Shown: in pieces, positions 1-57,972 of the stretch | How the letters are laid out: each line of letters starts with the position of its first letter | How positions within the stretch are numbered: the stretch's first letter is position 1 | Assembly (NCBI GenBank): GCA_012728375.1 | Contig: JAAYFF010000042.1 | Coordinates: forward strand, 1 to 57,972 | Direction: 5' to 3' | Origin: Bacillota bacterium | Lineage (GTDB): Bacteria > Bacillota > Dethiobacteria > DTU022 > UBA8154 | DNA length: 57,972 nucleotides | Position numbers and translations under genes: made by a program | The notes under the pieces: generated by a model | The model's database searches: none | Seen by the model: the letters and a program-made list of their open reading frames with translations, nothing else | What the model was told of the DNA's origin: nothing

Positions 1-23
1 ATGGCTTTGAGAGAACAAAAGTT

Positions 24-139
<116 letters not shown>

Positions 140-150
140 GTTAATTTTTA

Positions 151-194
151 AATAAGAGTTCTTTGTTTAGCATTGCAAAGAACTCTTATTTTAT
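151..194 (+). terminator. rRNA operon terminator
   Basis: A perfect 15-bp inverted repeat (151-165 against 176-190) encloses a 10-nt loop and runs into a T-rich tail. It lies 11 nt after the 5S end, so it should end the rRNA transcript. Confidence 0.93.
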
Positions 195-460
195 TATAAG
201 CATTCCGCATTAATGTTTTTTATTCACAAACAAATAAATATTGACGAAATGCCTGTAAAAAGGGATAATGAAAGATAAGAATTAAAATAATGAGGCGTTC
301 AGGAATTAACGATAGTTTTTTCTATTAATCACTTTTTCCTTATTCTTTTAAACAGCTTTTGGACTTGGTACGCAAAGTCAAAGATTGTCGCTTAATTTGC
401 ATTTAACTAGTTATTTTTAAGAAAATATAACTTAATTTTACCCCCGGGGAGCTGTTGTAC
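195..460 (+). promoter_or_regulatory. moaA upstream region with a sigma-A promoter
   Basis: This AT-rich gap contains a good housekeeping promoter: TTGACG (241-246), 17 nt, GATAAT (264-269). It would leave a leader of about 185 nt before moaA. Inside the leader are a short hairpin (GACTT/AAGTC, about 360-380) and a palindrome TAACTAGTTA near 405. I could not recognise a molybdenum-cofactor riboswitch or any other known leader RNA. No gene was seen here. Confidence 0.6.
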
Positions 461-1459
461 ATGCAGAAATTAACAGACCAGTATGGAAGAGAGGTAAACT
501 ATCTTCGCCTTTCCGTAACAGATAAGTGCAACCTCAGTTGCTTTTATTGTCGTTCTGATCCCGGAAAATGCGGTATTGAACCGGTAGAAGGAGCACTTAA
601 AGTAAAGGATTATTTAAAAATAGGCCGGATTGCAGCGGAACTGGGAATTCAACGAATCAGGCTAACAGGAGGTGAACCCCTTTTACATCCCGATATTTTG
701 AAAATAGTAAATGGCTTAGCAAATCTTGAGGGAGTTAAAGACCTTTCATTAACCACAAACGGAATTCTTCTGGAAGAAATGGCTCCTCGGTTAGCCAAAG
801 CGGGATTAAACAGGGTTAATATCAGCCTGGATTCCCTGGATGAATCCAATTTCCGCCAAATCACTAATGGCGGAAAACTGGCAAGCACGTTAAAGGGGAT
901 CGACTGTTCACTGGATGAGGGTTTGAAACCAGTCAAGATAAACGTGGTCCTGTTAAAAGGTATTAACGAGCACGAAATCGAAAGGTTTGTCCGGTTAACA
1001 CTTTGCCGTGAATTGGATGTTCGTTTTATTGAGTACATGCCTGTGGGCGGACAACATAGCAACTGGGCCAAATATTTTTTATCTCTGGACAAAGTCCTTG
1101 AGATTGCCCGGACTATCGCTCCCTTATCGGTAGTTGAAGGAAACCACGGCGGTGGGCCGGCCAGATACTGCCGCTTGGAAGGAGCTGTGGGGAAAATCGG
1201 ACTGATCTCTCCTTTAAGCCGCCATTTTTGTGATCGCTGTAACCGGCTCAGGGTTACCGCGGACGGCAAAATAAAGCCCTGCCTTTTTTCCGACCAGGAA
1301 CTGGATTTGCGTCCGTATCTTGACCAACCGGCACAATTGAAGGAAGTTTTTTTGGAAGCATTGAAACAGAAGCCCGATCCAAAGAATAGTGCCGGCAATT
1401 CCCTGGAAAGAATGAAACAATTTAAAGGAAAGCGCCCGATGATAAATATCGGCGGCTGA
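461..1459 (+). CDS. moaA: GTP 3',8-cyclase MoaA
   Basis: This radical SAM enzyme performs the first step of molybdenum cofactor synthesis, converting GTP to 3',8-cyclo-dihydro-GTP in the cytoplasm. The N-terminal SAM cluster motif CNLSCFYC is at residues 23-30. The second cluster motif near residue 255 (CDRC, then C about 14 residues later) and the terminal Gly-Gly are both present. At 332 aa it is full length. I chose ATG 461 because GGGGAG (446-451) is 9 nt upstream; a TTG at 455 would be too close to it. No other cofactor gene follows, so it stands alone behind its own promoter. The family is certain; the exact start is likely. Confidence 0.95.
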   Translation: MQKLTDQYGREVNYLRLSVTDKCNLSCFYCRSDPGKCGIEPVEGALKVKDYLKIGRIAAELGIQRIRLTGGEPLLHPDILKIVNGLANLEGVKDLSLTTNGILLEEMAPRLAKAGLNRVNISLDSLDESNFRQITNGGKLASTLKGIDCSLDEGLKPVKINVVLLKGINEHEIERFVRLTLCRELDVRFIEYMPVGGQHSNWAKYFLSLDKVLEIARTIAPLSVVEGNHGGGPARYCRLEGAVGKIGLISPLSRHFCDRCNRLRVTADGKIKPCLFSDQELDLRPYLDQPAQLKEVFLEALKQKPDPKNSAGNSLERMKQFKGKRPMINIGG

Positions 1460-1521
1460 CTACATTCATCTGAACAGAGCTTAAAATATAATAATTGATA
1501 AACTTAATAAAAAAAGCTTCA

Positions 1522-1632
1522 ATGTTTCAGGCCAAAGAAGATGTCTTTCTGGAAATAATCCGGTTGTGGATGCCAAGAGGAGGTTCTTCTAAAGAAGAAC
1601 TATTGAAATTGGCGATTTTAAAATTAAAATGA
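1522..1632 (+). CDS. possible 36-aa small protein, unknown
   Basis: A 36-codon frame lies between moaA and yebC: ATG at 1522, TGA at 1630-1632. The peptide begins MFQAKEDVFLEIIRLW, turns at PRGGSS and ends in a Leu/Lys helix (KEELLKLAILKLK). The composition looks like real protein, amphipathic at the end. The weakness is that no clear Shine-Dalgarno site precedes the ATG; an in-frame TTG at 1495 has none either. It could be a small protein, a remnant, or chance. I do not recognise the sequence. Confidence 0.3.
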   Translation: MFQAKEDVFLEIIRLWMPRGGSSKEELLKLAILKLK

Positions 1633-1656
1633 TTTTGTTTTGACAGGAGTGAAAAT

Positions 1657-2415
1657 ATGGCGGGACACTCAAAATGGGCAAATATAAAACACCGCAAAGC
1701 ACGTGCAGACGCTCAAAAAGGCAAGATTTTTACCAAGTTGGCCAGAGAAATTACGGTTGCAGCCAGGGAAGGTGGAGGAGATATTACTTCAAATTTTAGG
1801 TTAAGGCTGGCTGTCCAAAAAGCCCGGGAAGCCAATCTTCCCAGCGAAAATATTACAAGGGCGATACAAAGAGGCCTGGGGGAGATTGAAGGGGTAGAAT
1901 TTGAACAAATCACTTATGAAGGTTACGGCCCTGGAGGCATAGCTGTTTTAATTGAAATTATGACCGATAATCGCAACAGGACAGCCCCGGAAATCCGCCA
2001 CATTTTTTCACGCCGGGGAGGCAGTATGGGAGAATCCGGTTGCGTTGCCTGGATGTTTAAACGAAAAGGTTACTTCACGCTGGATAAGGAAAAAGCTTTA
2101 TTGCCGGAAGATGATTTAATGATGATAGCTCTTGAAAACGGAGCAGAGGACTTTAAAGAAGAGGATGGCAATTATATTATTATTTCACCTCCGGAGCAAT
2201 TTGAAAGCATAAGGGAAGCTTTCCTGGAAAAGAAAATTGAGTTTAGTTCGGCAGAAGTAACGATGGTGCCGGAAAACACTATTCTCCTTGAAGATCCGGA
2301 AGAAGCTGCCAAAGCGCTTCGCCTTCTGGAAGCTCTTGAGGAACATGATGATGTCCAGAATGTGTATGCAAATTTTGATATACCGGACGAAATCATGCAA
2401 TCCTTAGAAACTTGA
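1657..2415 (+). CDS. yebC: YebC/PmpR-type protein
   Basis: The N-terminus MAGHSKWANIKHRK is the family signature and the 252-aa length is standard. YebC-family proteins are cytoplasmic. They have long been annotated as transcriptional regulators, and some members have more recently been linked to translation of proline-rich stretches. Which role applies here cannot be read from the sequence. AGGAG lies about 7 nt before the ATG. It sits ahead of the bofC-like gene and ruvCAB, the usual arrangement in this bacterial group, and YebC next to ruv genes is common well beyond Firmicutes. Confidence 0.95.
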   Translation: MAGHSKWANIKHRKARADAQKGKIFTKLAREITVAAREGGGDITSNFRLRLAVQKAREANLPSENITRAIQRGLGEIEGVEFEQITYEGYGPGGIAVLIEIMTDNRNRTAPEIRHIFSRRGGSMGESGCVAWMFKRKGYFTLDKEKALLPEDDLMMIALENGAEDFKEEDGNYIIISPPEQFESIREAFLEKKIEFSSAEVTMVPENTILLEDPEEAAKALRLLEALEEHDDVQNVYANFDIPDEIMQSLET

Positions 2416-2479
2416 TTTGCCGGGAGTAAAATCACCTTTTGCGGGGAAAGATAAAATAATCTTCCCGGAGGTGATGCAT

Positions 2480-2887
2480 TTGTCCGGCAAAGGAGTACAC
2501 TCCCGGCCCAAAAAAATTTTTTTACTGTGTTTGTTCTGTTTTATCTTAGCCTTTATTTTTGCAAATATGACAAAACACAATATAATGCAGAACGAAAACA
2601 ATAAAATGGATGAGGACAGCAGGCTTCAGTATGAAGAGGACGCTCCGAAAAATACGAAACATAAGGAAGAAATAACCTTAGAGCAAAGTAATCCGGAACC
2701 AGAGTTTTTCCTAGGTATTTACGGTGACCGAATTGCTGTTTATTCCAGGCGCTCCACAGGTGAGGTTATCTTGGAAGAAGTCCTTCCCTATCCGGTAAAA
2801 AATGTTTATTATGATGAGCTAACCAGGGGAATTCCCTTTCTCAATCAAGAGGAAAAACTTTCGCTTTTGGAAAACTTGACTTCATGA
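2480..2887 (+). CDS. BofC C-terminal-domain-like membrane-anchored protein
   Basis: The protein has a short basic N-terminus, one membrane segment (about residues 12-30), a charged low-complexity linker, then a domain beginning FLGIYGDRIAVY and ending near the C-terminus. That domain resembles the C-terminal domain of BofC, the B. subtilis forespore protein that restrains the SpoIVB protease signalling to sigma-K. I place the start at TTG 2480 because GGAGGTGA (2467-2474) sits 5 nt upstream; the frame stays open back to 2417. It is about 135 aa. The role in sporulation checkpoint control is inferred from domain similarity and from sigK in the same window. Confidence 0.7.
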   Translation: MSGKGVHSRPKKIFLLCLFCFILAFIFANMTKHNIMQNENNKMDEDSRLQYEEDAPKNTKHKEEITLEQSNPEPEFFLGIYGDRIAVYSRRSTGEVILEEVLPYPVKNVYYDELTRGIPFLNQEEKLSLLENLTS

Positions 2888-2977
2888 AACATCTTTTCTT
2901 GAGTGCTTTTCGGGCAGGGAAAAGGTGTTTTTTTGTAGAATGTAGTATACGTGGAATAATAATACAGGAGAAGCTTA

Positions 2978-3475
2978 ATGTTAACTCTTGGTATCGACCC
3001 TGGTTTGGCTACTACCGGATATGGTCTTGTTGCAGACACCAACGGACATCTTCAGGCCGTTGATTATGGCTATATCGATACTCAGCCTGATTTACCATTG
3101 CCCGAACGTCTTTTAATAATATTTCGCGACGTGAAGTCACTGCTGGAAAAGTACTCACCAAATGCAATGTCCATCGAACAGTTGTTTTTTTGCAAAAATA
3201 CCCGGACAGCCCTGCAGGTTGGACAGGCAAGGGGAGTTATCATTGCAGCGGCAGCCCAGTTGGGATGCCCTGTTTACGAATATACTCCTCTCCAGGTCAA
3301 GCAATCCATTGCTGGTTATGGAAAGGCTGATAAAAAACAGGTGCAACAGATGGTTCGTCTCATCCTCAAGCTAAAAGAAGTGCCTAAACCTGATGATGTC
3401 GCGGACGCTCTTGCTATAGCCGTCAATCATATCCAAATATCTAAATGGCACAAACTGCTGGAAACCCAGAAATAA
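2978..3475 (+). CDS. ruvC: Holliday junction endonuclease RuvC
   Basis: RuvC cuts Holliday junctions symmetrically during recombinational repair, working with RuvAB. The acidic metal-binding residues are recognisable: D7 in the GIDPG start, E67 in SIEQ, and D140/D143 in PDDVADA. Its 165 aa match the usual length. It opens ruvC-ruvA-ruvB in canonical order, 62 nt before ruvA. AGGAG lies upstream of the ATG. Confidence 0.97.
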   Translation: MLTLGIDPGLATTGYGLVADTNGHLQAVDYGYIDTQPDLPLPERLLIIFRDVKSLLEKYSPNAMSIEQLFFCKNTRTALQVGQARGVIIAAAAQLGCPVYEYTPLQVKQSIAGYGKADKKQVQQMVRLILKLKEVPKPDDVADALAIAVNHIQISKWHKLLETQK

Positions 3476-3538
3476 TATGTTTTTTTGTAAGCTGCCTCCG
3501 GCTTTTGTTAACCTGCCCCAAAGAAGTGCGGTGAAAAA

Positions 3539-4126
3539 ATGCTTGATTTTATTAAAGGAACGCTCAAGGAAAGTCACCCACAGTATGTGATTATAGACTG
3601 GATGGGACTGGGAATAAAGGTACAAATACCGGCTTCTTTGTATTTTAAGGCACCTCCGGCTGGTGGTGTAATAACTCTTTTTACTCATTTACACGTAAAA
3701 GACGATGGAATTAATATTTATGGATTTTTAAACGGTGAAGACAGAAATTTTTTTAAGGTTCTTTTGGGAGTAAGCGGTATCGGGCCAAAGCTGGCACTAT
3801 CGTTAATGGGACATCTGACCTTGTCACAGTTGTACAGCTCAATTTCCAGGGAGGAAATACAGGTTTTGACCAATGTGCCGGGAATAGGACAAAAAACCGC
3901 CAGACGCCTGGTATACGAGCTTAAGGAAAAGCTGGATTTTGACAAAGGAGCCGTCTCGCCCGTTCACGATGAGGAGCTTGAAGTATGGAAAGGTGTTGAA
4001 GAGGCTCTCCTTTCCCTGGGTTATTCGGCAACAGAAATTACAGTGGTCAAAAATAAATTGAAAGACATTACGGGGCTGCAAATGGAGGATCTTTTTAGAA
4101 AAGCACTGGTTTTGCTGGGGAAATAA
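3539..4126 (+). CDS. ruvA: Holliday junction branch-migration protein RuvA
   Basis: RuvA is the DNA-binding tetramer that holds the four-way junction and loads RuvB. The sequence has the N-terminal OB-fold start (MLDFIKGTL), two helix-hairpin-helix motifs in the middle (VSGIGPKLAL and VPGIGQKTARR), and the C-terminal RuvB-contacting helices. At 195 aa it is complete. It lies between ruvC and ruvB, with a 33-nt gap to ruvB. Confidence 0.97.
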   Translation: MLDFIKGTLKESHPQYVIIDWMGLGIKVQIPASLYFKAPPAGGVITLFTHLHVKDDGINIYGFLNGEDRNFFKVLLGVSGIGPKLALSLMGHLTLSQLYSSISREEIQVLTNVPGIGQKTARRLVYELKEKLDFDKGAVSPVHDEELEVWKGVEEALLSLGYSATEITVVKNKLKDITGLQMEDLFRKALVLLGK

Positions 4127-4159
4127 TTAACCGAAACGGTCTGGTGGGATGATGCAGAA

Positions 4160-5176
4160 GTGGATGAAAGAATTATTTCTTCCCGTTTAAAAAACGAAGA
4201 GGACCAATATGAGACCGCTCTCAGGCCTGAAAAACTTGAAGATTTTATCGGACAAGATAACCTGAAGGAAAAACTAAGCATCTATATTCGGGCAGCCAGG
4301 GAGCGAGGCGAGCCGCTGGATCATGTTTTGCTCCACGGCCCTCCGGGTTTGGGTAAAACAACTCTGGCCAACATTATCGCCAGGGAAATGGGTGTCAATA
4401 TCAGGATTACCTCCGGGCCGGCCATAGAAAGGCCCGGAGATCTGGCAGCCCTGTTAACAAACCTTGCCCCCAAAGATATTCTTTTTATAGACGAAATACA
4501 CCGTCTGCACCGCACTGTGGAGGAGATCCTTTATCCGGCTATGGAAGATTTCGCCTTGGATATTATTATTGGAAAAGGACCGGGCGCCCGTTCTTTACGC
4601 CTGGACCTGGCTCATTTTACATTAATCGGTGCAACCACAAGGGCCGGATTGTTATCTTCACCGTTAAGAGACCGGTTTGGCATTATCGAAAGGCTGGATT
4701 TTTATAGTGTGCAATCCCTGAGCAAGATCCTTGAACGCTCGGCAGCCCTTCTTGGAGTAACTATAGACCGTGCCGGCACAGAAAAAATTGCCCTGGCCTC
4801 CAGGGGAACTCCACGTATTGCCAACAGGTTGCTTAAAAGGGTAAGAGACTATGCCCAGGTTAGGGCTAATAACCTGGTAACCTCAAAAGTCGCGGATGAA
4901 GCCCTGCAAATAATGGAAATCGATGCCCTTGGACTGGATAAGACCGATTATCTCCTCCTTAGCACTATTATTGAAAAATTCGATGGAGGACCTGTGGGAT
5001 TGGAGACGATTGCCGCTTCTCTTAATGAGGAGGCAGGTACAATTGAAGAAATTTACGAACCTTACTTAATGAAAGTCGGTTTTTTAAAACGGACTCCCAG
5101 AGGAAGAGTGGTCACAGACAAACTGTATTCTCATCTGAATATTCATCGAGATAAGTATAAACAACAAAGCCTTTAG
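4160..5176 (+). CDS. ruvB: Holliday junction branch-migration ATPase RuvB
   Basis: RuvB is the hexameric AAA+ motor that drives branch migration. Walker A (GPPGLGKTT) is near residue 60 and Walker B (FIDEIH) near 109-114. Sensor 1 GATTRAG and the C-terminal winged-helix domain follow. At 338 aa it is full length. GTG 4160 gives the usual N-terminus; GGTGGGA lies about 11 nt upstream. Confidence 0.97.
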
Positions 5177-5214
5177 GAATAAATATTTATAAAATCTTAT
5201 TCAGAGGGAATTTT

Positions 5215-5244
5215 ATGAGCAATCACAAAATGCGGAAGGAATAA
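5215..5244 (+). other. 9-codon leader ORF before queH
   Basis: ATG 5215 follows GAGGGA with good spacing and reads MSNHKMRKE before TAA at 5242-5244, three nt before the queH ATG. The queH ribosome site lies inside this mini-frame. Translational coupling is possible but unproven. Confidence 0.3.
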
Positions 5245-5247
5245 AGG

Positions 5248-5802
5248 ATGGGCAAACCAATACTTTTGCATATCTGTTGTGCTCCGTGTAGCATTGCCAG
5301 CCTGAAGGTTTTTAAAGAAAATGGCTTTGAACTTTTCGGTTTCTTTTTTAACCCGAATATTCACCCTTACCGGGAATTTGTTCGCAGAAAAGAAACTCTG
5401 CACCGGTTTTTAGAAGAAGAAAAAATACCTTTTTTCATTGAGGATGACTACCTTCTGGAAGACTTTTTAAGAATGGTAGTCAACCGGGAAAAAGAGCGAT
5501 GTACATATTGCTATCGCCTGCGCCTTGATGCAGCGGCTCGCTTTGCTGCAGAAAAGGGACTTAATTGTTTTTCAACGACACTATTAATCAGCCCGTACCA
5601 AAAACATGAAAAGATAAAGGAAATTGGGGAAGAAATGGCAGCCAAATACGGTATCTCATTTACTTATAGGGATCTTCGCCCCTTTTTCCGGGAAAGCATG
5701 CGCATGGCCAGAGAAAGGGGAATGTACATGCAAGGTTACTGCGGCTGTATCTTTAGCGAAAAGGAACGGTATGAGAAAAAAGCCCAAAATAAACAATCTT
5801 AA
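5248..5802 (+). CDS. queH: epoxyqueuosine reductase QueH
   Basis: QueH (the former DUF208 family) reduces epoxyqueuosine to queuosine in tRNA and replaces the unrelated QueG. Paired cysteines typical of the family are visible: HICCAPC at residues 8-14, RCTYC with C85 and C88, and GYCGC with C165 and C167. These bind an Fe-S cluster and a second metal in characterised members. Its 184 aa are standard. The context is strong: queA and tgt, the earlier steps of the same pathway, lie a few kb downstream. Confidence 0.93.
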   Translation: MGKPILLHICCAPCSIASLKVFKENGFELFGFFFNPNIHPYREFVRRKETLHRFLEEEKIPFFIEDDYLLEDFLRMVVNREKERCTYCYRLRLDAAARFAAEKGLNCFSTTLLISPYQKHEKIKEIGEEMAAKYGISFTYRDLRPFFRESMRMARERGMYMQGYCGCIFSEKERYEKKAQNKQS

Positions 5803-5882
5803 TCAAAATTAAAAGTAGATATCTACTGACCTGATAGTGTTGTTGCGTAATCTTACATCATTAACAATTGAGGGAGATCGTT

Positions 5883-6104
5883 GTGTTTGGTTTTGACAGC
5901 ATTGGTAAAACACTGCTCGTTATAGGAGGCGTCATTGCCCTGACAGGCATCCTTTTTCTGCTTTTGGGACGGGTGGGACTCGGTCGTCTTCCGGGTGATA
6001 TTTTAATTAAAAGGGAAAATCTGACGATCTTTTTTCCCATTACAACCATGATTGTCATCAGCATCCTGTTAACCTTATTTTTTAATATTTTTAGGAGATT
6101 TTAA
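5883..6104 (+). CDS. DUF2905 family membrane protein
   Basis: This small protein of 73 aa has two membrane segments (about residues 8-30 and 47-70) joined by the GRLPGDI(L)IKREN-type loop that marks DUF2905. The family is widespread and its function unknown. I prefer GTG 5883 because AGGGAG (5871-5876) lies 6 nt before it; a TTG at 5868 is in frame but lacks a site. It sits just before spoIID, a common arrangement in Clostridia. Confidence 0.85.
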   Translation: MFGFDSIGKTLLVIGGVIALTGILFLLLGRVGLGRLPGDILIKRENLTIFFPITTMIVISILLTLFFNIFRRF

Positions 6105-6121
6105 GGAGACTTTAAGGAGAC
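6089..6121 (+). repeat. three tandem Shine-Dalgarno-like units before spoIID
   Basis: The unit TTTAAGGAGAC occurs at 6100-6110 and 6111-6121, preceded by an imperfect copy. The last AAGGAG is correctly spaced from ATG 6128; the others overlap the end of the preceding gene. Confidence 0.8.
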
Positions 6122-6127
6122 TTTAAT

Positions 6128-7543
6128 ATGACGACAGCCCGAAACCGTTTTTTTGTTTTTTCCTTTTACCTGTTCCTGGCAGGTATACTTCTTTTATTAT
6201 CGCCTTTTCATTCTGCAAATGTTTCCGCTTTTTCGCCGGCAGAGTTGGAAGTGGGGATAACCCTGCAAGACAACTTTTTGCGGCTCTCTTTTTCAGGAAG
6301 CTTTAGGCTGGTGGAACAAAGCAGCGGAATGGTTGCAGATATACCTCCTGGAGAATATACATTTCTGCCATCAGAAAGCGGCATTGAAATTAATGGCCGG
6401 GAAGGAAGCTCTGTTTTTTTGAGCAGCCCCCTTCTTCTGGAATCTCTTGCCGTTTCTGCAGACTCTGTTTTTGAGGTAAAAAACGCCAGTTACGGAAAAG
6501 AATACAGGGGCGAACTTAAAATATTTTGTGACGGGAGCAGTAGGCGGATTATCGCGGTTAATGTTATTGATTTGGAAGCATATCTCCGGGGAGTTGTCCC
6601 TAAAGAAATGCCCCCCTCCTGGGGGAATTACGGGGGAATGGAGGCTTTGAAAGCACAGGCTGTTGCTGCCAGGACCTATGCCCTTTACCACCGGAGCCGT
6701 CAACGTCACAGCGGGTACCATATTTGCGACAACCAGCATTGTCAAGTTTATGGAGGCAAAAATGCCGAATCGCCCAATACGGACCTGGCGGTCTCTGAAA
6801 CGAGGGGAGAAATACTTGCCTATAAAGGAACAGTTATTGAGCCTGTTTACCATGCTACAAACGGCGGATTTACCGAAGAATCCCAGAATGTTTGGGTTAA
6901 CTCTTTTCCCTATTTCCGTTCAGAACCGGATCCTTATGACGACCCTAATAATCCCCTTGGGCTCAACAATATGGTAATACACACCCATGCTACCTGGGAA
7001 GCAGAGATTCCCTCCCGAAAAGCAGCCGCTCTTTTTTCTTCCAGGGGAATTACCGGTATCAGCCAGGTAGAGCGTATTGTAATCGGCTCCTCTTTTCCCA
7101 GCGGGAGAGTTAATGAACTGATATTCCAAGGAAACGGGGGAAAGACTGTTTCCCTCTTTAAAGAACAGATTAGAACAGCGCTGGGAGTGGAAAAGATAAA
7201 AAGCCAGCTTTTTACCGTCAACGAGAAGCCTGAGCCAAGGGTATGGATCGTTTCCAGCAGCAACGGAATTGCTAAAAAAGAAAACTTTGCCGGTCTGGAT
7301 GGAAAATGGGCTGTCGGGCAGGCCGGGTTAAAAAGGATGCTCAGGGGGGATCGTTTTTCCGTCCTCGGTTCCGGTGAATCTTCTTATGTTCCCTATGCTT
7401 CCTTTATTTTTAAAGGCCGCGGCTTCGGGCACGGAATAGGAATGAGCCAGAACGGAGCCTACAATCGTTCCAGGCAGGGACACGGGTACCAGGATATTCT
7501 TTCTTTTTACTATCCCGGAACAGAGATTATATCTGCATATTGA
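6128..7543 (+). CDS. spoIID: SpoIID/LytB-domain sporulation protein
   Basis: SpoIID proteins are membrane-anchored lytic transglycosylases that, with SpoIIP, thin septal peptidoglycan during forespore engulfment. The protein has an N-terminal signal/anchor (about residues 8-32). The SpoIID core contains YLRGVVPKEMPPSW, ALKAQAVAARTYA and, near the end, GRGFGHGIGMSQ(N)GA followed by YYPGTEI. At 471 aa it is longer than B. subtilis SpoIID because of its N-terminal region. A paralogue of the LytB-like group is possible, but the sporulation setting supports this call. Confidence 0.85.
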   Translation: MTTARNRFFVFSFYLFLAGILLLLSPFHSANVSAFSPAELEVGITLQDNFLRLSFSGSFRLVEQSSGMVADIPPGEYTFLPSESGIEINGREGSSVFLSSPLLLESLAVSADSVFEVKNASYGKEYRGELKIFCDGSSRRIIAVNVIDLEAYLRGVVPKEMPPSWGNYGGMEALKAQAVAARTYALYHRSRQRHSGYHICDNQHCQVYGGKNAESPNTDLAVSETRGEILAYKGTVIEPVYHATNGGFTEESQNVWVNSFPYFRSEPDPYDDPNNPLGLNNMVIHTHATWEAEIPSRKAAALFSSRGITGISQVERIVIGSSFPSGRVNELIFQGNGGKTVSLFKEQIRTALGVEKIKSQLFTVNEKPEPRVWIVSSSNGIAKKENFAGLDGKWAVGQAGLKRMLRGDRFSVLGSGESSYVPYASFIFKGRGFGHGIGMSQNGAYNRSRQGHGYQDILSFYYPGTEIISAY

Positions 7544-7562
7544 GAGGGAAAAGTGCCATAGA

Positions 7563-8594
7563 ATGCTGAAAACAGAAGATTTTACTTACCACCTCCCTGC
7601 TGAGCTTATTGCGCAGGAACCCCTGCCCGAGAGAGACCATTCCAGGCTTTTACTCTTTCACCGCAAAACAGGCGAGCTGGAACATCATTTCTTTTACGAT
7701 TTGCCATCTTTGCTGGAGCCAGGCGATCTGCTCGTTTTAAACGATACAAGAGTGCTCCCTGCTCGTCTTTTTGGACGAAAAAAGAATGGAACCGGCCGTG
7801 TGGAAATACTGCTGCTGCGTTCCTTGAACGACTCTACTTGGGAAATTATTTGTTCTCCGGGGAAAAAAGCCCGTCCCGGCGCGCAGTTTATTTTTGAAGA
7901 AGGCCGGCTGGAAGGAGAAATACTGGAAGTTCTTAAGTCCGGAAATAGAATTATTTCCTTTAAAACTTTTGGCAATCACCTTTCTTCCCTTCTTAACGAG
8001 CTGGGGAAAACTCCCCTTCCCCCTTATATCAAGAAAGAACTGCAGGACAAGGAGCGTTATCAGACTGTTTACTCCCGGGAAAATGGTTCTGCTGCCGCAC
8101 CCACAGCAGGGCTTCACTTTACCCCTCTTGTCTTTAAAAAACTACAACAACGGGGCATTGATTGGGTTTTTTTGACCTTGCATATTGGACTTGGCACCTT
8201 TCGTCCGGTAAAGACAGAGTTTATTGAAGATCATCAGATGCACAGCGAATATTACTCCATCTCCGGTGCTGCGGTGGAAAAAATCAATCAAACAAAAAAA
8301 GCTGGAGGAAGAGTAATCGCCGTAGGAACAACTTGCTGCCGCGTGCTGGAAACGCAATGCGATGAAAAAGGCCTGCTGCGGGAAGGGAAGGGAGAAACAG
8401 ATCTTTTTATTTACCCGGGTTACCAGATTAAAGCTACTGATGCCCTTTTGACGAACTTTCACCTCCCCCGTTCCACGCTTTTAATGCTCGTTTCCGCTTT
8501 TGCCGGAAGGGAGAATATTTTGCGGGCATATAATGAAGCAGTGCGTTTAAAATACCGTTTTTATAGTTTTGGAGATTGCATGTTGCTTATTTAG
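7563..8594 (+). CDS. queA: S-adenosylmethionine:tRNA ribosyltransferase-isomerase QueA
   Basis: QueA moves the ribosyl part of SAM onto preQ1 in tRNA, forming epoxyqueuosine. The N-terminus (DFTYHLPAELIAQEPL..RDHSRL) and the motif ENGSAAAPTAGLHFT are diagnostic. At 343 aa it is complete. It is followed after 78 nt by tgt, which performs the preceding step, and preceded by queH, which performs the following one. Confidence 0.97.
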   Translation: MLKTEDFTYHLPAELIAQEPLPERDHSRLLLFHRKTGELEHHFFYDLPSLLEPGDLLVLNDTRVLPARLFGRKKNGTGRVEILLLRSLNDSTWEIICSPGKKARPGAQFIFEEGRLEGEILEVLKSGNRIISFKTFGNHLSSLLNELGKTPLPPYIKKELQDKERYQTVYSRENGSAAAPTAGLHFTPLVFKKLQQRGIDWVFLTLHIGLGTFRPVKTEFIEDHQMHSEYYSISGAAVEKINQTKKAGGRVIAVGTTCCRVLETQCDEKGLLREGKGETDLFIYPGYQIKATDALLTNFHLPRSTLLMLVSAFAGRENILRAYNEAVRLKYRFYSFGDCMLLI

Positions 8595-8626
8595 AGACAG
8601 GAAATTAATGAAAAAAGCGGCTGGAT

Positions 8627-8655
8627 TTGACATCCAACTTTTTCTCACTTATACT
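8627..8655 (+). promoter_or_regulatory. sigma-A promoter for tgt
   Basis: TTGACA (8627-8632), 17 nt, TATACT (8650-8655). Transcription would start about 10 nt before the tgt ATG, giving a very short leader. This gives tgt-yajC its own promoter. Confidence 0.75.
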
Positions 8656-8663
8656 TGGGGTAA

Positions 8664-10075
<1,412 letters not shown>

Positions 10076-10178
10076 AAAGCATATTTTAAAAAAAGATACA
10101 TATATAAGCAGTAGAAGGGGCCTCCCGCACAGTTTTTCCAGGCCCCGTCCATTTATTAAACTTGAGGAGGTTATCGCA

Positions 10179-10586
10179 ATGATGAGAAAAACCCGCTCCT
10201 CGGTTCAAAACGGGATGCTGCTTACAAGTCCGGAACCTTTGGTCCTGTGTAGAGGCCTGCTTGTAACAATGGCCTTTTCCTTTATCCTGCTGCTTTTCAA
10301 TACATTATTGTTTTTTTTCTTTCCTTTATCTGAACTTTTTGTGCCGTACTTCATTTTTGGATTTACTTTGATCAGTATACTGGTTGGTTCAGTTTACATC
10401 GGAAAACGGGTCGAAAAAAAAGGTTGGCTTAAAGGCGGAATGCTGGGCCTTATCTATGTCCTCATACTAATTATTCTTAGTTTTACTTGTCTGCCTGGTC
10501 TGGCATTTAATTTAAACATTTTTACCAAGCTTTTTATTGGTTTTGCTTTTGGAACAATTGGTGGAATACTGGGCATTAATTCTTAA
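10179..10586 (+). CDS. TIGR04086 (YrzE-like) four-helix membrane protein
   Basis: This 135-aa protein has four predicted membrane helices and little else. Length, topology and position behind yajC match the TIGR04086/YrzE family of Firmicutes, whose function is unknown. The start is set by GAGGAGG (10164-10170) 8 nt before ATG 10179; the frame stays open upstream but lacks a site. Its stop overlaps that of the convergent GDT1 gene through a shared TTAA. Confidence 0.78.
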   Translation: MMRKTRSSVQNGMLLTSPEPLVLCRGLLVTMAFSFILLLFNTLLFFFFPLSELFVPYFIFGFTLISILVGSVYIGKRVEKKGWLKGGMLGLIYVLILIILSFTCLPGLAFNLNIFTKLFIGFAFGTIGGILGINS

Positions 10587-10858
10587 AACTTGCCCCAAAG
10601 GAGCAGAAGCCCGATAATAATAAAAACAGCGCCTGCTCCTTTTTGTATGTAAGCTGCCGGAAGGTACCGGGCCAGAGAGGCACCGACCAGCACTGCCAGC
10701 AAAGAGGCAACTATTAAAGCTCCGATAGCGCCTAAAAATACTCCCCAAATCGGCCTGTCCTGTGCTGCCAGAAGCATGACGGAAAGCTGGGTTTTATCCC
10801 CCAATTCAGCCAGCAAAACCAGGAAAAAAGTAGATAACAACGTTTGCCAAAAGGTCAT
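10583..10858 (-). CDS. half-size GDT1/UPF0016 cation transporter
   Basis: This 91-aa membrane protein carries the family motif ELGDKTQ at residues 18-24 and three hydrophobic helices. GDT1/TMEM165 and bacterial MneA proteins export Mn2+ (or Ca2+/H+) and normally have two such modules in about 190 aa. This protein has one, so it would have to act as a dimer. It is convergent with the previous gene and divergent from scfA. A GGGGGC site lies before its ATG. No yybP-ykoY Mn2+ riboswitch was recognised in its leader. Confidence 0.85.
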   Translation of the reverse strand: MTFWQTLLSTFFLVLLAELGDKTQLSVMLLAAQDRPIWGVFLGAIGALIVASLLAVLVGASLARYLPAAYIQKGAGAVFIIIGLLLLWGKF

Positions 10859-10955
10859 TTTTTTGCCCCCAAATCATAAAATACATTTTGTGTTTACTAC
10901 AATATAAACATTATAGCTTATGATTTAATGTCTGTAACTATTATTGAAAAGTGCC

Positions 10956-10984
10956 TTGACTGGCAGAGTTCTTCATTATAGAAT
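10956..10984 (+). promoter_or_regulatory. sigma-A promoter for scfA
   Basis: TTGACT (10956-10961), 17 nt, TAGAAT (10979-10984), 38 nt before the scfA start. It lies in the divergent region between the GDT1 gene and scfA. Confidence 0.7.
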
Positions 10985-11022
10985 AAACACGGGATTGAAA
11001 AAGATTGCGGGAGGGGAACAAT

Positions 11023-11175
11023 TTGGCACGTCATATCCAGTTGGTAAAAAGAGGTAACCTGCAAGAGATTGATTCAGGGAACTGTCGGGAATGCCAGGCT
11101 TCATGCCAGTCAGCCTGCAAGACTTCCTGCACTGTCGGCAACCAGCCGTGCAGACAGCAGCAAAAGAGAGAATAA
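11023..11175 (+). CDS. scfA: SCIFF ranthipeptide precursor
   Basis: A 50-residue peptide from TTG 11023 (GGGAGGGG 5-6 nt upstream). It has exactly six cysteines, at 21, 24, 28, 32, 36 and 43, in the pattern CRECQASCQSACKTSC then C, the signature of the Clostridial 'six cysteines in forty-five residues' peptide. Known members are modified by a radical SAM enzyme that forms thioether bridges; roles in cell-cell signalling and metabolism have been proposed. The maturase gene follows directly. It is too short to be listed by usual gene-length cut-offs, but identity is near certain. Confidence 0.95.
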   Translation: MARHIQLVKRGNLQEIDSGNCRECQASCQSACKTSCTVGNQPCRQQQKRE

Positions 11176-11194
11176 AACATTTAGGTTGCTTGCC

Positions 11195-11219
11195 AAGTAG
11201 TCCTTCGGGGCTACTTTTT
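11195..11219 (+). terminator. intercistronic attenuator between scfA and scfB
   Basis: A stem AAGTAG-T-CC / GG-G-CTACTT is closed by a C(UUCG)G tetraloop (11195-11216) and ends in a T-run. It lies 20 nt after scfA and 20 nt before scfB, so it should make peptide transcript in excess over maturase transcript. Confidence 0.85.
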
Positions 11220-11238
11220 GATAGGGGGACAATTAATA

Positions 11239-12645
11239 TTGCTCAATAATAAAAATAAAGACATCCATTTATTTAACTACAAGAATATGAAGCTGGTGTA
11301 TGATGTTAACAGCGGTTCCCTGCACCGGGTTGATGATTTGGGATGGGAACTTATCTCGTTAATTTTAGACGGCTTGGAAAAGCAGGAGATAATTTACCGC
11401 CTACAAAGCAGTTTTCCTCCTGAAGAGATAATTTCCGTGTTCTTACAGGTTGAAGAAATGCAGAAAAATAATTTATTATTTTCTCCGGAACCTGCACTCC
11501 GGGAAGAGGCACTTTCACCGCATAGGGTGAAATCCCTTTGCCTGTTTGTCACCCATGCGTGCAATTTAAGCTGTAAATATTGTTTTGCCCGCAAGGAAGG
11601 CAATTACCGCCCTGTGCACATGAGTTCCCAAGTTGCTCAAAAAGCGGTAGATTTCCTCTTGGAAGGTGACGGGCCGCGATTTAGGGAGATCGATTTTTTT
11701 GGCGGCGAACCTTTGCTGCATTTCCCTTTAGTAAAAGAAACCGTAAATTATGCTAAAAAACGTGCCTCTTTACTGGGAAGGGAGGTTACCTTTACCGTTA
11801 CAACAAATGCGCTTCTATTGGACGATGAAGTTGCCGATTTTCTTGAGCAGGAAAATATAAACGTCATTATCAGTATCGATGGAAGGCCGCAAGTTCATGA
11901 TTTAATGCGATCAAGGGAAAACAGCCGGGGCAGTTACACGGACACTGTCTGCAATGCAGAAAATTTTGTTCTTAAAAGAAAATTTGATAATTATTATATT
12001 CGCGGGACATATACCAGGGAGAACCTGGATTTTTGCGAGGATGTAAAACATTTATTGAATCTGGGGTTTGAGTCCCTCTCTCTGGAGCCTGTAATCGCCC
12101 CCGAAGAAGAGGGTTATGCCCTAAGAGAAGAGGATCTTCCCCGCCTGGAAAAAGAATATGACCGCGTTGCCGAGCTTTACTTGGAACGAAAATTAAGCGG
12201 CCGGCCTTTTACTTTTTATCACTTTGAAATGGACCTGGAGAAAGGCCCCTGCCTGTACAAGCGGCTGAGCGGTTGCGGAGCCGGAACGGAGTATTTGGCT
12301 GTTTCCCCGGGGGGAGATCTTTATCCTTGTCATCATTTTATTGAAGAAAAAGCATTCTTCATGGGAAACCTCTTAGAAAAGCCGTTTAGCTTGCGCAGGG
12401 AAGTAGGAGAGAATGTTTTCCGCGCGGCGCGGGAAAGGGAAAAGTGCCTCTCGTGCTGGGCGCGCTATCTTTGCGGAATGGGCTGTTCAGCCAGCTCAGC
12501 TTTAATGGCCGGCGGTTTGGAAAAAAACTACGGCCTGGGCTGTTCCTTGCAAAAAATACGTTTGGAAAGGGCATTATATTTACAAGCTGCTGCGGCGGTG
12601 GCAAATGCCGGAAATGAAGAGCTTGACAGGCCCCATTTCCTATGA
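11239..12645 (+). CDS. scfB: SCIFF radical SAM maturase
   Basis: The enzyme installs thioether crosslinks in the ScfA peptide. After an N-terminal peptide-recognition region (about residues 1-95) comes the SAM cluster motif CNLSCKYC (about 108-115). A SPASM domain at the C-terminus has CGAGTEYLAVSPGGDLYPC and then CLSCWARYLCGMGC for auxiliary Fe-S clusters. It is about 468 aa from TTG 11239, which has AGGGGGAC 8-9 nt upstream; the TTG at 11218 is inside the attenuator's T-run and unlikely. Confidence 0.95.
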   Translation: MLNNKNKDIHLFNYKNMKLVYDVNSGSLHRVDDLGWELISLILDGLEKQEIIYRLQSSFPPEEIISVFLQVEEMQKNNLLFSPEPALREEALSPHRVKSLCLFVTHACNLSCKYCFARKEGNYRPVHMSSQVAQKAVDFLLEGDGPRFREIDFFGGEPLLHFPLVKETVNYAKKRASLLGREVTFTVTTNALLLDDEVADFLEQENINVIISIDGRPQVHDLMRSRENSRGSYTDTVCNAENFVLKRKFDNYYIRGTYTRENLDFCEDVKHLLNLGFESLSLEPVIAPEEEGYALREEDLPRLEKEYDRVAELYLERKLSGRPFTFYHFEMDLEKGPCLYKRLSGCGAGTEYLAVSPGGDLYPCHHFIEEKAFFMGNLLEKPFSLRREVGENVFRAAREREKCLSCWARYLCGMGCSASSALMAGGLEKNYGLGCSLQKIRLERALYLQAAAAVANAGNEELDRPHFL

Positions 12646-12739
12646 TAGCAAATATGATAAAAAGCTTTCATTAAAACAACTTTTTCCGGATTCAAAATCT
12701 CGGGCGGGTTGCCTTTAGAGGACAGGAAGGAAGCTCAAT

Positions 12740-14089
12740 TTGGACATTTTTTCTAACTCCATGGAAGAACAACTAAAAAAAGACAGCCCGCTGGCCAGGC
12801 GCATGACCCCCCGTTCCCTTTCAGAGTTTTACGGGCAGGAGCATCTGGTCGGGGAAAACAAGCCTCTGCGAAAAGTTATTGAAGGAGATATCCTTTCTTC
12901 ATTAATTTTTTTTGGTCCTCCCGGAACGGGCAAGACGGCCCTGGCAAGAATTATTGCTGCAACCACAAAAGCCCGCTTTACCCGTTTGAACGCTGTTTTT
13001 GCAGGAGTAAAAGATGTCCGGGCCGTTATCGAGGAAGCAAAACAAATGAAAACGGGGTGGGGGAAGCGCACAATTCTCTTTATTGATGAAATTCATCGTT
13101 TCAACAAAGCGCAGCAGGATTCCCTCCTTCCGGCAGTGGAGGAAGGTCTTATCTACCTGATCGGGGCAACAACAGAAAACCCTTTCTTTTCCATAATACC
13201 CCCGTTAATCTCGCGCTCGCTTTTGTTTACATTTGAAAGCCTATCAATTGAATCCCTTAAAAAAATCCTCTTGCAAGCCCTTTCCGATAAAGAAAGAGGT
13301 CTGGGAAAGTCAGGCGTAACCCTTACGGAGGAAGCTCTGCACTTTTTAGCCGGGACGGCTGAAGGAGATGCGCGCAGGGCCCTCAATGTACTGGAAATGG
13401 TCGTGACAAACCGGACTTCAGCCCCTGGACAAAGAAAAGCCCACTTACAGCTTGCTGATATCAAGGAAGTTCTGCAAAAAAAACATTTAAAATACGACCG
13501 GGGCGGTGATTATCACTATGACATTATTTCCGCGTTTATCAAATCCATTCGCGGTTCCGATCCGGATGCCGCGCTCTACTGGCTGGCGCGCATGCTGGAG
13601 GGCGGGGAGGATCCGCTTTTCATCGCCCGCCGGCTAATTATCAGCGCCAGCGAAGATATCGGCAATGCAGACCCTGCAGCCCTTCCCCTTGCAGTTGCCT
13701 CCGCGCAGGCACTCCAGCAGATCGGCATGCCGGAAGGGCGCATTTGTCTGTTTCAGACAACTGCTTACCTGGCTTCAGCTCCCAAAAGCAATGCTGCCTA
13801 TCTTGCCGGCGAGCGGGCTTTGGCTTACGTAAAAAACAATCCGGGAAAAGAAGTGCCGCCTTACCTGAGAAGCACCGGGTACAAGGGCGCGGCAAGTTTG
13901 GGGCACGGCGAGGGTTATCTTTATCCGCACGATTATCCGGATCATTTTGTCGTCCAAGCTTATCTTCCTACAGGAATGGAAAAAGAATTGTTTTACAGGC
14001 CTTCCCGCCAGGGAAAGGAAAAAGAAATTGCAGAACGTCTTCAACAATGGAGAAGACTAATGGGAAAAGAAGAAAATAAAGGGGAATAA
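12740..14089 (+). CDS. rarA: replication-associated recombination protein RarA/MgsA
   Basis: RarA is a clamp-loader-like AAA+ ATPase acting at stalled forks. Walker A (GPPGTGKTA, about residues 59-67), Walker B (FIDEIHRF), the sensor GATTENP and the C-terminal tetramerisation domain (SAPKSNAAYLA.. region, then GEGYLYPHDYP) are all visible. At 449 aa it is full length. It starts at TTG 12740 after AGGAAGGAAG. The ending overlaps nothing; yigZ starts 1 nt after the stop. Confidence 0.96.
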   Translation: MDIFSNSMEEQLKKDSPLARRMTPRSLSEFYGQEHLVGENKPLRKVIEGDILSSLIFFGPPGTGKTALARIIAATTKARFTRLNAVFAGVKDVRAVIEEAKQMKTGWGKRTILFIDEIHRFNKAQQDSLLPAVEEGLIYLIGATTENPFFSIIPPLISRSLLFTFESLSIESLKKILLQALSDKERGLGKSGVTLTEEALHFLAGTAEGDARRALNVLEMVVTNRTSAPGQRKAHLQLADIKEVLQKKHLKYDRGGDYHYDIISAFIKSIRGSDPDAALYWLARMLEGGEDPLFIARRLIISASEDIGNADPAALPLAVASAQALQQIGMPEGRICLFQTTAYLASAPKSNAAYLAGERALAYVKNNPGKEVPPYLRSTGYKGAASLGHGEGYLYPHDYPDHFVVQAYLPTGMEKELFYRPSRQGKEKEIAERLQQWRRLMGKEENKGE

Positions 14090-14090
14090 T

Positions 14091-14696
14091 ATGTATAAAT
14101 ACCGTTCCGTTTCCGGTCCGTCCAGAACCAAAATTGCCGTTGGTGCATGCCGCTTTTTCGCCTCCCTGTCCCCCTGTGAAACGGAGGAAGAAGCCCGTGC
14201 TTTTATTAATAGGGTCAAAGAAGAGCTTCCGGGTGCAAACCACCATGCCTATGCCTACCGGCTGGGATTGGGGGAAAAGCTGCTGGCCCGCTTCAGCGAT
14301 GACGGCGAGCCTGCTTTAACCGCCGGACCTCCCATGCTGGGGGTATTAGAAAAGGAAGAGCTGACAAATATTGTCCTGGTGGGGACGCGTTATTTTGGGG
14401 GTGTAAAACTGGGGATTGGAGGGCTGATCAGAGCTTACCGCAGTTGTGCAGTTGCAGGTGTAAAAAATGCTGAAATCTGTGAAAAAGAACTGCAGATAGA
14501 AGTTTTAATTCGGATACCCTATGATTTCCTGGGAGGAATTCTAAAAGAGATTGAGGCAAGAGAAGGAAAAGTAATTGATTACCGCTACCTTCAGGATGTT
14601 CAAATCAGAGGGAAGATCCCTCTGAGGGAAAAAGAAATATTTATTAGCCGGGCAACGGAAATCAGCCGTGGGACTGCAGCAATAGAAACCTTTTAG
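14091..14696 (+). CDS. YigZ/IMPACT family protein
   Basis: The N-terminal IMPACT-type fold is clear: the ANHHAYAYRLG segment, then SDDGEPALTAGPPML and TRYFGGVKLGIGGLIRAY, all family hallmarks. A C-terminal DUF1949-like domain follows. At 201 aa it is usual. The bacterial family's function is not settled; eukaryotic IMPACT modulates GCN2 signalling. It is coupled to rarA upstream and mnmA downstream (26-nt gap). Confidence 0.93.
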   Translation: MYKYRSVSGPSRTKIAVGACRFFASLSPCETEEEARAFINRVKEELPGANHHAYAYRLGLGEKLLARFSDDGEPALTAGPPMLGVLEKEELTNIVLVGTRYFGGVKLGIGGLIRAYRSCAVAGVKNAEICEKELQIEVLIRIPYDFLGGILKEIEAREGKVIDYRYLQDVQIRGKIPLREKEIFISRATEISRGTAAIETF

Positions 14697-14722
14697 CCGG
14701 CCTGCGCATATGGAGGATAAAA

Positions 14723-15838
14723 GTGGAAAGACCAGGATTAAAAAAGGGAACAAAAATTGCGGTAGCCATGAGCGGAGGGCTGGATAGCTCTGTAGCTGTT
14801 CTCATTTTAAAGGATGCCGGTTTTCAACCGGTGGGAATAACCCTGCGCTTTTGGGTTGATCCCCACGCGGAAAAACTTGTACAGCAAAGGGAATCTTCTT
14901 CTTTTTTCGATAAAGATATTCAAGATGCCCGCAAAGTTGCAGAAATTTTGGATATACCCCATTTCGTGTTAAACATGGAAGAAGACTTTTACGAAAAGGT
15001 TGTTACTTATTTTCTGCGTGAATACACGGAAGGCAGAACTCCAAATCCCTGTATTCCCTGCAATCGTTACCTGAAATTTTCTCTTCTGTTGCAAAAAGCC
15101 CGTTCAATGGGGATTAATTATCTGGCGACAGGTCATTATGCGCGGAATATTTACTGCCCCAGCTCCGGCAGGTACAAGCTTTTACAAGGAAAAGACAGGG
15201 GAAAGGACCAGAGCTATGTTCTTTACACCCTTACTCAACAACAGCTCTGCGCGGCCCTCTTTCCCCTGGGTGAATTTACTAAAGAAGAAATCCGCCATAA
15301 GGCCCGGAAAGCCGGACTCAAGGTGGCTGAAAAAAAGGAGAGCCAGGAAATATGCTTCATCCCCGATAATAACTACAGGGGATTTCTGAAAAGATACCGC
15401 CCCCATTCATTTTCCCGGGGAGACATTCTTTCTACTTCGGGCGAGAAATTAGGAGAGCACAGCGGGCTTCCTTTTTATACGATCGGACAGCGTAAAGGCC
15501 TGGGACTAACGTCAACCCGCCCGCTTTATGTAGTAGCCATGGACCCGTGCCGCAATGCACTAATAGTGGGCAACAAAGAGGAAATTTACAATTGCGGCCT
15601 TATTGTCGGAGACCTTAATTTTGTCTCAGGAGAAGCTCCGGGCAGGCATTTGCCGGTTCAGATAAAAGTTCGATACCGGTCACCGGCTATTTCAGCAATC
15701 CTTTATCCCCCGGAAAAAGGAGAGGCCAAAGTCATCTTTGAAGAAAATCATAAAGCAGTAACACCCGGACAGGCTGCCGTTTTTTATTTGGATGAAGAAG
15801 TCCTGGGCGGCGGAACGATTCAAAAGGCCCTCCGTTAA
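14723..15838 (+). CDS. mnmA: tRNA-specific 2-thiouridylase MnmA
   Basis: MnmA puts sulfur on U34 of Lys, Glu and Gln tRNAs. The ATP-binding PP-loop SGGLDSS is at residues 17-23. The catalytic cysteine pair is present: C110 (NPCIPCNRY) and C211 (SQEICFIPD), corresponding to E. coli C102 and C199. At 371 aa it is full length. It starts at GTG 14723 with GGAGGAT upstream. Usual clostridial neighbours such as a cysteine desulfurase are absent here. Confidence 0.97.
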   Translation: MERPGLKKGTKIAVAMSGGLDSSVAVLILKDAGFQPVGITLRFWVDPHAEKLVQQRESSSFFDKDIQDARKVAEILDIPHFVLNMEEDFYEKVVTYFLREYTEGRTPNPCIPCNRYLKFSLLLQKARSMGINYLATGHYARNIYCPSSGRYKLLQGKDRGKDQSYVLYTLTQQQLCAALFPLGEFTKEEIRHKARKAGLKVAEKKESQEICFIPDNNYRGFLKRYRPHSFSRGDILSTSGEKLGEHSGLPFYTIGQRKGLGLTSTRPLYVVAMDPCRNALIVGNKEEIYNCGLIVGDLNFVSGEAPGRHLPVQIKVRYRSPAISAILYPPEKGEAKVIFEENHKAVTPGQAAVFYLDEEVLGGGTIQKALR

Positions 15839-15975
15839 AAGGACAATAAAAGGACAAAAAAATGTATGCTTTTAACTGAAATATTCGGAAAATAATAGTC
15901 TGAAAAGAAGGAATTTATATTTTTAAGTAGAAGAATAAATAAATAAAATATTAATATATATTAAATAATTCCTCG

Positions 15976-16066
15976 AAAGGGCAAACTTCGCGAAAGCGAA
16001 GGACGCAAAGCTACGGGTCTAAAACTCCCGAAATTAGGAGCATGACAGCCGGGTTACCGAAGGGGC
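15976..16066 (+). promoter_or_regulatory. cyclic-di-GMP riboswitch, class I (GEMM-I)
   Basis: The conserved GEMM-I core is read directly: GGGCAAAC (about 15979-15986); a perfect hairpin CTTCGC-GAAA-GCGAAG with the GNRA tetraloop (15986-16001); GGACGCAAAGCTACGGGTCTAAAA; a variable arm (CTCC..GGAG); then CATGACAGCCGGGTTACCGAAGG. The order matches the aptamer structure of the Vibrio Vc2 RNA. The region before it (15839-15975) is very AT-rich, without a gene or a convincing promoter. The closely related cGAMP-selective variant cannot be excluded by eye. Confidence 0.95.
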
Positions 16067-16086
16067 AACAAAAGTTATGGGTCATT

Positions 16087-16122
16087 GTCTGTTCCTTAAT
16101 GGTAAACGGGGCAGACTTTTTT
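16087..16122 (+). terminator. riboswitch-controlled terminator
   Basis: GTCTGTTCC (16087-16095) pairs with GGGGCAGAC (16108-16116) across a 12-nt loop and runs into six T. The riboswitch 3' end carries GGGGCA (16062-16067), the same six bases as the terminator's 3' arm. It can pair with the 5' arm instead, giving a plausible antiterminator. Confidence 0.8.
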
Positions 16123-16157
16123 ATTTATATAAGATAAGCGAGGGGAAAGTCTTAAGT

Positions 16158-16589
16158 ATGCTGAGAAGGCCTCTGTCATTTCTAACTTTCCCGGGAATCT
16201 TGGTGCATCAAGCGACGTATCACCTTTTTTCACGAAAAACAAATACATTTCTTGTCGAAATAGGCATTTTCATAATAAACACCATAGTAGGAGCAATTAC
16301 AGCTCTGCCTGGCGCCCTGGTTGTTATCAAGTTTGGCGCGGGCACCATGTTTGACTATATTTTAATCTGGCTTGGAGTTTCTATCGCAATGCATTCCTTT
16401 CCGAGCCTCGAAAAAGCACGTAAAATTTGGATTATGGTCAGAAGCAAAAAAACGCCCTGTCGGCTAAAATTTATTGCAACTCCAATAGTTATATTTATGT
16501 ACCTGTTTGCGAAGGGTTCAGTTGTCTGGCTCGATCTTCTTTACGGTATTGGAATAGCGTTATTGCTGCCGGGTTTACTAATTTTCTAA
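16158..16589 (+). CDS. small multi-pass membrane protein, possibly an inactive M50-like homologue
   Basis: This 143-aa protein has about four hydrophobic segments. The pattern LTFPGILVH...(F)IINTIVGAITALPGALVVIKFG...DYILIWLGVSIAMHSFPS resembles, from memory, small clostridial membrane metalloprotease-like proteins whose first segment carries HExxH. Here the site reads HQATYH (residues 17-22): the Glu is Gln and the second His position is Tyr, and the usual segment after it seems missing. If the relation is right, the protein is probably catalytically dead. The start at ATG 16158 has GAGGGG upstream at rather long spacing. Its expression should respond to c-di-GMP through the riboswitch and terminator directly upstream. 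Confidence 0.6.
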   Translation: MLRRPLSFLTFPGILVHQATYHLFSRKTNTFLVEIGIFIINTIVGAITALPGALVVIKFGAGTMFDYILIWLGVSIAMHSFPSLEKARKIWIMVRSKKTPCRLKFIATPIVIFMYLFAKGSVVWLDLLYGIGIALLLPGLLIF

Positions 16590-16620
16590 TTATTTCCCTG
16601 TGTTTAGTGCATAGAAAATA

Positions 16621-16681
16621 ACTAGACCGCCTGGATAGGCGGTCATTCCGATTTAGGACTAGCCGCCTGAGCAAAAGCGGC
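16621..16681 (+). other. two related tandem stem-loops, unassigned
   Basis: Hairpin 1 is GACCGCC/GGCGGTC (16625-16644). Hairpin 2 is GCCGC/GCGGC (16662-16681). Each is introduced by a near-identical direct repeat, ACTAG(A)CCGCCTG, at 16621 and 16658. No T-run follows. I do not recognise a known RNA class. Confidence 0.45.
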
Positions 16682-16731
16682 AACTCAATTAATCCAGTAT
16701 ATGATAACATGCAGAAAAACAGTCGTCAATG

Positions 16732-16760
16732 GAGCTCTGGCTATGGCCGGGGCTCTTTAT
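16732..16760 (+). terminator. candidate terminator
   Basis: A 10-bp stem with two G-U pairs, GAGCTCTGGC-TATG-GCCGGGGCTC (16732-16755), is followed by a weak T-rich tail. It probably ends the riboswitch-controlled transcript. Confidence 0.5.
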
Positions 16761-16844
16761 ATTCCAAGCAGTTACATTTTTTTTTATTATTTGGGAAAGG
16801 ATATAAGAATAATAAAGAAAATAAATAAAGGAGAGTAGAGATGT

Positions 16845-17060
16845 ATGAACTGCCCTGTCTGTGGAAGCAACAATACAGGGAAAATCGGTAGTAGCGAATA
16901 CTATTGCGCCAACTGCCTGCTGGAATTTTCCAAATCCGGCAGAAAGGTGCAATATTATTATATCGATGAAGAAGGTACATCGGTATTATTAAAAAACAAA
17001 ACCGATGCCAAAAAAATGGCGGCTTTAATTCAATCTCAAGAGGAAGATTCGGCAAATTAG
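16845..17060 (+). CDS. small zinc-ribbon-like protein
   Basis: A 71-aa protein beginning MNCPVCGSNNTG and continuing EYYCANC, so two CxxC pairs (residues 3/6 and 20/23) form a zinc ribbon. The C-terminal half is charged (DEEG...KTDAKKMAAL). GGAGAG precedes ATG 16845 at about 9 nt. Small ribbon proteins of this kind are usually annotated as hypothetical. An overlapping ATG at 16841 opens a different, unlikely frame. It precedes the exporter gene by 64 nt; the function is unknown. Confidence 0.75.
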   Translation: MNCPVCGSNNTGKIGSSEYYCANCLLEFSKSGRKVQYYYIDEEGTSVLLKNKTDAKKMAALIQSQEEDSAN

Positions 17061-17124
17061 AAGAAAAACATGTACTTAATTTCCACTTTCCTTAGGAAAA
17101 CTGGGTTAGGAAAAGGGGAAAAAA

Positions 17125-18117
17125 ATGGGTAATGTAACGGGAGTTATTATAACTCCTTTTCTTTTGGCTTTACTGCTTGCCATTGTGTTTTCCCCCCTGG
17201 TAAACTACCTGGAAAAACAGGGTCTTTCCAGAGGCACGGGAATAGCAGCCGTTTATCTTTTTTTAATTGCCTTCTGCCTGCTCTTTTGTATGAATTTAAT
17301 CTTGTCTTTATTTGATGAGCTTCAAGAGCTAATGGCTGTTTTGCCGGAATATGCCGAAAGAATAACATGCTTTTTTGAAAAAGTGGAAAAAGATTACCAG
17401 AGGTTTGAGCTTCCCCGAGGGGTTCGCTCGGCCTTGGACGAAAATATTAGGCAAATGCAGCAATCGCTTGTCATTAACCTGGAAAAGTTATCACAACTTT
17501 TAATTATGTTGCTGAGCCAGGTTTTTGGGCTTTTATTAATTCCTGTTTTTTTATTTTATCTTTTACGTGACGGCAATGTCATTAAGCAAAAACTACTGAA
17601 CCTTTTTCCGGAAAAATATCGCTTTCGCATAGAGATTACCGCAGGAGAAATCGGCAAAACGCTGAGCTCTTATATTCGCGGAGTTGTGCTCATAAGCTTG
17701 TTGGTCGGCGGGCTAATTTACGGCGGGCTTTTCGCCATGGGAGTAAAATTTGCCCTTTTTCTCGCCATTATTAATGCCCTTACCAATATTATTCCCTATT
17801 TTGGCCCGTTGATTGGGGCGCTTCCGGTAATTATCATTGCTTATCTGCAATCTCCGGCCTTGGTTTGGAAAGTAATCGCCTTAATCATTATTGTCCAACA
17901 GATAGAAGGCCAGTTTATTGCACCCCAAATCCTGGGCCGGAATTTGGGATTCCATCCTTTAACGGTAATTCTTGCCCTTCTCGTGGGAGGCAATTACTTT
18001 GGGTTTTTCGGCCTTGTCTTTATAATACCCTTTTTGGCAATCATACGGGTTTTTTATGCTTTCTTTTCTCCGGTTATCAGAGAGGCCTGGAAAGAAATGC
18101 AACGCAACAGGGAATAA
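17125..18117 (+). CDS. AI-2E/PerM family transporter
   Basis: This membrane protein of 330 aa starts directly in the first hydrophobic segment (ITPFLLALLLAIVFSPLVNYLEKQG). It continues with the family's central periplasmic-loop region and the signature PYFGPLIGALP..I and later QQIEGQFIAPQILGRNLGFHP. Members export small molecules or ions; characterised ones range from autoinducer-2 export to Na+/H+ exchange, so the substrate is open. The N-terminus is slightly shorter than usual, and an in-frame stop at 17107 rules out a longer start. It lies just ahead of alaS, a frequent position for this family. Confidence 0.9.
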   Translation: MGNVTGVIITPFLLALLLAIVFSPLVNYLEKQGLSRGTGIAAVYLFLIAFCLLFCMNLILSLFDELQELMAVLPEYAERITCFFEKVEKDYQRFELPRGVRSALDENIRQMQQSLVINLEKLSQLLIMLLSQVFGLLLIPVFLFYLLRDGNVIKQKLLNLFPEKYRFRIEITAGEIGKTLSSYIRGVVLISLLVGGLIYGGLFAMGVKFALFLAIINALTNIIPYFGPLIGALPVIIIAYLQSPALVWKVIALIIIVQQIEGQFIAPQILGRNLGFHPLTVILALLVGGNYFGFFGLVFIIPFLAIIRVFYAFFSPVIREAWKEMQRNRE

Positions 18118-18141
18118 ATATTACCAGAGAATTCATTAACA

Positions 18142-18170
18142 TTGACAGGCAAGGGGATTGCCGATATAAT
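18142..18170 (+). promoter_or_regulatory. perfect-consensus sigma-A promoter of alaS with a dyad in the spacer
   Basis: TTGACA (18142-18147), exactly 17 nt, TATAAT (18165-18170). The spacer holds the inverted repeat GGCAA-GGGGA-TTGCC (18148-18162), a possible operator. The leader is about 25 nt, so no T-box fits. Confidence 0.9.
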
Positions 18171-18200
18171 TTATTTTGAAATAGGAGGCCTAGAAAAAAA

Positions 18201-20858
18201 ATGAAAATTAATGATATACGCAATATTTTTCTAAATTTTTTTAAAGAAAAGGAACACCTTATCCTTCCCAGCTTTTCTCTTGTGCCGCAAAACGACCCTA
18301 CGCTATTGCTTATTGGAGCGGGGATGGCTCCTTTAAAACCATTCTTTACCGGAGAAAAAAAGCCTCCCCACAGGCGAGTCGCCACCTGCCAAAAATGTGT
18401 CAGGACACCGGATATAGATAAAGTCGGACTTACGCCGAGGCATGCCACTTTTTTTGAAATGCTGGGAAATTTTTCTTTTGGTGATTACTTTAAAGAGGAA
18501 GCAATCAAATGGGCATGGGAACTCTTAACCATGCATTATCATATTCCGGAAGAAAAACTGTACATCAGCGTTTATGAAGAAGATGACGAAGCCCTGGCCA
18601 TCTGGAGGGATAAGGTTGGAATCCCGGAGTCGAAAATTTATAAGCTGGGCAAAGAAGATAATTTCTGGGAGATAGGAACCGGTCCCTGTGGTCCCTGTTC
18701 GGAAATTTATTATGATCTGGGACCGCAATTCGGCTGTGGAGACCCCAACTGCCAGGTCGGTTGCGATTGTAACCGCTACATGGAAGTATGGAACCTGGTT
18801 TTTACCCAGTACAATAAAGATGCTGACGGTAATTACAAGCCTCTCCAGCAAAAAAATATTGATACAGGAATGGGGTTGGAAAGGCTGGCTGTAGTTTTGC
18901 AGGGTGTTTCCAACCTTTTTGAAATAGATAATGTAAAACCGCTGCTCGATTATTTTGCAGAAAAGGCGGGTATAAAATACGGTCTTAATGAAAAAAACGA
19001 CATCGCTCTGCGGGTAATTACCGAGCACATGCGCGGCATTACCTTTATGATTGCCGACCGTATCTTACCTTCGAACGAAGGGCGCGGGTATGTGCTTAGA
19101 AGGCTTCTGCGCCGGGCAGTCCGCTACGGCAAGCTTCTGGAGATGGAAATTCCCTTTCTTTACCGGGCGGTACCACTTTTAAACGATCTAATGGGAGACG
19201 CTTACCCTGAAATTACAGATAATATGGACTATATCACGCGTATTATCAAAACGGAAGAAGAACGCTTTTCGGAAACGCTCGGGCTGGGTATGGACCTCCT
19301 GGAAAAAGAAGTATCTGTTTTAAAGGAAAAGGAACAAAATATTTTAAGCGGTGATACTGCCTTTAAACTTTATGACACCTTCGGTTTCCCCCTTGATTTA
19401 ACGAAAGAGATTCTGAGCGAACATAACTTTAGCCTTGATGAATCCGGCTTTAATGCAGCCATGGAACAGCAAAGAAAAAGGGCCCGAGCTGCCCTCAGCA
19501 TTAAGGAAAAAGAGAAAGGCGCTTCTGTTCTGGCAGAACCTTTGCGGGGACTTAAAACTCGGTTTGTCGGTTATGATACCTTACAAACGGAAGGAAAGGT
19601 GCTGGCTCTGGTCTCACTTCCCGAAGGAAAGCCTTTGGAGTTTTTTTCTCCAGGAGACGGCCAGAATGAAGTTTGTCTTCTTCTCGATAAAACACCTTTT
19701 TATGCAGAGATGGGAGGGCAAGTGGGAGATACGGGGCTTGCCCGCTCACCCCATGGTGAAATTCTCATCAAAAATACCCTGACAGGCCCTTGGGAAGGCC
19801 AGATCCTCCACATTATCGAAATAAAAAGCGGCACTGTCTCTCTCGGGGATCGTGTCAGCGCGGAAGTAGATGAAAACAGGAGGGAAAATATTGCCAGGAA
19901 CCATACCGCAACCCACCTCCTTCACAGAGCATTAAAAGATCTGCTGGGAGACCATATCAGCCAGGCGGGTTCTCTGGTTTCCCCCGAGCGATTGCGTTTT
20001 GACTTTACGCACTTTTCCGGGCTTAGCCAGACGGAAATAAAGGAAATTGAAAAAGTTGTCAATAAAGCCATCCTGAAAAATATGAAAGTGGATACCATCC
20101 TTACCGATATTAACAGCGCCCTAGACATGGGAGCCATTGCCCTTTTTGATGAAAAATACGGTGAAACGGTGAGGGTAGTACAAATTGGGGATTTCTCCAG
20201 AGAACTCTGTGGGGGGACACATGTTTTCCGGACCGGGGAAATCGGCCTCTTTAAAATTCTTTCTGAAAGTAGCGTGGGCTCAGGAGTACGCCGTATCGAA
20301 GCAGTAACAGGTTGGGGAGCGTATAACCATCTTTCGTCTAGAGATACTATTCTCAAAGAAATTGCAGACACTATGAAAGTTTCACCTGAAAAGCTCGGAG
20401 AGCGATTGAAGGAATTGCTGGAAAGCCAAAAACAGTTGCAAAGAAAAATAAAGCAAATGCAGCAGGACATGTCGGCAAATAATATTGATCATTTGCTGCA
20501 AAAAGTTGACAACTCTCTGGGCATCTCTGTTTTAAGCGCCCATGTTGAAGCAGAAGACATGGAAACATTAAGAAATTATCTTGATCGTATCAGGGATAAA
20601 TTAAAAAGCGGCATCATCCTTTTGGGAGCTGTCAGCAACGGAAAAGCGCTCTTTGTTGCTGCGGTGACCAAAGATCTCAACAAAAAAGGGTTCCATGCCG
20701 GAAGACTGGTCGGAGAAGTTGCCAAGCTTACCGGCGGCGGAGGTGGAGGCCGTCCGGATATGGCACAGGCAGGGGGAAAAGATCCGGGAAAACTTTCATA
20801 CGCTCTCTCTCAGGTGCTCCATCTTGTTGAGAAACAAAAGATAAATAGCGGGGCTTAG
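18201..20858 (+). CDS. alaS: alanyl-tRNA synthetase
   Basis: The enzyme charges tRNA-Ala. The class II catalytic domain begins [20 protein letters not shown]. The editing domain has HTATHLLH near residue 570 and CGGTH near 669, the metal ligands that clear mischarged Ser/Gly. A coiled-coil stretch (about 735-765) leads to the C-Ala domain ending in [15 protein letters not shown]. At 885 aa it is complete. AGGAGG lies 12 nt upstream of the ATG. It has its own strong promoter. Confidence 0.98.
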
Positions 20859-20911
20859 CTATCGCTATCTTTAATTTAATCAATACTGTCCTTCCCAACC
20901 GGAGGTGTACG

Positions 20912-21199
20912 ATGAAAAAGGGCAATTTTGATCACACAATGATGTTTAATGTTAAAAATGAAGAAGAAATTAATGTAGCCCGGCAGATCCTGAAGGAAGT
21001 CTACGAAGCTTTAAAAGAAAAAGGTTATAATCCTATAAACCAGCTTGTAGGGTATCTGCTATCAGGAGATCCTGCTTATATTACCAGCCATAAAAATGCC
21101 CGCAGCAATATCCGGAAACTGGAAAGGGATGACCTCTTGGAGGAGATCGTCAGCGTCTATCTGGTCAGTGAACTTGAAGGGAAAGATAATAATCGGTGA
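20912..21199 (+). CDS. ireB: IreB family regulatory protein (UPF0297)
   Basis: The 95-aa sequence matches IreB throughout: an N-terminal FDHTMMFNV containing the Thr phosphorylated in Enterococcus by the PASTA kinase IreK, then [20 protein letters not shown] and [17 protein letters not shown]. IreB dampens cephalosporin resistance in that organism. It leads the conserved alaS-ireB-ruvX-yrzB order of Firmicutes. GGAGGTG precedes the ATG. Confidence 0.93.
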
Positions 21200-21203
21200 A
21201 AGA

Positions 21204-21635
21204 ATGCGGATAATGTGCTTGGACATCGGAGAAAAGAGAATCGGTGTGGCTGTTAGCGATCCCCTGGGAATTACCGCTCAGGGCTTGGATGTTATTCAAA
21301 GACAAGGGCTGAAAAGCGATTTACTGCAAATCAGACGTTTTATTGATGATTATCAGGTTGAAGAAGTAATACTCGGGCTACCCTTGAACATGGACGGTAC
21401 GAAAGGCGAAAAAGCGCTGGAAGTACTTCGTATGCGGGATTTCCTGTCAAAAAAAATTTCGCTTCCGGTTAAAACTTGGGATGAAAGGTTGACAACAGTT
21501 GCTGCAGAAAAGGTATTGCTTGAGGGAGATGTCTCCAGAGCCGGCAGAAAGAAAGTAATCGATAAGCTGGCAGCAACGCTGATCCTGGAAAATTATTTGC
21601 ATTACCTGCACCAAAGGCGGGGCAGTGAAGATTAA
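21204..21635 (+). CDS. ruvX: Holliday junction resolvase-like RuvX/YqgF
   Basis: YqgF is an RNase H-fold nuclease implicated in 16S rRNA 5' maturation and proposed as an alternative resolvase. The first acidic motif is CLDIGEKRIGVAVSD, then ILGLPLNMDGTKG, then WDERLTT and a final IDKLAA(T)LIL. About 143 aa. The open frame runs back to 21096 inside ireB, but the true start is ATG 21204 (or 21213), 4 nt after the ireB stop. Confidence 0.94.
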   Translation: MRIMCLDIGEKRIGVAVSDPLGITAQGLDVIQRQGLKSDLLQIRRFIDDYQVEEVILGLPLNMDGTKGEKALEVLRMRDFLSKKISLPVKTWDERLTTVAAEKVLLEGDVSRAGRKKVIDKLAATLILENYLHYLHQRRGSED

Positions 21636-21652
21636 CGAAAAGGAAGATTGGG

Positions 21653-22018
21653 ATGGATGATAAACTTGATATCGTTACGTTGATCGATGAGGAGGGGGAC
21701 CAATTTGAATTTGAAGTAGTGGACCTTTTTTTTGTCGATGAACATGAATATGCAGTTTTACTACCCCTGCACAGTGAGGCCGGTGATACCTGTTCCGGAA
21801 AAAGAAAAGATAATGGAACTTTTGAAAGGGAAGATGCTTATTTTGATGTTTGGAAAGAGTCGGAAGACCCATTTGAAGAAAATGAGGAGGCAGTTATTTT
21901 GCGGGTATTAAAAGGTGATGACGGCGAAACAACTCTTCATGTCATCGAAGACGAAGAAGAATGGCAGCAAGTTGCGGATATTGCTTTCGAAAGGCTTCTT
22001 GATCAAGAGGAAGAATAA
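21653..22018 (+). CDS. DUF1292 (YrzB-like) acidic protein
   Basis: A very acidic 121-aa protein starting DIVTLIDEEGDQFEFEVVDLF, the DUF1292 opening, with the EEAVILRVL segment and a C-terminal EEWQQVADIAFERLL helix. It is the third gene of the conserved ireB-ruvX-yrzB block. Function unknown. The middle (about residues 45-70) is an unusual charged insert compared with the roughly 90-aa family members. Confidence 0.9.
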   Translation: MDDKLDIVTLIDEEGDQFEFEVVDLFFVDEHEYAVLLPLHSEAGDTCSGKRKDNGTFEREDAYFDVWKESEDPFEENEEAVILRVLKGDDGETTLHVIEDEEEWQQVADIAFERLLDQEEE

Positions 22019-22045
22019 AGTATTCAGGAAGGATACTTTTGCTTT

Positions 22046-23077
22046 ATGCCTAAAATAAAACCCGTCCCCTTTTTTTTAAGTGTAATATTACTTCTTTGCA
22101 TTACCCTTTTTTTTATTTCTTTTTTGCGGGTTAGGCCAATTGTTACAAAAGAAATTGAAATCCCCCTGGGTTCTTCCACTGCACACATCGCCTCAATCCT
22201 GCAAGAAGAAGGCCTTATTCAAAACGCCTTTCTTTTTCAATTGCTGGCAAAATATAAGGGATATGACAAAAAATTACAGGCAGGCCGTTATCAGCTAAAT
22301 AGCAATATGTCCCTGGAGGAGATCCTGCTGGAACTTCAAACGGGAATCGTTAAGAAAGAAGGAATACGCTTTACCATCCCGGAAGGCTTTACCGTTGAGC
22401 AGATAGCCGCACGAATGGAAGAATATCAATTGGTAACAAAAGAAGACTTTCTTAATTTTTGCCGCGGGGAAGGCAGTGCAGCTCAACTTTTGCAAAATGT
22501 CGGAGAAATACCCCCACAAGTCCGTTTTCGCTGTGAAGGATACCTTTTCCCCGATACTTACGAAGTACACGCGGATGCAACGGCTGAAGAAATTGTTGAA
22601 ATGATGCTGGCGCGTTTTTTTGAAGTTTTTGATGAAGAATATCGTTTGCAAGCTGAAAAAATAGGTTTTAGTATTCACCAGATCGTGACTATCGCTTCGC
22701 TTATTGAAAAAGAAGCTGCCCTTCCCGAAGAAAGGCCTTTGATCTCTGCTGTTTTCCATAACCGGCTTAATTCTGAAGCATCCCCTTTCCTGCAATCTTG
22801 TGCAACTGTTCAGTATATTCTGGGCGAAAACAAACCCGTTCTTACATATCAAGACCTTGAAATAGATTCTCCGTTCAACACCTACCTTTACCCCAATTTA
22901 CCTCCCGGTCCCATCGCCTCTCCCGGCCGGCAAGCCCTGCAAGCTGCCCTTTATCCTGCAGATGCCGATTATATGTACTTTGTCTCCAAGGAAGACGGCA
23001 GCGGCGGCCACTATTTCAGCAGAACCCTGCAGGAGCATAATCACTTTAAAAGTATTGCCCAGCAAAACCGGCGCTAA
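22046..23077 (+). CDS. mltG: endolytic murein transglycosylase MltG
   Basis: MltG cuts nascent glycan strands and so ends their elongation. One N-terminal membrane helix (about residues 7-27) is followed by a LysM-like region (IPLGSSTAHIASIL..EGLI) and the YceG domain. The catalytic Glu lies in IASLIEKEAALPEERP (about residue 225), and the terminal motif includes PPGPIASPG. At 343 aa it is full length. It joins the preceding block with a 27-nt gap and ends at a terminator. Confidence 0.95.
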   Translation: MPKIKPVPFFLSVILLLCITLFFISFLRVRPIVTKEIEIPLGSSTAHIASILQEEGLIQNAFLFQLLAKYKGYDKKLQAGRYQLNSNMSLEEILLELQTGIVKKEGIRFTIPEGFTVEQIAARMEEYQLVTKEDFLNFCRGEGSAAQLLQNVGEIPPQVRFRCEGYLFPDTYEVHADATAEEIVEMMLARFFEVFDEEYRLQAEKIGFSIHQIVTIASLIEKEAALPEERPLISAVFHNRLNSEASPFLQSCATVQYILGENKPVLTYQDLEIDSPFNTYLYPNLPPGPIASPGRQALQAALYPADADYMYFVSKEDGSGGHYFSRTLQEHNHFKSIAQQNRR

Positions 23078-23082
23078 GGATT

Positions 23083-23110
23083 AAAAAAACCGTTTCTAAG
23101 GTTTTTTTTT
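23083..23110 (+). terminator. terminator after mltG
   Basis: AAAAAAACC (23083-23091) and GGTTTTTTTTT (23100-23110) form an A/T-rich stem over an 8-nt loop ending in a long T-run, 6 nt after the stop. Confidence 0.8.
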
Positions 23111-23195
23111 GTACCTTTGTTACCTGTTTTTAACTGTATAGATATAAATCCATTGGTAAAAAATAGCCGGCAAAGGGATTTACGGGGGCGGTATC

Positions 23196-24878
23196 TTGAA
23201 GTTAAAGCGCTGGCAACGAATTTTAACACTTCTTTATTGTTGTATCATAATTTTCCTCTTCTTTTCCTTCAGGCTTGCTTATCTACAGATCGCCAGGGGA
23301 AAAATTTTAGCCCGCGATGCAGTCAGACAAAGGGCACATGTAGTGACGTTGGATTATAATCGCGGTGATATTCGTGACAGAAACGGCGTTTCGCTTTTGG
23401 GAGGAGAAAAGGAAAAAGTTTTGGTCCTTTTCCCCGGTTTATTGGCGAAAGGAAACCCTGAAATGCTGGAAGTCGTATCCTCTTTGGTTCCCGCTTCTTC
23501 ATTATCAGAAAAGCCCTCAATCGCTTTAAGAAAGTTAAGCGAACATGAGGAAAAGCTGTTTAAGGAGCTGCAGTGTAGCGGAGTGGTTGTTGCTGAAGCA
23601 CAAAAACGGTACGGTTTGCAAGCCTTGGCAACACATGTAGTGGGACACGTGGGGCCCGAAGACGGGGAAGGAAAAGTAGGACTGGAACTGACATTTAACA
23701 AGGAGCTCAGCGGAAGCGTACCCCATGCTCTGGCTGCAGTGGTAGACGGTAAAAATAACTTGATTGAGGGTCTGGGCTTTCGTTTATGGGGAGCATCCGC
23801 TCCTTACCGCCCATACAATCTGGTTTTAACCATCGACAGCAATATTCAAAAAAAAGTGGAAGATATTATGGACCGGCGGGTAAAACGGGGGGCCGCTATT
23901 GTTATTAATCCGCAAAACGGAGATATACTGGCCATGGCCAGCAGGCCCAATTATTTTCAAGCCAATCTTTCGGATTACATGAGAAATGCAGAGAACAATG
24001 CAAGTTTTTTCGAGGCTCAACCATTTATCAACAGAAGTATTTTGAGCTACCCTCCCGGCTCAGTTTTTAAAATTGTTGTCGCTGCTGCCGCCCTGGAATC
24101 GGGCAATTATTCTCCTGACAGCACATTTTATTGCCCGGGTTCGGTGCAAATCGGCGACCGGCTTTTTCGCTGCCATCAAAACAAAGCTCATGGCTACATC
24201 ACACTTGCCCAGGCGTTCGCCCATTCCTGCAATACGACTTTTATTGAGTTGGCCATGAAATTGGGCCGGAAAACAATATATGATTACGCTCTGAAGCTTG
24301 GCTTGGGACAGATAACCGGAATTCCCCTGGGGAGCAGCGTTCAGGGCGGAGAAACAGCCGGTTATATTCCTTCGCCCCAGGAAATGCCTTATTTGGGCGA
24401 TCTCGCTTTAACAGCCATCGGCCAGGGACGTGTGGAAGCCACCCCTTTGCAAATTGCCTGTTTAACATCAGCCGCAGTTAATGGAGGGTACCTGATAAAA
24501 CCCCGCCTGGCCGGCGCCTTGCAAACTCAAGATGGAGATGAAATAAAAAAATTTCCAGCGGGGGAGAAGACCCGGGTACTAAGCCCCCTTACTGCGGCAC
24601 AGATACGTTTCATGATGCTGGGTGTAGTGGAATACGGTACCGGTAAAGGAGCATCCAACAATAAACTTTTGCTGGGAGGCAAGAGCGGAACAGCAGAAAC
24701 CGGCCGGCTGTTTAACGGCGAACCGCAACAATACTCCTGGTTTGCGGGTTTTTGGGCCAAAGGTGAAAACAAGGCAGTCATAACAGTTTTTGTGGAAGAA
24801 GCCACCCGGGGAAGCGCTGCAGAGCTATTTGGCACTATTGCCAAAGAAATTGAACCTGAATTAACTCATTCACCTTGA
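23196..24878 (+). CDS. class B penicillin-binding protein (transpeptidase)
   Basis: A monofunctional peptidoglycan crosslinking enzyme anchored by one N-terminal helix (about residues 8-27). The transpeptidase motifs are in order: SVFK with the nucleophilic Ser near residue 289, SCN near 344 and KSGTAE near 496. The region before them is a short dimerisation domain. At 560 aa it is smaller than SpoVD or PBP2 and has no PASTA repeats. It starts at TTG 23196 after GGGGGCGG. It could serve elongation, spore cortex or division; the sequence does not decide. Confidence 0.9.
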   Translation: MKLKRWQRILTLLYCCIIIFLFFSFRLAYLQIARGKILARDAVRQRAHVVTLDYNRGDIRDRNGVSLLGGEKEKVLVLFPGLLAKGNPEMLEVVSSLVPASSLSEKPSIALRKLSEHEEKLFKELQCSGVVVAEAQKRYGLQALATHVVGHVGPEDGEGKVGLELTFNKELSGSVPHALAAVVDGKNNLIEGLGFRLWGASAPYRPYNLVLTIDSNIQKKVEDIMDRRVKRGAAIVINPQNGDILAMASRPNYFQANLSDYMRNAENNASFFEAQPFINRSILSYPPGSVFKIVVAAAALESGNYSPDSTFYCPGSVQIGDRLFRCHQNKAHGYITLAQAFAHSCNTTFIELAMKLGRKTIYDYALKLGLGQITGIPLGSSVQGGETAGYIPSPQEMPYLGDLALTAIGQGRVEATPLQIACLTSAAVNGGYLIKPRLAGALQTQDGDEIKKFPAGEKTRVLSPLTAAQIRFMMLGVVEYGTGKGASNNKLLLGGKSGTAETGRLFNGEPQQYSWFAGFWAKGENKAVITVFVEEATRGSAAELFGTIAKEIEPELTHSP

Positions 24879-25035
24879 ATATTTTTTTCATAAGAAATAG
24901 CCATATGAATAAAACCCTGTTAAAATAAGGTTATAGTTTTGGTTGGCCATCTTGGGGCAAATTTTCTGTGTTTTTTAAATAATTCAGGTTTTTGCTGGCA
25001 TACTCTTTAATATTTTAAGGGAGGACAATAGACAA

Positions 25036-26247
25036 ATGAAATATATAGTTATCCTGGGAGACGGGATGGCTGATTATCCTTTGGAGGAACTGGACGGCAA
25101 AACTCCGCTGGAGTATGCCCGGACTCCCAATCTCGACCGTCTGGCAAGGTGTGGAGAAATAGGTATGGCCAAAACTGTTCCGGATAATTTTCCCCCGGGG
25201 AGTGACGTGGCTAACCTGTCCGTCCTTGGCTATGACCCTGTCAGATATTATACAGGGCGTTCACCCCTTGAAGCAGCAGGTATGGGAGTAGAGCTGGGCG
25301 AATCCGACCTCGCTTTCCGCTGCAACCTGGTCACCCTTTCTGAGGATGAGCCTTACTCCAGTAAAAAAATGCAGGATTACAGCGCCGGCGATATCAACTC
25401 CTCCGAAGGGGCTGTGTTAATAGCAGAAGTTTCCCGGATTCTTGGAAATGAAGTGTTAAGGTTTTATCCAGGGGTCGGTTACCGGCACCTGCTGGTCTGG
25501 AAAGACGGACCCTTACCGGAACTTTTCCGGCTAACGCCTCCCCATGATATTCCCGGCAGAGAAATTGACCGTTTCCTTCCCCGCGGGGAAAAGGGAAAAG
25601 ATATTTTAGCCTTAATGGAGAAAAGCAGCGCCATTTTATCCTGCCATCCGTTAAACGAAAAACGCCGCTCGGAGGGACTTAACCCCGCCAATTCCATCTG
25701 GTTGTGGGGGCAGGGTAAAAAACCGAGGCTGGACAGTTTCCACAGTAAATATGGACTAAGCGGCGCGGTCATCTCTGCAGTAGATCTTATTAAAGGTCTG
25801 GGGGTCTGCGCATCTTTAGAAGTAATCGAAGTTCCGGGAGCAACAGGAAAAATTGAAACCAATTACGCGGGCAAGGTATCAGCGGCTTTGCAAGCCTTGC
25901 GGGAAGGTATGGATTTTGTCTTTTTGCATATCGAAGCGCCCGACGAAGCAGGCCACCAAGGAGAACTGGAGACAAAAATAAAAGCTATTGAAGAGATTGA
26001 TGCCAAAGTAGTCGGAGAGATACAAAGGGGTCTGGACGCTTTCCCGTCTTACAAAATTCTTGCCCTAACCGATCACCCCACCCCTCTTTCTCTCCGGACC
26101 CACACCAGGGAGGCCGTTCCTTTCTGCCTGCACAAAAAAGGAGACGGTCTGCGCAATCCGGATTTAATTTTCAGCGAAAAAGCAGCTGCCGGTAGGCTGT
26201 ACTTTGATCCGGCCTGGAAGCTGATGGACTATTTTATTGCAAGGTGA
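25036..26247 (+). CDS. apgM: cofactor-independent phosphoglycerate mutase, archaeal type
   Basis: It interconverts 3- and 2-phosphoglycerate in glycolysis/gluconeogenesis. It belongs to the ApgM branch of the alkaline-phosphatase superfamily, not the larger GpmI. MKYIVILGDGMAD supplies the first metal ligand, and GSDVANLSVLGYDP (residues 55-68) holds the probable nucleophile Ser62. HIEAPDEAGHQG and a LTDHPTP segment complete the metal sites. At 403 aa it is typical. A good GGGAGG lies upstream. Confidence 0.94.
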   Translation: MKYIVILGDGMADYPLEELDGKTPLEYARTPNLDRLARCGEIGMAKTVPDNFPPGSDVANLSVLGYDPVRYYTGRSPLEAAGMGVELGESDLAFRCNLVTLSEDEPYSSKKMQDYSAGDINSSEGAVLIAEVSRILGNEVLRFYPGVGYRHLLVWKDGPLPELFRLTPPHDIPGREIDRFLPRGEKGKDILALMEKSSAILSCHPLNEKRRSEGLNPANSIWLWGQGKKPRLDSFHSKYGLSGAVISAVDLIKGLGVCASLEVIEVPGATGKIETNYAGKVSAALQALREGMDFVFLHIEAPDEAGHQGELETKIKAIEEIDAKVVGEIQRGLDAFPSYKILALTDHPTPLSLRTHTREAVPFCLHKKGDGLRNPDLIFSEKAAAGRLYFDPAWKLMDYFIAR

Positions 26248-26254
26248 GCCTAGT

Positions 26255-29200
26255 ATGATGCTGCGACTAATTTTGGGAAGAGCGGGCAGCGGCAAAAGCA
26301 GCCTTTGTTTAAAAGAGATTAATGCCAAATTAGAGGACAATTCCTCATCTTTTCCCTTAATTTATCTGGTCCCCGAACAATCTTCATTTCAAGCGGAATA
26401 TGCGCTGGCATCTTCTGCCGCGTCAGGAGGCTCCATTCGCGCACAGGCGTTGAGCTTTAAGCGCCTCGCCTGGAAAGTTCTGCGGGAAACAGCGGAAAAG
26501 CAGGAGCTTTTTATCGATGATACCGGAAAAAGCATGATGATGCTCAAGGTACTGGAAGAAAATAAGAAAAAACTTCGGCTTTTTAAACATGCCGGGGAAC
26601 AACCGGGAACCTTGAAAAATCTCGTCCTTCTTTATAACGAAATGAAAAGATACTCTGTTAACTCATCAAAGCTCCGGGAGATATTGAATCAAAAAAAAGG
26701 AGAAATACCCCTTTTATTACAGGATAAATTGGCGGATCTCTCTGCAATTATGGAGGAAATGGAACAAAAGATGGAGGGGCACTACCTGGACGGGGAAGAT
26801 ACCCTCAGGGTACTGTTAAGAAACATTCCCCATTCGAAATACTTGCACGGCTCAGAAATATGGGTGGACGGCTTCTATGATTTTACCCGTCTTGAATACC
26901 GGATCCTTACTAGTTTATTAGATATAAGCAGAAAAATAACGATAACCTTATGCCTGGAAAGAGATTATCTACCGGGAGACGAATTGCCTGTTAACAGCCC
27001 TTTTTATTCTTCTGCCCTTACCTGCCGGAGGCTAATAGAAGAAGCGTCCCGAAAGGCAGTTCCTGTTGAAAAAGTCCTTCTTCCCGGGAAAAATAGAACC
27101 CGTTTTAGCGCCAATGGCGTTTTAAGCCATCTTGAGAAAAACATCTTCCGCTTTCCGGCCAAACGTTACCCTGTTCAACATAAAGATGATGCCAAAGATT
27201 TTCCTATAATCCTGGCGACAGCTCCAAACAGGAGGGAGGAGGTTGAAGGAGCAGCCCACATGCTCATTTCTCTGGCAAGGGATCAGGGATACCGTTGGAG
27301 GGATATGGCTGTGCTGGCCGGAAACCTGCAGGAATACAGCGATCTGATCACAACTGTTTTTCAGGAATATGAAATCCCCTTTTTCCTGGATCAGGAACGG
27401 CCGGCTTCCTTTCATCCACTGGTGGAATTTATCCGTTCATCCGTGGAGGTTATTACCCGCGGATGGCGTCACGACGCTGTTTTTCGCTGTATTAAGACAG
27501 GTTTTCTCTTTCCTTTACAAAAAGAAGAAAATTCCGTTCAAAAATGGAGAAACAAAGCTTCCCGCCTGGAAAACTATGTCCTTGCTTTAGGGATACAGGG
27601 CAGTCGCTGGTTAGACGGAAAACCATGGAAATATCCCTTTAGGGATACGCTGGAAGAAGAATTGGCCGGCGAAGCAGATGAGGGGAAAAAGGCTTCAGAG
27701 GAAGAAGAAAAGGCCCTTGCGGAGATTAATAATACCCGCCAATTTTTTGTAACTTTCCTGAACGCATTTCAGCAGGAATTTAGAATAGCAACAAATGTTC
27801 GGGAGAAAACATCAGCTTTGTTTCATTTTCTCGAAAACGTTTCGGCCAGAGAACGGTTGGACCATTGGAGCAAAGAAGACCTTAAATGCGGAAATCTGGA
27901 AAGATCCCGCGAGCATATTCAAATTTACAACGGGGTTATCAACCTGCTGGAGCAATTAGTTGAAATAATGGGAGAGATTGATGTTTCTTCAGCCCAGTTT
28001 TTACGTATTTTAGAAGCAGGGCTTGATAATCTGTCCCTGAGCCTCGTTCCGCCTTCGTTGGACCGGGTTGTTGTTGGGGATATTGAAAGGACAAGGCCGG
28101 GAAAAATTCGCTGTGCTTTTATTCTTGGAGCAAATGATGGTGTCTTGCCCGCCCGGCTGCAGGAAGACGGCATTTTTTCCGATGAAGAACGCCGGAACCT
28201 GGAAAAAGCCGGGCTTGAACTCGCGCCGGGCATCAGAAGGCGTCTTTTGGATCAGCAGTTTCTTATTTATATGGCCCTGACCCGTCCTTCCTCCATCCTG
28301 TGGGTCAGCTACCCGCGATCTGATGAAGAAGGACGCCCTTTAATGCCCTCCCTGCTGATTACTTTTCTAAAAGACCTTTTTCCCTCCTTAAAAGAACGGT
28401 TTTTGCAAGGCGATGAGGAAGATATGCCATATTCCAACCCAGGAAAAAATGAGGCAAAAGAAAGTACCGCCGAAAATATTATTCCCTATCTGGCACATCC
28501 CCGGCAGACTCTTTCTCTTCTCGCCGCGCAGCTCAGCCGGTGGAAAAAAGGTGAAAAAATTAATCACCTCTGGTGGGATATTTACAACTGGTATGTGCGT
28601 TCAGAAAAGTGGCGCGAGGAAGGGCAACGGCTTCTCAAAGGCCTTTTTTACCGGAATAATGAACTTCCCATGGACAAAAGCGTAAGCCGCAGACTCTATG
28701 GAAAAGAATGGAAAGCAAGCGTTTCCCGCCTGGAAAGATACCATGCCTGTCCCTTTTCCCAGTTTCTCTCTTACGGCCTTAAATTACGGGAGAGAAAACT
28801 CTACCGCCTGGAGTCAATGGATATCGGACGATTTTTTCATATGGCTTTGCGCAATGTTACTCTATCTTTTCAAAAAAAACAAGTTGATTTTTCAAGCCTC
28901 GATGAAAAAACCTGCCTTGCCGTCGTTGATGAAGAGGTTGATAAATTAATTCCCAAACTTCAAAAGGAAATCCTGCTCAGCACAACCCGCTATCAGTACC
29001 TGGCCTCCAGATTAAAAAAAACCGTGGGACTGGCTGCAATCCAGATGGCGGAGCATTACCGGAGAAGCCGGTTCAGGCCGATAGGCGCAGAACTTTCCTT
29101 TGGCAAGGGGAGGGATATACCTTCACCGGAATTTAACCTGAAGGATGGAAGCATGGTAGAAATGGTCGGCCGCATAGACCGCATCGATCTGGCCCGGGAT

Positions 29201-29851
29201 AAAGAAGGAAAAGCATACCTGCGGATAATTGATTACAAATCGGGTCCTGCAAACTTGCTTCTGTCAGAAATTTTTTACGGCCTTTCCCTTCAGCTCATTG
29301 CCTATCTGGATATTATTTTGTCCGCTTCCCCGCAATGGCTTCAAGAAGACGCCCTTCCGGCCGGTATTTTTTACTTTCGTGTCCATGCGCCGCTGATTAA
29401 TGCTGAGGGGCGACTTTCCAGAGAAGAACTGGCCGGTGAATTAATGAAAAGATTCAGAATGAAAGGCCGCTTACTTGCCGATCCCGAAGTAATCCGCCTG
29501 ATGGATAACCATCTGATAAGGGGCTACTCGCCTGTAATCCCCGTCGGCTTAAACGAAAAAGGCGGCCTTTACAAAAATTCCGCGGTTTTATCCCTGGAAC
29601 AATTTGCTTTTCTCCGGAAGTATGTCCGGTTTGTTCTCCGGAGCACAGCAGAGGAAATAGCGAAGGGCGAGGTGGGGATACAACCCTTTAAATTCGGTAA
29701 AAAAAAGGCCTGTACATTTTGTGCCTATAAAGCGGTCTGCCAGTTTGATCCCTCCCTCGAAGAGAATACCTACCGCCTTCTTTCGGATTTGGAGGAAAAA
29801 ATGATCTGGAATCTGCTGCAAAGGAGGCTTTTAGATGATGGAAACTCCTGA
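26255..29851 (+). CDS. addB: ATP-dependent helicase/nuclease subunit AddB
   Basis: AddB pairs with AddA in the double-strand-break resection enzyme that replaces RecBCD in Firmicutes. The Walker A motif GRAGSGKSS is at residues 8-16. The nuclease domain near the C-terminus has LRIIDYKSG. Cysteines in YHACPFSQF and CTFCAYKAVC form the Fe-S staple known for AddB. About 1198 aa. ATG 26255 is chosen because AAGGTGA is 8 nt before it; the frame opens 6 codons earlier. It overlaps addA by 17 nt. Confidence 0.96.
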   Translation: MMLRLILGRAGSGKSSLCLKEINAKLEDNSSSFPLIYLVPEQSSFQAEYALASSAASGGSIRAQALSFKRLAWKVLRETAEKQELFIDDTGKSMMMLKVLEENKKKLRLFKHAGEQPGTLKNLVLLYNEMKRYSVNSSKLREILNQKKGEIPLLLQDKLADLSAIMEEMEQKMEGHYLDGEDTLRVLLRNIPHSKYLHGSEIWVDGFYDFTRLEYRILTSLLDISRKITITLCLERDYLPGDELPVNSPFYSSALTCRRLIEEASRKAVPVEKVLLPGKNRTRFSANGVLSHLEKNIFRFPAKRYPVQHKDDAKDFPIILATAPNRREEVEGAAHMLISLARDQGYRWRDMAVLAGNLQEYSDLITTVFQEYEIPFFLDQERPASFHPLVEFIRSSVEVITRGWRHDAVFRCIKTGFLFPLQKEENSVQKWRNKASRLENYVLALGIQGSRWLDGKPWKYPFRDTLEEELAGEADEGKKASEEEEKALAEINNTRQFFVTFLNAFQQEFRIATNVREKTSALFHFLENVSARERLDHWSKEDLKCGNLERSREHIQIYNGVINLLEQLVEIMGEIDVSSAQFLRILEAGLDNLSLSLVPPSLDRVVVGDIERTRPGKIRCAFILGANDGVLPARLQEDGIFSDEERRNLEKAGLELAPGIRRRLLDQQFLIYMALTRPSSILWVSYPRSDEEGRPLMPSLLITFLKDLFPSLKERFLQGDEEDMPYSNPGKNEAKESTAENIIPYLAHPRQTLSLLAAQLSRWKKGEKINHLWWDIYNWYVRSEKWREEGQRLLKGLFYRNNELPMDKSVSRRLYGKEWKASVSRLERYHACPFSQFLSYGLKLRERKLYRLESMDIGRFFHMALRNVTLSFQKKQVDFSSLDEKTCLAVVDEEVDKLIPKLQKEILLSTTRYQYLASRLKKTVGLAAIQMAEHYRRSRFRPIGAELSFGKGRDIPSPEFNLKDGSMVEMVGRIDRIDLARDKEGKAYLRIIDYKSGPANLLLSEIFYGLSLQLIAYLDIILSASPQWLQEDALPAGIFYFRVHAPLINAEGRLSREELAGELMKRFRMKGRLLADPEVIRLMDNHLIRGYSPVIPVGLNEKGGLYKNSAVLSLEQFAFLRKYVRFVLRSTAEEIAKGEVGIQPFKFGKKKACTFCAYKAVCQFDPSLEENTYRLLSDLEEKMIWNLLQRRLLDDGNS

Positions 29852-32800
29852 AGGCCATGAAGAAAATTGGACTGAGGAACAGCTTGAGGCAATTTCCCTG
29901 CAGGGGAAAAACATTCTGGTAACAGCCGGGGCAGGTTCGGGAAAAACCCGCGTTCTGGTGGAACGGCTTCTCCGGCGTATTACGGATCGCCAAAACCCGG
30001 TAGATCTGGACAGGTTACTTATCGTTACCTTTACGAAAGCAGCAGCCTCTGAAATGAAGCAAAGAATCGGGATCGCCCTGGAAAAAGCCCTTCAGCAAAA
30101 TCCCCGCTCTCAAAGTTTACACCGCCAACTGCTGCTGCTTAACCGGGCCACTATCACCACGGTGCACTCATTCTGCCTGGATGTTATCCGCCGTTATTAT
30201 TATCTGAAAGAACTGGACCCCTCTTTTCGCGTTTTAGATGAAGCCGCGGCTGAACTGCTCCGCCAGGAAATACTGGAAGAAACATTGGATGAATATTATG
30301 ATAGTCAACAACCGGGCTCTTCTTTTTATCGCCTGGTGGAAGCATACAGCAGCGATCGCGGCGACCAGGCGCTGCAGTCTCTGATTTTGCGCTTATATTC
30401 TTTTGCCCGGAGCCATCCCTTTCCCAGCCAGTGGCTGCAGCAACAACAGGAGGCCTTTAGATCCGGGGTTTCCCTTTGCGCTGCTAAAAACCCCTGGCTG
30501 GAAATTATTTTGGATGAATGCCGGATAGGCCTCCAAATGATTGTGGAATTCATTGAGGAGGGAATACGGATTGCGCATGCTCCCGGAGGCCCGGCTCCAT
30601 ACCTGGAGACTCTCCGCGAGGAGCTGGAAGTGCTTCGGGAAATGCGGGATGCTTCCCACCGCTCCTGGGACGAGCTTTTTGTTTTAATGCAGCAAAATCC
30701 CTTCGGCAGGCTTAAACCCTGCCGGGGAGATGCTTATGACGCAGATCTGAGAGAACGGGTTTCACAGATTAGAGAAAGGGCGAAGGGGGATTTTTATAAG
30801 TTGAGGAGCAGCTATTTTTCTTGCTCCCTGCAAGAACGTCTGGCGGAATTAAAACGCCTTGAGCCTTTGATAGCTTCCCTGGTGGAACTGGTTGAAGTTT
30901 TTTCCCGCCGCTACATGGAGGCTAAAAAAGAAAAAGGAGTTGCTGATTTTTCCGACCTGGAGCATTTTGCCCTGCAGATTTTAAACTGTTCAGAAAGCCC
31001 GCCCGGTACCCTTTCCCCCTCTCAGGCTGCTCTGGAATATCGCAATTTTTTTACTGAAATTATGGTCGATGAATACCAGGATATTAATCAGGTTCAGGAG
31101 GCAATTTTAACTTTAATCGCCTCCCCAAGGCCGCATGGCAATCTTTTTATGGTCGGGGATGTTAAACAGAGTATTTACCGCTTTCGGCTGGCTGAACCGG
31201 AACTTTTTTTACAAAAAGAGCATCTTTACAGCCGGAGTTCTTCTGCCGGCTGCTGTATTCATCTCAATAAAAACTTCCGCAGCAGAAAAGAAATTTTAGA
31301 GGGGGTAAATTTTCTGTTCAGCAGGATCATGGATGAAGCTGTCGGAGAAATTGGCTATGACGGCCGGGCCCGACTTTACTATGGCGGTCTTTATCCTCCG
31401 TATACCGCTGACGGACATCAGGACAATTCCATAGATTTTTTGCTGATCCATCGCTTCCCAAACGAAAGTCCGGAGGAAAGAGCCCCCGGAGCGAGCGAAG
31501 AAGAACCCGAAGGCGAAGCAGAACAACACGATAACCAGGAGGAATGGGAAGCCGCTTCACTGGAAGGAAAGCTTATTGCACAAAAAATTAAGCAATTGTT
31601 GGGAGAAACAAACAGCCGCCCCTTCATGCTGTATGACCGCAAAAAAAAATCTCCAAGAGCGGTTACGTATCGCGATATTGCTATTCTGCTGCGCTCGGCC
31701 AAAAATTATGCTCCGGCCATATTGGAAGAGCTTCAGCAGGCCGGAATTCCTGCCTTTGCAGAACTGGGCGGAGGTTTTTTCGATGCTGTTGAAGTAAAAG
31801 TTATGCTTTCCCTTCTGGCTGTTATTGACAACCCCTTTCAGGATCTTCCCCTTGCAGCTGTTTTACGTTCACCTATTTTGGGGTTCAAAGGGGAAGAACT
31901 GGCTCTTATCAGAACGGCTTCTCCCTCAACGAGCTTCTTCGACGCACTTCGGGCCGCCTCCAAGCAGGAATTAATTCCCTTGCCCCGCAGGAAAGAACTG
32001 CAGCAGTTCCTGCAAAACCTGGAGCGCTGGCAGGAGCAGGCCGTACGCGGCAGTATTGAGGAGTTAATCAGACAGATATACCGGGAAACCGGCTATTACA
32101 GTCTCGTTGGGGGCATGCCCGGAGGGAGACAGCGCCAAGCTAATCTACGCGCCCTTTATGACAGGGCAAGGCTTTACGAAGCATCATCTCCCCGCGGCCT
32201 TTTCCGCTTCTTAAACTTTATTGAAAAACTGAAAGACAGGGGAGAAGATCTGGAAGCAGCCCGTGCCCTTGGCGAGCAAGAAAATGTTGTCCGCATACTG
32301 ACCATACACAAAAGTAAAGGGCTTGAATTTCCCGTAGTTATTCTGGCGGGAATAAACAGGGCTTTTAACAAGAAGGACCTCAACCATCATTTTCTTCTGC
32401 ATAAAGAACTGGGTTTCGGCCCGAAATACATTGATACGGAAAATCGCCTGATTTACCCGACCCTGCCATGGTTTGCCATTAAAAAACGTTTGCATGCAGA
32501 ACTCCTGGCGGAAGAAATGCGCATTCTTTATGTCGCCATGACGCGGGCGGAAGAAAAATTGATCCTGGTAGCAACAATTAATAACCTGGAAGAGGAATTG
32601 CTCCGCTGGAAAACAGCCTCCCGGCCGGGTGCACAATTTCTTCCTGAATATTTTCGTGCAAGGGCAAAATGTTTCTTGGATTGGATTGGTCCTGCCATCG
32701 CCTGCCATCCAAAATTGAAACATTTGCAAGAAACAACAGGGCTGGCCATGGATGCGGCCTGTGCCGGCAACAGCGGAATACTATCGTGGAATGTATTTTT

Positions 32801-33698
32801 TTATACACCCTCTGAAATTGTGTCCTATGCAGTTAACAGAGAAACAGAAGCCCTTCAGGAGGGAGATAAGGAGCGTCAGGAATATTTGGGTAAAATTTAC
32901 CGCATGGAGCCTCTCCCTTTATCCGGAGACGAAACCGCGGCTGCCAAGGTCTCCAAATACCTCTCCTGGCAATATCCTTATTTATGGGCTACCAAACGCT
33001 ATGCCAAGGTTTCCGTTTCTGAATTACCAAAACTACGCGCTGCCGGATTGGTTGGAAATGAAGGGGAATTTGCTCCTGAAGCATGGGGACAGGGCTCTTT
33101 TATTTATTTAAACAAGCGCCCCCGTTTCCTGGAAGACAAATTAACCGCCGCGGAAAGAGGAACAGCCTATCATACCGTTATGCAGCATCTTAAACTAATA
33201 CCTCCGCTGAATGCGGAGGCAATCCGGCAACAATTGCAGCAATTGCTTTCCGAAAAATATTTGAATCTCAAAGAATATAATGCTGTTGATCCCGAATTAA
33301 TAGCTGCCTTTTTTGCAACATCGCCGGGAAAAAGACTCGTTCAGGCCTACCCATCACGAATTTGGCGGGAGCTCCCTTTTACACTGGCACTCCCTGCCAC
33401 TGAAATTTATTGCCCCGGCGATAAAGCATGCTGTCCGGAAGCCGAGCAAGAATACGAACAGCAAAAAGATCCTGTCCTCATCCAGGGCGTTATTGATTGT
33501 ATTTTTATGGAAAATGACGCTTTTATCTTGATTGATTACAAGACCGGAATTGCCCCGGAATTGGAAACAGATGAGACCCGGGTGCATTACTCCCGCCAGC
33601 TCTACTATTATTCCCTGGCCATTGAAAAAATTTGGAGAAAACCAGTGTCTGAGAAATATCTTTATTTCTTTGACAGCGGGCAGCTGCTGCAACTCTAA
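29835..33698 (+). CDS. addA: ATP-dependent helicase/nuclease subunit AddA
   Basis: AddA is the UvrD-like 3'-5' helicase and nuclease of the AddAB complex. Helicase motif I is AGAGSGKTR (residues 31-39); motif II includes VDEYQDIN; later motifs include ILTIHKSKGLEFP and YVAMTRAEEKL. The C-terminal nuclease signature is VIDCIFMEND then LIDYKTG (about 1220-1240). At 1287 aa it is full length. AAGGAGG precedes the start inside addB, so the two are coupled. Confidence 0.97.
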   Translation: MMETPEGHEENWTEEQLEAISLQGKNILVTAGAGSGKTRVLVERLLRRITDRQNPVDLDRLLIVTFTKAAASEMKQRIGIALEKALQQNPRSQSLHRQLLLLNRATITTVHSFCLDVIRRYYYLKELDPSFRVLDEAAAELLRQEILEETLDEYYDSQQPGSSFYRLVEAYSSDRGDQALQSLILRLYSFARSHPFPSQWLQQQQEAFRSGVSLCAAKNPWLEIILDECRIGLQMIVEFIEEGIRIAHAPGGPAPYLETLREELEVLREMRDASHRSWDELFVLMQQNPFGRLKPCRGDAYDADLRERVSQIRERAKGDFYKLRSSYFSCSLQERLAELKRLEPLIASLVELVEVFSRRYMEAKKEKGVADFSDLEHFALQILNCSESPPGTLSPSQAALEYRNFFTEIMVDEYQDINQVQEAILTLIASPRPHGNLFMVGDVKQSIYRFRLAEPELFLQKEHLYSRSSSAGCCIHLNKNFRSRKEILEGVNFLFSRIMDEAVGEIGYDGRARLYYGGLYPPYTADGHQDNSIDFLLIHRFPNESPEERAPGASEEEPEGEAEQHDNQEEWEAASLEGKLIAQKIKQLLGETNSRPFMLYDRKKKSPRAVTYRDIAILLRSAKNYAPAILEELQQAGIPAFAELGGGFFDAVEVKVMLSLLAVIDNPFQDLPLAAVLRSPILGFKGEELALIRTASPSTSFFDALRAASKQELIPLPRRKELQQFLQNLERWQEQAVRGSIEELIRQIYRETGYYSLVGGMPGGRQRQANLRALYDRARLYEASSPRGLFRFLNFIEKLKDRGEDLEAARALGEQENVVRILTIHKSKGLEFPVVILAGINRAFNKKDLNHHFLLHKELGFGPKYIDTENRLIYPTLPWFAIKKRLHAELLAEEMRILYVAMTRAEEKLILVATINNLEEELLRWKTASRPGAQFLPEYFRARAKCFLDWIGPAIACHPKLKHLQETTGLAMDAACAGNSGILSWNVFFYTPSEIVSYAVNRETEALQEGDKERQEYLGKIYRMEPLPLSGDETAAAKVSKYLSWQYPYLWATKRYAKVSVSELPKLRAAGLVGNEGEFAPEAWGQGSFIYLNKRPRFLEDKLTAAERGTAYHTVMQHLKLIPPLNAEAIRQQLQQLLSEKYLNLKEYNAVDPELIAAFFATSPGKRLVQAYPSRIWRELPFTLALPATEIYCPGDKACCPEAEQEYEQQKDPVLIQGVIDCIFMENDAFILIDYKTGIAPELETDETRVHYSRQLYYYSLAIEKIWRKPVSEKYLYFFDSGQLLQL

Positions 33699-33705
33699 GG
33701 TGAGT

Positions 33706-33735
33706 TTTACGGCAGAAGTAATCCTGTGGTATAAT
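33706..33735 (+). promoter_or_regulatory. extended -10 promoter before the radical SAM gene
   Basis: A weak -35 (TTTACG, 33706-33711), an 18-nt spacer and TATAAT (33730-33735) preceded by TGG, an extended -10. It lies directly after the addA stop. Confidence 0.55.
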
Positions 33736-33786
33736 ACTCAAAAAGTTCCCGACTACCATACAATAATCCAACGGAGGTGTCAACAG

Positions 33787-34662
33787 GTGAAATACGAAGG
33801 TGCAATCTACAGGCCTCCCAGCGAAGCTGGTAGTTTTATTCTCCAGGTAACTATTGGCTGCTCCCATAACCGCTGCACATTTTGCGTTTCCTTTATTGAT
33901 AAAAAATTTCGGGAGCGCGAGCTGAAGGATATTTTTGCTGATATTGAAGAAATATCTGCAAAGTATCCGGGAGTGGAAAGGGTTTTCCTGGCAGACGGCA
34001 ATGCCATGGTCATGGGTACAGAAAAATTGCTGAAAATCCTGGATAAGCTGTACGGATCATTTCCCAGACTTCAAAGAGTGGGGTTATACGCTACTCCACA
34101 GGATTTGCTTGATAAGAGCCGGGAAGAACTGCTCGTACTTCAACAAGCAGGTTTGGGCATTGTCTATATGGGCGTGGAAACGGGAAATGAAAAGCTTCTA
34201 TCCTGGATTCGCAAAGGGGTAACCAGGGCGGAGATTGCCGAAGCAGGGATTAAAGCCAGGGAAGCAGGGCTCATTCTCTCTGCAACGGTTATTAACGGAC
34301 TTGGAGGGTTGGAAAAGATGGCTGAGCATGCCGCGGATACAGCCTCGCTCATTAATGAAATCGATCCCCATTACCTGGGGCTTTTAACGCTTATGGTCTG
34401 TGAAGGTACGGCTATGGCGGCAAAAGTAAGGCGTAACGAATTTAAGCTTCCCGCCCCCCTGGAGATTCTTGCCGAAATAAAAATGATGGTGGAGGGCTTA
34501 GAAGTAAGCAATTGCATCTTTCGCGCCAACCATGCCTCCAATTACCTTCCTTTAAAAGGAACGCTCCCCAAAGACAAGTATAATTTAATTAATACGCTTG
34601 ATAAAATGCTTCAAAGCAGAAATACAGGAATGCTCCGGCCGGAATACCTGCGGGGTCTGTAA
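33787..34662 (+). CDS. radical SAM protein, unknown substrate
   Basis: A 291-aa radical SAM protein with the cluster ligands in a CX4CX2C arrangement (GCSHNRCTFC, C25, C30, C33) instead of the more usual CX3CX2C. Later motifs include FLADGNAM, GLYATPQDLL and VYMGVETGNEKLL, typical of the Elp3/MiaB/NirJ-like core in B12-free form. No extra Fe-S or B12 domain is present. It starts at GTG 33787, with GGAGGTG 6-7 nt upstream. The frame remains open for 85 codons into addA, which is only shadow coding. Its substrate cannot be guessed. Confidence 0.88.
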   Translation: MKYEGAIYRPPSEAGSFILQVTIGCSHNRCTFCVSFIDKKFRERELKDIFADIEEISAKYPGVERVFLADGNAMVMGTEKLLKILDKLYGSFPRLQRVGLYATPQDLLDKSREELLVLQQAGLGIVYMGVETGNEKLLSWIRKGVTRAEIAEAGIKAREAGLILSATVINGLGGLEKMAEHAADTASLINEIDPHYLGLLTLMVCEGTAMAAKVRRNEFKLPAPLEILAEIKMMVEGLEVSNCIFRANHASNYLPLKGTLPKDKYNLINTLDKMLQSRNTGMLRPEYLRGL

Positions 34663-34777
34663 AGCCCGGATTGGACGAGACAATATTTATATGAGACACG
34701 CACTAAAATCCTTTTATCGCCATATAATTATAGGGCAGCTAAATACTTACCCCAATAATTAAAAGGTGGTAAAAGGA

Positions 34778-35479
34778 ATGTTTACCGTACTGGCGACTGT
34801 TGCCTTGGTTCTAAGGGGCATTATGCTTCTTTTATCCTACATTACGACCGACTCTTTTCCACAGCCCCTTTCTCAACAGGAGGAAAGGTATTATCTGCAG
34901 ATGTTGGAACGGGGCAACGAATATGCACGGCATATTTTAATCGAGCGCAATTTGCGTTTAGTCGCCCACGTAGTAAAAAAATTCGAGAATACGGGTGATG
35001 ATAGGGAAGATCTCATCTCCATCGGTACCATCGGGCTTATTAAAGCAATTAACACTTTTAATGTATCCAAAGGGGCGCGGCTGGCTACTTATGCAGCAAA
35101 ATGCGTAGAAAACGAAATCCTGATGCATATCAGGGCCAGAAAAAAGAATAAGCAGGAAGTCTCCCTTCATGAAGCTATCGGTGTCGACAAGGACGGCAAT
35201 GAGGTTTGCTGGATAGACGTTTTGGGAAGTTCGCCTGATGAAGTAATGGACCGCGTTGAAATGGTCCTTTTGGACGAAAAGCTGAAAAGAATTATCAAGA
35301 AATTGAATGAGCGGGAAAAAAAAGTCCTCATTATGCGTTACGGATTGGAAGGTAAAAAACGGTACACCCAAAGGGAGGTGGCGCTGGAACTGGGAATTTC
35401 ACGTTCCTATGTTTCCAGAATAGAAAAAAAGATCCTTTATAAAATATCCGATGAATTTCACCTTGATGCAACCCGGTAG
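34778..35479 (+). CDS. sigK: RNA polymerase sigma-K, pro-form, intact
   Basis: Late mother-cell sporulation sigma factor. A hydrophobic pro-sequence of about 20 residues (MFTVLATVALVLRGIMLLLS) ends at a Ser-Tyr pair where the B. subtilis protein is cut by SpoIVFB. Region 2 follows (LRLVAHVVKKFENTGDDREDLISIGTIGL), then region 4 with the QREVALELGISRSYVSRIEKK helix-turn-helix. About 233 aa. ATG 34778 has GGTGG 8 nt upstream. The gene is continuous, without the skin-type interruption seen in some spore formers. Possible sigma-E-like -10 CATATAAT occurs near 34722, but no good -35 was found. Confidence 0.93.
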   Translation: MFTVLATVALVLRGIMLLLSYITTDSFPQPLSQQEERYYLQMLERGNEYARHILIERNLRLVAHVVKKFENTGDDREDLISIGTIGLIKAINTFNVSKGARLATYAAKCVENEILMHIRARKKNKQEVSLHEAIGVDKDGNEVCWIDVLGSSPDEVMDRVEMVLLDEKLKRIIKKLNEREKKVLIMRYGLEGKKRYTQREVALELGISRSYVSRIEKKILYKISDEFHLDATR

Positions 35480-35522
35480 GCTTATTATATACACAAAAAG
35501 TATATATAAAAAAAACGGCAAG

Positions 35523-35549
35523 GCGGTTATTTCTAAAACCGCTTTTTTA
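35523..35549 (+). terminator. terminator after sigK
   Basis: GCGGTT (35523-35528) pairs with AACCGC (35537-35542) over an 8-nt loop, followed by TTTTTT. A second inverted repeat TATATAC/GTATATA lies between it and the sigK stop. Confidence 0.85.
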
Positions 35550-35652
35550 TTTGCTGTGCCGGCAGGATTAAGTAAGCATCTAAAGAAACTGAAAAAATAA
35601 AAAGAACTGCTGACAACAACCCCTTAAAAAATGGCTCTTTTACGTAAGTAAT

Positions 35653-35676
35653 AATTGGAGGAGGAATTGGAGGAGG
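35653..35676 (+). repeat. 12-bp tandem duplication of the sigI Shine-Dalgarno site
   Basis: AATTGGAGGAGG occurs twice head to tail (35653-35664, 35665-35676). The second copy is 7 nt from the TTG start of sigI. Confidence 0.9.
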
Positions 35677-35683
35677 CCTAGTT

Positions 35684-36394
35684 TTGCAAAATTTCACAGC
35701 TCTGATACGAGAAATTCAACAGGGAAATGAAAATCTTCGCGAGGAACTTTTAGCCTCCCAAAAGGATTTTATTTTAAAATATTCCTCATTCTTATGCAAG
35801 AGACAATTGGACTGGCAGAACGATGATGAATTGAGCATAGCACTGGTAGCTTTTAATAAAGCTATTAACAGTTATAATCCGGCTTTAGGTAAAAGTTTTA
35901 CAGCCTTTTCCAAAGTTTTGATCAGAAACAGCCTCATCGATTATTTTCGAAAGCAACGCAAAGAACTGCCCGCTCAGCCGGTACCTGATGCCGGCGAAAT
36001 TTCCTTTTATACTGAAAATGCAAAATCCTATGAAGCTTTTTTTATTGAGGAAGAAAACAGGGAGAGAGCTTATGAAATTCAACGTTTTAAAGAAATTCTG
36101 GGACATTTCGGGCTCTCTCTGCAAGATTTGCTTCGCGGGTCTCCAAAGCATTTTGATACCCGGGAAAAGTTAAAAGAAATAGTGCGGAAAACCTGCCGCG
36201 AAAATGATTTAATCAGCCGCATCTATCGGTATAAAAAGCTTCCGCTAAAAGAAATGCAAATTCTCACCGGGGAAAAAAAGAAAGTTTTGGGGAAATGGCG
36301 GGCATATCTTTTGGCAATGATACTGATCTCAACACATAATGAGCTGGAGTCCTTAGCGACTTATATTTGGGGAAAGGATGTTTTACCTAAATGA
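35684..36394 (+). CDS. sigI: RNA polymerase sigma-I factor
   Basis: Sigma-I of Firmicutes controls heat, envelope or polysaccharide-responsive genes and is held by its anti-sigma RsgI. The 236-aa protein has the region 2 stretch FNKAINSYNPALGKSFTAFSKVLIRNSLIDYFRKQRKE and a C-terminal domain specific to this family (ILTGEKKKVLGKWRAYLLA). TTG 35684 follows a doubled SD site. It overlaps rsgI by 4 nt (ATGA). A CCCC-rich box at 35618-35625 might be the -35 of an autoregulated promoter, but this is weak. Confidence 0.9.
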   Translation: MQNFTALIREIQQGNENLREELLASQKDFILKYSSFLCKRQLDWQNDDELSIALVAFNKAINSYNPALGKSFTAFSKVLIRNSLIDYFRKQRKELPAQPVPDAGEISFYTENAKSYEAFFIEEENRERAYEIQRFKEILGHFGLSLQDLLRGSPKHFDTREKLKEIVRKTCRENDLISRIYRYKKLPLKEMQILTGEKKKVLGKWRAYLLAMILISTHNELESLATYIWGKDVLPK

Positions 36395-37638
36395 AAAGGG
36401 TTAAAGGAATCGTTTTGGAGAATAATGGCAAATGGGCCAAATTACTTACCGCAGACGCTGAATTTATAAAAGTGCCGAGTAAAACAGGTTATCTGCCCGG
36501 TATAGAGGTCGAAGTTGCCTATCCGCAGCTAAAAAGTAAAAATTATCTCATGTCTGCTATTGCCGCTGCCTCAATAATATTTATTCTTTCCACAATACTG
36601 TTCTTCCACACCTTTTTAATTACCCAGGCCTACGTTGCGCTGGACATCAATCCAAGCCTGTTGTTATACCTAAACAGGCGTGCCGAAGTCATTAAAATTG
36701 AAGGGGCCAATAAGGACGGAAAATTATTTCTTCATAACCTTGACTTGAAAAAAAAGAGCATAGAGGAAGCAATCAGTACAATTCTCCAAAAAGCTTACAT
36801 GGAAAAATATTTGTCTCCGCAAAAAGAAAATATTATCATTATATCCCTGGCTTCACCCGAGCACTACTCCCTCGGCAGCGGTGAATTGGAAGCGTCAGCC
36901 GGCCATAAAGTAGCCGCTCTAGGAGTGGATGCCTATTTAAAAGTAAATACCATTGAACGGGAAAAAGTTATTGAAGCAAAAAAGAAACATGTTTCCGTTA
37001 ATACACTGCTTGTAATAGAAGAGATGGAGGAAAAAGGTTTTCTGGAAGAAAAAAACTTAAGCGAAGCCATTCCTCCGGATGCCAGTGCAGGCGCGCTGCT
37101 GAAAAATATTGAACCTGCCCTTTTTTTTAATGAGAAAGAGTATATTGACGGGTATAAAAATGATATAAAGAAAACACCTCCGGGCCTTGAAAAGAAAAGC
37201 ACGAAAGAGGAAAGCCCTTCAGATGAAAAACAGAATCTAGCTGTAATCGGCGAACCCCAAAAAATTTTAAAACAGGAGCCGTCTAATAATAAAAAATCTG
37301 AAACCGTGATTTTAAAAGAAGAGTTAGATAAATTTTTTAATAAAAATCCTGCATTCCTTAAAGGAAAAAATTCAAGTGAAAAATTCGAGGTAAATCCCGA
37401 AAAGGAAAAAAGAAAAGAAGAAAAACAAGAAAAGAAAGAAAAAGAACAACAAAATAAAGGGAAAGGAAAAGCACAGAAAGAGAAAGAGAAAGAAAAAGAA
37501 AAAGAAAAAGGGAAAGAGAAAGGGAAAGGGAAAGGAAAAGGAAAAAAGAAAGAAAATGAAAACAAAAATAATCTGGTAGAAAAAATTGAAGGAGGCGGGA
37601 AGAAGAATCTAAAACTACAATCTCCAGCTTATAAATAA
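36391..37638 (+). CDS. rsgI: anti-sigma-I factor RsgI with Lys/Glu-rich tail
   Basis: The N-terminal cytoplasmic anti-sigma domain (RVKGIVLENNGKWAKLLTAD..) binds sigma-I. One membrane helix (about residues 54-78) is followed by the extracellular RsgI core (AYVALDINPSLLLYLNRRAEVIKI), where related proteins undergo autoproteolysis near an Asn-Pro. The rest is a disordered tail: from about residue 330 nearly only K, E, G and Q. In cellulolytic clostridia the tail carries carbohydrate-binding domains; none is seen here, so the sensed signal may differ. 415 aa. Coupled to sigI. Confidence 0.9.
   Translation: MKRVKGIVLENNGKWAKLLTADAEFIKVPSKTGYLPGIEVEVAYPQLKSKNYLMSAIAAASIIFILSTILFFHTFLITQAYVALDINPSLLLYLNRRAEVIKIEGANKDGKLFLHNLDLKKKSIEEAISTILQKAYMEKYLSPQKENIIIISLASPEHYSLGSGELEASAGHKVAALGVDAYLKVNTIEREKVIEAKKKHVSVNTLLVIEEMEEKGFLEEKNLSEAIPPDASAGALLKNIEPALFFNEKEYIDGYKNDIKKTPPGLEKKSTKEESPSDEKQNLAVIGEPQKILKQEPSNNKKSETVILKEELDKFFNKNPAFLKGKNSSEKFEVNPEKEKRKEEKQEKKEKEQQNKGKGKAQKEKEKEKEKEKGKEKGKGKGKGKKKENENKNNLVEKIEGGGKKNLKLQSPAYK
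37475..37556 (+). repeat. 82-nt uninterrupted purine tract inside rsgI
   Basis: Every base from 37475 to 37556 is A or G, made of GAAA/GGGAAA-type units encoding the Lys/Glu/Gly run. Such a tract can slip in replication and form triplex DNA. Confidence 0.95.
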
Positions 37639-37639
37639 G

Positions 37640-37716
37640 AAAAAAGAAGAAATAAATAGAATTCAAGAAAAGAAAGATGATGATTTACTAATATGTATTG
37701 AAAATTCTTCTTTTTT
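37640..37716 (+). terminator. weak terminator candidate after rsgI
   Basis: A perfect 12-bp inverted repeat (AAAAAAGAAGAA at 37640-37651, TTCTTCTTTTTT at 37705-37716), but with a 53-nt loop. It ends in six T. Confidence 0.35.
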
Positions 37717-37768
37717 ACTGTATAAATAAAGGGAATAACCCCGATTTCTTCCATTAGAGGTGGCTTAA

Positions 37769-38887
37769 ATGAGAAAGGTACCTGTCGGGTTATTGCAACC
37801 GGGAATGAAAGTCGCCCGCCCTGTTTATGATTCTATGGGTTTTTTACTTCTGAACAGCGGCGTTCTTTTAAAAAACGAGTATATTATAAAGTTGCAGGAG
37901 CTGCAGGTACCTTCGATTTATATTGAGGACAAGCGGATCCCTGATATTGTCGTTGAAGATATCGTTCTGGAGGAAACAAGACAAAAAGCTACATGTATAG
38001 TAAGAAGCATTCTTAACGATATTAATAAACAACCGGAAAAAAATTTCCGCACGCTGCTTTTTACAAGCAAGGAATTAAATTCTGTTCTCAATGATATTAT
38101 TACACAGCTGTTACAGAATCCGAACCTGATTGTTAACTTATCCGATATTCGCCTGGCAGATAACTATACGTTTGCCCATTCAGTTAACGTGGCAGTGCTT
38201 GCCCTTACTACTGCTATTTCCCTGGGCTTTTCGCGAAGCGATCTTCATAAGCTTGGTATGGGGGCTTTCCTGCACGATTTGGGAAAAACAAAGATTCCGC
38301 TGTCAATTTTAAATAAACAAGATCGCCTCCTTCCCGAGGAATTTGCAGAAATTCAAAAACACCCCCGTTATGGGTACGATCTTGTTAAATTATATGATCT
38401 AATTGACGCTTCTTCTGCCGCTGTAATTTTTCAGCACCACGAACGCACAAACGGTAACGGGTACCCCCAAAATTTAACGGGAGAAGAAATTCATAAATTT
38501 GCCAAGATTTGTTCAATAGTTGATGTTTATGACGCTCTTGTCGCTGACAGGCCTTACCGCCCTGCATTGCCGCCCCATAAAGCCCTGGAGATTATGGAAG
38601 GCGCGGGAGAAGAATTTGATTTATTCTTTTTACAAAAGTTTTACAGGCACATTGCAGCTTATCCAATTGGTACTATCGTCGGTTTAAGCAACGGTGAAAT
38701 CGGAATAGTCACTCACAATACTGTAGGTTTTCCCACGAGACCAAATGTCAGGGTATTCTGGACAAAAGACTTTCAAAAAGTAAATCCATATGAAATAGAT
38801 CTCAAAGAAAAAATAGATATAGTTGTAGACAGGGTTATCGAGGAAAAAGAGTTGTCCGAAGCAGAATTATTGAATTATTGTTCTTAA
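37769..38887 (+). CDS. HD-GYP domain cyclic-di-GMP phosphodiesterase
   Basis: HD-GYP enzymes hydrolyse c-di-GMP (some prefer cGAMP). An N-terminal domain (KVPVGLLQPGMKVARPVYDSMG) precedes the catalytic part. H169-D170 in FLHDLGKTKIP, HHER at 223-226 and the signature NGxGYP ending near 233 are all intact, so it should be active. A C-terminal extension (PIGTIVGLSNGEIGIV..) is usual in this subgroup. No receiver or membrane domain, so it is cytoplasmic. With the c-di-GMP riboswitch at 15976 and the pilus genes after it, it suggests local c-di-GMP control; that link is inference. 372 aa. Confidence 0.93.
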   Translation: MRKVPVGLLQPGMKVARPVYDSMGFLLLNSGVLLKNEYIIKLQELQVPSIYIEDKRIPDIVVEDIVLEETRQKATCIVRSILNDINKQPEKNFRTLLFTSKELNSVLNDIITQLLQNPNLIVNLSDIRLADNYTFAHSVNVAVLALTTAISLGFSRSDLHKLGMGAFLHDLGKTKIPLSILNKQDRLLPEEFAEIQKHPRYGYDLVKLYDLIDASSAAVIFQHHERTNGNGYPQNLTGEEIHKFAKICSIVDVYDALVADRPYRPALPPHKALEIMEGAGEEFDLFFLQKFYRHIAAYPIGTIVGLSNGEIGIVTHNTVGFPTRPNVRVFWTKDFQKVNPYEIDLKEKIDIVVDRVIEEKELSEAELLNYCS

Positions 38888-38941
38888 AAAAGGTACTTTC
38901 AGGGCAGCATAGCGAACTTGAGAAAGGAAATAATTAATGTA

Positions 38942-39448
38942 ATGTTCAAACATTTGTGCCCCAACCAATTTGTTGAAAATATTTACCATATAAACCTGGA
39001 GCAACTGGCTGCTGAAGGGATTCGCGGTATTATCGCGGACCTGGACAATACGTTGGTACCCTGGAACGACAATGAACTTTTCCCGGAAGTGCTCGAATGG
39101 ATCAAAGAAGTAAAAGACAGGGGTTTTAAAGTATGTATTGTCTCCAATAATCATTCCGAAAGGGGGGATGATTTGGCCAAAGCCCTTAATGTTCCTGCAA
39201 TTTGGAGGGCGGTTAAACCCAGAAGAAGCTCATTTCGCAAAGCTTTGCGAATTATGGACCTCAATCCCGCGAAAGTTGCCGTAATTGGTGATCAGGTCTT
39301 TACGGACATTCTCGGAGGAAACCGCCTGGGGCTGCATACCATCCTCGTGCGCCCCCTTAACAAAAGGGAATTTTTCGTTACCAGACTGATACGGCATGTG
39401 GAGAGGATGATTCTCTTTATTCTGTGCCAACGGGGCAGCTGGAAATAA
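38942..39448 (+). CDS. YqeG family HAD-IIIA phosphatase
   Basis: The HAD nucleophile motif DLDNTLVPWND, motif II VSNNHSE and the acidic motif VIGDQVFTDILGGNR mark the YqeG family; the 168-aa size fits. The N-terminus MFKHLCPNQF matches the family, so ATG 38942 is chosen over the TTG at 38918. Yeast and plant relatives dephosphorylate phosphatidylglycerol-phosphate; the bacterial substrate is less certain. Confidence 0.9.
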   Translation: MFKHLCPNQFVENIYHINLEQLAAEGIRGIIADLDNTLVPWNDNELFPEVLEWIKEVKDRGFKVCIVSNNHSERGDDLAKALNVPAIWRAVKPRRSSFRKALRIMDLNPAKVAVIGDQVFTDILGGNRLGLHTILVRPLNKREFFVTRLIRHVERMILFILCQRGSWK

Positions 39449-39474
39449 AACTTTATCAAATCGTTATTTTTTTG

Positions 39475-39502
39475 CCTTCTTCTTACAGAAAGAAGGTTTT
39501 TT
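39475..39502 (+). terminator. terminator after yqeG
   Basis: CCTTCTT (39475-39481) pairs with AAGAAGG (39490-39496) and is followed by six T. A second AAGAAGG-T5 copy follows at about 39511. It separates yqeG from the pilus locus. Confidence 0.85.
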
Positions 39503-39581
39503 AGTTTGGAAAGAAGGTTTTTGTTATTTTTTGCCGAATATAGAAGTATTAGATAATAAAGAAAGGGACTGGTTTTAAAAA

Positions 39582-40352
39582 ATGACTGCCTTATTGTCGG
39601 TAAAGGCTTTAAATTACATTTTACTGTTCGTTGCCGGCCTAATAATGGGCAGTTTTTTTAATACGGTTATCTACCGTTTTCCCCGCAAAATGTCCCTTGT
39701 TTTTCCCCGTTCCTTCTGCGTTCACTGTAAAACTAAACTGCAGATACCCGATCTTTTACCCCTGGTAAGTTTCTTTTATATAAAAGGGCGCTGCCGCTAC
39801 TGCGGAGGTCAAATATCCTGGCGTTATCCACTGGTGGAATTATTGACCGCTGTTATCGTGCTTCTTTGCTTTATGTACTTTGGATTTTCTCCCTTATTCT
39901 TTAAATATGCCGTTTTTTTCAGTATTCTTTTAATTATATCCTTTATTGATCTGGACAGGGGCATCATCCCTGACCGTCTGGTCCTAATGCTGATGTTGTG
40001 GAGTATCCCCTGGCAGTTACTTAATCCTGAGATCTACCTTAAGGAAGCAATTCTCGGACTACTGACCGGCGGAGGCCTTTTCTATCTTATCGCAGTCCTG
40101 AGCAAAGGAGGTATGGGGGGCGGCGATATCAAGCTGATGGCAGTCCTGGGATTTGCGGCGGGCTGGCCGCTCGTTTTTGTCGTTTTTTTTCTCGCCTTCT
40201 TTTTCGGTGCTTTTGCCGGCCTAATTTTGCTATTTGTTCAAAAAAAATCATGGCAGCATCCCTTACCTTTTGGCCCCTTTCTTTCCCTGTCCTTTTTTAT
40301 CTCCATTTTCTGGGGTTTGCCCATTTGGCAGTGGTATCTGCTATATGTTTAA
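39582..40352 (+). CDS. pilD: prepilin peptidase (type IV leader peptidase)
   Basis: PilD cuts prepilin leaders and N-methylates the new N-terminus. It is a polytopic membrane aspartyl protease. The cytoplasmic loop has two CxxC pairs (CVHCKTKLQIPDLLP and CRYCGGQISWRYPLVELL). The catalytic aspartates sit in FIDLDRGIIPD and GMGGGDIKLM. 256 aa. It opens the pilus locus; its substrates (two pilins and a minor pilin) are encoded from 54694 on. Confidence 0.96.
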   Translation: MTALLSVKALNYILLFVAGLIMGSFFNTVIYRFPRKMSLVFPRSFCVHCKTKLQIPDLLPLVSFFYIKGRCRYCGGQISWRYPLVELLTAVIVLLCFMYFGFSPLFFKYAVFFSILLIISFIDLDRGIIPDRLVLMLMLWSIPWQLLNPEIYLKEAILGLLTGGGLFYLIAVLSKGGMGGGDIKLMAVLGFAAGWPLVFVVFFLAFFFGAFAGLILLFVQKKSWQHPLPFGPFLSLSFFISIFWGLPIWQWYLLYV

Positions 40353-40364
40353 GGAGCGAGGCTG

Positions 40365-41600
40365 ATGAGCAAAAAAAAAGCTGCGTATCTAGACCTGGAT
40401 AACAGAAAAAATGATTTCCCTCAAGAGACAACCCAAGACAGCACCATTGAAGCTGTGAATGAACTCCTGCGGGAAGGGATTGCCCGCGGCGCCAGCGATA
40501 TCCACCTGGAACCGGTGGAAGAAGGGCTGAACATACGCTTGCGCATAGACGGCAAACTCTATTTTTTGCAACGCTTTTCCCGGGAGATGTTTCCCCTGGT
40601 TATTTCCCGCCTTAAAATTATGGCGGGGATGAATATTGCAGAAAAAAGGCTCCCTCAGGACGGCAATATTTATCTGGAGGAAGGAAAGCAAGGGATCAAT
40701 ATTCGCGTCTCTACGCTTCCATTAATCCACGGAGAAAAAATGGTGTTGCGCATACTCAACCCGGCCGGTCTATTAATGTCTCTCAATTCGCTGGGCTTTA
40801 ACGAAGACAATCTCATGCTTTACCAAAAATTTTTAGAGTACTCCTGCGGCATGATCCTGGTAACCGGTCCAACCGGTTGCGGCAAAACAACTACTCTTTA
40901 TTCCACTTTAAAGCACATCAACAGCCCGGAAAAAAATATAATCACCGTCGAAGACCCGGTTGAATACAGAATAGAAAACGTTAACCAGGTACAAGTCAAT
41001 ACCAAAACGGGGTTAACCTTTGCCGCGGCCTTACGAACAGTTTTGCGGCAGGATCCTAATATAATTATGGTTGGCGAAATCCGCGATGCAGAAACAGCAG
41101 AGATCGCGACCAGAGCAGCTCTTACCGGGCGCCTCGTTTTTTCGACCCTGCATACCAGCGATGCGCCCCGTGCCGTAACCAGACTGCTGGATATGGGAGT
41201 GGAACCTTACCTACTCAATTCCGCCCTTGTAGGAGTTGTTTCCCAGCGCCTGATCCGCCTGAACTGCCGGCACTGCCTGGAAGAAGATCGTCCAGGGGCT
41301 GCGGAGCTTTCCCTTTACCGGAAAGTTTGCCCAGAAGAAGAAACACCGGTCTTTTACCGGGGCCGGGGATGCATCCACTGTAATTACACCGGTTTTAAAG
41401 GACGAATTGCTATCCACGAGCTAATGCCGGTTGACGAAACAATGCGTGATCTAATTCAGACCTCCCGAAGCGGGCGTCAAATACGAAACTATGCCATTTC
41501 ACGCGGCATGAAAACATTGCTGCAGGACGGAATGCAGCGTGCCGCCAGGGGAGAGACAACTCTGCAGGAAGTAATCCGGGAAACATATTACGCGTTTTAA
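40365..41600 (+). CDS. short GspE/PilB-type assembly ATPase
   Basis: A type II/IV secretion ATPase lacking the N-terminal MshEN domain: 411 aa against about 560 for the second copy at 52336. Walker A GPTGCGKTTTLYST, the Asp box VEDPVEYRIENVNQ, Walker B RQDPNIIMVGEIRD, the His box and the zinc-binding cysteine quartet (CRHC..CIHC) are all intact, so it should be an active extension motor. It immediately follows pilD. Why the locus has two such ATPases is unclear. Its stop overlaps that of the convergent RCC1 gene. Confidence 0.92.
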   Translation: MSKKKAAYLDLDNRKNDFPQETTQDSTIEAVNELLREGIARGASDIHLEPVEEGLNIRLRIDGKLYFLQRFSREMFPLVISRLKIMAGMNIAEKRLPQDGNIYLEEGKQGINIRVSTLPLIHGEKMVLRILNPAGLLMSLNSLGFNEDNLMLYQKFLEYSCGMILVTGPTGCGKTTTLYSTLKHINSPEKNIITVEDPVEYRIENVNQVQVNTKTGLTFAAALRTVLRQDPNIIMVGEIRDAETAEIATRAALTGRLVFSTLHTSDAPRAVTRLLDMGVEPYLLNSALVGVVSQRLIRLNCRHCLEEDRPGAAELSLYRKVCPEEETPVFYRGRGCIHCNYTGFKGRIAIHELMPVDETMRDLIQTSRSGRQIRNYAISRGMKTLLQDGMQRAARGETTLQEVIRETYYAF

Positions 41601-42793
41601 GTGGCGTCATTAAGATTCAACAAAGCTTTTACCGGAATATTACTGGACTTTGTTGAATCATTTCCCAAGTAACCGGACCAGTTGCTTCCCCATGCCCAAA
41701 TACTACCGTTTGCATCCAAAGCAAGGCTGTGTTCATCTCCGGCAGCAATGCAAATAATCTCCTGCAGTTCTTTTTGATTAACTGGAACGGGACGGTCCCG
41801 GGTGGTCCCATCACCAAGCTGCCCGTAGCTATTACCCCCCCAGGCCCAGACAGTACCATCGCTTGTAACCGCCAGGGTATGCACTTCCCCGGCAGCAATA
41901 GAAAGGGCATTTTCCACATGTCTCACTTTTACTGGCTGCAAACGGTTAAACCGGGTTCCGTCACCAAGTTGCCCGGAGGTGTTATTGCCCCACGCCCAAA
42001 CGGTACCGTCCTCCTTCAAAACTACCATATGCTCAGTTCCCATGGAAACAGCCGTTACTGTAGTGAGATCCTCTACTCGCGCCGTCAGCAGCTGCGTGCC
42101 GGTACGGCGTCCATTACCTAGATGTCCGTGCCGATTGGCCCCCCAGGTCCGTATCGTACCATCTGTCAATAAAGCGGCGGAACTAAAACCAGCTGCGCTA
42201 ATGGCCTGTGTTTTGCCGAGGTAAGCAACATGACGTATTGATTCTCTGCTTTCTTTGGTCCCGTCACCTAGTTGTCCATAGCTGTTATCTCCCCATGCCC
42301 GCACAGTACCATCGCTGCGCAGGGCAAGATTATGGCGCGCTCCAGCGGCAATGGAGATGACTTTAGTTAGATGTTTTACCTGTACAGGTTTGCATTTAGT
42401 AAGCGTAGATACATCATCTTGATCCTTTTTTATCCCAAGTTGATTATAGCTATTATCACCCCAGGCCCAGACAGTTCCGTCAAATCTAAGCGCAATGGTA
42501 TGGTAATCACCAGCCGCAATAGCGATCACCTCATCAAGTTCTCTTACCCGCACCGGTTTAGCACTGTTTTGAATTGTTCCATTGCCGAGCTGCCCAAAGC
42601 TGTTATTGCCCCAGGCCCAGACAGTTCCGTCAGCCCGCAGTACTACAGAATGTTCCTTGCCGGCGGCGACAGCAACTTTACTTATATCCTCTCTGCCAGT
42701 AGAAGCAATACCTGAATTATAGAGCATTAAAAAAAACAAAAGAGAAAAAACCAGAAACAAAAAAAGTTTTCTTAAAGTTCGCTTGGCTCCCAT
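41597..42793 (-). CDS. secreted RCC1-repeat beta-propeller protein
   Basis: After a signal peptide (basic start, hydrophobic run at about residues 9-30) come seven RCC1-type repeats. Each contains a version of AAGxxH(T/S)xALxxDGTVWAWG(D/N)NxxGQLG. That number makes a full seven-bladed propeller in 398 aa. Eukaryotic RCC1 acts on Ran; secreted bacterial repeats of this kind are usually uncharacterised, and binding surfaces are likely. It lies on the opposite strand inside the pilus locus with AGGAGG before its ATG. A role in attachment is speculation. Confidence 0.92.
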   Translation of the reverse strand: MGAKRTLRKLFLFLVFSLLFFLMLYNSGIASTGREDISKVAVAAGKEHSVVLRADGTVWAWGNNSFGQLGNGTIQNSAKPVRVRELDEVIAIAAGDYHTIALRFDGTVWAWGDNSYNQLGIKKDQDDVSTLTKCKPVQVKHLTKVISIAAGARHNLALRSDGTVRAWGDNSYGQLGDGTKESRESIRHVAYLGKTQAISAAGFSSAALLTDGTIRTWGANRHGHLGNGRRTGTQLLTARVEDLTTVTAVSMGTEHMVVLKEDGTVWAWGNNTSGQLGDGTRFNRLQPVKVRHVENALSIAAGEVHTLAVTSDGTVWAWGGNSYGQLGDGTTRDRPVPVNQKELQEIICIAAGDEHSLALDANGSIWAWGSNWSGYLGNDSTKSSNIPVKALLNLNDAT

Positions 42794-42964
42794 TAATGAC
42801 CTCCTGGATTAGAAAGTGACATTTTATTTAATTTACCTTATGTAATAATAATTCCTGCCTATTTGGAAAATTTTTGGATAATGTTAAAAGCATCTATGCG
42901 GAAAGTTTAGAATTAGCTCGGATATTAAGAAAAGAATAACCTTTTTCAGGCTGTAATGTAAAAA
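42794..42964. other. RCC1-gene upstream region
   Basis: AT-rich sequence between the RCC1 gene and the IS left end. It should hold the RCC1 promoter on the - strand; I found no convincing -35/-10 pair and no other gene. Confidence 0.4.
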
Positions 42965-44911
42965 TGATTCCACTGCATAAACTCATTTTTTACTACCGCT
43001 GTGGTCCATATCAAGGCTATCAGACTAACAATATATACCAATTATTACCCATTTATCCATCAGCAGGCTGGCAAGGCGAGGCACAAAGGGCTGATTTTGC
43101 CCCCTTTTCCCTGTAATCATCTTTTTTTCTCAAAAAGTACACACTACTCCTGTTGGTTGTTGAGCAGCAACGCTTTTACGAACCTTGCCCTGGAAGAACC
43201 TGACAAGTTGGCGTATATTGTGGCCGATTATTTTCAGGCCTGTTACTACCCGAACCTTGGGGTAAGTACGTACATCTAACTTATCTGCACCTTGCGCACG
43301 CTTGACCGAGGAGATGGTCCCCTCGACGGCAGCACGCTTGCTGGTCGCTGCGATGCGCAAAGGTTTATCGAAGATGCGCTTTCTTGCATGAGCTGCAATG
43401 ACCGAGTTCTTCTTGACACGCAGGACCGCGCTTTTCCGCTGAAACTTGACGGGACAGCTGTCCTTCCTTACACAGTGCTGGCAGTGTTCCAGGGAGAAAT
43501 GGGCACTAACAATTCCACTTTTTTCTTTGTAATTACTTTTTATAGGGGGGTGTTGCTCCGGACAGGCACATACTTTAAAATCTGCATCTATATCAAACTC
43601 GGCTAAAGAAATCCTCTCGGGATTAGGGGCTTTGCCGGTCATGTCTGTGTAGTGAACCTTTACTTCCTGTTTTTGGCTTTCCTGTTCCACTTCTTCACCG
43701 TAGTATCCGCCGTCTACGTAAAGCTCTTCAATATCTGTATTCTCTTTCAGTTCGGGAAGGCGTTTGATGAGCAAATCTGTATCAGCAACACTGCTGTTTT
43801 CGATGGCATAGTCCGTAATGAACTGAACAGGATTTTCTTCGGCACAGGTCTCACTGACGTTGAGGCTGTAACCTTTATTTACCTTGCCTCCTTTATTCCG
43901 GTAGGTGGCATCGGGGTCGTAGGCCGATTGCAGGGAAGTGGCGGCAATATCTTTGTTTGCTTTTGCTTGCCAGGTCTTTGTAACTTGGTCAAAGTCAGCT
44001 TGTTCACTGAGAAAGCGTCTTAACAAAGCAACTTCGGGACTGTCTGTAAGCTTATGATTTTCCAAGAGGTCAAGCAGCTGGGAGCTCAAGTTGATCATCT
44101 CCTGCAAGCGTCCCGGAACCTGGCTGCTGCGGGTGCGGAAGAGGAGATTTGTTTTAAATTCAGGGTTGAGGCCCTCTTTCAACTGTTCCGGCAGCATTTG
44201 CTCCGGGCAAATTCTTAAAGCTTGCTGTAGTACATCAAAAGATAGGGAGAGGCGCCCGGCCAGCTTGATATTTGACATGACAACGGTGGAATCCATGCGC
44301 TGTTGCTTGGTACTGATGCCGGCCGCTTCGCAAAAATATTGGGCCAGCCTTTCGAACTGGCCAAAGACCAGATCTTCTTCTGCCGGATGTTCTATGGTAT
44401 ACTCGTAGACTCTGCGGCGAAAGTTGTAAAAAGTCCGGTCAGCTAGGTAGCGTTCCCCCAAGTTGCGCATCCCCAAGGCATACATGATTTGGAAGTTTAA
44501 GTTATACTGATCCAGAAGTATTTCATCGGTATAGTCGAAGGTATGCTTGATCAGTTCAAGGGATAAAAGGATATTGACCGGAAAGTTGGTACGACCCATG
44601 TCTGGGCTGTAAAGTACTGCAAAGGGCTGTTCATCTATTTTGCAAAAAATATGCTCATAAAAGATAGGTGCCCATGATTTATCAAGTCTTTCCTTGATTT
44701 TAGGGTTCAAATCTGTGTAGCTGCTATATAGTTGCTGTTGGTTATGGGCGTCATTTTGTTTGAACATCGATCTTGCGCCTCCAATCCGCAGGAATTATTG
44801 CCTTTACTCTTATTTGCTTTGATTTACTATATTAAGTTCTTCATTCGAGTGGTAAATTCATTCTTTTTTGGAGGAATGATCCAAATTTATTTACTTTATG
44901 CAGTGGAATCA
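42965..44911 (-). mobile_element. IS1182-like insertion sequence
   Basis: The left end (42965-42981) and right end (44895-44911) are perfect 17-bp inverted repeats, TGATTCCACTGCATAAA read inward. Flanking AAAA on both sides is a candidate 4-bp target duplication, but the site is A-rich. One transposase gene fills it. It sits between the RCC1 gene and the PilP-like gene, splitting the pilus locus. Its length is 1947 bp. Confidence 0.9.
43130..44767 (-). CDS. IS1182 family transposase
   Basis: A 545-aa DDE transposase with the DUF772-type N-terminal domain (QPFAVLYSPDMGRTNFPVNILLSLELIK). The catalytic acids are probably in MDSTVVMSN, YVDGGYYGEE and RAAVEGTISSVKRAQG. A cysteine-rich insert (CACPEQ..CQHCVRKDSCPV) lies before the last motif, as usual in this family. 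The frame is intact with GGAGGC before the ATG, so the element may still move. Confidence 0.93.
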   Translation of the reverse strand: MFKQNDAHNQQQLYSSYTDLNPKIKERLDKSWAPIFYEHIFCKIDEQPFAVLYSPDMGRTNFPVNILLSLELIKHTFDYTDEILLDQYNLNFQIMYALGMRNLGERYLADRTFYNFRRRVYEYTIEHPAEEDLVFGQFERLAQYFCEAAGISTKQQRMDSTVVMSNIKLAGRLSLSFDVLQQALRICPEQMLPEQLKEGLNPEFKTNLLFRTRSSQVPGRLQEMINLSSQLLDLLENHKLTDSPEVALLRRFLSEQADFDQVTKTWQAKANKDIAATSLQSAYDPDATYRNKGGKVNKGYSLNVSETCAEENPVQFITDYAIENSSVADTDLLIKRLPELKENTDIEELYVDGGYYGEEVEQESQKQEVKVHYTDMTGKAPNPERISLAEFDIDADFKVCACPEQHPPIKSNYKEKSGIVSAHFSLEHCQHCVRKDSCPVKFQRKSAVLRVKKNSVIAAHARKRIFDKPLRIAATSKRAAVEGTISSVKRAQGADKLDVRTYPKVRVVTGLKIIGHNIRQLVRFFQGKVRKSVAAQQPTGVVCTF

Positions 44912-44993
44912 AAAATATAATTTAATTTGAAGGAAATAGGAGGCAATTGTAGAAATACATCAAAAGGACATTTTCATTCACCGGAGGTTTTAT

Positions 44994-45470
44994 GTGGATC
45001 TCAAAGAAAAATTAAAAAATGCCATTCATCTTATTAAGCATAAGAAAAAACTTGTGTTTCTTTTTTGTGCCTTGATAATTTTACTTTCAGCAGCCTTGTT
45101 TTCTTATTTTGCTAGAAAGGACGATACTCCGTCAGTTACCCCGCCGGAAAAAAACGTCATATCTTCGGCGGAGGGCAGTTTAGATAGTGCCGCTACTGAA
45201 GGTGAAACGGTCGAAGTTCTTCCGCAAGAGGAGCGGCTTGGTGAAGAAAACCTGCTGCCCCCCGATCCTTTTGCAGCCCCTCCTCAACTTGTGGGCGTTC
45301 TATTAGACGGGGAAGGGGATAACTATGCCATAATCGAAGTTGGAGGAAAAGCTTATGTTAAAACCGAAGGTGAAACAGTAGCTGATCTCTGGAAGGTGGA
45401 ATCAATTTTCAAGGATAAAGTAAAAATAGTCTCGGAAACCGACGAATTAGTTCTTTTATTAAGCAGGTGA
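44994..45470 (+). CDS. PilP/GspC-like pilus assembly protein
   Basis: A bitopic protein of 158 aa: basic N-terminus, one membrane helix (about residues 20-39), a flexible acidic linker, then a compact domain starting DPFAAPPQLVGVLLDGEGDN and ending VKIVSETDELVLLL. That domain looks like the homology region of GspC/PilP, which in didermia contacts the secretin N0 domain. The partner here would be the next gene's N0 module. GTG 44994 follows GGAGG by 6 nt. A TATAAT sits just outside the IS end at 44916, but no -35 matches. The similarity call is by pattern, not by search. Confidence 0.7.
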   Translation: MDLKEKLKNAIHLIKHKKKLVFLFCALIILLSAALFSYFARKDDTPSVTPPEKNVISSAEGSLDSAATEGETVEVLPQEERLGEENLLPPDPFAAPPQLVGVLLDGEGDNYAIIEVGGKAYVKTEGETVADLWKVESIFKDKVKIVSETDELVLLLSR

Positions 45471-45476
45471 TTTAAA

Positions 45477-46940
45477 CTGTCATCCAGTTCGGTTAACCCG
45501 TTTAAAATAACTCCTTCTTTTTATGTTTTATCCCTGGTACTGGCGATACTATTTCTTTTCCCGGCTGCACCAAAATGTTTCCCTGCCGGCGGCCAGGACA
45601 TTAGCGGGCAATTATCCGCGGATTACGCTGAACAATCAGGCGAAACATCTTCCTTTATTTTGGATGTGCGCCAAGCAGACCTGCGAGATGTTCTCTCCGC
45701 GCTGGCCATCAAAATGGAGAGAACGATTATTCTGCTCGATACCCCCGTCAGAGTGACATTTTTCGTTGAAAATGTCACACCTCTGACTGCCATGAAACTA
45801 CTCTTGCAAAATGAGGGCTTTGATTATCTGGAAAATGGCGATTGTATCTTGGTCGGCCGTCCGGAAAAATTAAAAGAAAATTTTTTTAACCTAATGGCCT
45901 TGACCAGGTTTAATTTAAAATATATCAGCGCTCCTGCTCTTACCGCCTTAATCGGCGAGCTGGAGATTCCTCTGAAAATTCTGTCTCCGGAGACGAACCC
46001 CAGGACCATTTGGGTACAGGGAACGCCGCGGGAACTGGGAGCGGTGCGGGGAATTATTGCAGCCTTAGATCGCCCGGAGAATGCCGATCCGAAAACATCC
46101 ATTCCCCTGGAACGCTTAGATCTTCTGTATTTAAATGCAGAAATAATTAAACCCTTGATCGAAGAACTCGCTCTTTCTGCTCAAGTTATTACCCTGCCGG
46201 TTAACCCGCAAACCATTTGGGTCCAAGGGACGCCGGCTGCAGTAGAACGCTTGAAGGAACTGATAGCTATCCTGGACCGGCCGGAAAATGCAGGGCTGGA
46301 AACAAAGCTGGATATGGCAAGTTTCAGACTGAATTTTATGGATGCGGAAAAAATGACACTTCTCCTTAAGGAAGCAGGCATCGCCGAAAAATATATCCTT
46401 TATGACGAAACAGCACACCTTCTCTGGGTTTACGGCCCGTCTTCCAATCTGGAAATTGCCCGGGAACTTATTGCTGCGGTCGATCTCCCGGAAAACGCTG
46501 AACAACTGCCCCATATTTTTATTTATCAATTCAATAATATTAGCGCTCTGGATGCTGCTGAGCGGTTAAATGAAATGGCCGTATTTAAGGGAGTTAAAAC
46601 GTTGACCTTTAACTATCCGGAAATTAACGGCGAATTGCTGGTTATCTGCCCCCATCATCTAACGGAACAAGTTTATAAAGCCCTTGACTTGCTCGACGGG
46701 GCACGCCGGCGCATCCGTATGCCTGTAGATTCCGCCGGCAAAAGGAGTGCTCTGGCAGCCAGGCGGGAGCTTCTCGCGGAGCTTACCGGTATTTCGAGCA
46801 GCAGAATGCATATCTCCGACAACCTTTCAGGAGATAATGAAAATCCTTACTATGTGCTCTGGGTGGAGGAAACACCTGATAAGGTGCAGTTGGTACGCGA
46901 CATGGTAGAAATTATCAATGCACCCCGTTCTGGTCGATAA
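45477..46940 (+). CDS. secretin-like protein with N0/N1 modules but no pore domain (CTG start)
   Basis: The frame encodes an N0/STN-like module (about residues 62-131), then four to five repeats of a secretin N1-type fold. Two carry the identical core TIWVQGTP and all end near a LDRPENA-like strand. The protein ends at about 487 aa without a beta-barrel secretin domain. The first ATG/GTG/TTG (TTG 45660) would miss the export signal. Reading back to CTG 45477 adds 61 residues with a typical signal peptide, and AGGTGA lies exactly 6 nt before that CTG. I therefore place the start there. In a monoderm cell it could form a ring around the pilus in the wall zone. Confidence 0.75.
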   Translation: MSSSSVNPFKITPSFYVLSLVLAILFLFPAAPKCFPAGGQDISGQLSADYAEQSGETSSFILDVRQADLRDVLSALAIKMERTIILLDTPVRVTFFVENVTPLTAMKLLLQNEGFDYLENGDCILVGRPEKLKENFFNLMALTRFNLKYISAPALTALIGELEIPLKILSPETNPRTIWVQGTPRELGAVRGIIAALDRPENADPKTSIPLERLDLLYLNAEIIKPLIEELALSAQVITLPVNPQTIWVQGTPAAVERLKELIAILDRPENAGLETKLDMASFRLNFMDAEKMTLLLKEAGIAEKYILYDETAHLLWVYGPSSNLEIARELIAAVDLPENAEQLPHIFIYQFNNISALDAAERLNEMAVFKGVKTLTFNYPEINGELLVICPHHLTEQVYKALDLLDGARRRIRMPVDSAGKRSALAARRELLAELTGISSSRMHISDNLSGDNENPYYVLWVEETPDKVQLVRDMVEIINAPRSGR

Positions 46941-46972
46941 GGCAGAAAATATGGAAAAAAGGAGTTATCTTC

Positions 46973-48121
46973 ATGTCGTCAAACAAGCTACCGGGCGATA
47001 AACAACAAGATATTTATCCCGTTTCTACAGATCAGCTGCTCCGCATAACAGTCGAGCAGGGCGGTTCGGATTTGCATCTTACCGCGGGGATGCCCCCGCA
47101 GGCCCGTATTAACGGGGAACTTACAAAACTTGATTTTCCTGTTCTTTACCCCGAGGTAATAGAAGCACTTCTCTATTCCATTCTTGATCAGAAACAATTG
47201 CAACGTCTCCAGGAACAATGGGAACTTGATTTTTCTTATTCAATTTCCGGAGTTGCCCGTTTCCGCGGCAACATTATGTATCAACGCAACAGTTTGTCAG
47301 CTGTTTTTCGCGTTGTTCCCTTTGAGATACCTGACTTTGACACATTGGGCTTGCCCCCTGCCGTCAGATCTATCTGCGAGTTGACCCGGGGCCTGGTCTT
47401 GGTAACAGGGCCCACAGGAAGCGGCAAATCAACCACCTTGGCTGCACTAATCAACATCATTAACCGGGAGCGTTGCGAAAATATTGTTACCATTGAAGAC
47501 CCTATTGAATTTTTACATAAACACATTAAATCCACAATTAGACAGCGGGAAGTGGGCACTGACACCCACTCCTTTGCAGACGCGCTGCGCCACGTTTTAC
47601 GCCAGGACCCGGATGTAATCCTTATCGGTGAAATGCGCGACCTGGAAAGCATCAGTATCGCTTTGACAGCTGCAGAAACAGGCCACCTGGTCTTTTCAAC
47701 CCTTCATACCCAAACCGCTCCCTTGACGGTAAGCCGCATCGTCGATGTTTTTCAGGACCACCGCCGTGCGCAGGTGCGTCAACAGCTGGCCAATTCCCTG
47801 CGGGCAGTCGTTTGCCAGCAGCTGGTACCAACTACCGACGGAAAGGGGAGGGTAGCTGCCGTCGAATATATGGTGGATTCCCCGGCAGTCCGCAACATGA
47901 TCCGTGAAGGAAAAGATCATCAGCTCTACAGCGCCATGCAAACCGGGCAGGAACTGGGGATGCAAACTCTCGATAAAGCTTTATTTGAACTCTATAAAAA
48001 CAATAAAATTACCAGGGAGGTTGCCCTGGAATATTGTGTAGACCGGTCTGAAATGGAACGGCTGCTGAGCTTCGGAGGAGGGCCCGGTCTAAAGCCCCGC
48101 AGCGGCTCCTGGCGCGGCTAA
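46973..48121 (+). CDS. pilT: twitching motility ATPase PilT
   Basis: The retraction motor of type IV pili. Walker A GPTGSGKSTTLAAL, Asp box TIEDPIEFLHKH, Walker B RQDPDVILIGEMRD and the AIRNLIRE-type retraction motif (AVRNMIREGKDHQ) are present. The 382-aa length and absence of MshEN or the zinc quartet separate it from PilB. It means the pili are probably retractable, so gliding or DNA-uptake functions are possible. Confidence 0.95.
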   Translation: MSSNKLPGDKQQDIYPVSTDQLLRITVEQGGSDLHLTAGMPPQARINGELTKLDFPVLYPEVIEALLYSILDQKQLQRLQEQWELDFSYSISGVARFRGNIMYQRNSLSAVFRVVPFEIPDFDTLGLPPAVRSICELTRGLVLVTGPTGSGKSTTLAALINIINRERCENIVTIEDPIEFLHKHIKSTIRQREVGTDTHSFADALRHVLRQDPDVILIGEMRDLESISIALTAAETGHLVFSTLHTQTAPLTVSRIVDVFQDHRRAQVRQQLANSLRAVVCQQLVPTTDGKGRVAAVEYMVDSPAVRNMIREGKDHQLYSAMQTGQELGMQTLDKALFELYKNNKITREVALEYCVDRSEMERLLSFGGGPGLKPRSGSWRG

Positions 48122-48193
48122 GGCTGCCCTTGCAGGCCTTTCCAAATAAATACTGCCTGCCGGGAAGTAGCATTTTCATGGCGGTGAGATAAA

Positions 48194-49399
48194 TTGGCCC
48201 TTTTTGCTTATGAAGTAATTACAAAAACCGGCGAACTTTTAAAAGGACAATTAGAAGCAGCGGATGAATATGCAGTTGCGGACAACCTGCGCAAAATCGG
48301 CCATACTGTCATTGATATCGTCGAAATTAAGCCTTCTTTCTTCCAGAATGCTTTCAAAGCAAAAGTCAAGGCCTCGGTAGGGGATCTGAGCCTTTTATGC
48401 CGCCAACTGGCAGCGATGCTGGATGCCGGCGTACCTTTGACCCGCTCTCTTTTTACGCTCAGCATTCAGACGACTAACAAAGGGCTGGGAAGGATTTTAG
48501 AAGAGATTGCCCGCAATATAGAAGGCGGAATGAGCTTTACCGATGCCATCAGCGCTTATCCCCATATCTTTCCTTCCATCTTCAGCGGCATGGTAAAAGC
48601 AGGGGAGGTAGGGGGGACTCTTGAAGAAGCACTGGGGCGCTTGGCTGATCAGCTGCAAAAAGATAAATTTTTACGGGACAGTTTACGCTCCGCCACTTTT
48701 TATCCTGCTGCCATCGGCATATTCTCTGTTCTCCTTTTGCTAGGAATGCTCTTTTTCCTCGTTCCGCTTTTTATGGGTTTTTTCCCGCCGGGGACCCCCT
48801 TGCCGCTCCCTACCAAAATAGTCGTAGCGCTGTCGAATTCCCTGCGCAGTTTATGGTATCTCTGGTTTCTGACGGTTTTCCTCTTGGCAATACTGCTTCG
48901 CACCTATCTGCGCAGCCCTTTGGGCAAACAGCAATGGGACCGTTTAAAATTTCGTCTTCCCCTTTTCGGGCCGTTGTTCCACCGGGCAGTAATCGCCCGT
49001 TTTTCCCGGACCCTATCTACCCTTTTCAGCGGAGGAATTCCTGTGGTACAAGCCCTGGAAGCCGCAGGAGCAGCTACGGGAAATAGCCTGGTTGAAGAAG
49101 CGGCAAAGGAAGCTGCCGAAAAAGTCCAGGAAGGAAAAAGTATCGCCGGCCCCCTGGGAGAAAGCCCCGTCTTTCCGCCAATGGTGACCCAGATGGTTTC
49201 TATCGGCGAAGAAAGCGGTTCCCTGCCTGACCTTCTCAACCGCATTGCCGATTTTTTTGAAGAGGAGGTAGCTGTCATGACCAAGGGTCTAACCGGCATG
49301 CTTGAACCGATCATGCTTATCGTAGTGGGGTTATTGGTAGGAAGTATGCTTCTCGCACTTTATATGCCAATTTTTTCTGTAATAACCCAAGGGATGTGA
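48194..49399 (+). CDS. pilC: pilus inner-membrane platform protein PilC
   Basis: The polytopic base of the pilus, family GspF. Two repeats of the T2SSF domain are seen (LCRQLAAMLDAGVPLTRSL and ARFSRTLSTLFSGGIPVVQAL), each with the usual membrane helix pair. 401 aa. It begins at TTG 48194 after GCGGTGAG. Its stop overlaps the start of the sigma-factor gene (GTGATG), so they are translationally coupled. Confidence 0.95.
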   Translation: MALFAYEVITKTGELLKGQLEAADEYAVADNLRKIGHTVIDIVEIKPSFFQNAFKAKVKASVGDLSLLCRQLAAMLDAGVPLTRSLFTLSIQTTNKGLGRILEEIARNIEGGMSFTDAISAYPHIFPSIFSGMVKAGEVGGTLEEALGRLADQLQKDKFLRDSLRSATFYPAAIGIFSVLLLLGMLFFLVPLFMGFFPPGTPLPLPTKIVVALSNSLRSLWYLWFLTVFLLAILLRTYLRSPLGKQQWDRLKFRLPLFGPLFHRAVIARFSRTLSTLFSGGIPVVQALEAAGAATGNSLVEEAAKEAAEKVQEGKSIAGPLGESPVFPPMVTQMVSIGEESGSLPDLLNRIADFFEEEVAVMTKGLTGMLEPIMLIVVGLLVGSMLLALYMPIFSVITQGM

Positions 49400-50133
49400 T
49401 GACTACCTTGGCGGTCCATTTTAAAGAAAACACACGGGGTAATTTCCCCGATCTGGAAAAGGCCGTGCAGCTCTATCTTCAAGATAAAAATAAAGATAAG
49501 CTAAATGGTGTAATCGAGGCCGGAAGCGGTCTGGTACACCATTTTGCCCGCCTTTACTCCGGGGAGGGGAAAGACGAGGACCTGCTGCAATCCGGTTACG
49601 AAGGCCTGCTCAAGGCTGTGCAGCGCTTCGATCCTTCCCGCGGCATCCGTTTTGCAACCTATGCTTCCTCTTATATCGCCGGCGAAATCAGGCATGAGCT
49701 GCGCCGGAAAAAATCTTTTGACCGTCCCAAGTGGATAGCAGAACTGCAAAAAAGCATTTTGGCTGCCGCTGATAAACTCCTGCAGGAAAAAGGCCGCCCT
49801 CCCCTTTTGCAAGAGATCGCCGCGGCAGTCAATATTCGTGAAGAAGGAGTCCGGGAGGCCCTGAAGGCCGGGCGTGTCCCCTTCGATGAATTGGACATCG
49901 CACAGATACGGAGCATGCATTATGTGAGCTTTCAGTTGCCTATTGAAGACCGGATCCTGCTTCGCCAGGCCTTGCAGCACTTGAGCGTTCTGCAGCGGCG
50001 GGTAATCTGTCTTCTCTTTTACCATGGCTTGACGCAAAGGGAGGTAGCTCAAGAACTAGGCACCAATCAGCGTCAGGTATCCCGCCTCCTGCATAAAGGC
50101 CTCGATTCCCTGGCACGCTTTATTTCCAGGTAA
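49396..50133 (+). CDS. sigma-70 family RNA polymerase sigma factor inside the pilus operon
   Basis: A 245-aa sigma factor with region 2 (DEDLLQSGYEGLLKAVQRFDPSRGIRFATYASSYIAGEIRH), region 3 (RPPLLQEIAAAVNI) and region 4 ending in the helix-turn-helix GLTQREVAQELGTNQRQVSRLL. It groups by eye with the SigF/SigG/FliA type without region 1. It starts at GTG 49396 or ATG 49399, overlapping pilC, and pilM follows after 24 nt. Such a factor inside the assembly operon could direct pilin or pilus-gene transcription. No partner anti-sigma gene is seen next to it. Confidence 0.88.
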   Translation: MMTTLAVHFKENTRGNFPDLEKAVQLYLQDKNKDKLNGVIEAGSGLVHHFARLYSGEGKDEDLLQSGYEGLLKAVQRFDPSRGIRFATYASSYIAGEIRHELRRKKSFDRPKWIAELQKSILAAADKLLQEKGRPPLLQEIAAAVNIREEGVREALKAGRVPFDELDIAQIRSMHYVSFQLPIEDRILLRQALQHLSVLQRRVICLLFYHGLTQREVAQELGTNQRQVSRLLHKGLDSLARFISR

Positions 50134-50157
50134 AAATGTACAAATAGGAGTAGACTA

Positions 50158-51174
50158 ATGGGTATTTTTTTTCCGAACCGCCTGGCCGGGGTGGAAATTG
50201 ATTACGGTGAGCTCCGCGTCGTTGAGCTGAAGGGCAGGCGAAGTGCTCCTGAATTGCTGAATTGGGGACGTGCTCCTCTCCCTGCAGAAGCGGTAAAAGA
50301 CGGCTTCATCCTGCAGCCTCAGGTAGTGGGAGAAGCTCTGGAGCAATTCTGGAAAGAAAAAAAAATAAAAAGTCGCAATGTTATTTTTGGTGTCTCCAAT
50401 CAGGAAGTTATTGTTCGCTTTGCCAACTTTCCCCCGGTGCCTGAAGAAAAACTGGAAAAGATGATTCGCTACCAAGCCCGGGACTTCCTCCCCATATCCC
50501 TGGAACATTCTATTATGGATTTTGCTGTAACCGGAACTTCCGGCGAGGGCAAGGATAAGTTGCTGGAAGTGCTCCTTGTGGTAGCACCCAAAGAGATGAT
50601 CAACAATTTTCTACAAGCAGGCAACCGGGCAGGGTTAACAGTCCGGGATATCCATGTAATTTCTCTTTCCTTCATTCAACTGCTGCCTTCTTTACGGCTT
50701 GAAGGTGCCACCGCGCTCCTCTCCCTTAACAATGGGTCGAGCAATTTATTGATCACTATGGGGGAAATGCCGCGCCTGGCGAGACACCTTTCTTCCGGTT
50801 TACAGGAGGTGGCGGAACATTTGCCCTGTTCCCTGGAAGAAGTCGTGGAACAGGCCGGAGCTGCTCCCGGAGAACCCTTCCCCGAAGCTTTTATTGATTG
50901 GGCTGAAACATTGCTGGGAGATATACGCTCTTCAATTCAGTATTATCAGGCTCAGTCGGGGGCAGCTGCTGTGGAGCAGTTTATCTTGTTGGGACGGGGA
51001 GCCCGCATCAACGGTTTTCCCGGTCAGCTTGAAGAAATATTCGGCCTTCCCGTTTCTTTTATCGACCCCCTTAAACTGATCAAGAAAGCACCCAACAATA
51101 TCGCGGGCTTTGTTCACGAAAGCGCTGATTATGGCGTCAGTTTCGCCCTGGCCCGCGGCGGATTGGGGGAATAA
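50158..51174 (+). CDS. pilM: type IV pilus assembly protein PilM
   Basis: An actin-like ATPase that sits under the membrane and binds the PilN N-terminus. The N-terminal fold GVEIDYGELRVVEL, NVIFGVSNQEVIVRFANFPP and the C-terminal ILLGRGARINGFPGQLEE match the family. 338 aa. It leads the pilMNO block; its stop is 3 nt from the probable CTG start of pilN. Confidence 0.93.
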   Translation: MGIFFPNRLAGVEIDYGELRVVELKGRRSAPELLNWGRAPLPAEAVKDGFILQPQVVGEALEQFWKEKKIKSRNVIFGVSNQEVIVRFANFPPVPEEKLEKMIRYQARDFLPISLEHSIMDFAVTGTSGEGKDKLLEVLLVVAPKEMINNFLQAGNRAGLTVRDIHVISLSFIQLLPSLRLEGATALLSLNNGSSNLLITMGEMPRLARHLSSGLQEVAEHLPCSLEEVVEQAGAAPGEPFPEAFIDWAETLLGDIRSSIQYYQAQSGAAAVEQFILLGRGARINGFPGQLEEIFGLPVSFIDPLKLIKKAPNNIAGFVHESADYGVSFALARGGLGE

Positions 51175-51177
51175 AAA

Positions 51178-51759
51178 CTGAAAACGATCAGCCTTTTGCC
51201 TCCGGAGCAAAAACTTGCTCTGCGCACAGCCAGAATAAAAATAACCCTTCTTTTGGCAGGGTCTGTCCTTATGCTGCTTTTTTTTCTACTCAATGTTTTT
51301 ATCGCGTTCGCAGCACAGGATATCAATAATCAAGCACTGATAATTGAACAACAGAGGTCCCTGCTGCAGGAAAAAATTAATTCATTGCAGGAATATGCAA
51401 AGATGCAGGAACGAGTGGAAACAGTAGAAAAAATGCTGGAAGAAAGCATTGGTACAGAACCTGACTGGAACGCATTGCTGACGGCCCTTGCTTTTGCAGT
51501 ATCCCCTGAAGCGCAGCTTATAACACTTTCTGTTTCTTACGAAGGCGATAAGGGCGAACTCTCCCTGCAGGGTATTGCACCCGGCCATTATGCTGTGGCC
51601 TCCGTAATGGAGCGGCTGAATACGCTTCATGAACTGGAGAATGTTCGCTTTAATTTTTCTGCAGAAACGGAAAGCCAGGAACGCCTTGGGGTCCAGTTTG
51701 AAATAACAGCCGCTGTTTTGCCTGGAGAAGCCGGCGGCAGCAGGAAGGAGATACCTTAA
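51178..51759 (+). CDS. pilN: type IV pilus assembly protein PilN (CTG start)
   Basis: PilN has a short cytoplasmic peptide that binds PilM, one membrane helix and a periplasmic-side ferredoxin-like domain. The PilM-binding peptide has the consensus I-N-L-L-P-P-E. Here the residues KTISLLPPEQ appear only if translation begins at CTG 51178; the nearest common start, TTG 51196, would delete them. GGGGGA lies 7 nt before the CTG, and an in-frame stop (the pilM TAA at 51172) excludes anything earlier. About 193 aa with a helix near 24-45. Confidence 0.85.
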   Translation: MKTISLLPPEQKLALRTARIKITLLLAGSVLMLLFFLLNVFIAFAAQDINNQALIIEQQRSLLQEKINSLQEYAKMQERVETVEKMLEESIGTEPDWNALLTALAFAVSPEAQLITLSVSYEGDKGELSLQGIAPGHYAVASVMERLNTLHELENVRFNFSAETESQERLGVQFEITAAVLPGEAGGSRKEIP

Positions 51760-51763
51760 TTTT

Positions 51764-52291
51764 GTGAAGCAGAAGTTTACTATGCGCCAAAATTTTCCCT
51801 TCTTTATATTGATAATCATGCTGCTTCTTTTCCTGCTTCTTTCTTTGTACCGCCTGAATTACTTAAATACTTTGCGGGAAGACCTTCAGCTTCAAGAACA
51901 AGCCCTGGCGGAGGAACAGGAATACCTGCTTCTCCTGCGAAAATTGGAGAAAGAGGGCCCACACTTTACAGAGCGGCTGGAGCTTTTTGAAAATCTTATA
52001 CCTGAGGAAACTACAAGGTATCAGTTAATGCAGCATCTGCAAAAGATTGCAACTTTAAACGGAATTCGTTTGCTTCAGGTGTCTTTTAATGATGAGAAAC
52101 CAACTGACGCCTACGTGGAGATACCTCTGGAACTATCACTTGAGGGATCATTCCAGGCATTGCTTAAGTTGCTGCGCACAATGCGGGAAGGCGAAAGGGC
52201 ATTTCGCGTCGACAATATTGAGATCTATACAATGCAAGAAAATACCATGCTCAGCATTGTCATCAAAGTCAGCATGTTTTTCAGCCGCTAG
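51764..52291 (+). CDS. pilO: type IV pilus assembly protein PilO
   Basis: The partner of PilN in the alignment complex. One membrane helix (about residues 12-30), then a coiled coil (YLNTLREDLQLQEQALAEEQEYLLLLRKL) and a C-terminal ferredoxin-like domain with the LPIELSLEG(S)-type strand (EIPLELSLEGSFQALLKLL). 175 aa. It starts at GTG 51764, 4 nt after pilN; AGGAAGGAG is a little far upstream, and ATG 51782 is the alternative. Confidence 0.85.
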   Translation: MKQKFTMRQNFPFFILIIMLLLFLLLSLYRLNYLNTLREDLQLQEQALAEEQEYLLLLRKLEKEGPHFTERLELFENLIPEETTRYQLMQHLQKIATLNGIRLLQVSFNDEKPTDAYVEIPLELSLEGSFQALLKLLRTMREGERAFRVDNIEIYTMQENTMLSIVIKVSMFFSR

Positions 52292-52335
52292 GCTTGGTTG
52301 GCGTTTCAAGCACATAATTACGGGTGGTGTCTCTT

Positions 52336-54018
52336 TTGAAAGGATTTGCTCAGCAACAGCTCGGTGATCTTCTTGTAGAATTAAAATATATTTCAGCGGA
52401 GCAACTTCAAGAAGCCCTGCGCTATCAAAAGGATAAAAGCAGGGAGGGCTCCCGCATTCTCTTAGGTCAGGCTCTTTTTGAGCTTGGCTTTTGTACCGAA
52501 GAAATTATTACCAGGGCACTGGCCCACAAGGCCGGCATTCCTTTTATGAGCCTGCAACAGCATCAAATAAACAGCGCCGCGGCCAATCTCATTGAACCGG
52601 AATTGGCACTGCGCTACAATGCCCTTCCTATTGGTTTTGAAAATAATAAACTTCTTGTTGCCCTCAAACATCCATCTGATATCATCGCGGTCGATGACCT
52701 GCGGATCATTACCGGCTATGAAATCAAGCCTGTTATCGTCCCTGACAGTGAATTAACAGCAGCAATAGAACAGTTTGTCCGGTCTACTATGGAGGTAGAA
52801 CAGGAGGAAGAAGAGATTCCGGAAGAACTGACGGTAACGGAAGGGGCAGAAATAAGGCCTGCCGTACAGCTTGCCAATCAAATTCTGCACCAGGCGGTGC
52901 GTTCCTCAGCCAGCGATGTCCATATTGAGCCCCTGGAAAAGGGCATGCGCGTGCGGATGCGCATTGACGGCGTGCTTCATGAAGTAATGCAGCAGCACCG
53001 CCGCATGCATCCGCCCCTTATAACCCGCCTAAAAGTAATGGCCGGTATGGATATCGCGGAGCGGCGTCTTCCCCAGGACGGGCGCATGACCATGAAAATA
53101 GATAACCGTACAGTAGATATTCGTGCTGCCACATTGCCTTCAGCGTATGGCGAAAAGATTTCTTTGCGCATCCTTGACCGGGATGCCCGCCTTCTCACCC
53201 TGGAGGAGATAGGCTTTCCTCAGGATCAGCTGGCAAAGTACAGGCAGATTATGCACCTTCCCTATGGGTTCATCCTGGTTACAGGCCCCACAGGCAGCGG
53301 AAAGAGCACTACCCTATACGCAACTCTGGCAGTTCTTAATTCCATCGACAAGCACATTATTACCCTGGAAGACCCTGTCGAACGGCGGATGGACGGCATT
53401 AACCAGATCCAGATCAACTTGAAGGCAGGGCTCACCTTTGCTTCCGGCCTGCGCGCCATTGTACGCAACGATCCGGACGTGATCATGGTGGGAGAAATCA
53501 GGGACCATGAATCAGCCCGAATAGCTGTTGAATCAGCCCTTACCGGCCATCTGGTTCTTGCCACGCTGCACACCAGCGATGCGGCAGGTGCCATCACGCG
53601 GCTGAGCGACATGGGCGTTGAACCGTACCTAACCGCTTCGTCAGTAGTCGGCGTCGTAGCCCAGCGCCTGGTACGCCTCCTTTGCCCTTATTGTCGTGAA
53701 AAAGAAACAATACCTATTGACGATCTGCTGGCAAACGTTCCGGACTTTCCTTTGGAAAAAGGGGAAAAGACAGTAACCCTCTACCGACCGAAAGGATGTA
53801 TCCGCTGCAACAACACCGGGTACAAGGGACGCACCGGCGTTTATGAGCTGCTCATTTTCAGCGAAAATATCCGCCGCCTGACCCTGGAGCGGCGTTCTGC
53901 CCAGGAGATTCAAGAGGCCGCGGTACAAGAAGGAATGGTTACCCTGCGCCGTGACGGTCTTAACAAGGTCAAACGGGGTCTTACCTCCCTGGAAGAAGTG
54001 ATTCGCGTGATCGTCTAA
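52336..54018 (+). CDS. pilB: type IV pilus extension ATPase PilB
   Basis: Full-length GspE-family motor. The N-terminal MshEN domain (LGDLLVELKYISAEQLQEAL) is followed by the ATPase core: Walker A GPTGSGKSTTLYAT, LEDPVERR, Walker B RNDPDVIMVGEIRD, HTSDAAGAITRLSDMGVEPY and the zinc quartet (CPYC..CIRC). About 560 aa. MshEN domains bind c-di-GMP in several bacteria, so this protein could be a direct c-di-GMP target; that is family knowledge. It starts at TTG 52336, with GGGTGGTG 6 nt before it. Confidence 0.93.
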   Translation: MKGFAQQQLGDLLVELKYISAEQLQEALRYQKDKSREGSRILLGQALFELGFCTEEIITRALAHKAGIPFMSLQQHQINSAAANLIEPELALRYNALPIGFENNKLLVALKHPSDIIAVDDLRIITGYEIKPVIVPDSELTAAIEQFVRSTMEVEQEEEEIPEELTVTEGAEIRPAVQLANQILHQAVRSSASDVHIEPLEKGMRVRMRIDGVLHEVMQQHRRMHPPLITRLKVMAGMDIAERRLPQDGRMTMKIDNRTVDIRAATLPSAYGEKISLRILDRDARLLTLEEIGFPQDQLAKYRQIMHLPYGFILVTGPTGSGKSTTLYATLAVLNSIDKHIITLEDPVERRMDGINQIQINLKAGLTFASGLRAIVRNDPDVIMVGEIRDHESARIAVESALTGHLVLATLHTSDAAGAITRLSDMGVEPYLTASSVVGVVAQRLVRLLCPYCREKETIPIDDLLANVPDFPLEKGEKTVTLYRPKGCIRCNNTGYKGRTGVYELLIFSENIRRLTLERRSAQEIQEAAVQEGMVTLRRDGLNKVKRGLTSLEEVIRVIV

Positions 54019-54095
54019 TTTAAAAGACTTGTTAATGTAAGAATAGATACCGTATTTTTGTAAAATGGGTATATTCAAGAATGGGGGTAAAACTT

Positions 54096-54563
54096 TTGAA
54101 AAAAGCAATAACCCGCCCACTGCTTCTAATTTTGCTTCTAATCCTGTTCAGCATAGCAGCCGGTTGTCAGGATGAACAGCTCAGCACGGATGATGTACCC
54201 CTTGATGCACTGCAAAAGGAAGGGGTTCTTCAGGAGATAAAAACTATCTTAGCTGAATTCCGGGAGGCTCTGCAAGATCTTCTCGGCACCACACCCCGGG
54301 TCGTCCATGACCAAAACCTGAAAACCATCGATCAGGCCGTTGATCTCTTTCGACTGGTAGAGGGAAAGGATCCCAAAGGAATCGGAGAAGCAGGTGAGCC
54401 CGGCACCCTGGTCGGTGAAGGGTACCTGGAAAGCAATCCGCAGATTCCGGTCGGATTGAAGGAGGAAGAAGGAGAATGGTCGGAGTATAAGCTAAAGGGC
54501 AAACCCCTGCGTGCCTGGCCTGTGGGCGACTGGGGAGGCTACCGCGACGGAGATACCCCCTAA
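54096..54563 (+). CDS. lipoprotein of the pilus locus, unknown
   Basis: A 155-aa lipoprotein: signal peptide MKKAITRPLLLILLLILFS, lipobox IAAGC (Cys at residue 24), then a short acidic linker, a helical segment (ILAEFREALQDLL) and a Pro/Gly-rich C-terminal part. TTG 54096 has GGGGG 8 nt upstream; ATG 54081 would add a five-residue extension. It lies between pilB and the pilins, where pilot or adaptor lipoproteins are expected. I recognise no domain. The PilF-type TPR pilotin pattern is absent. Confidence 0.7.
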   Translation: MKKAITRPLLLILLLILFSIAAGCQDEQLSTDDVPLDALQKEGVLQEIKTILAEFREALQDLLGTTPRVVHDQNLKTIDQAVDLFRLVEGKDPKGIGEAGEPGTLVGEGYLESNPQIPVGLKEEEGEWSEYKLKGKPLRAWPVGDWGGYRDGDTP

Positions 54564-54630
54564 AATATATTAAAAAAAAATTTCCAATCAGTGTCTAAAA
54601 AAGAAAATCCCCGGTATAACAATAATAGAA

Positions 54631-54658
54631 GGAAATACCTTTTTAGTAAGGTAAATCC
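54631..54658 (+). promoter_or_regulatory. leader hairpin before the first pilin
   Basis: GGAAATACCTT (54631-54641) and AAGGTAAATCC (54648-54658) form nine pairs with a 2-nt internal loop and a 6-nt apical loop. It lies 16 nt before the GGAGG site. Upstream, TGTCTA-N17-TATAAC (54590-54618) is only a weak promoter match. Confidence 0.5.
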
Positions 54659-54693
54659 TCCAATACCAAAGATCTGCAAGGAGGTCAAAAATT

Positions 54694-55047
54694 ATGTTTA
54701 AAGTTCTTATGCGCAAAGCGCGCAAGAACCAAAAAGGTTTCACTCTGGTTGAACTGATGGTCGTGGTGGTGATTATTGGGATCCTGACGGCGATTGCGGT
54801 ACCGGTGTATAACAATGTGACGGAAAATGCAGCAAATGCTGCTCATGACGCAAACATTAAAATTATCCAAGGTGCTGTTGAAATGTATCGAGCAGCAACT
54901 AATGCTCTTCCGACTAAAGTTGATGATCTCGTACCTAGTTATATAGCTGAATGGCCAACTGTTCCAGCAGGTGCTTCTGGCGACAGAACAGAAGCAGATT
55001 ACCTTAATGCTGGTGGTATTCTTGAAACTGCGCTCACTAAAGAATAA
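54694..55047 (+). CDS. type IV pilin, probable major subunit
   Basis: A prepilin with a 15-residue positively charged leader (MFKVLMRKARKNQKG) cut before F in FTLVELMVVVVIIGILTA. The mature protein (102 aa) has Glu5, the hydrophobic N-terminal helix and a small C-terminal domain (ending in TALTKE) without cysteines. PilD should process it. GGAGGTC precedes the ATG. It is the best candidate for the main fibre subunit, given the leader hairpin and first position. Confidence 0.93.
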   Translation: MFKVLMRKARKNQKGFTLVELMVVVVIIGILTAIAVPVYNNVTENAANAAHDANIKIIQGAVEMYRAATNALPTKVDDLVPSYIAEWPTVPAGASGDRTEADYLNAGGILETALTKE

Positions 55048-55048
55048 A

Positions 55049-55227
55049 TATGGCTGATTTAACTTGAAACGTGGTTGGGGAGAAGCATGGGGACGGTTCT
55101 TTTGCTGCAAAATATGGTCTTGTTACTTTCTAATCGCTTTCCCAACTCAATAGAGGGGGACCAGGGATCTGATATTTTTGCACAAAAGCGTAGCTTAAAG
55201 TATGGCTGATTTAACTTAAAACGTGGT
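55049..55227 (+). repeat. 27-bp direct repeat flanking a 125-bp insert
   Basis: A 27-nt sequence starting TATGGCTGATTTAACTT occurs at 55049-55075 and 55201-55227 (26 of 27 bases match). The insert between has imperfect inverted ends with TTTTGCTGCAAAATAT-like sequence (near 55099 and 55180) and a GGGGACGGTTC core, resembling a small mobile or REP-type element. Confidence 0.8.
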
Positions 55228-55244
55228 GACAGGAGGGGGATACT

Positions 55245-55625
55245 ATGAAGTCGACACAGGAAAGTGCTTCTTTTTCCTATCGTCATAATAACTCCCTCCT
55301 GAACAGCTCGGGCTTCACTCTGGCTGAACTGATGGTCGTGGTGGTCATTATCGCTATTTTGGTGGCAATGGCGATCCCCATTTACGAAGAAGTAAAGGCA
55401 AATGCCGCATACAAGGCAAATGAAGCCAATATGGCCATCATACACAGCGCCGTACAGATGTACATCGCCGACCATGGCGTGCCGGAGGGCGAACCCGCCA
55501 GCGGTTGGCAGAATGCCTTGATGCCATACCTGCAGGAATGGCCTGACCCGCCTCCCGGCTATACGGGAACATACCAGGTAAGCGGTAATATTCAAAAATA
55601 TAAGGTTGAATTGAAAGATTTTTGA
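55245..55625 (+). CDS. second type IV pilin-like protein
   Basis: A prepilin with an unusually long leader (23 residues, few basic residues) cut at NSSG before FTLAELMVVVVIIAILVAMAIP. Glu5 is present. The mature protein (103 aa) shares the helix and the general layout of the first pilin but diverges after it, with a PYLQEWPDPPPGYTGT motif near the C-terminus. GGAGGGGG lies before ATG 55245. It may be an alternative major or a minor pilin. The IS4-like element begins eight nt after its stop. Confidence 0.92.
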   Translation: MKSTQESASFSYRHNNSLLNSSGFTLAELMVVVVIIAILVAMAIPIYEEVKANAAYKANEANMAIIHSAVQMYIADHGVPEGEPASGWQNALMPYLQEWPDPPPGYTGTYQVSGNIQKYKVELKDF

Positions 55626-55633
55626 ATACCTTA

Positions 55634-57246
55634 CAGGAGTTATGCAGTTGATGTAAATATATGACAGCACACACTCCAAAAAATATTTTCAAATTAGATC
55701 CATATATTTCCAAAAACACTTGACATTTCAGAAAAGCGCCCATAATCGAGTAGGATGGTATTTTTTACCATTACTACTGACGATTTGGGTGATACAATTG
55801 AAACAGCTGGGTAAACCTATTTTTCGAAGTAAGGATCACGGCCCAGGAGCCGGCATTCCAGTGCTCAAAACAATTTGGGATTTTTTTGACATGGCGCTTT
55901 TGTTTTCCCAAACCGGAATCAGCAAACATTCCGGACTACCTGCATGGTTAATGGCTTTCGCCTATATCTGCGGTTTGATCAATAATGTAAAATCGGCCAA
56001 TAAAAATGCAAGTTTTTCTGCAGATGCTCCATTTTTAAGGCATTTGTTGGGGCAAAAGGTTTCCCAGAGTGCTCTCAGCCGGTTTCTTGCTAAACCATTT
56101 GCGTGGCTCCAGTTCTCCCTTGGCAGAGTTGCCAGATTGCAGGAGAAGGAAGAAAGCCGACTAATCGAGGGTGATGTGATTGCCCTGGATGATACCAAAA
56201 TTGAGCACCGACATGGGAAAAAAATCCCCTTTTTGTGTTGGCTTTTTGATAGTTCGGATAAACGCCACCTTTGGTGTATGAACCTCGTATCAACTTTTGC
56301 TGTTTTGAATAACGGACTGGAATATCCTTTGTTATGGCGTTTTTGGGTGAAAACAGAAAATATCAAAGAGAAACAAACAAAGCTTGAACTGGCTAAAAAA
56401 ATGCTTACGGCGTTTCGTTCGCTTAATGATGCAAGGGTTTGGGTGGCTATGGACCGTTGGTTCTTGTGTAAAAAGTTCCTGCGGTGGCTTATGGATAATG
56501 ATTTTGATTGGGTTACTAAAGCCAAACGCAATACGGTCCTGTTCCGGAAAACATATGACCACAGGCTTGGAAAGAAAATATTTGTTAAGCTAAATCCCCA
56601 AACGCTGCTGCGGGAAGCATACCCAAAGCTGCGGAAAGACGGCTCGGCAATGAGTATTGCTGATATTTACATCAAGATCCCTTATGAAACGGTTACCAAG
56701 AAGGAAAAGCCTATCACACGTCAAGAAATGGTTCCCGTTGCCGCTATTGCTGCAACCTACACAAAGCAGGCATCAGACATCTTTTTGCCGGAAGCAGAAT
56801 CGCCAGCTACCTTTAAGGATGCATATCTGTTGCTGAGTAACCGTGTTGACAAACCAAAAGATGTAGCTATTGCTTATGCCAAACGATGGCGTATTGAAGT
56901 TTTTTACCGTATGGCTAAGCAGAATCTCGGCTTAACATCTTGCTATGCCCGTTCTGAAACAGCCCATTTCGCACATGTGGAGCTGCTCTTCACCGCAAAT
57001 ACTCTTCTTTGTTATGCCACCTGGCATTGTAAAGAAGAAGGCGTTGAAGAAGCCTTGCCCCCTTGCGAAGTGGTCGGGTACTTTTTCAACGCCGGTTGCC
57101 GGATTTACTGTGGTAAACAGCAAATCCAAGTCTATTTTGACATAACAACCAGGCGTTTTGCAAGCTTAATAAAAAAATTTTGGCCAAAATTTTTGGAACT
57201 AAAGTTATGGAACTGGAATTATTATCCTGGAACTGCATAAGTTCTG
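55634..57246 (+). mobile_element. IS4-like insertion sequence with 7-bp target duplication
   Basis: The ends are inverted repeats, CAGGAGTTATGCAGTT at 55634-55649 and its counterpart at 57231-57246 (14 of 16 match). The direct repeat TACCTTA flanks both (55627-55633 and 57247-57253), two nt after the second pilin's stop. It contains one intact transposase and a TTGACA promoter near 55721. Length is 1613 bp. Confidence 0.93.
55798..57240 (+). CDS. IS4-like DDE transposase
   Basis: A 480-aa transposase with the DDE residues in ALDDTKIEHRHGKK, VAMDRWFLCKKFL and YAKRWRIEVFYRMAKQNLGL. The last resembles the Y-R-E-K signature of IS4-type enzymes. An N-terminal segment (KTIWDFFDMALLFSQTGISKHSGLPAW) is typical of the group. 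TTG 55798 has GGGTGA 5 nt upstream; the frame remains open to 55720. It is intact. Confidence 0.92.
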   Translation: MKQLGKPIFRSKDHGPGAGIPVLKTIWDFFDMALLFSQTGISKHSGLPAWLMAFAYICGLINNVKSANKNASFSADAPFLRHLLGQKVSQSALSRFLAKPFAWLQFSLGRVARLQEKEESRLIEGDVIALDDTKIEHRHGKKIPFLCWLFDSSDKRHLWCMNLVSTFAVLNNGLEYPLLWRFWVKTENIKEKQTKLELAKKMLTAFRSLNDARVWVAMDRWFLCKKFLRWLMDNDFDWVTKAKRNTVLFRKTYDHRLGKKIFVKLNPQTLLREAYPKLRKDGSAMSIADIYIKIPYETVTKKEKPITRQEMVPVAAIAATYTKQASDIFLPEAESPATFKDAYLLLSNRVDKPKDVAIAYAKRWRIEVFYRMAKQNLGLTSCYARSETAHFAHVELLFTANTLLCYATWHCKEEGVEEALPPCEVVGYFFNAGCRIYCGKQQIQVYFDITTRRFASLIKKFWPKFLELKLWNWNYYPGTA

Positions 57247-57253
57247 TACCTTA

Positions 57254-57464
57254 AAGCACCACAAAAAAGCTTTTATACCTTTGATAACTCTGCCCATAGT
57301 CCGTTGTTTGAAGAACCGGAAAAAGCTATTAAAATATTGAATATACTCGCAGCCTGAGCAATAGTGCCGGCTATTACAAACGCAAATACAGGGTTTACTT
57401 GTCCTCAGAGCAACTTATCATTACTTCCGCTCTAAAATTTGTAGTTACAAATTTAATGTTTTTC
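57254..57464. other. intergenic sequence after the IS
   Basis: This is the native sequence that followed the second pilin before insertion. It has no good open frame and no strong stem. I see nothing recognisable. Confidence 0.5.
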
Positions 57465-57493
57465 TTCCAAACTATTCCTTTATGCGATATAAT
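57465..57493 (+). promoter_or_regulatory. promoter for the minor pilin gene
   Basis: TTCCAA (57465-57470), 17 nt, TATAAT (57488-57493). The -10 is perfect; the -35 is weak. Confidence 0.5.
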
Positions 57494-57525
57494 AAACATA
57501 GAAAACCTTAACGGGTGGGGTTAAA

Positions 57526-57972
57526 ATGTTGTTAAAAAATGATAAAGGTATTGCCATGGCAATGGCAATTATTATTGGTTTGGTTATTACAATAACCGGT
57601 ATTACGCTTTGGCAGGCCAGTACAAGCGGTACAATCCAGGTGGAAGGAGACGGAAGCAGTACTCAGGCATATTTTTATGCCAAATCGGGTGTAGAACTGG
57701 CTGTCGGTTTACTGCAGGACAACCCTGACTACCTATCGCCTGAAGACGATCCGGTAACTTTTTACGGAAGACTGTCTGATACGGCATTTTCGAGGACTGA
57801 TACCGGTGACTATAATATAAAAATTGAAATTGAGAGGGATGACAACAATTATTTTATTAGATCTACCGGGATCGTGAATGTCGCCGGGGCTAAAGAAAGT
57901 CAGGCCACGGCGAATTCTTTAGGATTTCTCATTAGCGTAAAACAACTTAAAGAGAGCGCGGGCATCGTTAGC
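57526..57972 (+). CDS. PilX/GspK-like minor pilin, partial
   Basis: The gene runs off the window after 149 codons. The start MLLKNDKG is followed by IAMAMAIIIGLVITITGITLWQA, a class III signal with cleavage after Gly8. Position 5 of the mature protein is Met, not Glu, as in GspK and some PilX proteins that cap the fibre tip. The rest is ELAVGLLQDNPDYL.. then a beta-rich part. GGGTGGGG lies 5 nt before ATG 57526. It belongs to the pilus locus and probably opens a minor-pilin operon continuing outside the window. Confidence 0.82.
   Translation, partial: MLLKNDKGIAMAMAIIIGLVITITGITLWQASTSGTIQVEGDGSSTQAYFYAKSGVELAVGLLQDNPDYLSPEDDPVTFYGRLSDTAFSRTDTGDYNIKIEIERDDNNYFIRSTGIVNVAGAKESQATANSLGFLISVKQLKESAGIVS

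Follow-up and report, generated by a model that had tools for sequence, protein, structure and literature searches.

The type IV pilus operon of a Bacillota bacterium of the class Dethiobacteria contains a sigma factor gene, which raises the question of which sigma factor this is and which promoters it serves. The window, i.e., the whole stretch of 57,972 nucleotides that was analysed (contig JAAYFF010000042.1), carries the gene run pilT, pilC, sigma, pilM, pilN, pilO and pilB. The best reading of the sigma gene is that it encodes a factor dedicated to the type IV pilin (probability of about 0.85), and its predicted regulon in the genome of the window is the major pilin. The features concerned are the following:

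44994..45470, + strand: small conserved pil protein at the operon start, in a pilP-like position, kept in pil loci (no match in the Pfam search)
45660..46940, + strand: Secretin_N-domain protein without secretin channel domain (three Secretin_N stretches)
46973..48121, + strand: pilT, retraction ATPase (TIGR01420, 484.8 bits)
48194..49399, + strand: pilC, platform protein (two T2SSF domains, 2.4e-59)
49396..50133, + strand: sigma factor of the pilus operon (Pfam regions 2, 3 and 4; own clade, 100/100; D62 and Q65 kept)
50158..51174, + strand: pilM (PilM_2, 2.7e-24)
51196..51759, + strand: pilN (PilN, 6.5e-6)
51764..52291, + strand: pilO (PilO, 1.9e-11)
52324..54018, + strand: pilB, extension ATPase with MshEN domain (T2SSE, 1.4e-135; MshEN, 6.6e-19)
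54592..54620, + strand: predicted promoter of the major pilin, TGTCTAA-N14-GGTATAAC (sole exact match in 2.38 Mb)
54694..55047, + strand: major pilin (pilin1), predicted target of the sigma (N_methyl, 1.4e-11)
55245..55625, + strand: second pilin (pilin2), without a motif of its own (N_methyl, 5.2e-7)

The sigma gene and its neighbourhood

The initial annotation described a complete sigma-70 factor with regions 2 to 4 between pilC and pilM, and the Pfam matches and gene positions bear this out. Read from the GTG at 49396, the uninterrupted ORF 49396-50133 (+ strand) codes for 245 aa, with matches to Sigma70_r2 (1.5e-13), r3 (2.6e-10) and r4 (1.7e-12) that all exceed the curated cut-offs. Together with a score of 105 bits against TIGR02937 (cut-off 42.9), regions 2, 3 and 4 place the protein in the sigma-70 family, group 3 type. 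The overlap of 4 nt with pilC that had been reported applies if this GTG is used. However, the start is probably the in-frame ATG at 49399 (244 aa), because a Shine-Dalgarno-like AAGGG is better placed for it (about 6-7 nt ahead) than for the GTG (only about 3-4 nt ahead), and the overlap would then be 1 nt (TGATG). Whichever start is used, the arrangement suggests translational coupling between the sigma and pilC. Within region 2, the DLxQxG-type residues D62 and Q65, which we take to have a role in core binding, are kept in 41 and 42, respectively, of the 42 pilus-linked sigmas, and the region 4.2 helix QR-x-V/I-SR is near-invariant among them.

Orthologues were called with profile A1, whose scores are bimodal (at least 200 bits for orthologues, at most 141 for other sigmas), the one exception being a broken copy in G061 that was counted as an orthologue at 192.5 bits. 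They occur in 26 of the 98 genomes of the class, and 18 more were found outside it, in the sampled part of the phylum. Type IV pilus genes are present at all 41 loci with a labelled neighbourhood (window included). The exact order pilC-sigma-pilM, for which a search in other genomes had been proposed, recurs at 24 of the 41 orthologous loci and in many families, and is therefore not a chance arrangement. At the remaining loci, the sigma gene mostly follows pilC or a chimera (see the last section), or lies beside a pilin, pilB or pilT. Two GTDB matches of 25-28% identity (L009 and L010), with no pil genes matched nearby, were left out as orthologues. In the complete genome G093, a diverged sigma next to a pilin was overlooked at first and found via the promoter motif described below. 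This protein of 181 aa (L204 14206-14751) has lost region 3, region 2 being fused straight to region 4, and its gene adjoins both the motif and the pilin.

The surroundings of the operon show several other features. PilQ-like proteins with Secretin_N but without the secretin channel are encoded both in the window (45660-46940) and at L040 7237-8901; the G001 homologue has a LysM domain, which is missing from the window copy, and no ordinary start codon stands ahead of the probable signal peptide of the window copy. At about 44880-44950, ahead of the pil operon, the sequence GAAGGAAATAG-N10-TAGAAATA is common to three f1 genomes and resembles a sigma-H promoter (AGGAWWT-N12-GAAT). The pil region is flanked by two transposase-like genes (43130-44767 and 55720-57240). 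Between pilB2 and the pil operon, the opposite strand encodes a secreted RCC1-repeat protein (41597-42793), and two relatives have beta-helix proteins in its place (L040 5232-6431 and L041 2967-4136).

The predicted promoter motif of the major pilin

A strongly conserved block of the general form TGTCTAA-N14/15-GGTATAAC lies ahead of pilins; it was discovered by reading the sequence upstream of these genes and hence first noticed there. In the window, it ends 73 bp before the start of pilin1. The exact pattern has this one match in the 2.38-Mb genome and none in 100 shuffles of the window. With a weight matrix, the site scores 38.7 against 6.8-9.8 for the best sites in shuffled windows, the site itself being part of the matrix set. 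When up to two mismatches are allowed, the genome contains 7 matches (the exact one included) versus 9 for a reversed control pattern, which corresponds to background. Chance occurrence of the motif is ruled out by the single genome match, the shuffles and the reversed control. Both TGTCTAA and GGTATAAC are near-invariant at the pilins of many families. Among 23 sites with N14 spacing, TGTCT and GGTATAA do not vary, unlike the base preceding TGTCT; this invariance is not independent evidence since the collection was partly selected by the same pattern. A second match, TGTCTAAGCTTATTAAAAGTGTGGTATAA, found in G014, G181 and G206, is identical in distant genomes and so seems to belong to a conserved gene; it was left out of the pilin promoters.

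The pilin promoters had been judged poor matches to sigma-A, and a shared non-sigma-A motif had been envisaged ahead of the pilins, the lipoprotein gene and pilD. Both ideas stand for pilin1: a scan of 53900-55300 for consensus sigma-70 promoters gave none on the + strand, and TGTCTAA departs from the sigma-A -35 element TTGACA. The major pilin thus has the conserved, predicted non-sigma-A promoter that would mark the target of a pilin-dedicated sigma. They do not extend further, since no motif lies upstream of the lipoprotein gene, pilD or pilin2 in the genome of the window, and a regulon including these three genes was rejected.

The motif follows the sigma across genomes. Within the class, it is present in 21 of 26 sigma-bearing versus 12 of 72 other genomes (Fisher p 8e-9), and outside the class in 11/18 versus 43/365 (p 2.5e-6), p values that are optimistic because the genomes are related and their independence is overstated; the reversed control pattern has no association with the sigma (p 0.8). 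Two of the 11 exact matches in sigma-bearing genomes outside the class are not at pilins. If sites with one mismatch and slightly variant pilin sites are included, the motif precedes pilins in about 37 of the 44 sigma-bearing genomes. For three of the seven others (G039, G050 and G054), the contig ends at or just past the sigma gene, and G102, G120, G359 and G289 have no convincing motif. In G181 and G143 (family f54), no major pilin was recognised inside the pil operon, and the single best match in the whole genome (one mismatch) precedes a pilin on a contig other than that of the operon. These two pilins, like the G093 sigma and the riboswitch-linked sites of family f3, are later and independent finds, made once the motif was defined. 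Four genomes (G002, G044, G056 and G086) have a plausible motif and no detected pil sigma; all are fragmented MAGs, three of which (G044, G002 and G086) are nonetheless 96-97% complete. In G002, which belongs to the same genus as the window, the pilin and the motif are kept and pilB and pilC are in broken pieces (L205 4856-6107).

To judge from gene order and sequence conservation, the operon sigma most likely reads the TGTCTAA/GGTATAAC motif, with a feed-forward logic. The sigma gene would share a transcript with pilC, the gene of the inner-membrane platform, to which it is probably also coupled in translation, and its product would direct RNA polymerase to the single pilin1 promoter at 54592-54620. 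The machine operon would thus produce the sigma, which would in turn switch on the major pilin, so that high pilin transcription would be limited to where the assembly machine is being made. Such co-expression is enough to explain the pilC-sigma-pilM arrangement, and no checkpoint of the FliA/FlgM type is needed. The earlier proposal that the sigma is made with the pilus base and transcribes the pilins finds strong support in the conserved gene order, the separate clade and the shared pilin motif, provided that it is limited to the major pilin.

This gene could also encode a general sigma for surface and biofilm functions, with pilins among its targets alongside adhesins and matrix genes under c-di-GMP control. 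The motif indeed stands ahead of a signal-peptidase operon that includes a small secreted protein in G044, an adhesin-like gene with a sortase in G076 and a secreted-protein gene in G086, and in each case a c-di-GMP riboswitch separates it from the gene. However, the genome of the window has the motif at pilin1 only, and no sigma was detected in G044 and G086, which makes this broader role rather unlikely. A distinctly weaker explanation is that the motif is an ordinary promoter of surface genes, used by sigma-A or another housekeeping factor, and that the operon sigma does something else. Partial use by sigma-A is possible because TATAAC is a fair sigma-A -10, and the four genomes with a motif and no detected pil sigma point in the same direction. 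Against this, TGTCTAA is nearly invariant over many families, differs from TTGACA and is preceded by a variable base; the consensus scan did not find an ordinary sigma-A promoter at pilin1, and the motif tracks the sigma whereas its reversed control does not. We consider this housekeeping explanation improbable and retain that of a pilin-dedicated sigma.

Relationship to known sigma factors

The NCBIfam models closest to the operon sigma are of the SigB/F/G types, and all its scores are below the curated cut-offs: 132 bits versus 234.35 for TIGR02980 (SigB/SigF/SigG subfamily), 109.4 versus 321.45 for the sporulation model SigF, 88.3 versus 457 for SigG, 94.9 versus 315 for SigB, 82.5 versus 189.6 for FliA/WhiG and 121.7 versus 261 for PRK07408 (cyanobacterial SigF). 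A maximum likelihood tree was built from 95 sigmas, i.e., 42 pilus-linked ones, 12 paralogues (the chimeras) and 41 others. The window sigma, its 41 relatives and the 12 derived paralogues form one clade (support 100/100), set apart from the sampled SigF, SigG and SigK, and all 41 other sigmas fall outside it. The genome of the window also has separate SigG, SigF-like and SigK genes, the SigK gene being located in the window itself. In f3 genomes such as G039, G052 and G055, only one SigA-like sigma was found besides those of the pil family. A forespore SigF/SigG paralogue linked to the pilus by accident, which the initial annotation had considered and which the type of the nearest models would favour, is extremely improbable, since the scores and the separate clade rule out a sporulation identity, the genome of the window keeps distinct sporulation-type genes, and orthologues occur in genomes without any detected SigF/G-type sigma.

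The initial annotation knew of no established counterpart for type IV pili. This has to be corrected: a pilin-dedicated alternative sigma is already known, since pilA transcription in cyanobacteria depends on SigF (PMC2758279, PMC6495340) and, in streptococci, ComX (sigma-X) acts at a dedicated box to drive the type IV filament operon of the Com pili (PMC10790768). In Synechocystis PCC 6803, the -12 element of the pilA1 core promoter is GGTAA (PMC2758279), and pilA alone among the characterised hormogonium genes of Nostoc punctiforme is stringently sigF dependent (PMC6495340). Cyanobacterial SigF resembles the operon sigma in that it belongs to group 3, has a region 3 and stringently targets the major pilin. 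It differs by its -32 element, TAGGC instead of TGTCTAA, and the SigF of Synechocystis regulates itself and has additional target genes. To our knowledge, cyanobacterial SigF is not encoded within a pilus operon. In the same way, ComX is an alternative sigma driving type IV filament genes from a dedicated promoter element, but it drives a whole competence regulon via the Com box TTnCGAATA under the control of CSP, whereas the present sigma is encoded within the operon and is predicted to act on the pilin alone. FliA (sigma-28) is likewise dedicated to the late filament-subunit genes of a surface appendage, although the operon sigma remains below the FliA/WhiG cut-off, and no FlgM-like anti-sigma was identified in the operon of the window. 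The SigB promoter of Firmicutes is GTTTAA-N14-GGGTAT, a layout that GTCTAA-N14-GGTATAA resembles; SigB belongs to a related family but has a different gene context, and the operon sigma does not reach the cut-off of its model.

Searches of the open-licence literature yielded no description of a sigma within any type IV pilus operon of Gram-positives, which does not prove absence, and a 2011 survey of Gram-positive type IV pili leaves sigma factors unmentioned. As far as the searches reach, the new elements are the location of a sigma inside the pilus operon, the clade of such sigmas spanning the phylum, the sigma-PilO chimera and the TGTCTAA/GGTATAAC promoter.

Riboswitches and a sigma-PilO chimera in family f3

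In family f3, which belongs to the same order as the window, c-di-GMP-I riboswitches are found ahead of pilins, of sigma or chimera genes and, in L044, of the pilP/secretin operon. At the pilins, the motif is located some 50-60 bp before the riboswitch, at the position expected of a promoter (for example, in L045, motif 8377-8404, aptamer 8460-8546 and pilin at 8695). Since riboswitches precede the sigma genes and also separate the motif from the pilin, this organisation suggests an AND gate in f3. Such a layer is not claimed for the organism of the window because its pil region has no c-di-GMP riboswitch. Elsewhere in the window, a c-di-GMP-I-GGC riboswitch (15971-16062) precedes a small membrane-protein ORF (16077-16589), with no motif there. 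The motif also stands before the c-di-GMP riboswitch of a small secreted protein and signal peptidase (L207 1471-3336), the c-di-GMP-II riboswitch of an adhesin-like gene and sortase (L213 6356-8507) and the c-di-GMP riboswitch of a secreted-protein gene (L206 7457-8538).

Twelve f3 genomes encode a paralogue of about 350 aa in which sigma regions 2-3 are fused to a PilO-like domain, nine of the twelve with other pil genes or the pil sigma as neighbours:

L043 2051-3106, L044 1278-2333, L046 1773-2834, L051 13547-14593 and eight more f3 loci: sigma-PilO chimera

These chimeras retain similarity in regions 2-3 and have lost the region 4.2 helix; at the core-binding positions, D62 is replaced in all twelve and Q65 in eleven. 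Regions 2-3 are followed by a coil, then by a domain with a weak Pfam PilO match (best 1.2e-5). In an AlphaFold model (mean pLDDT 61.9, about 80 for the C-terminal domain), one part matches the PilO crystal structures of P. aeruginosa (2rjz, E 8e-6; 5uvr, E 2.6e-4) and the other part matches sigma factors, e.g., S. aureus SigB (8x6g). The chimera is probably cytoplasmic because inspection by eye revealed no hydrophobic transmembrane stretch. We think that it is a regulator rather than a working sigma, and this duplicated fusion may, more speculatively, regulate the f3 sigma. It is conceivable, though doubtful, that the type IV pili of the phylum are made in two stages, as in the FliA system, with a genuine checkpoint on assembly for which the chimera would be the switch in f3. 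The chimera, whose regions 2-3 would mimic the sigma, would retain or free the pilin sigma depending on how the PilMNO platform stands, and the c-di-GMP riboswitches would gate sigma and pilin together.

If the reading of a pilin-dedicated sigma is true, an entire phylum of Gram-positive type would have, for its type IV pili, an equivalent of the flagellar sigma, with its gene in the machine operon and a promoter recognisable from sequence alone. The motif could serve to locate pilin and other surface genes genome-wide, including unlinked ones, as in two genomes here. Furthermore, thanks to the stacked c-di-GMP riboswitches and the sigma-PilO chimera, a possible coupling between pilus assembly and pilin transcription can be tested directly.
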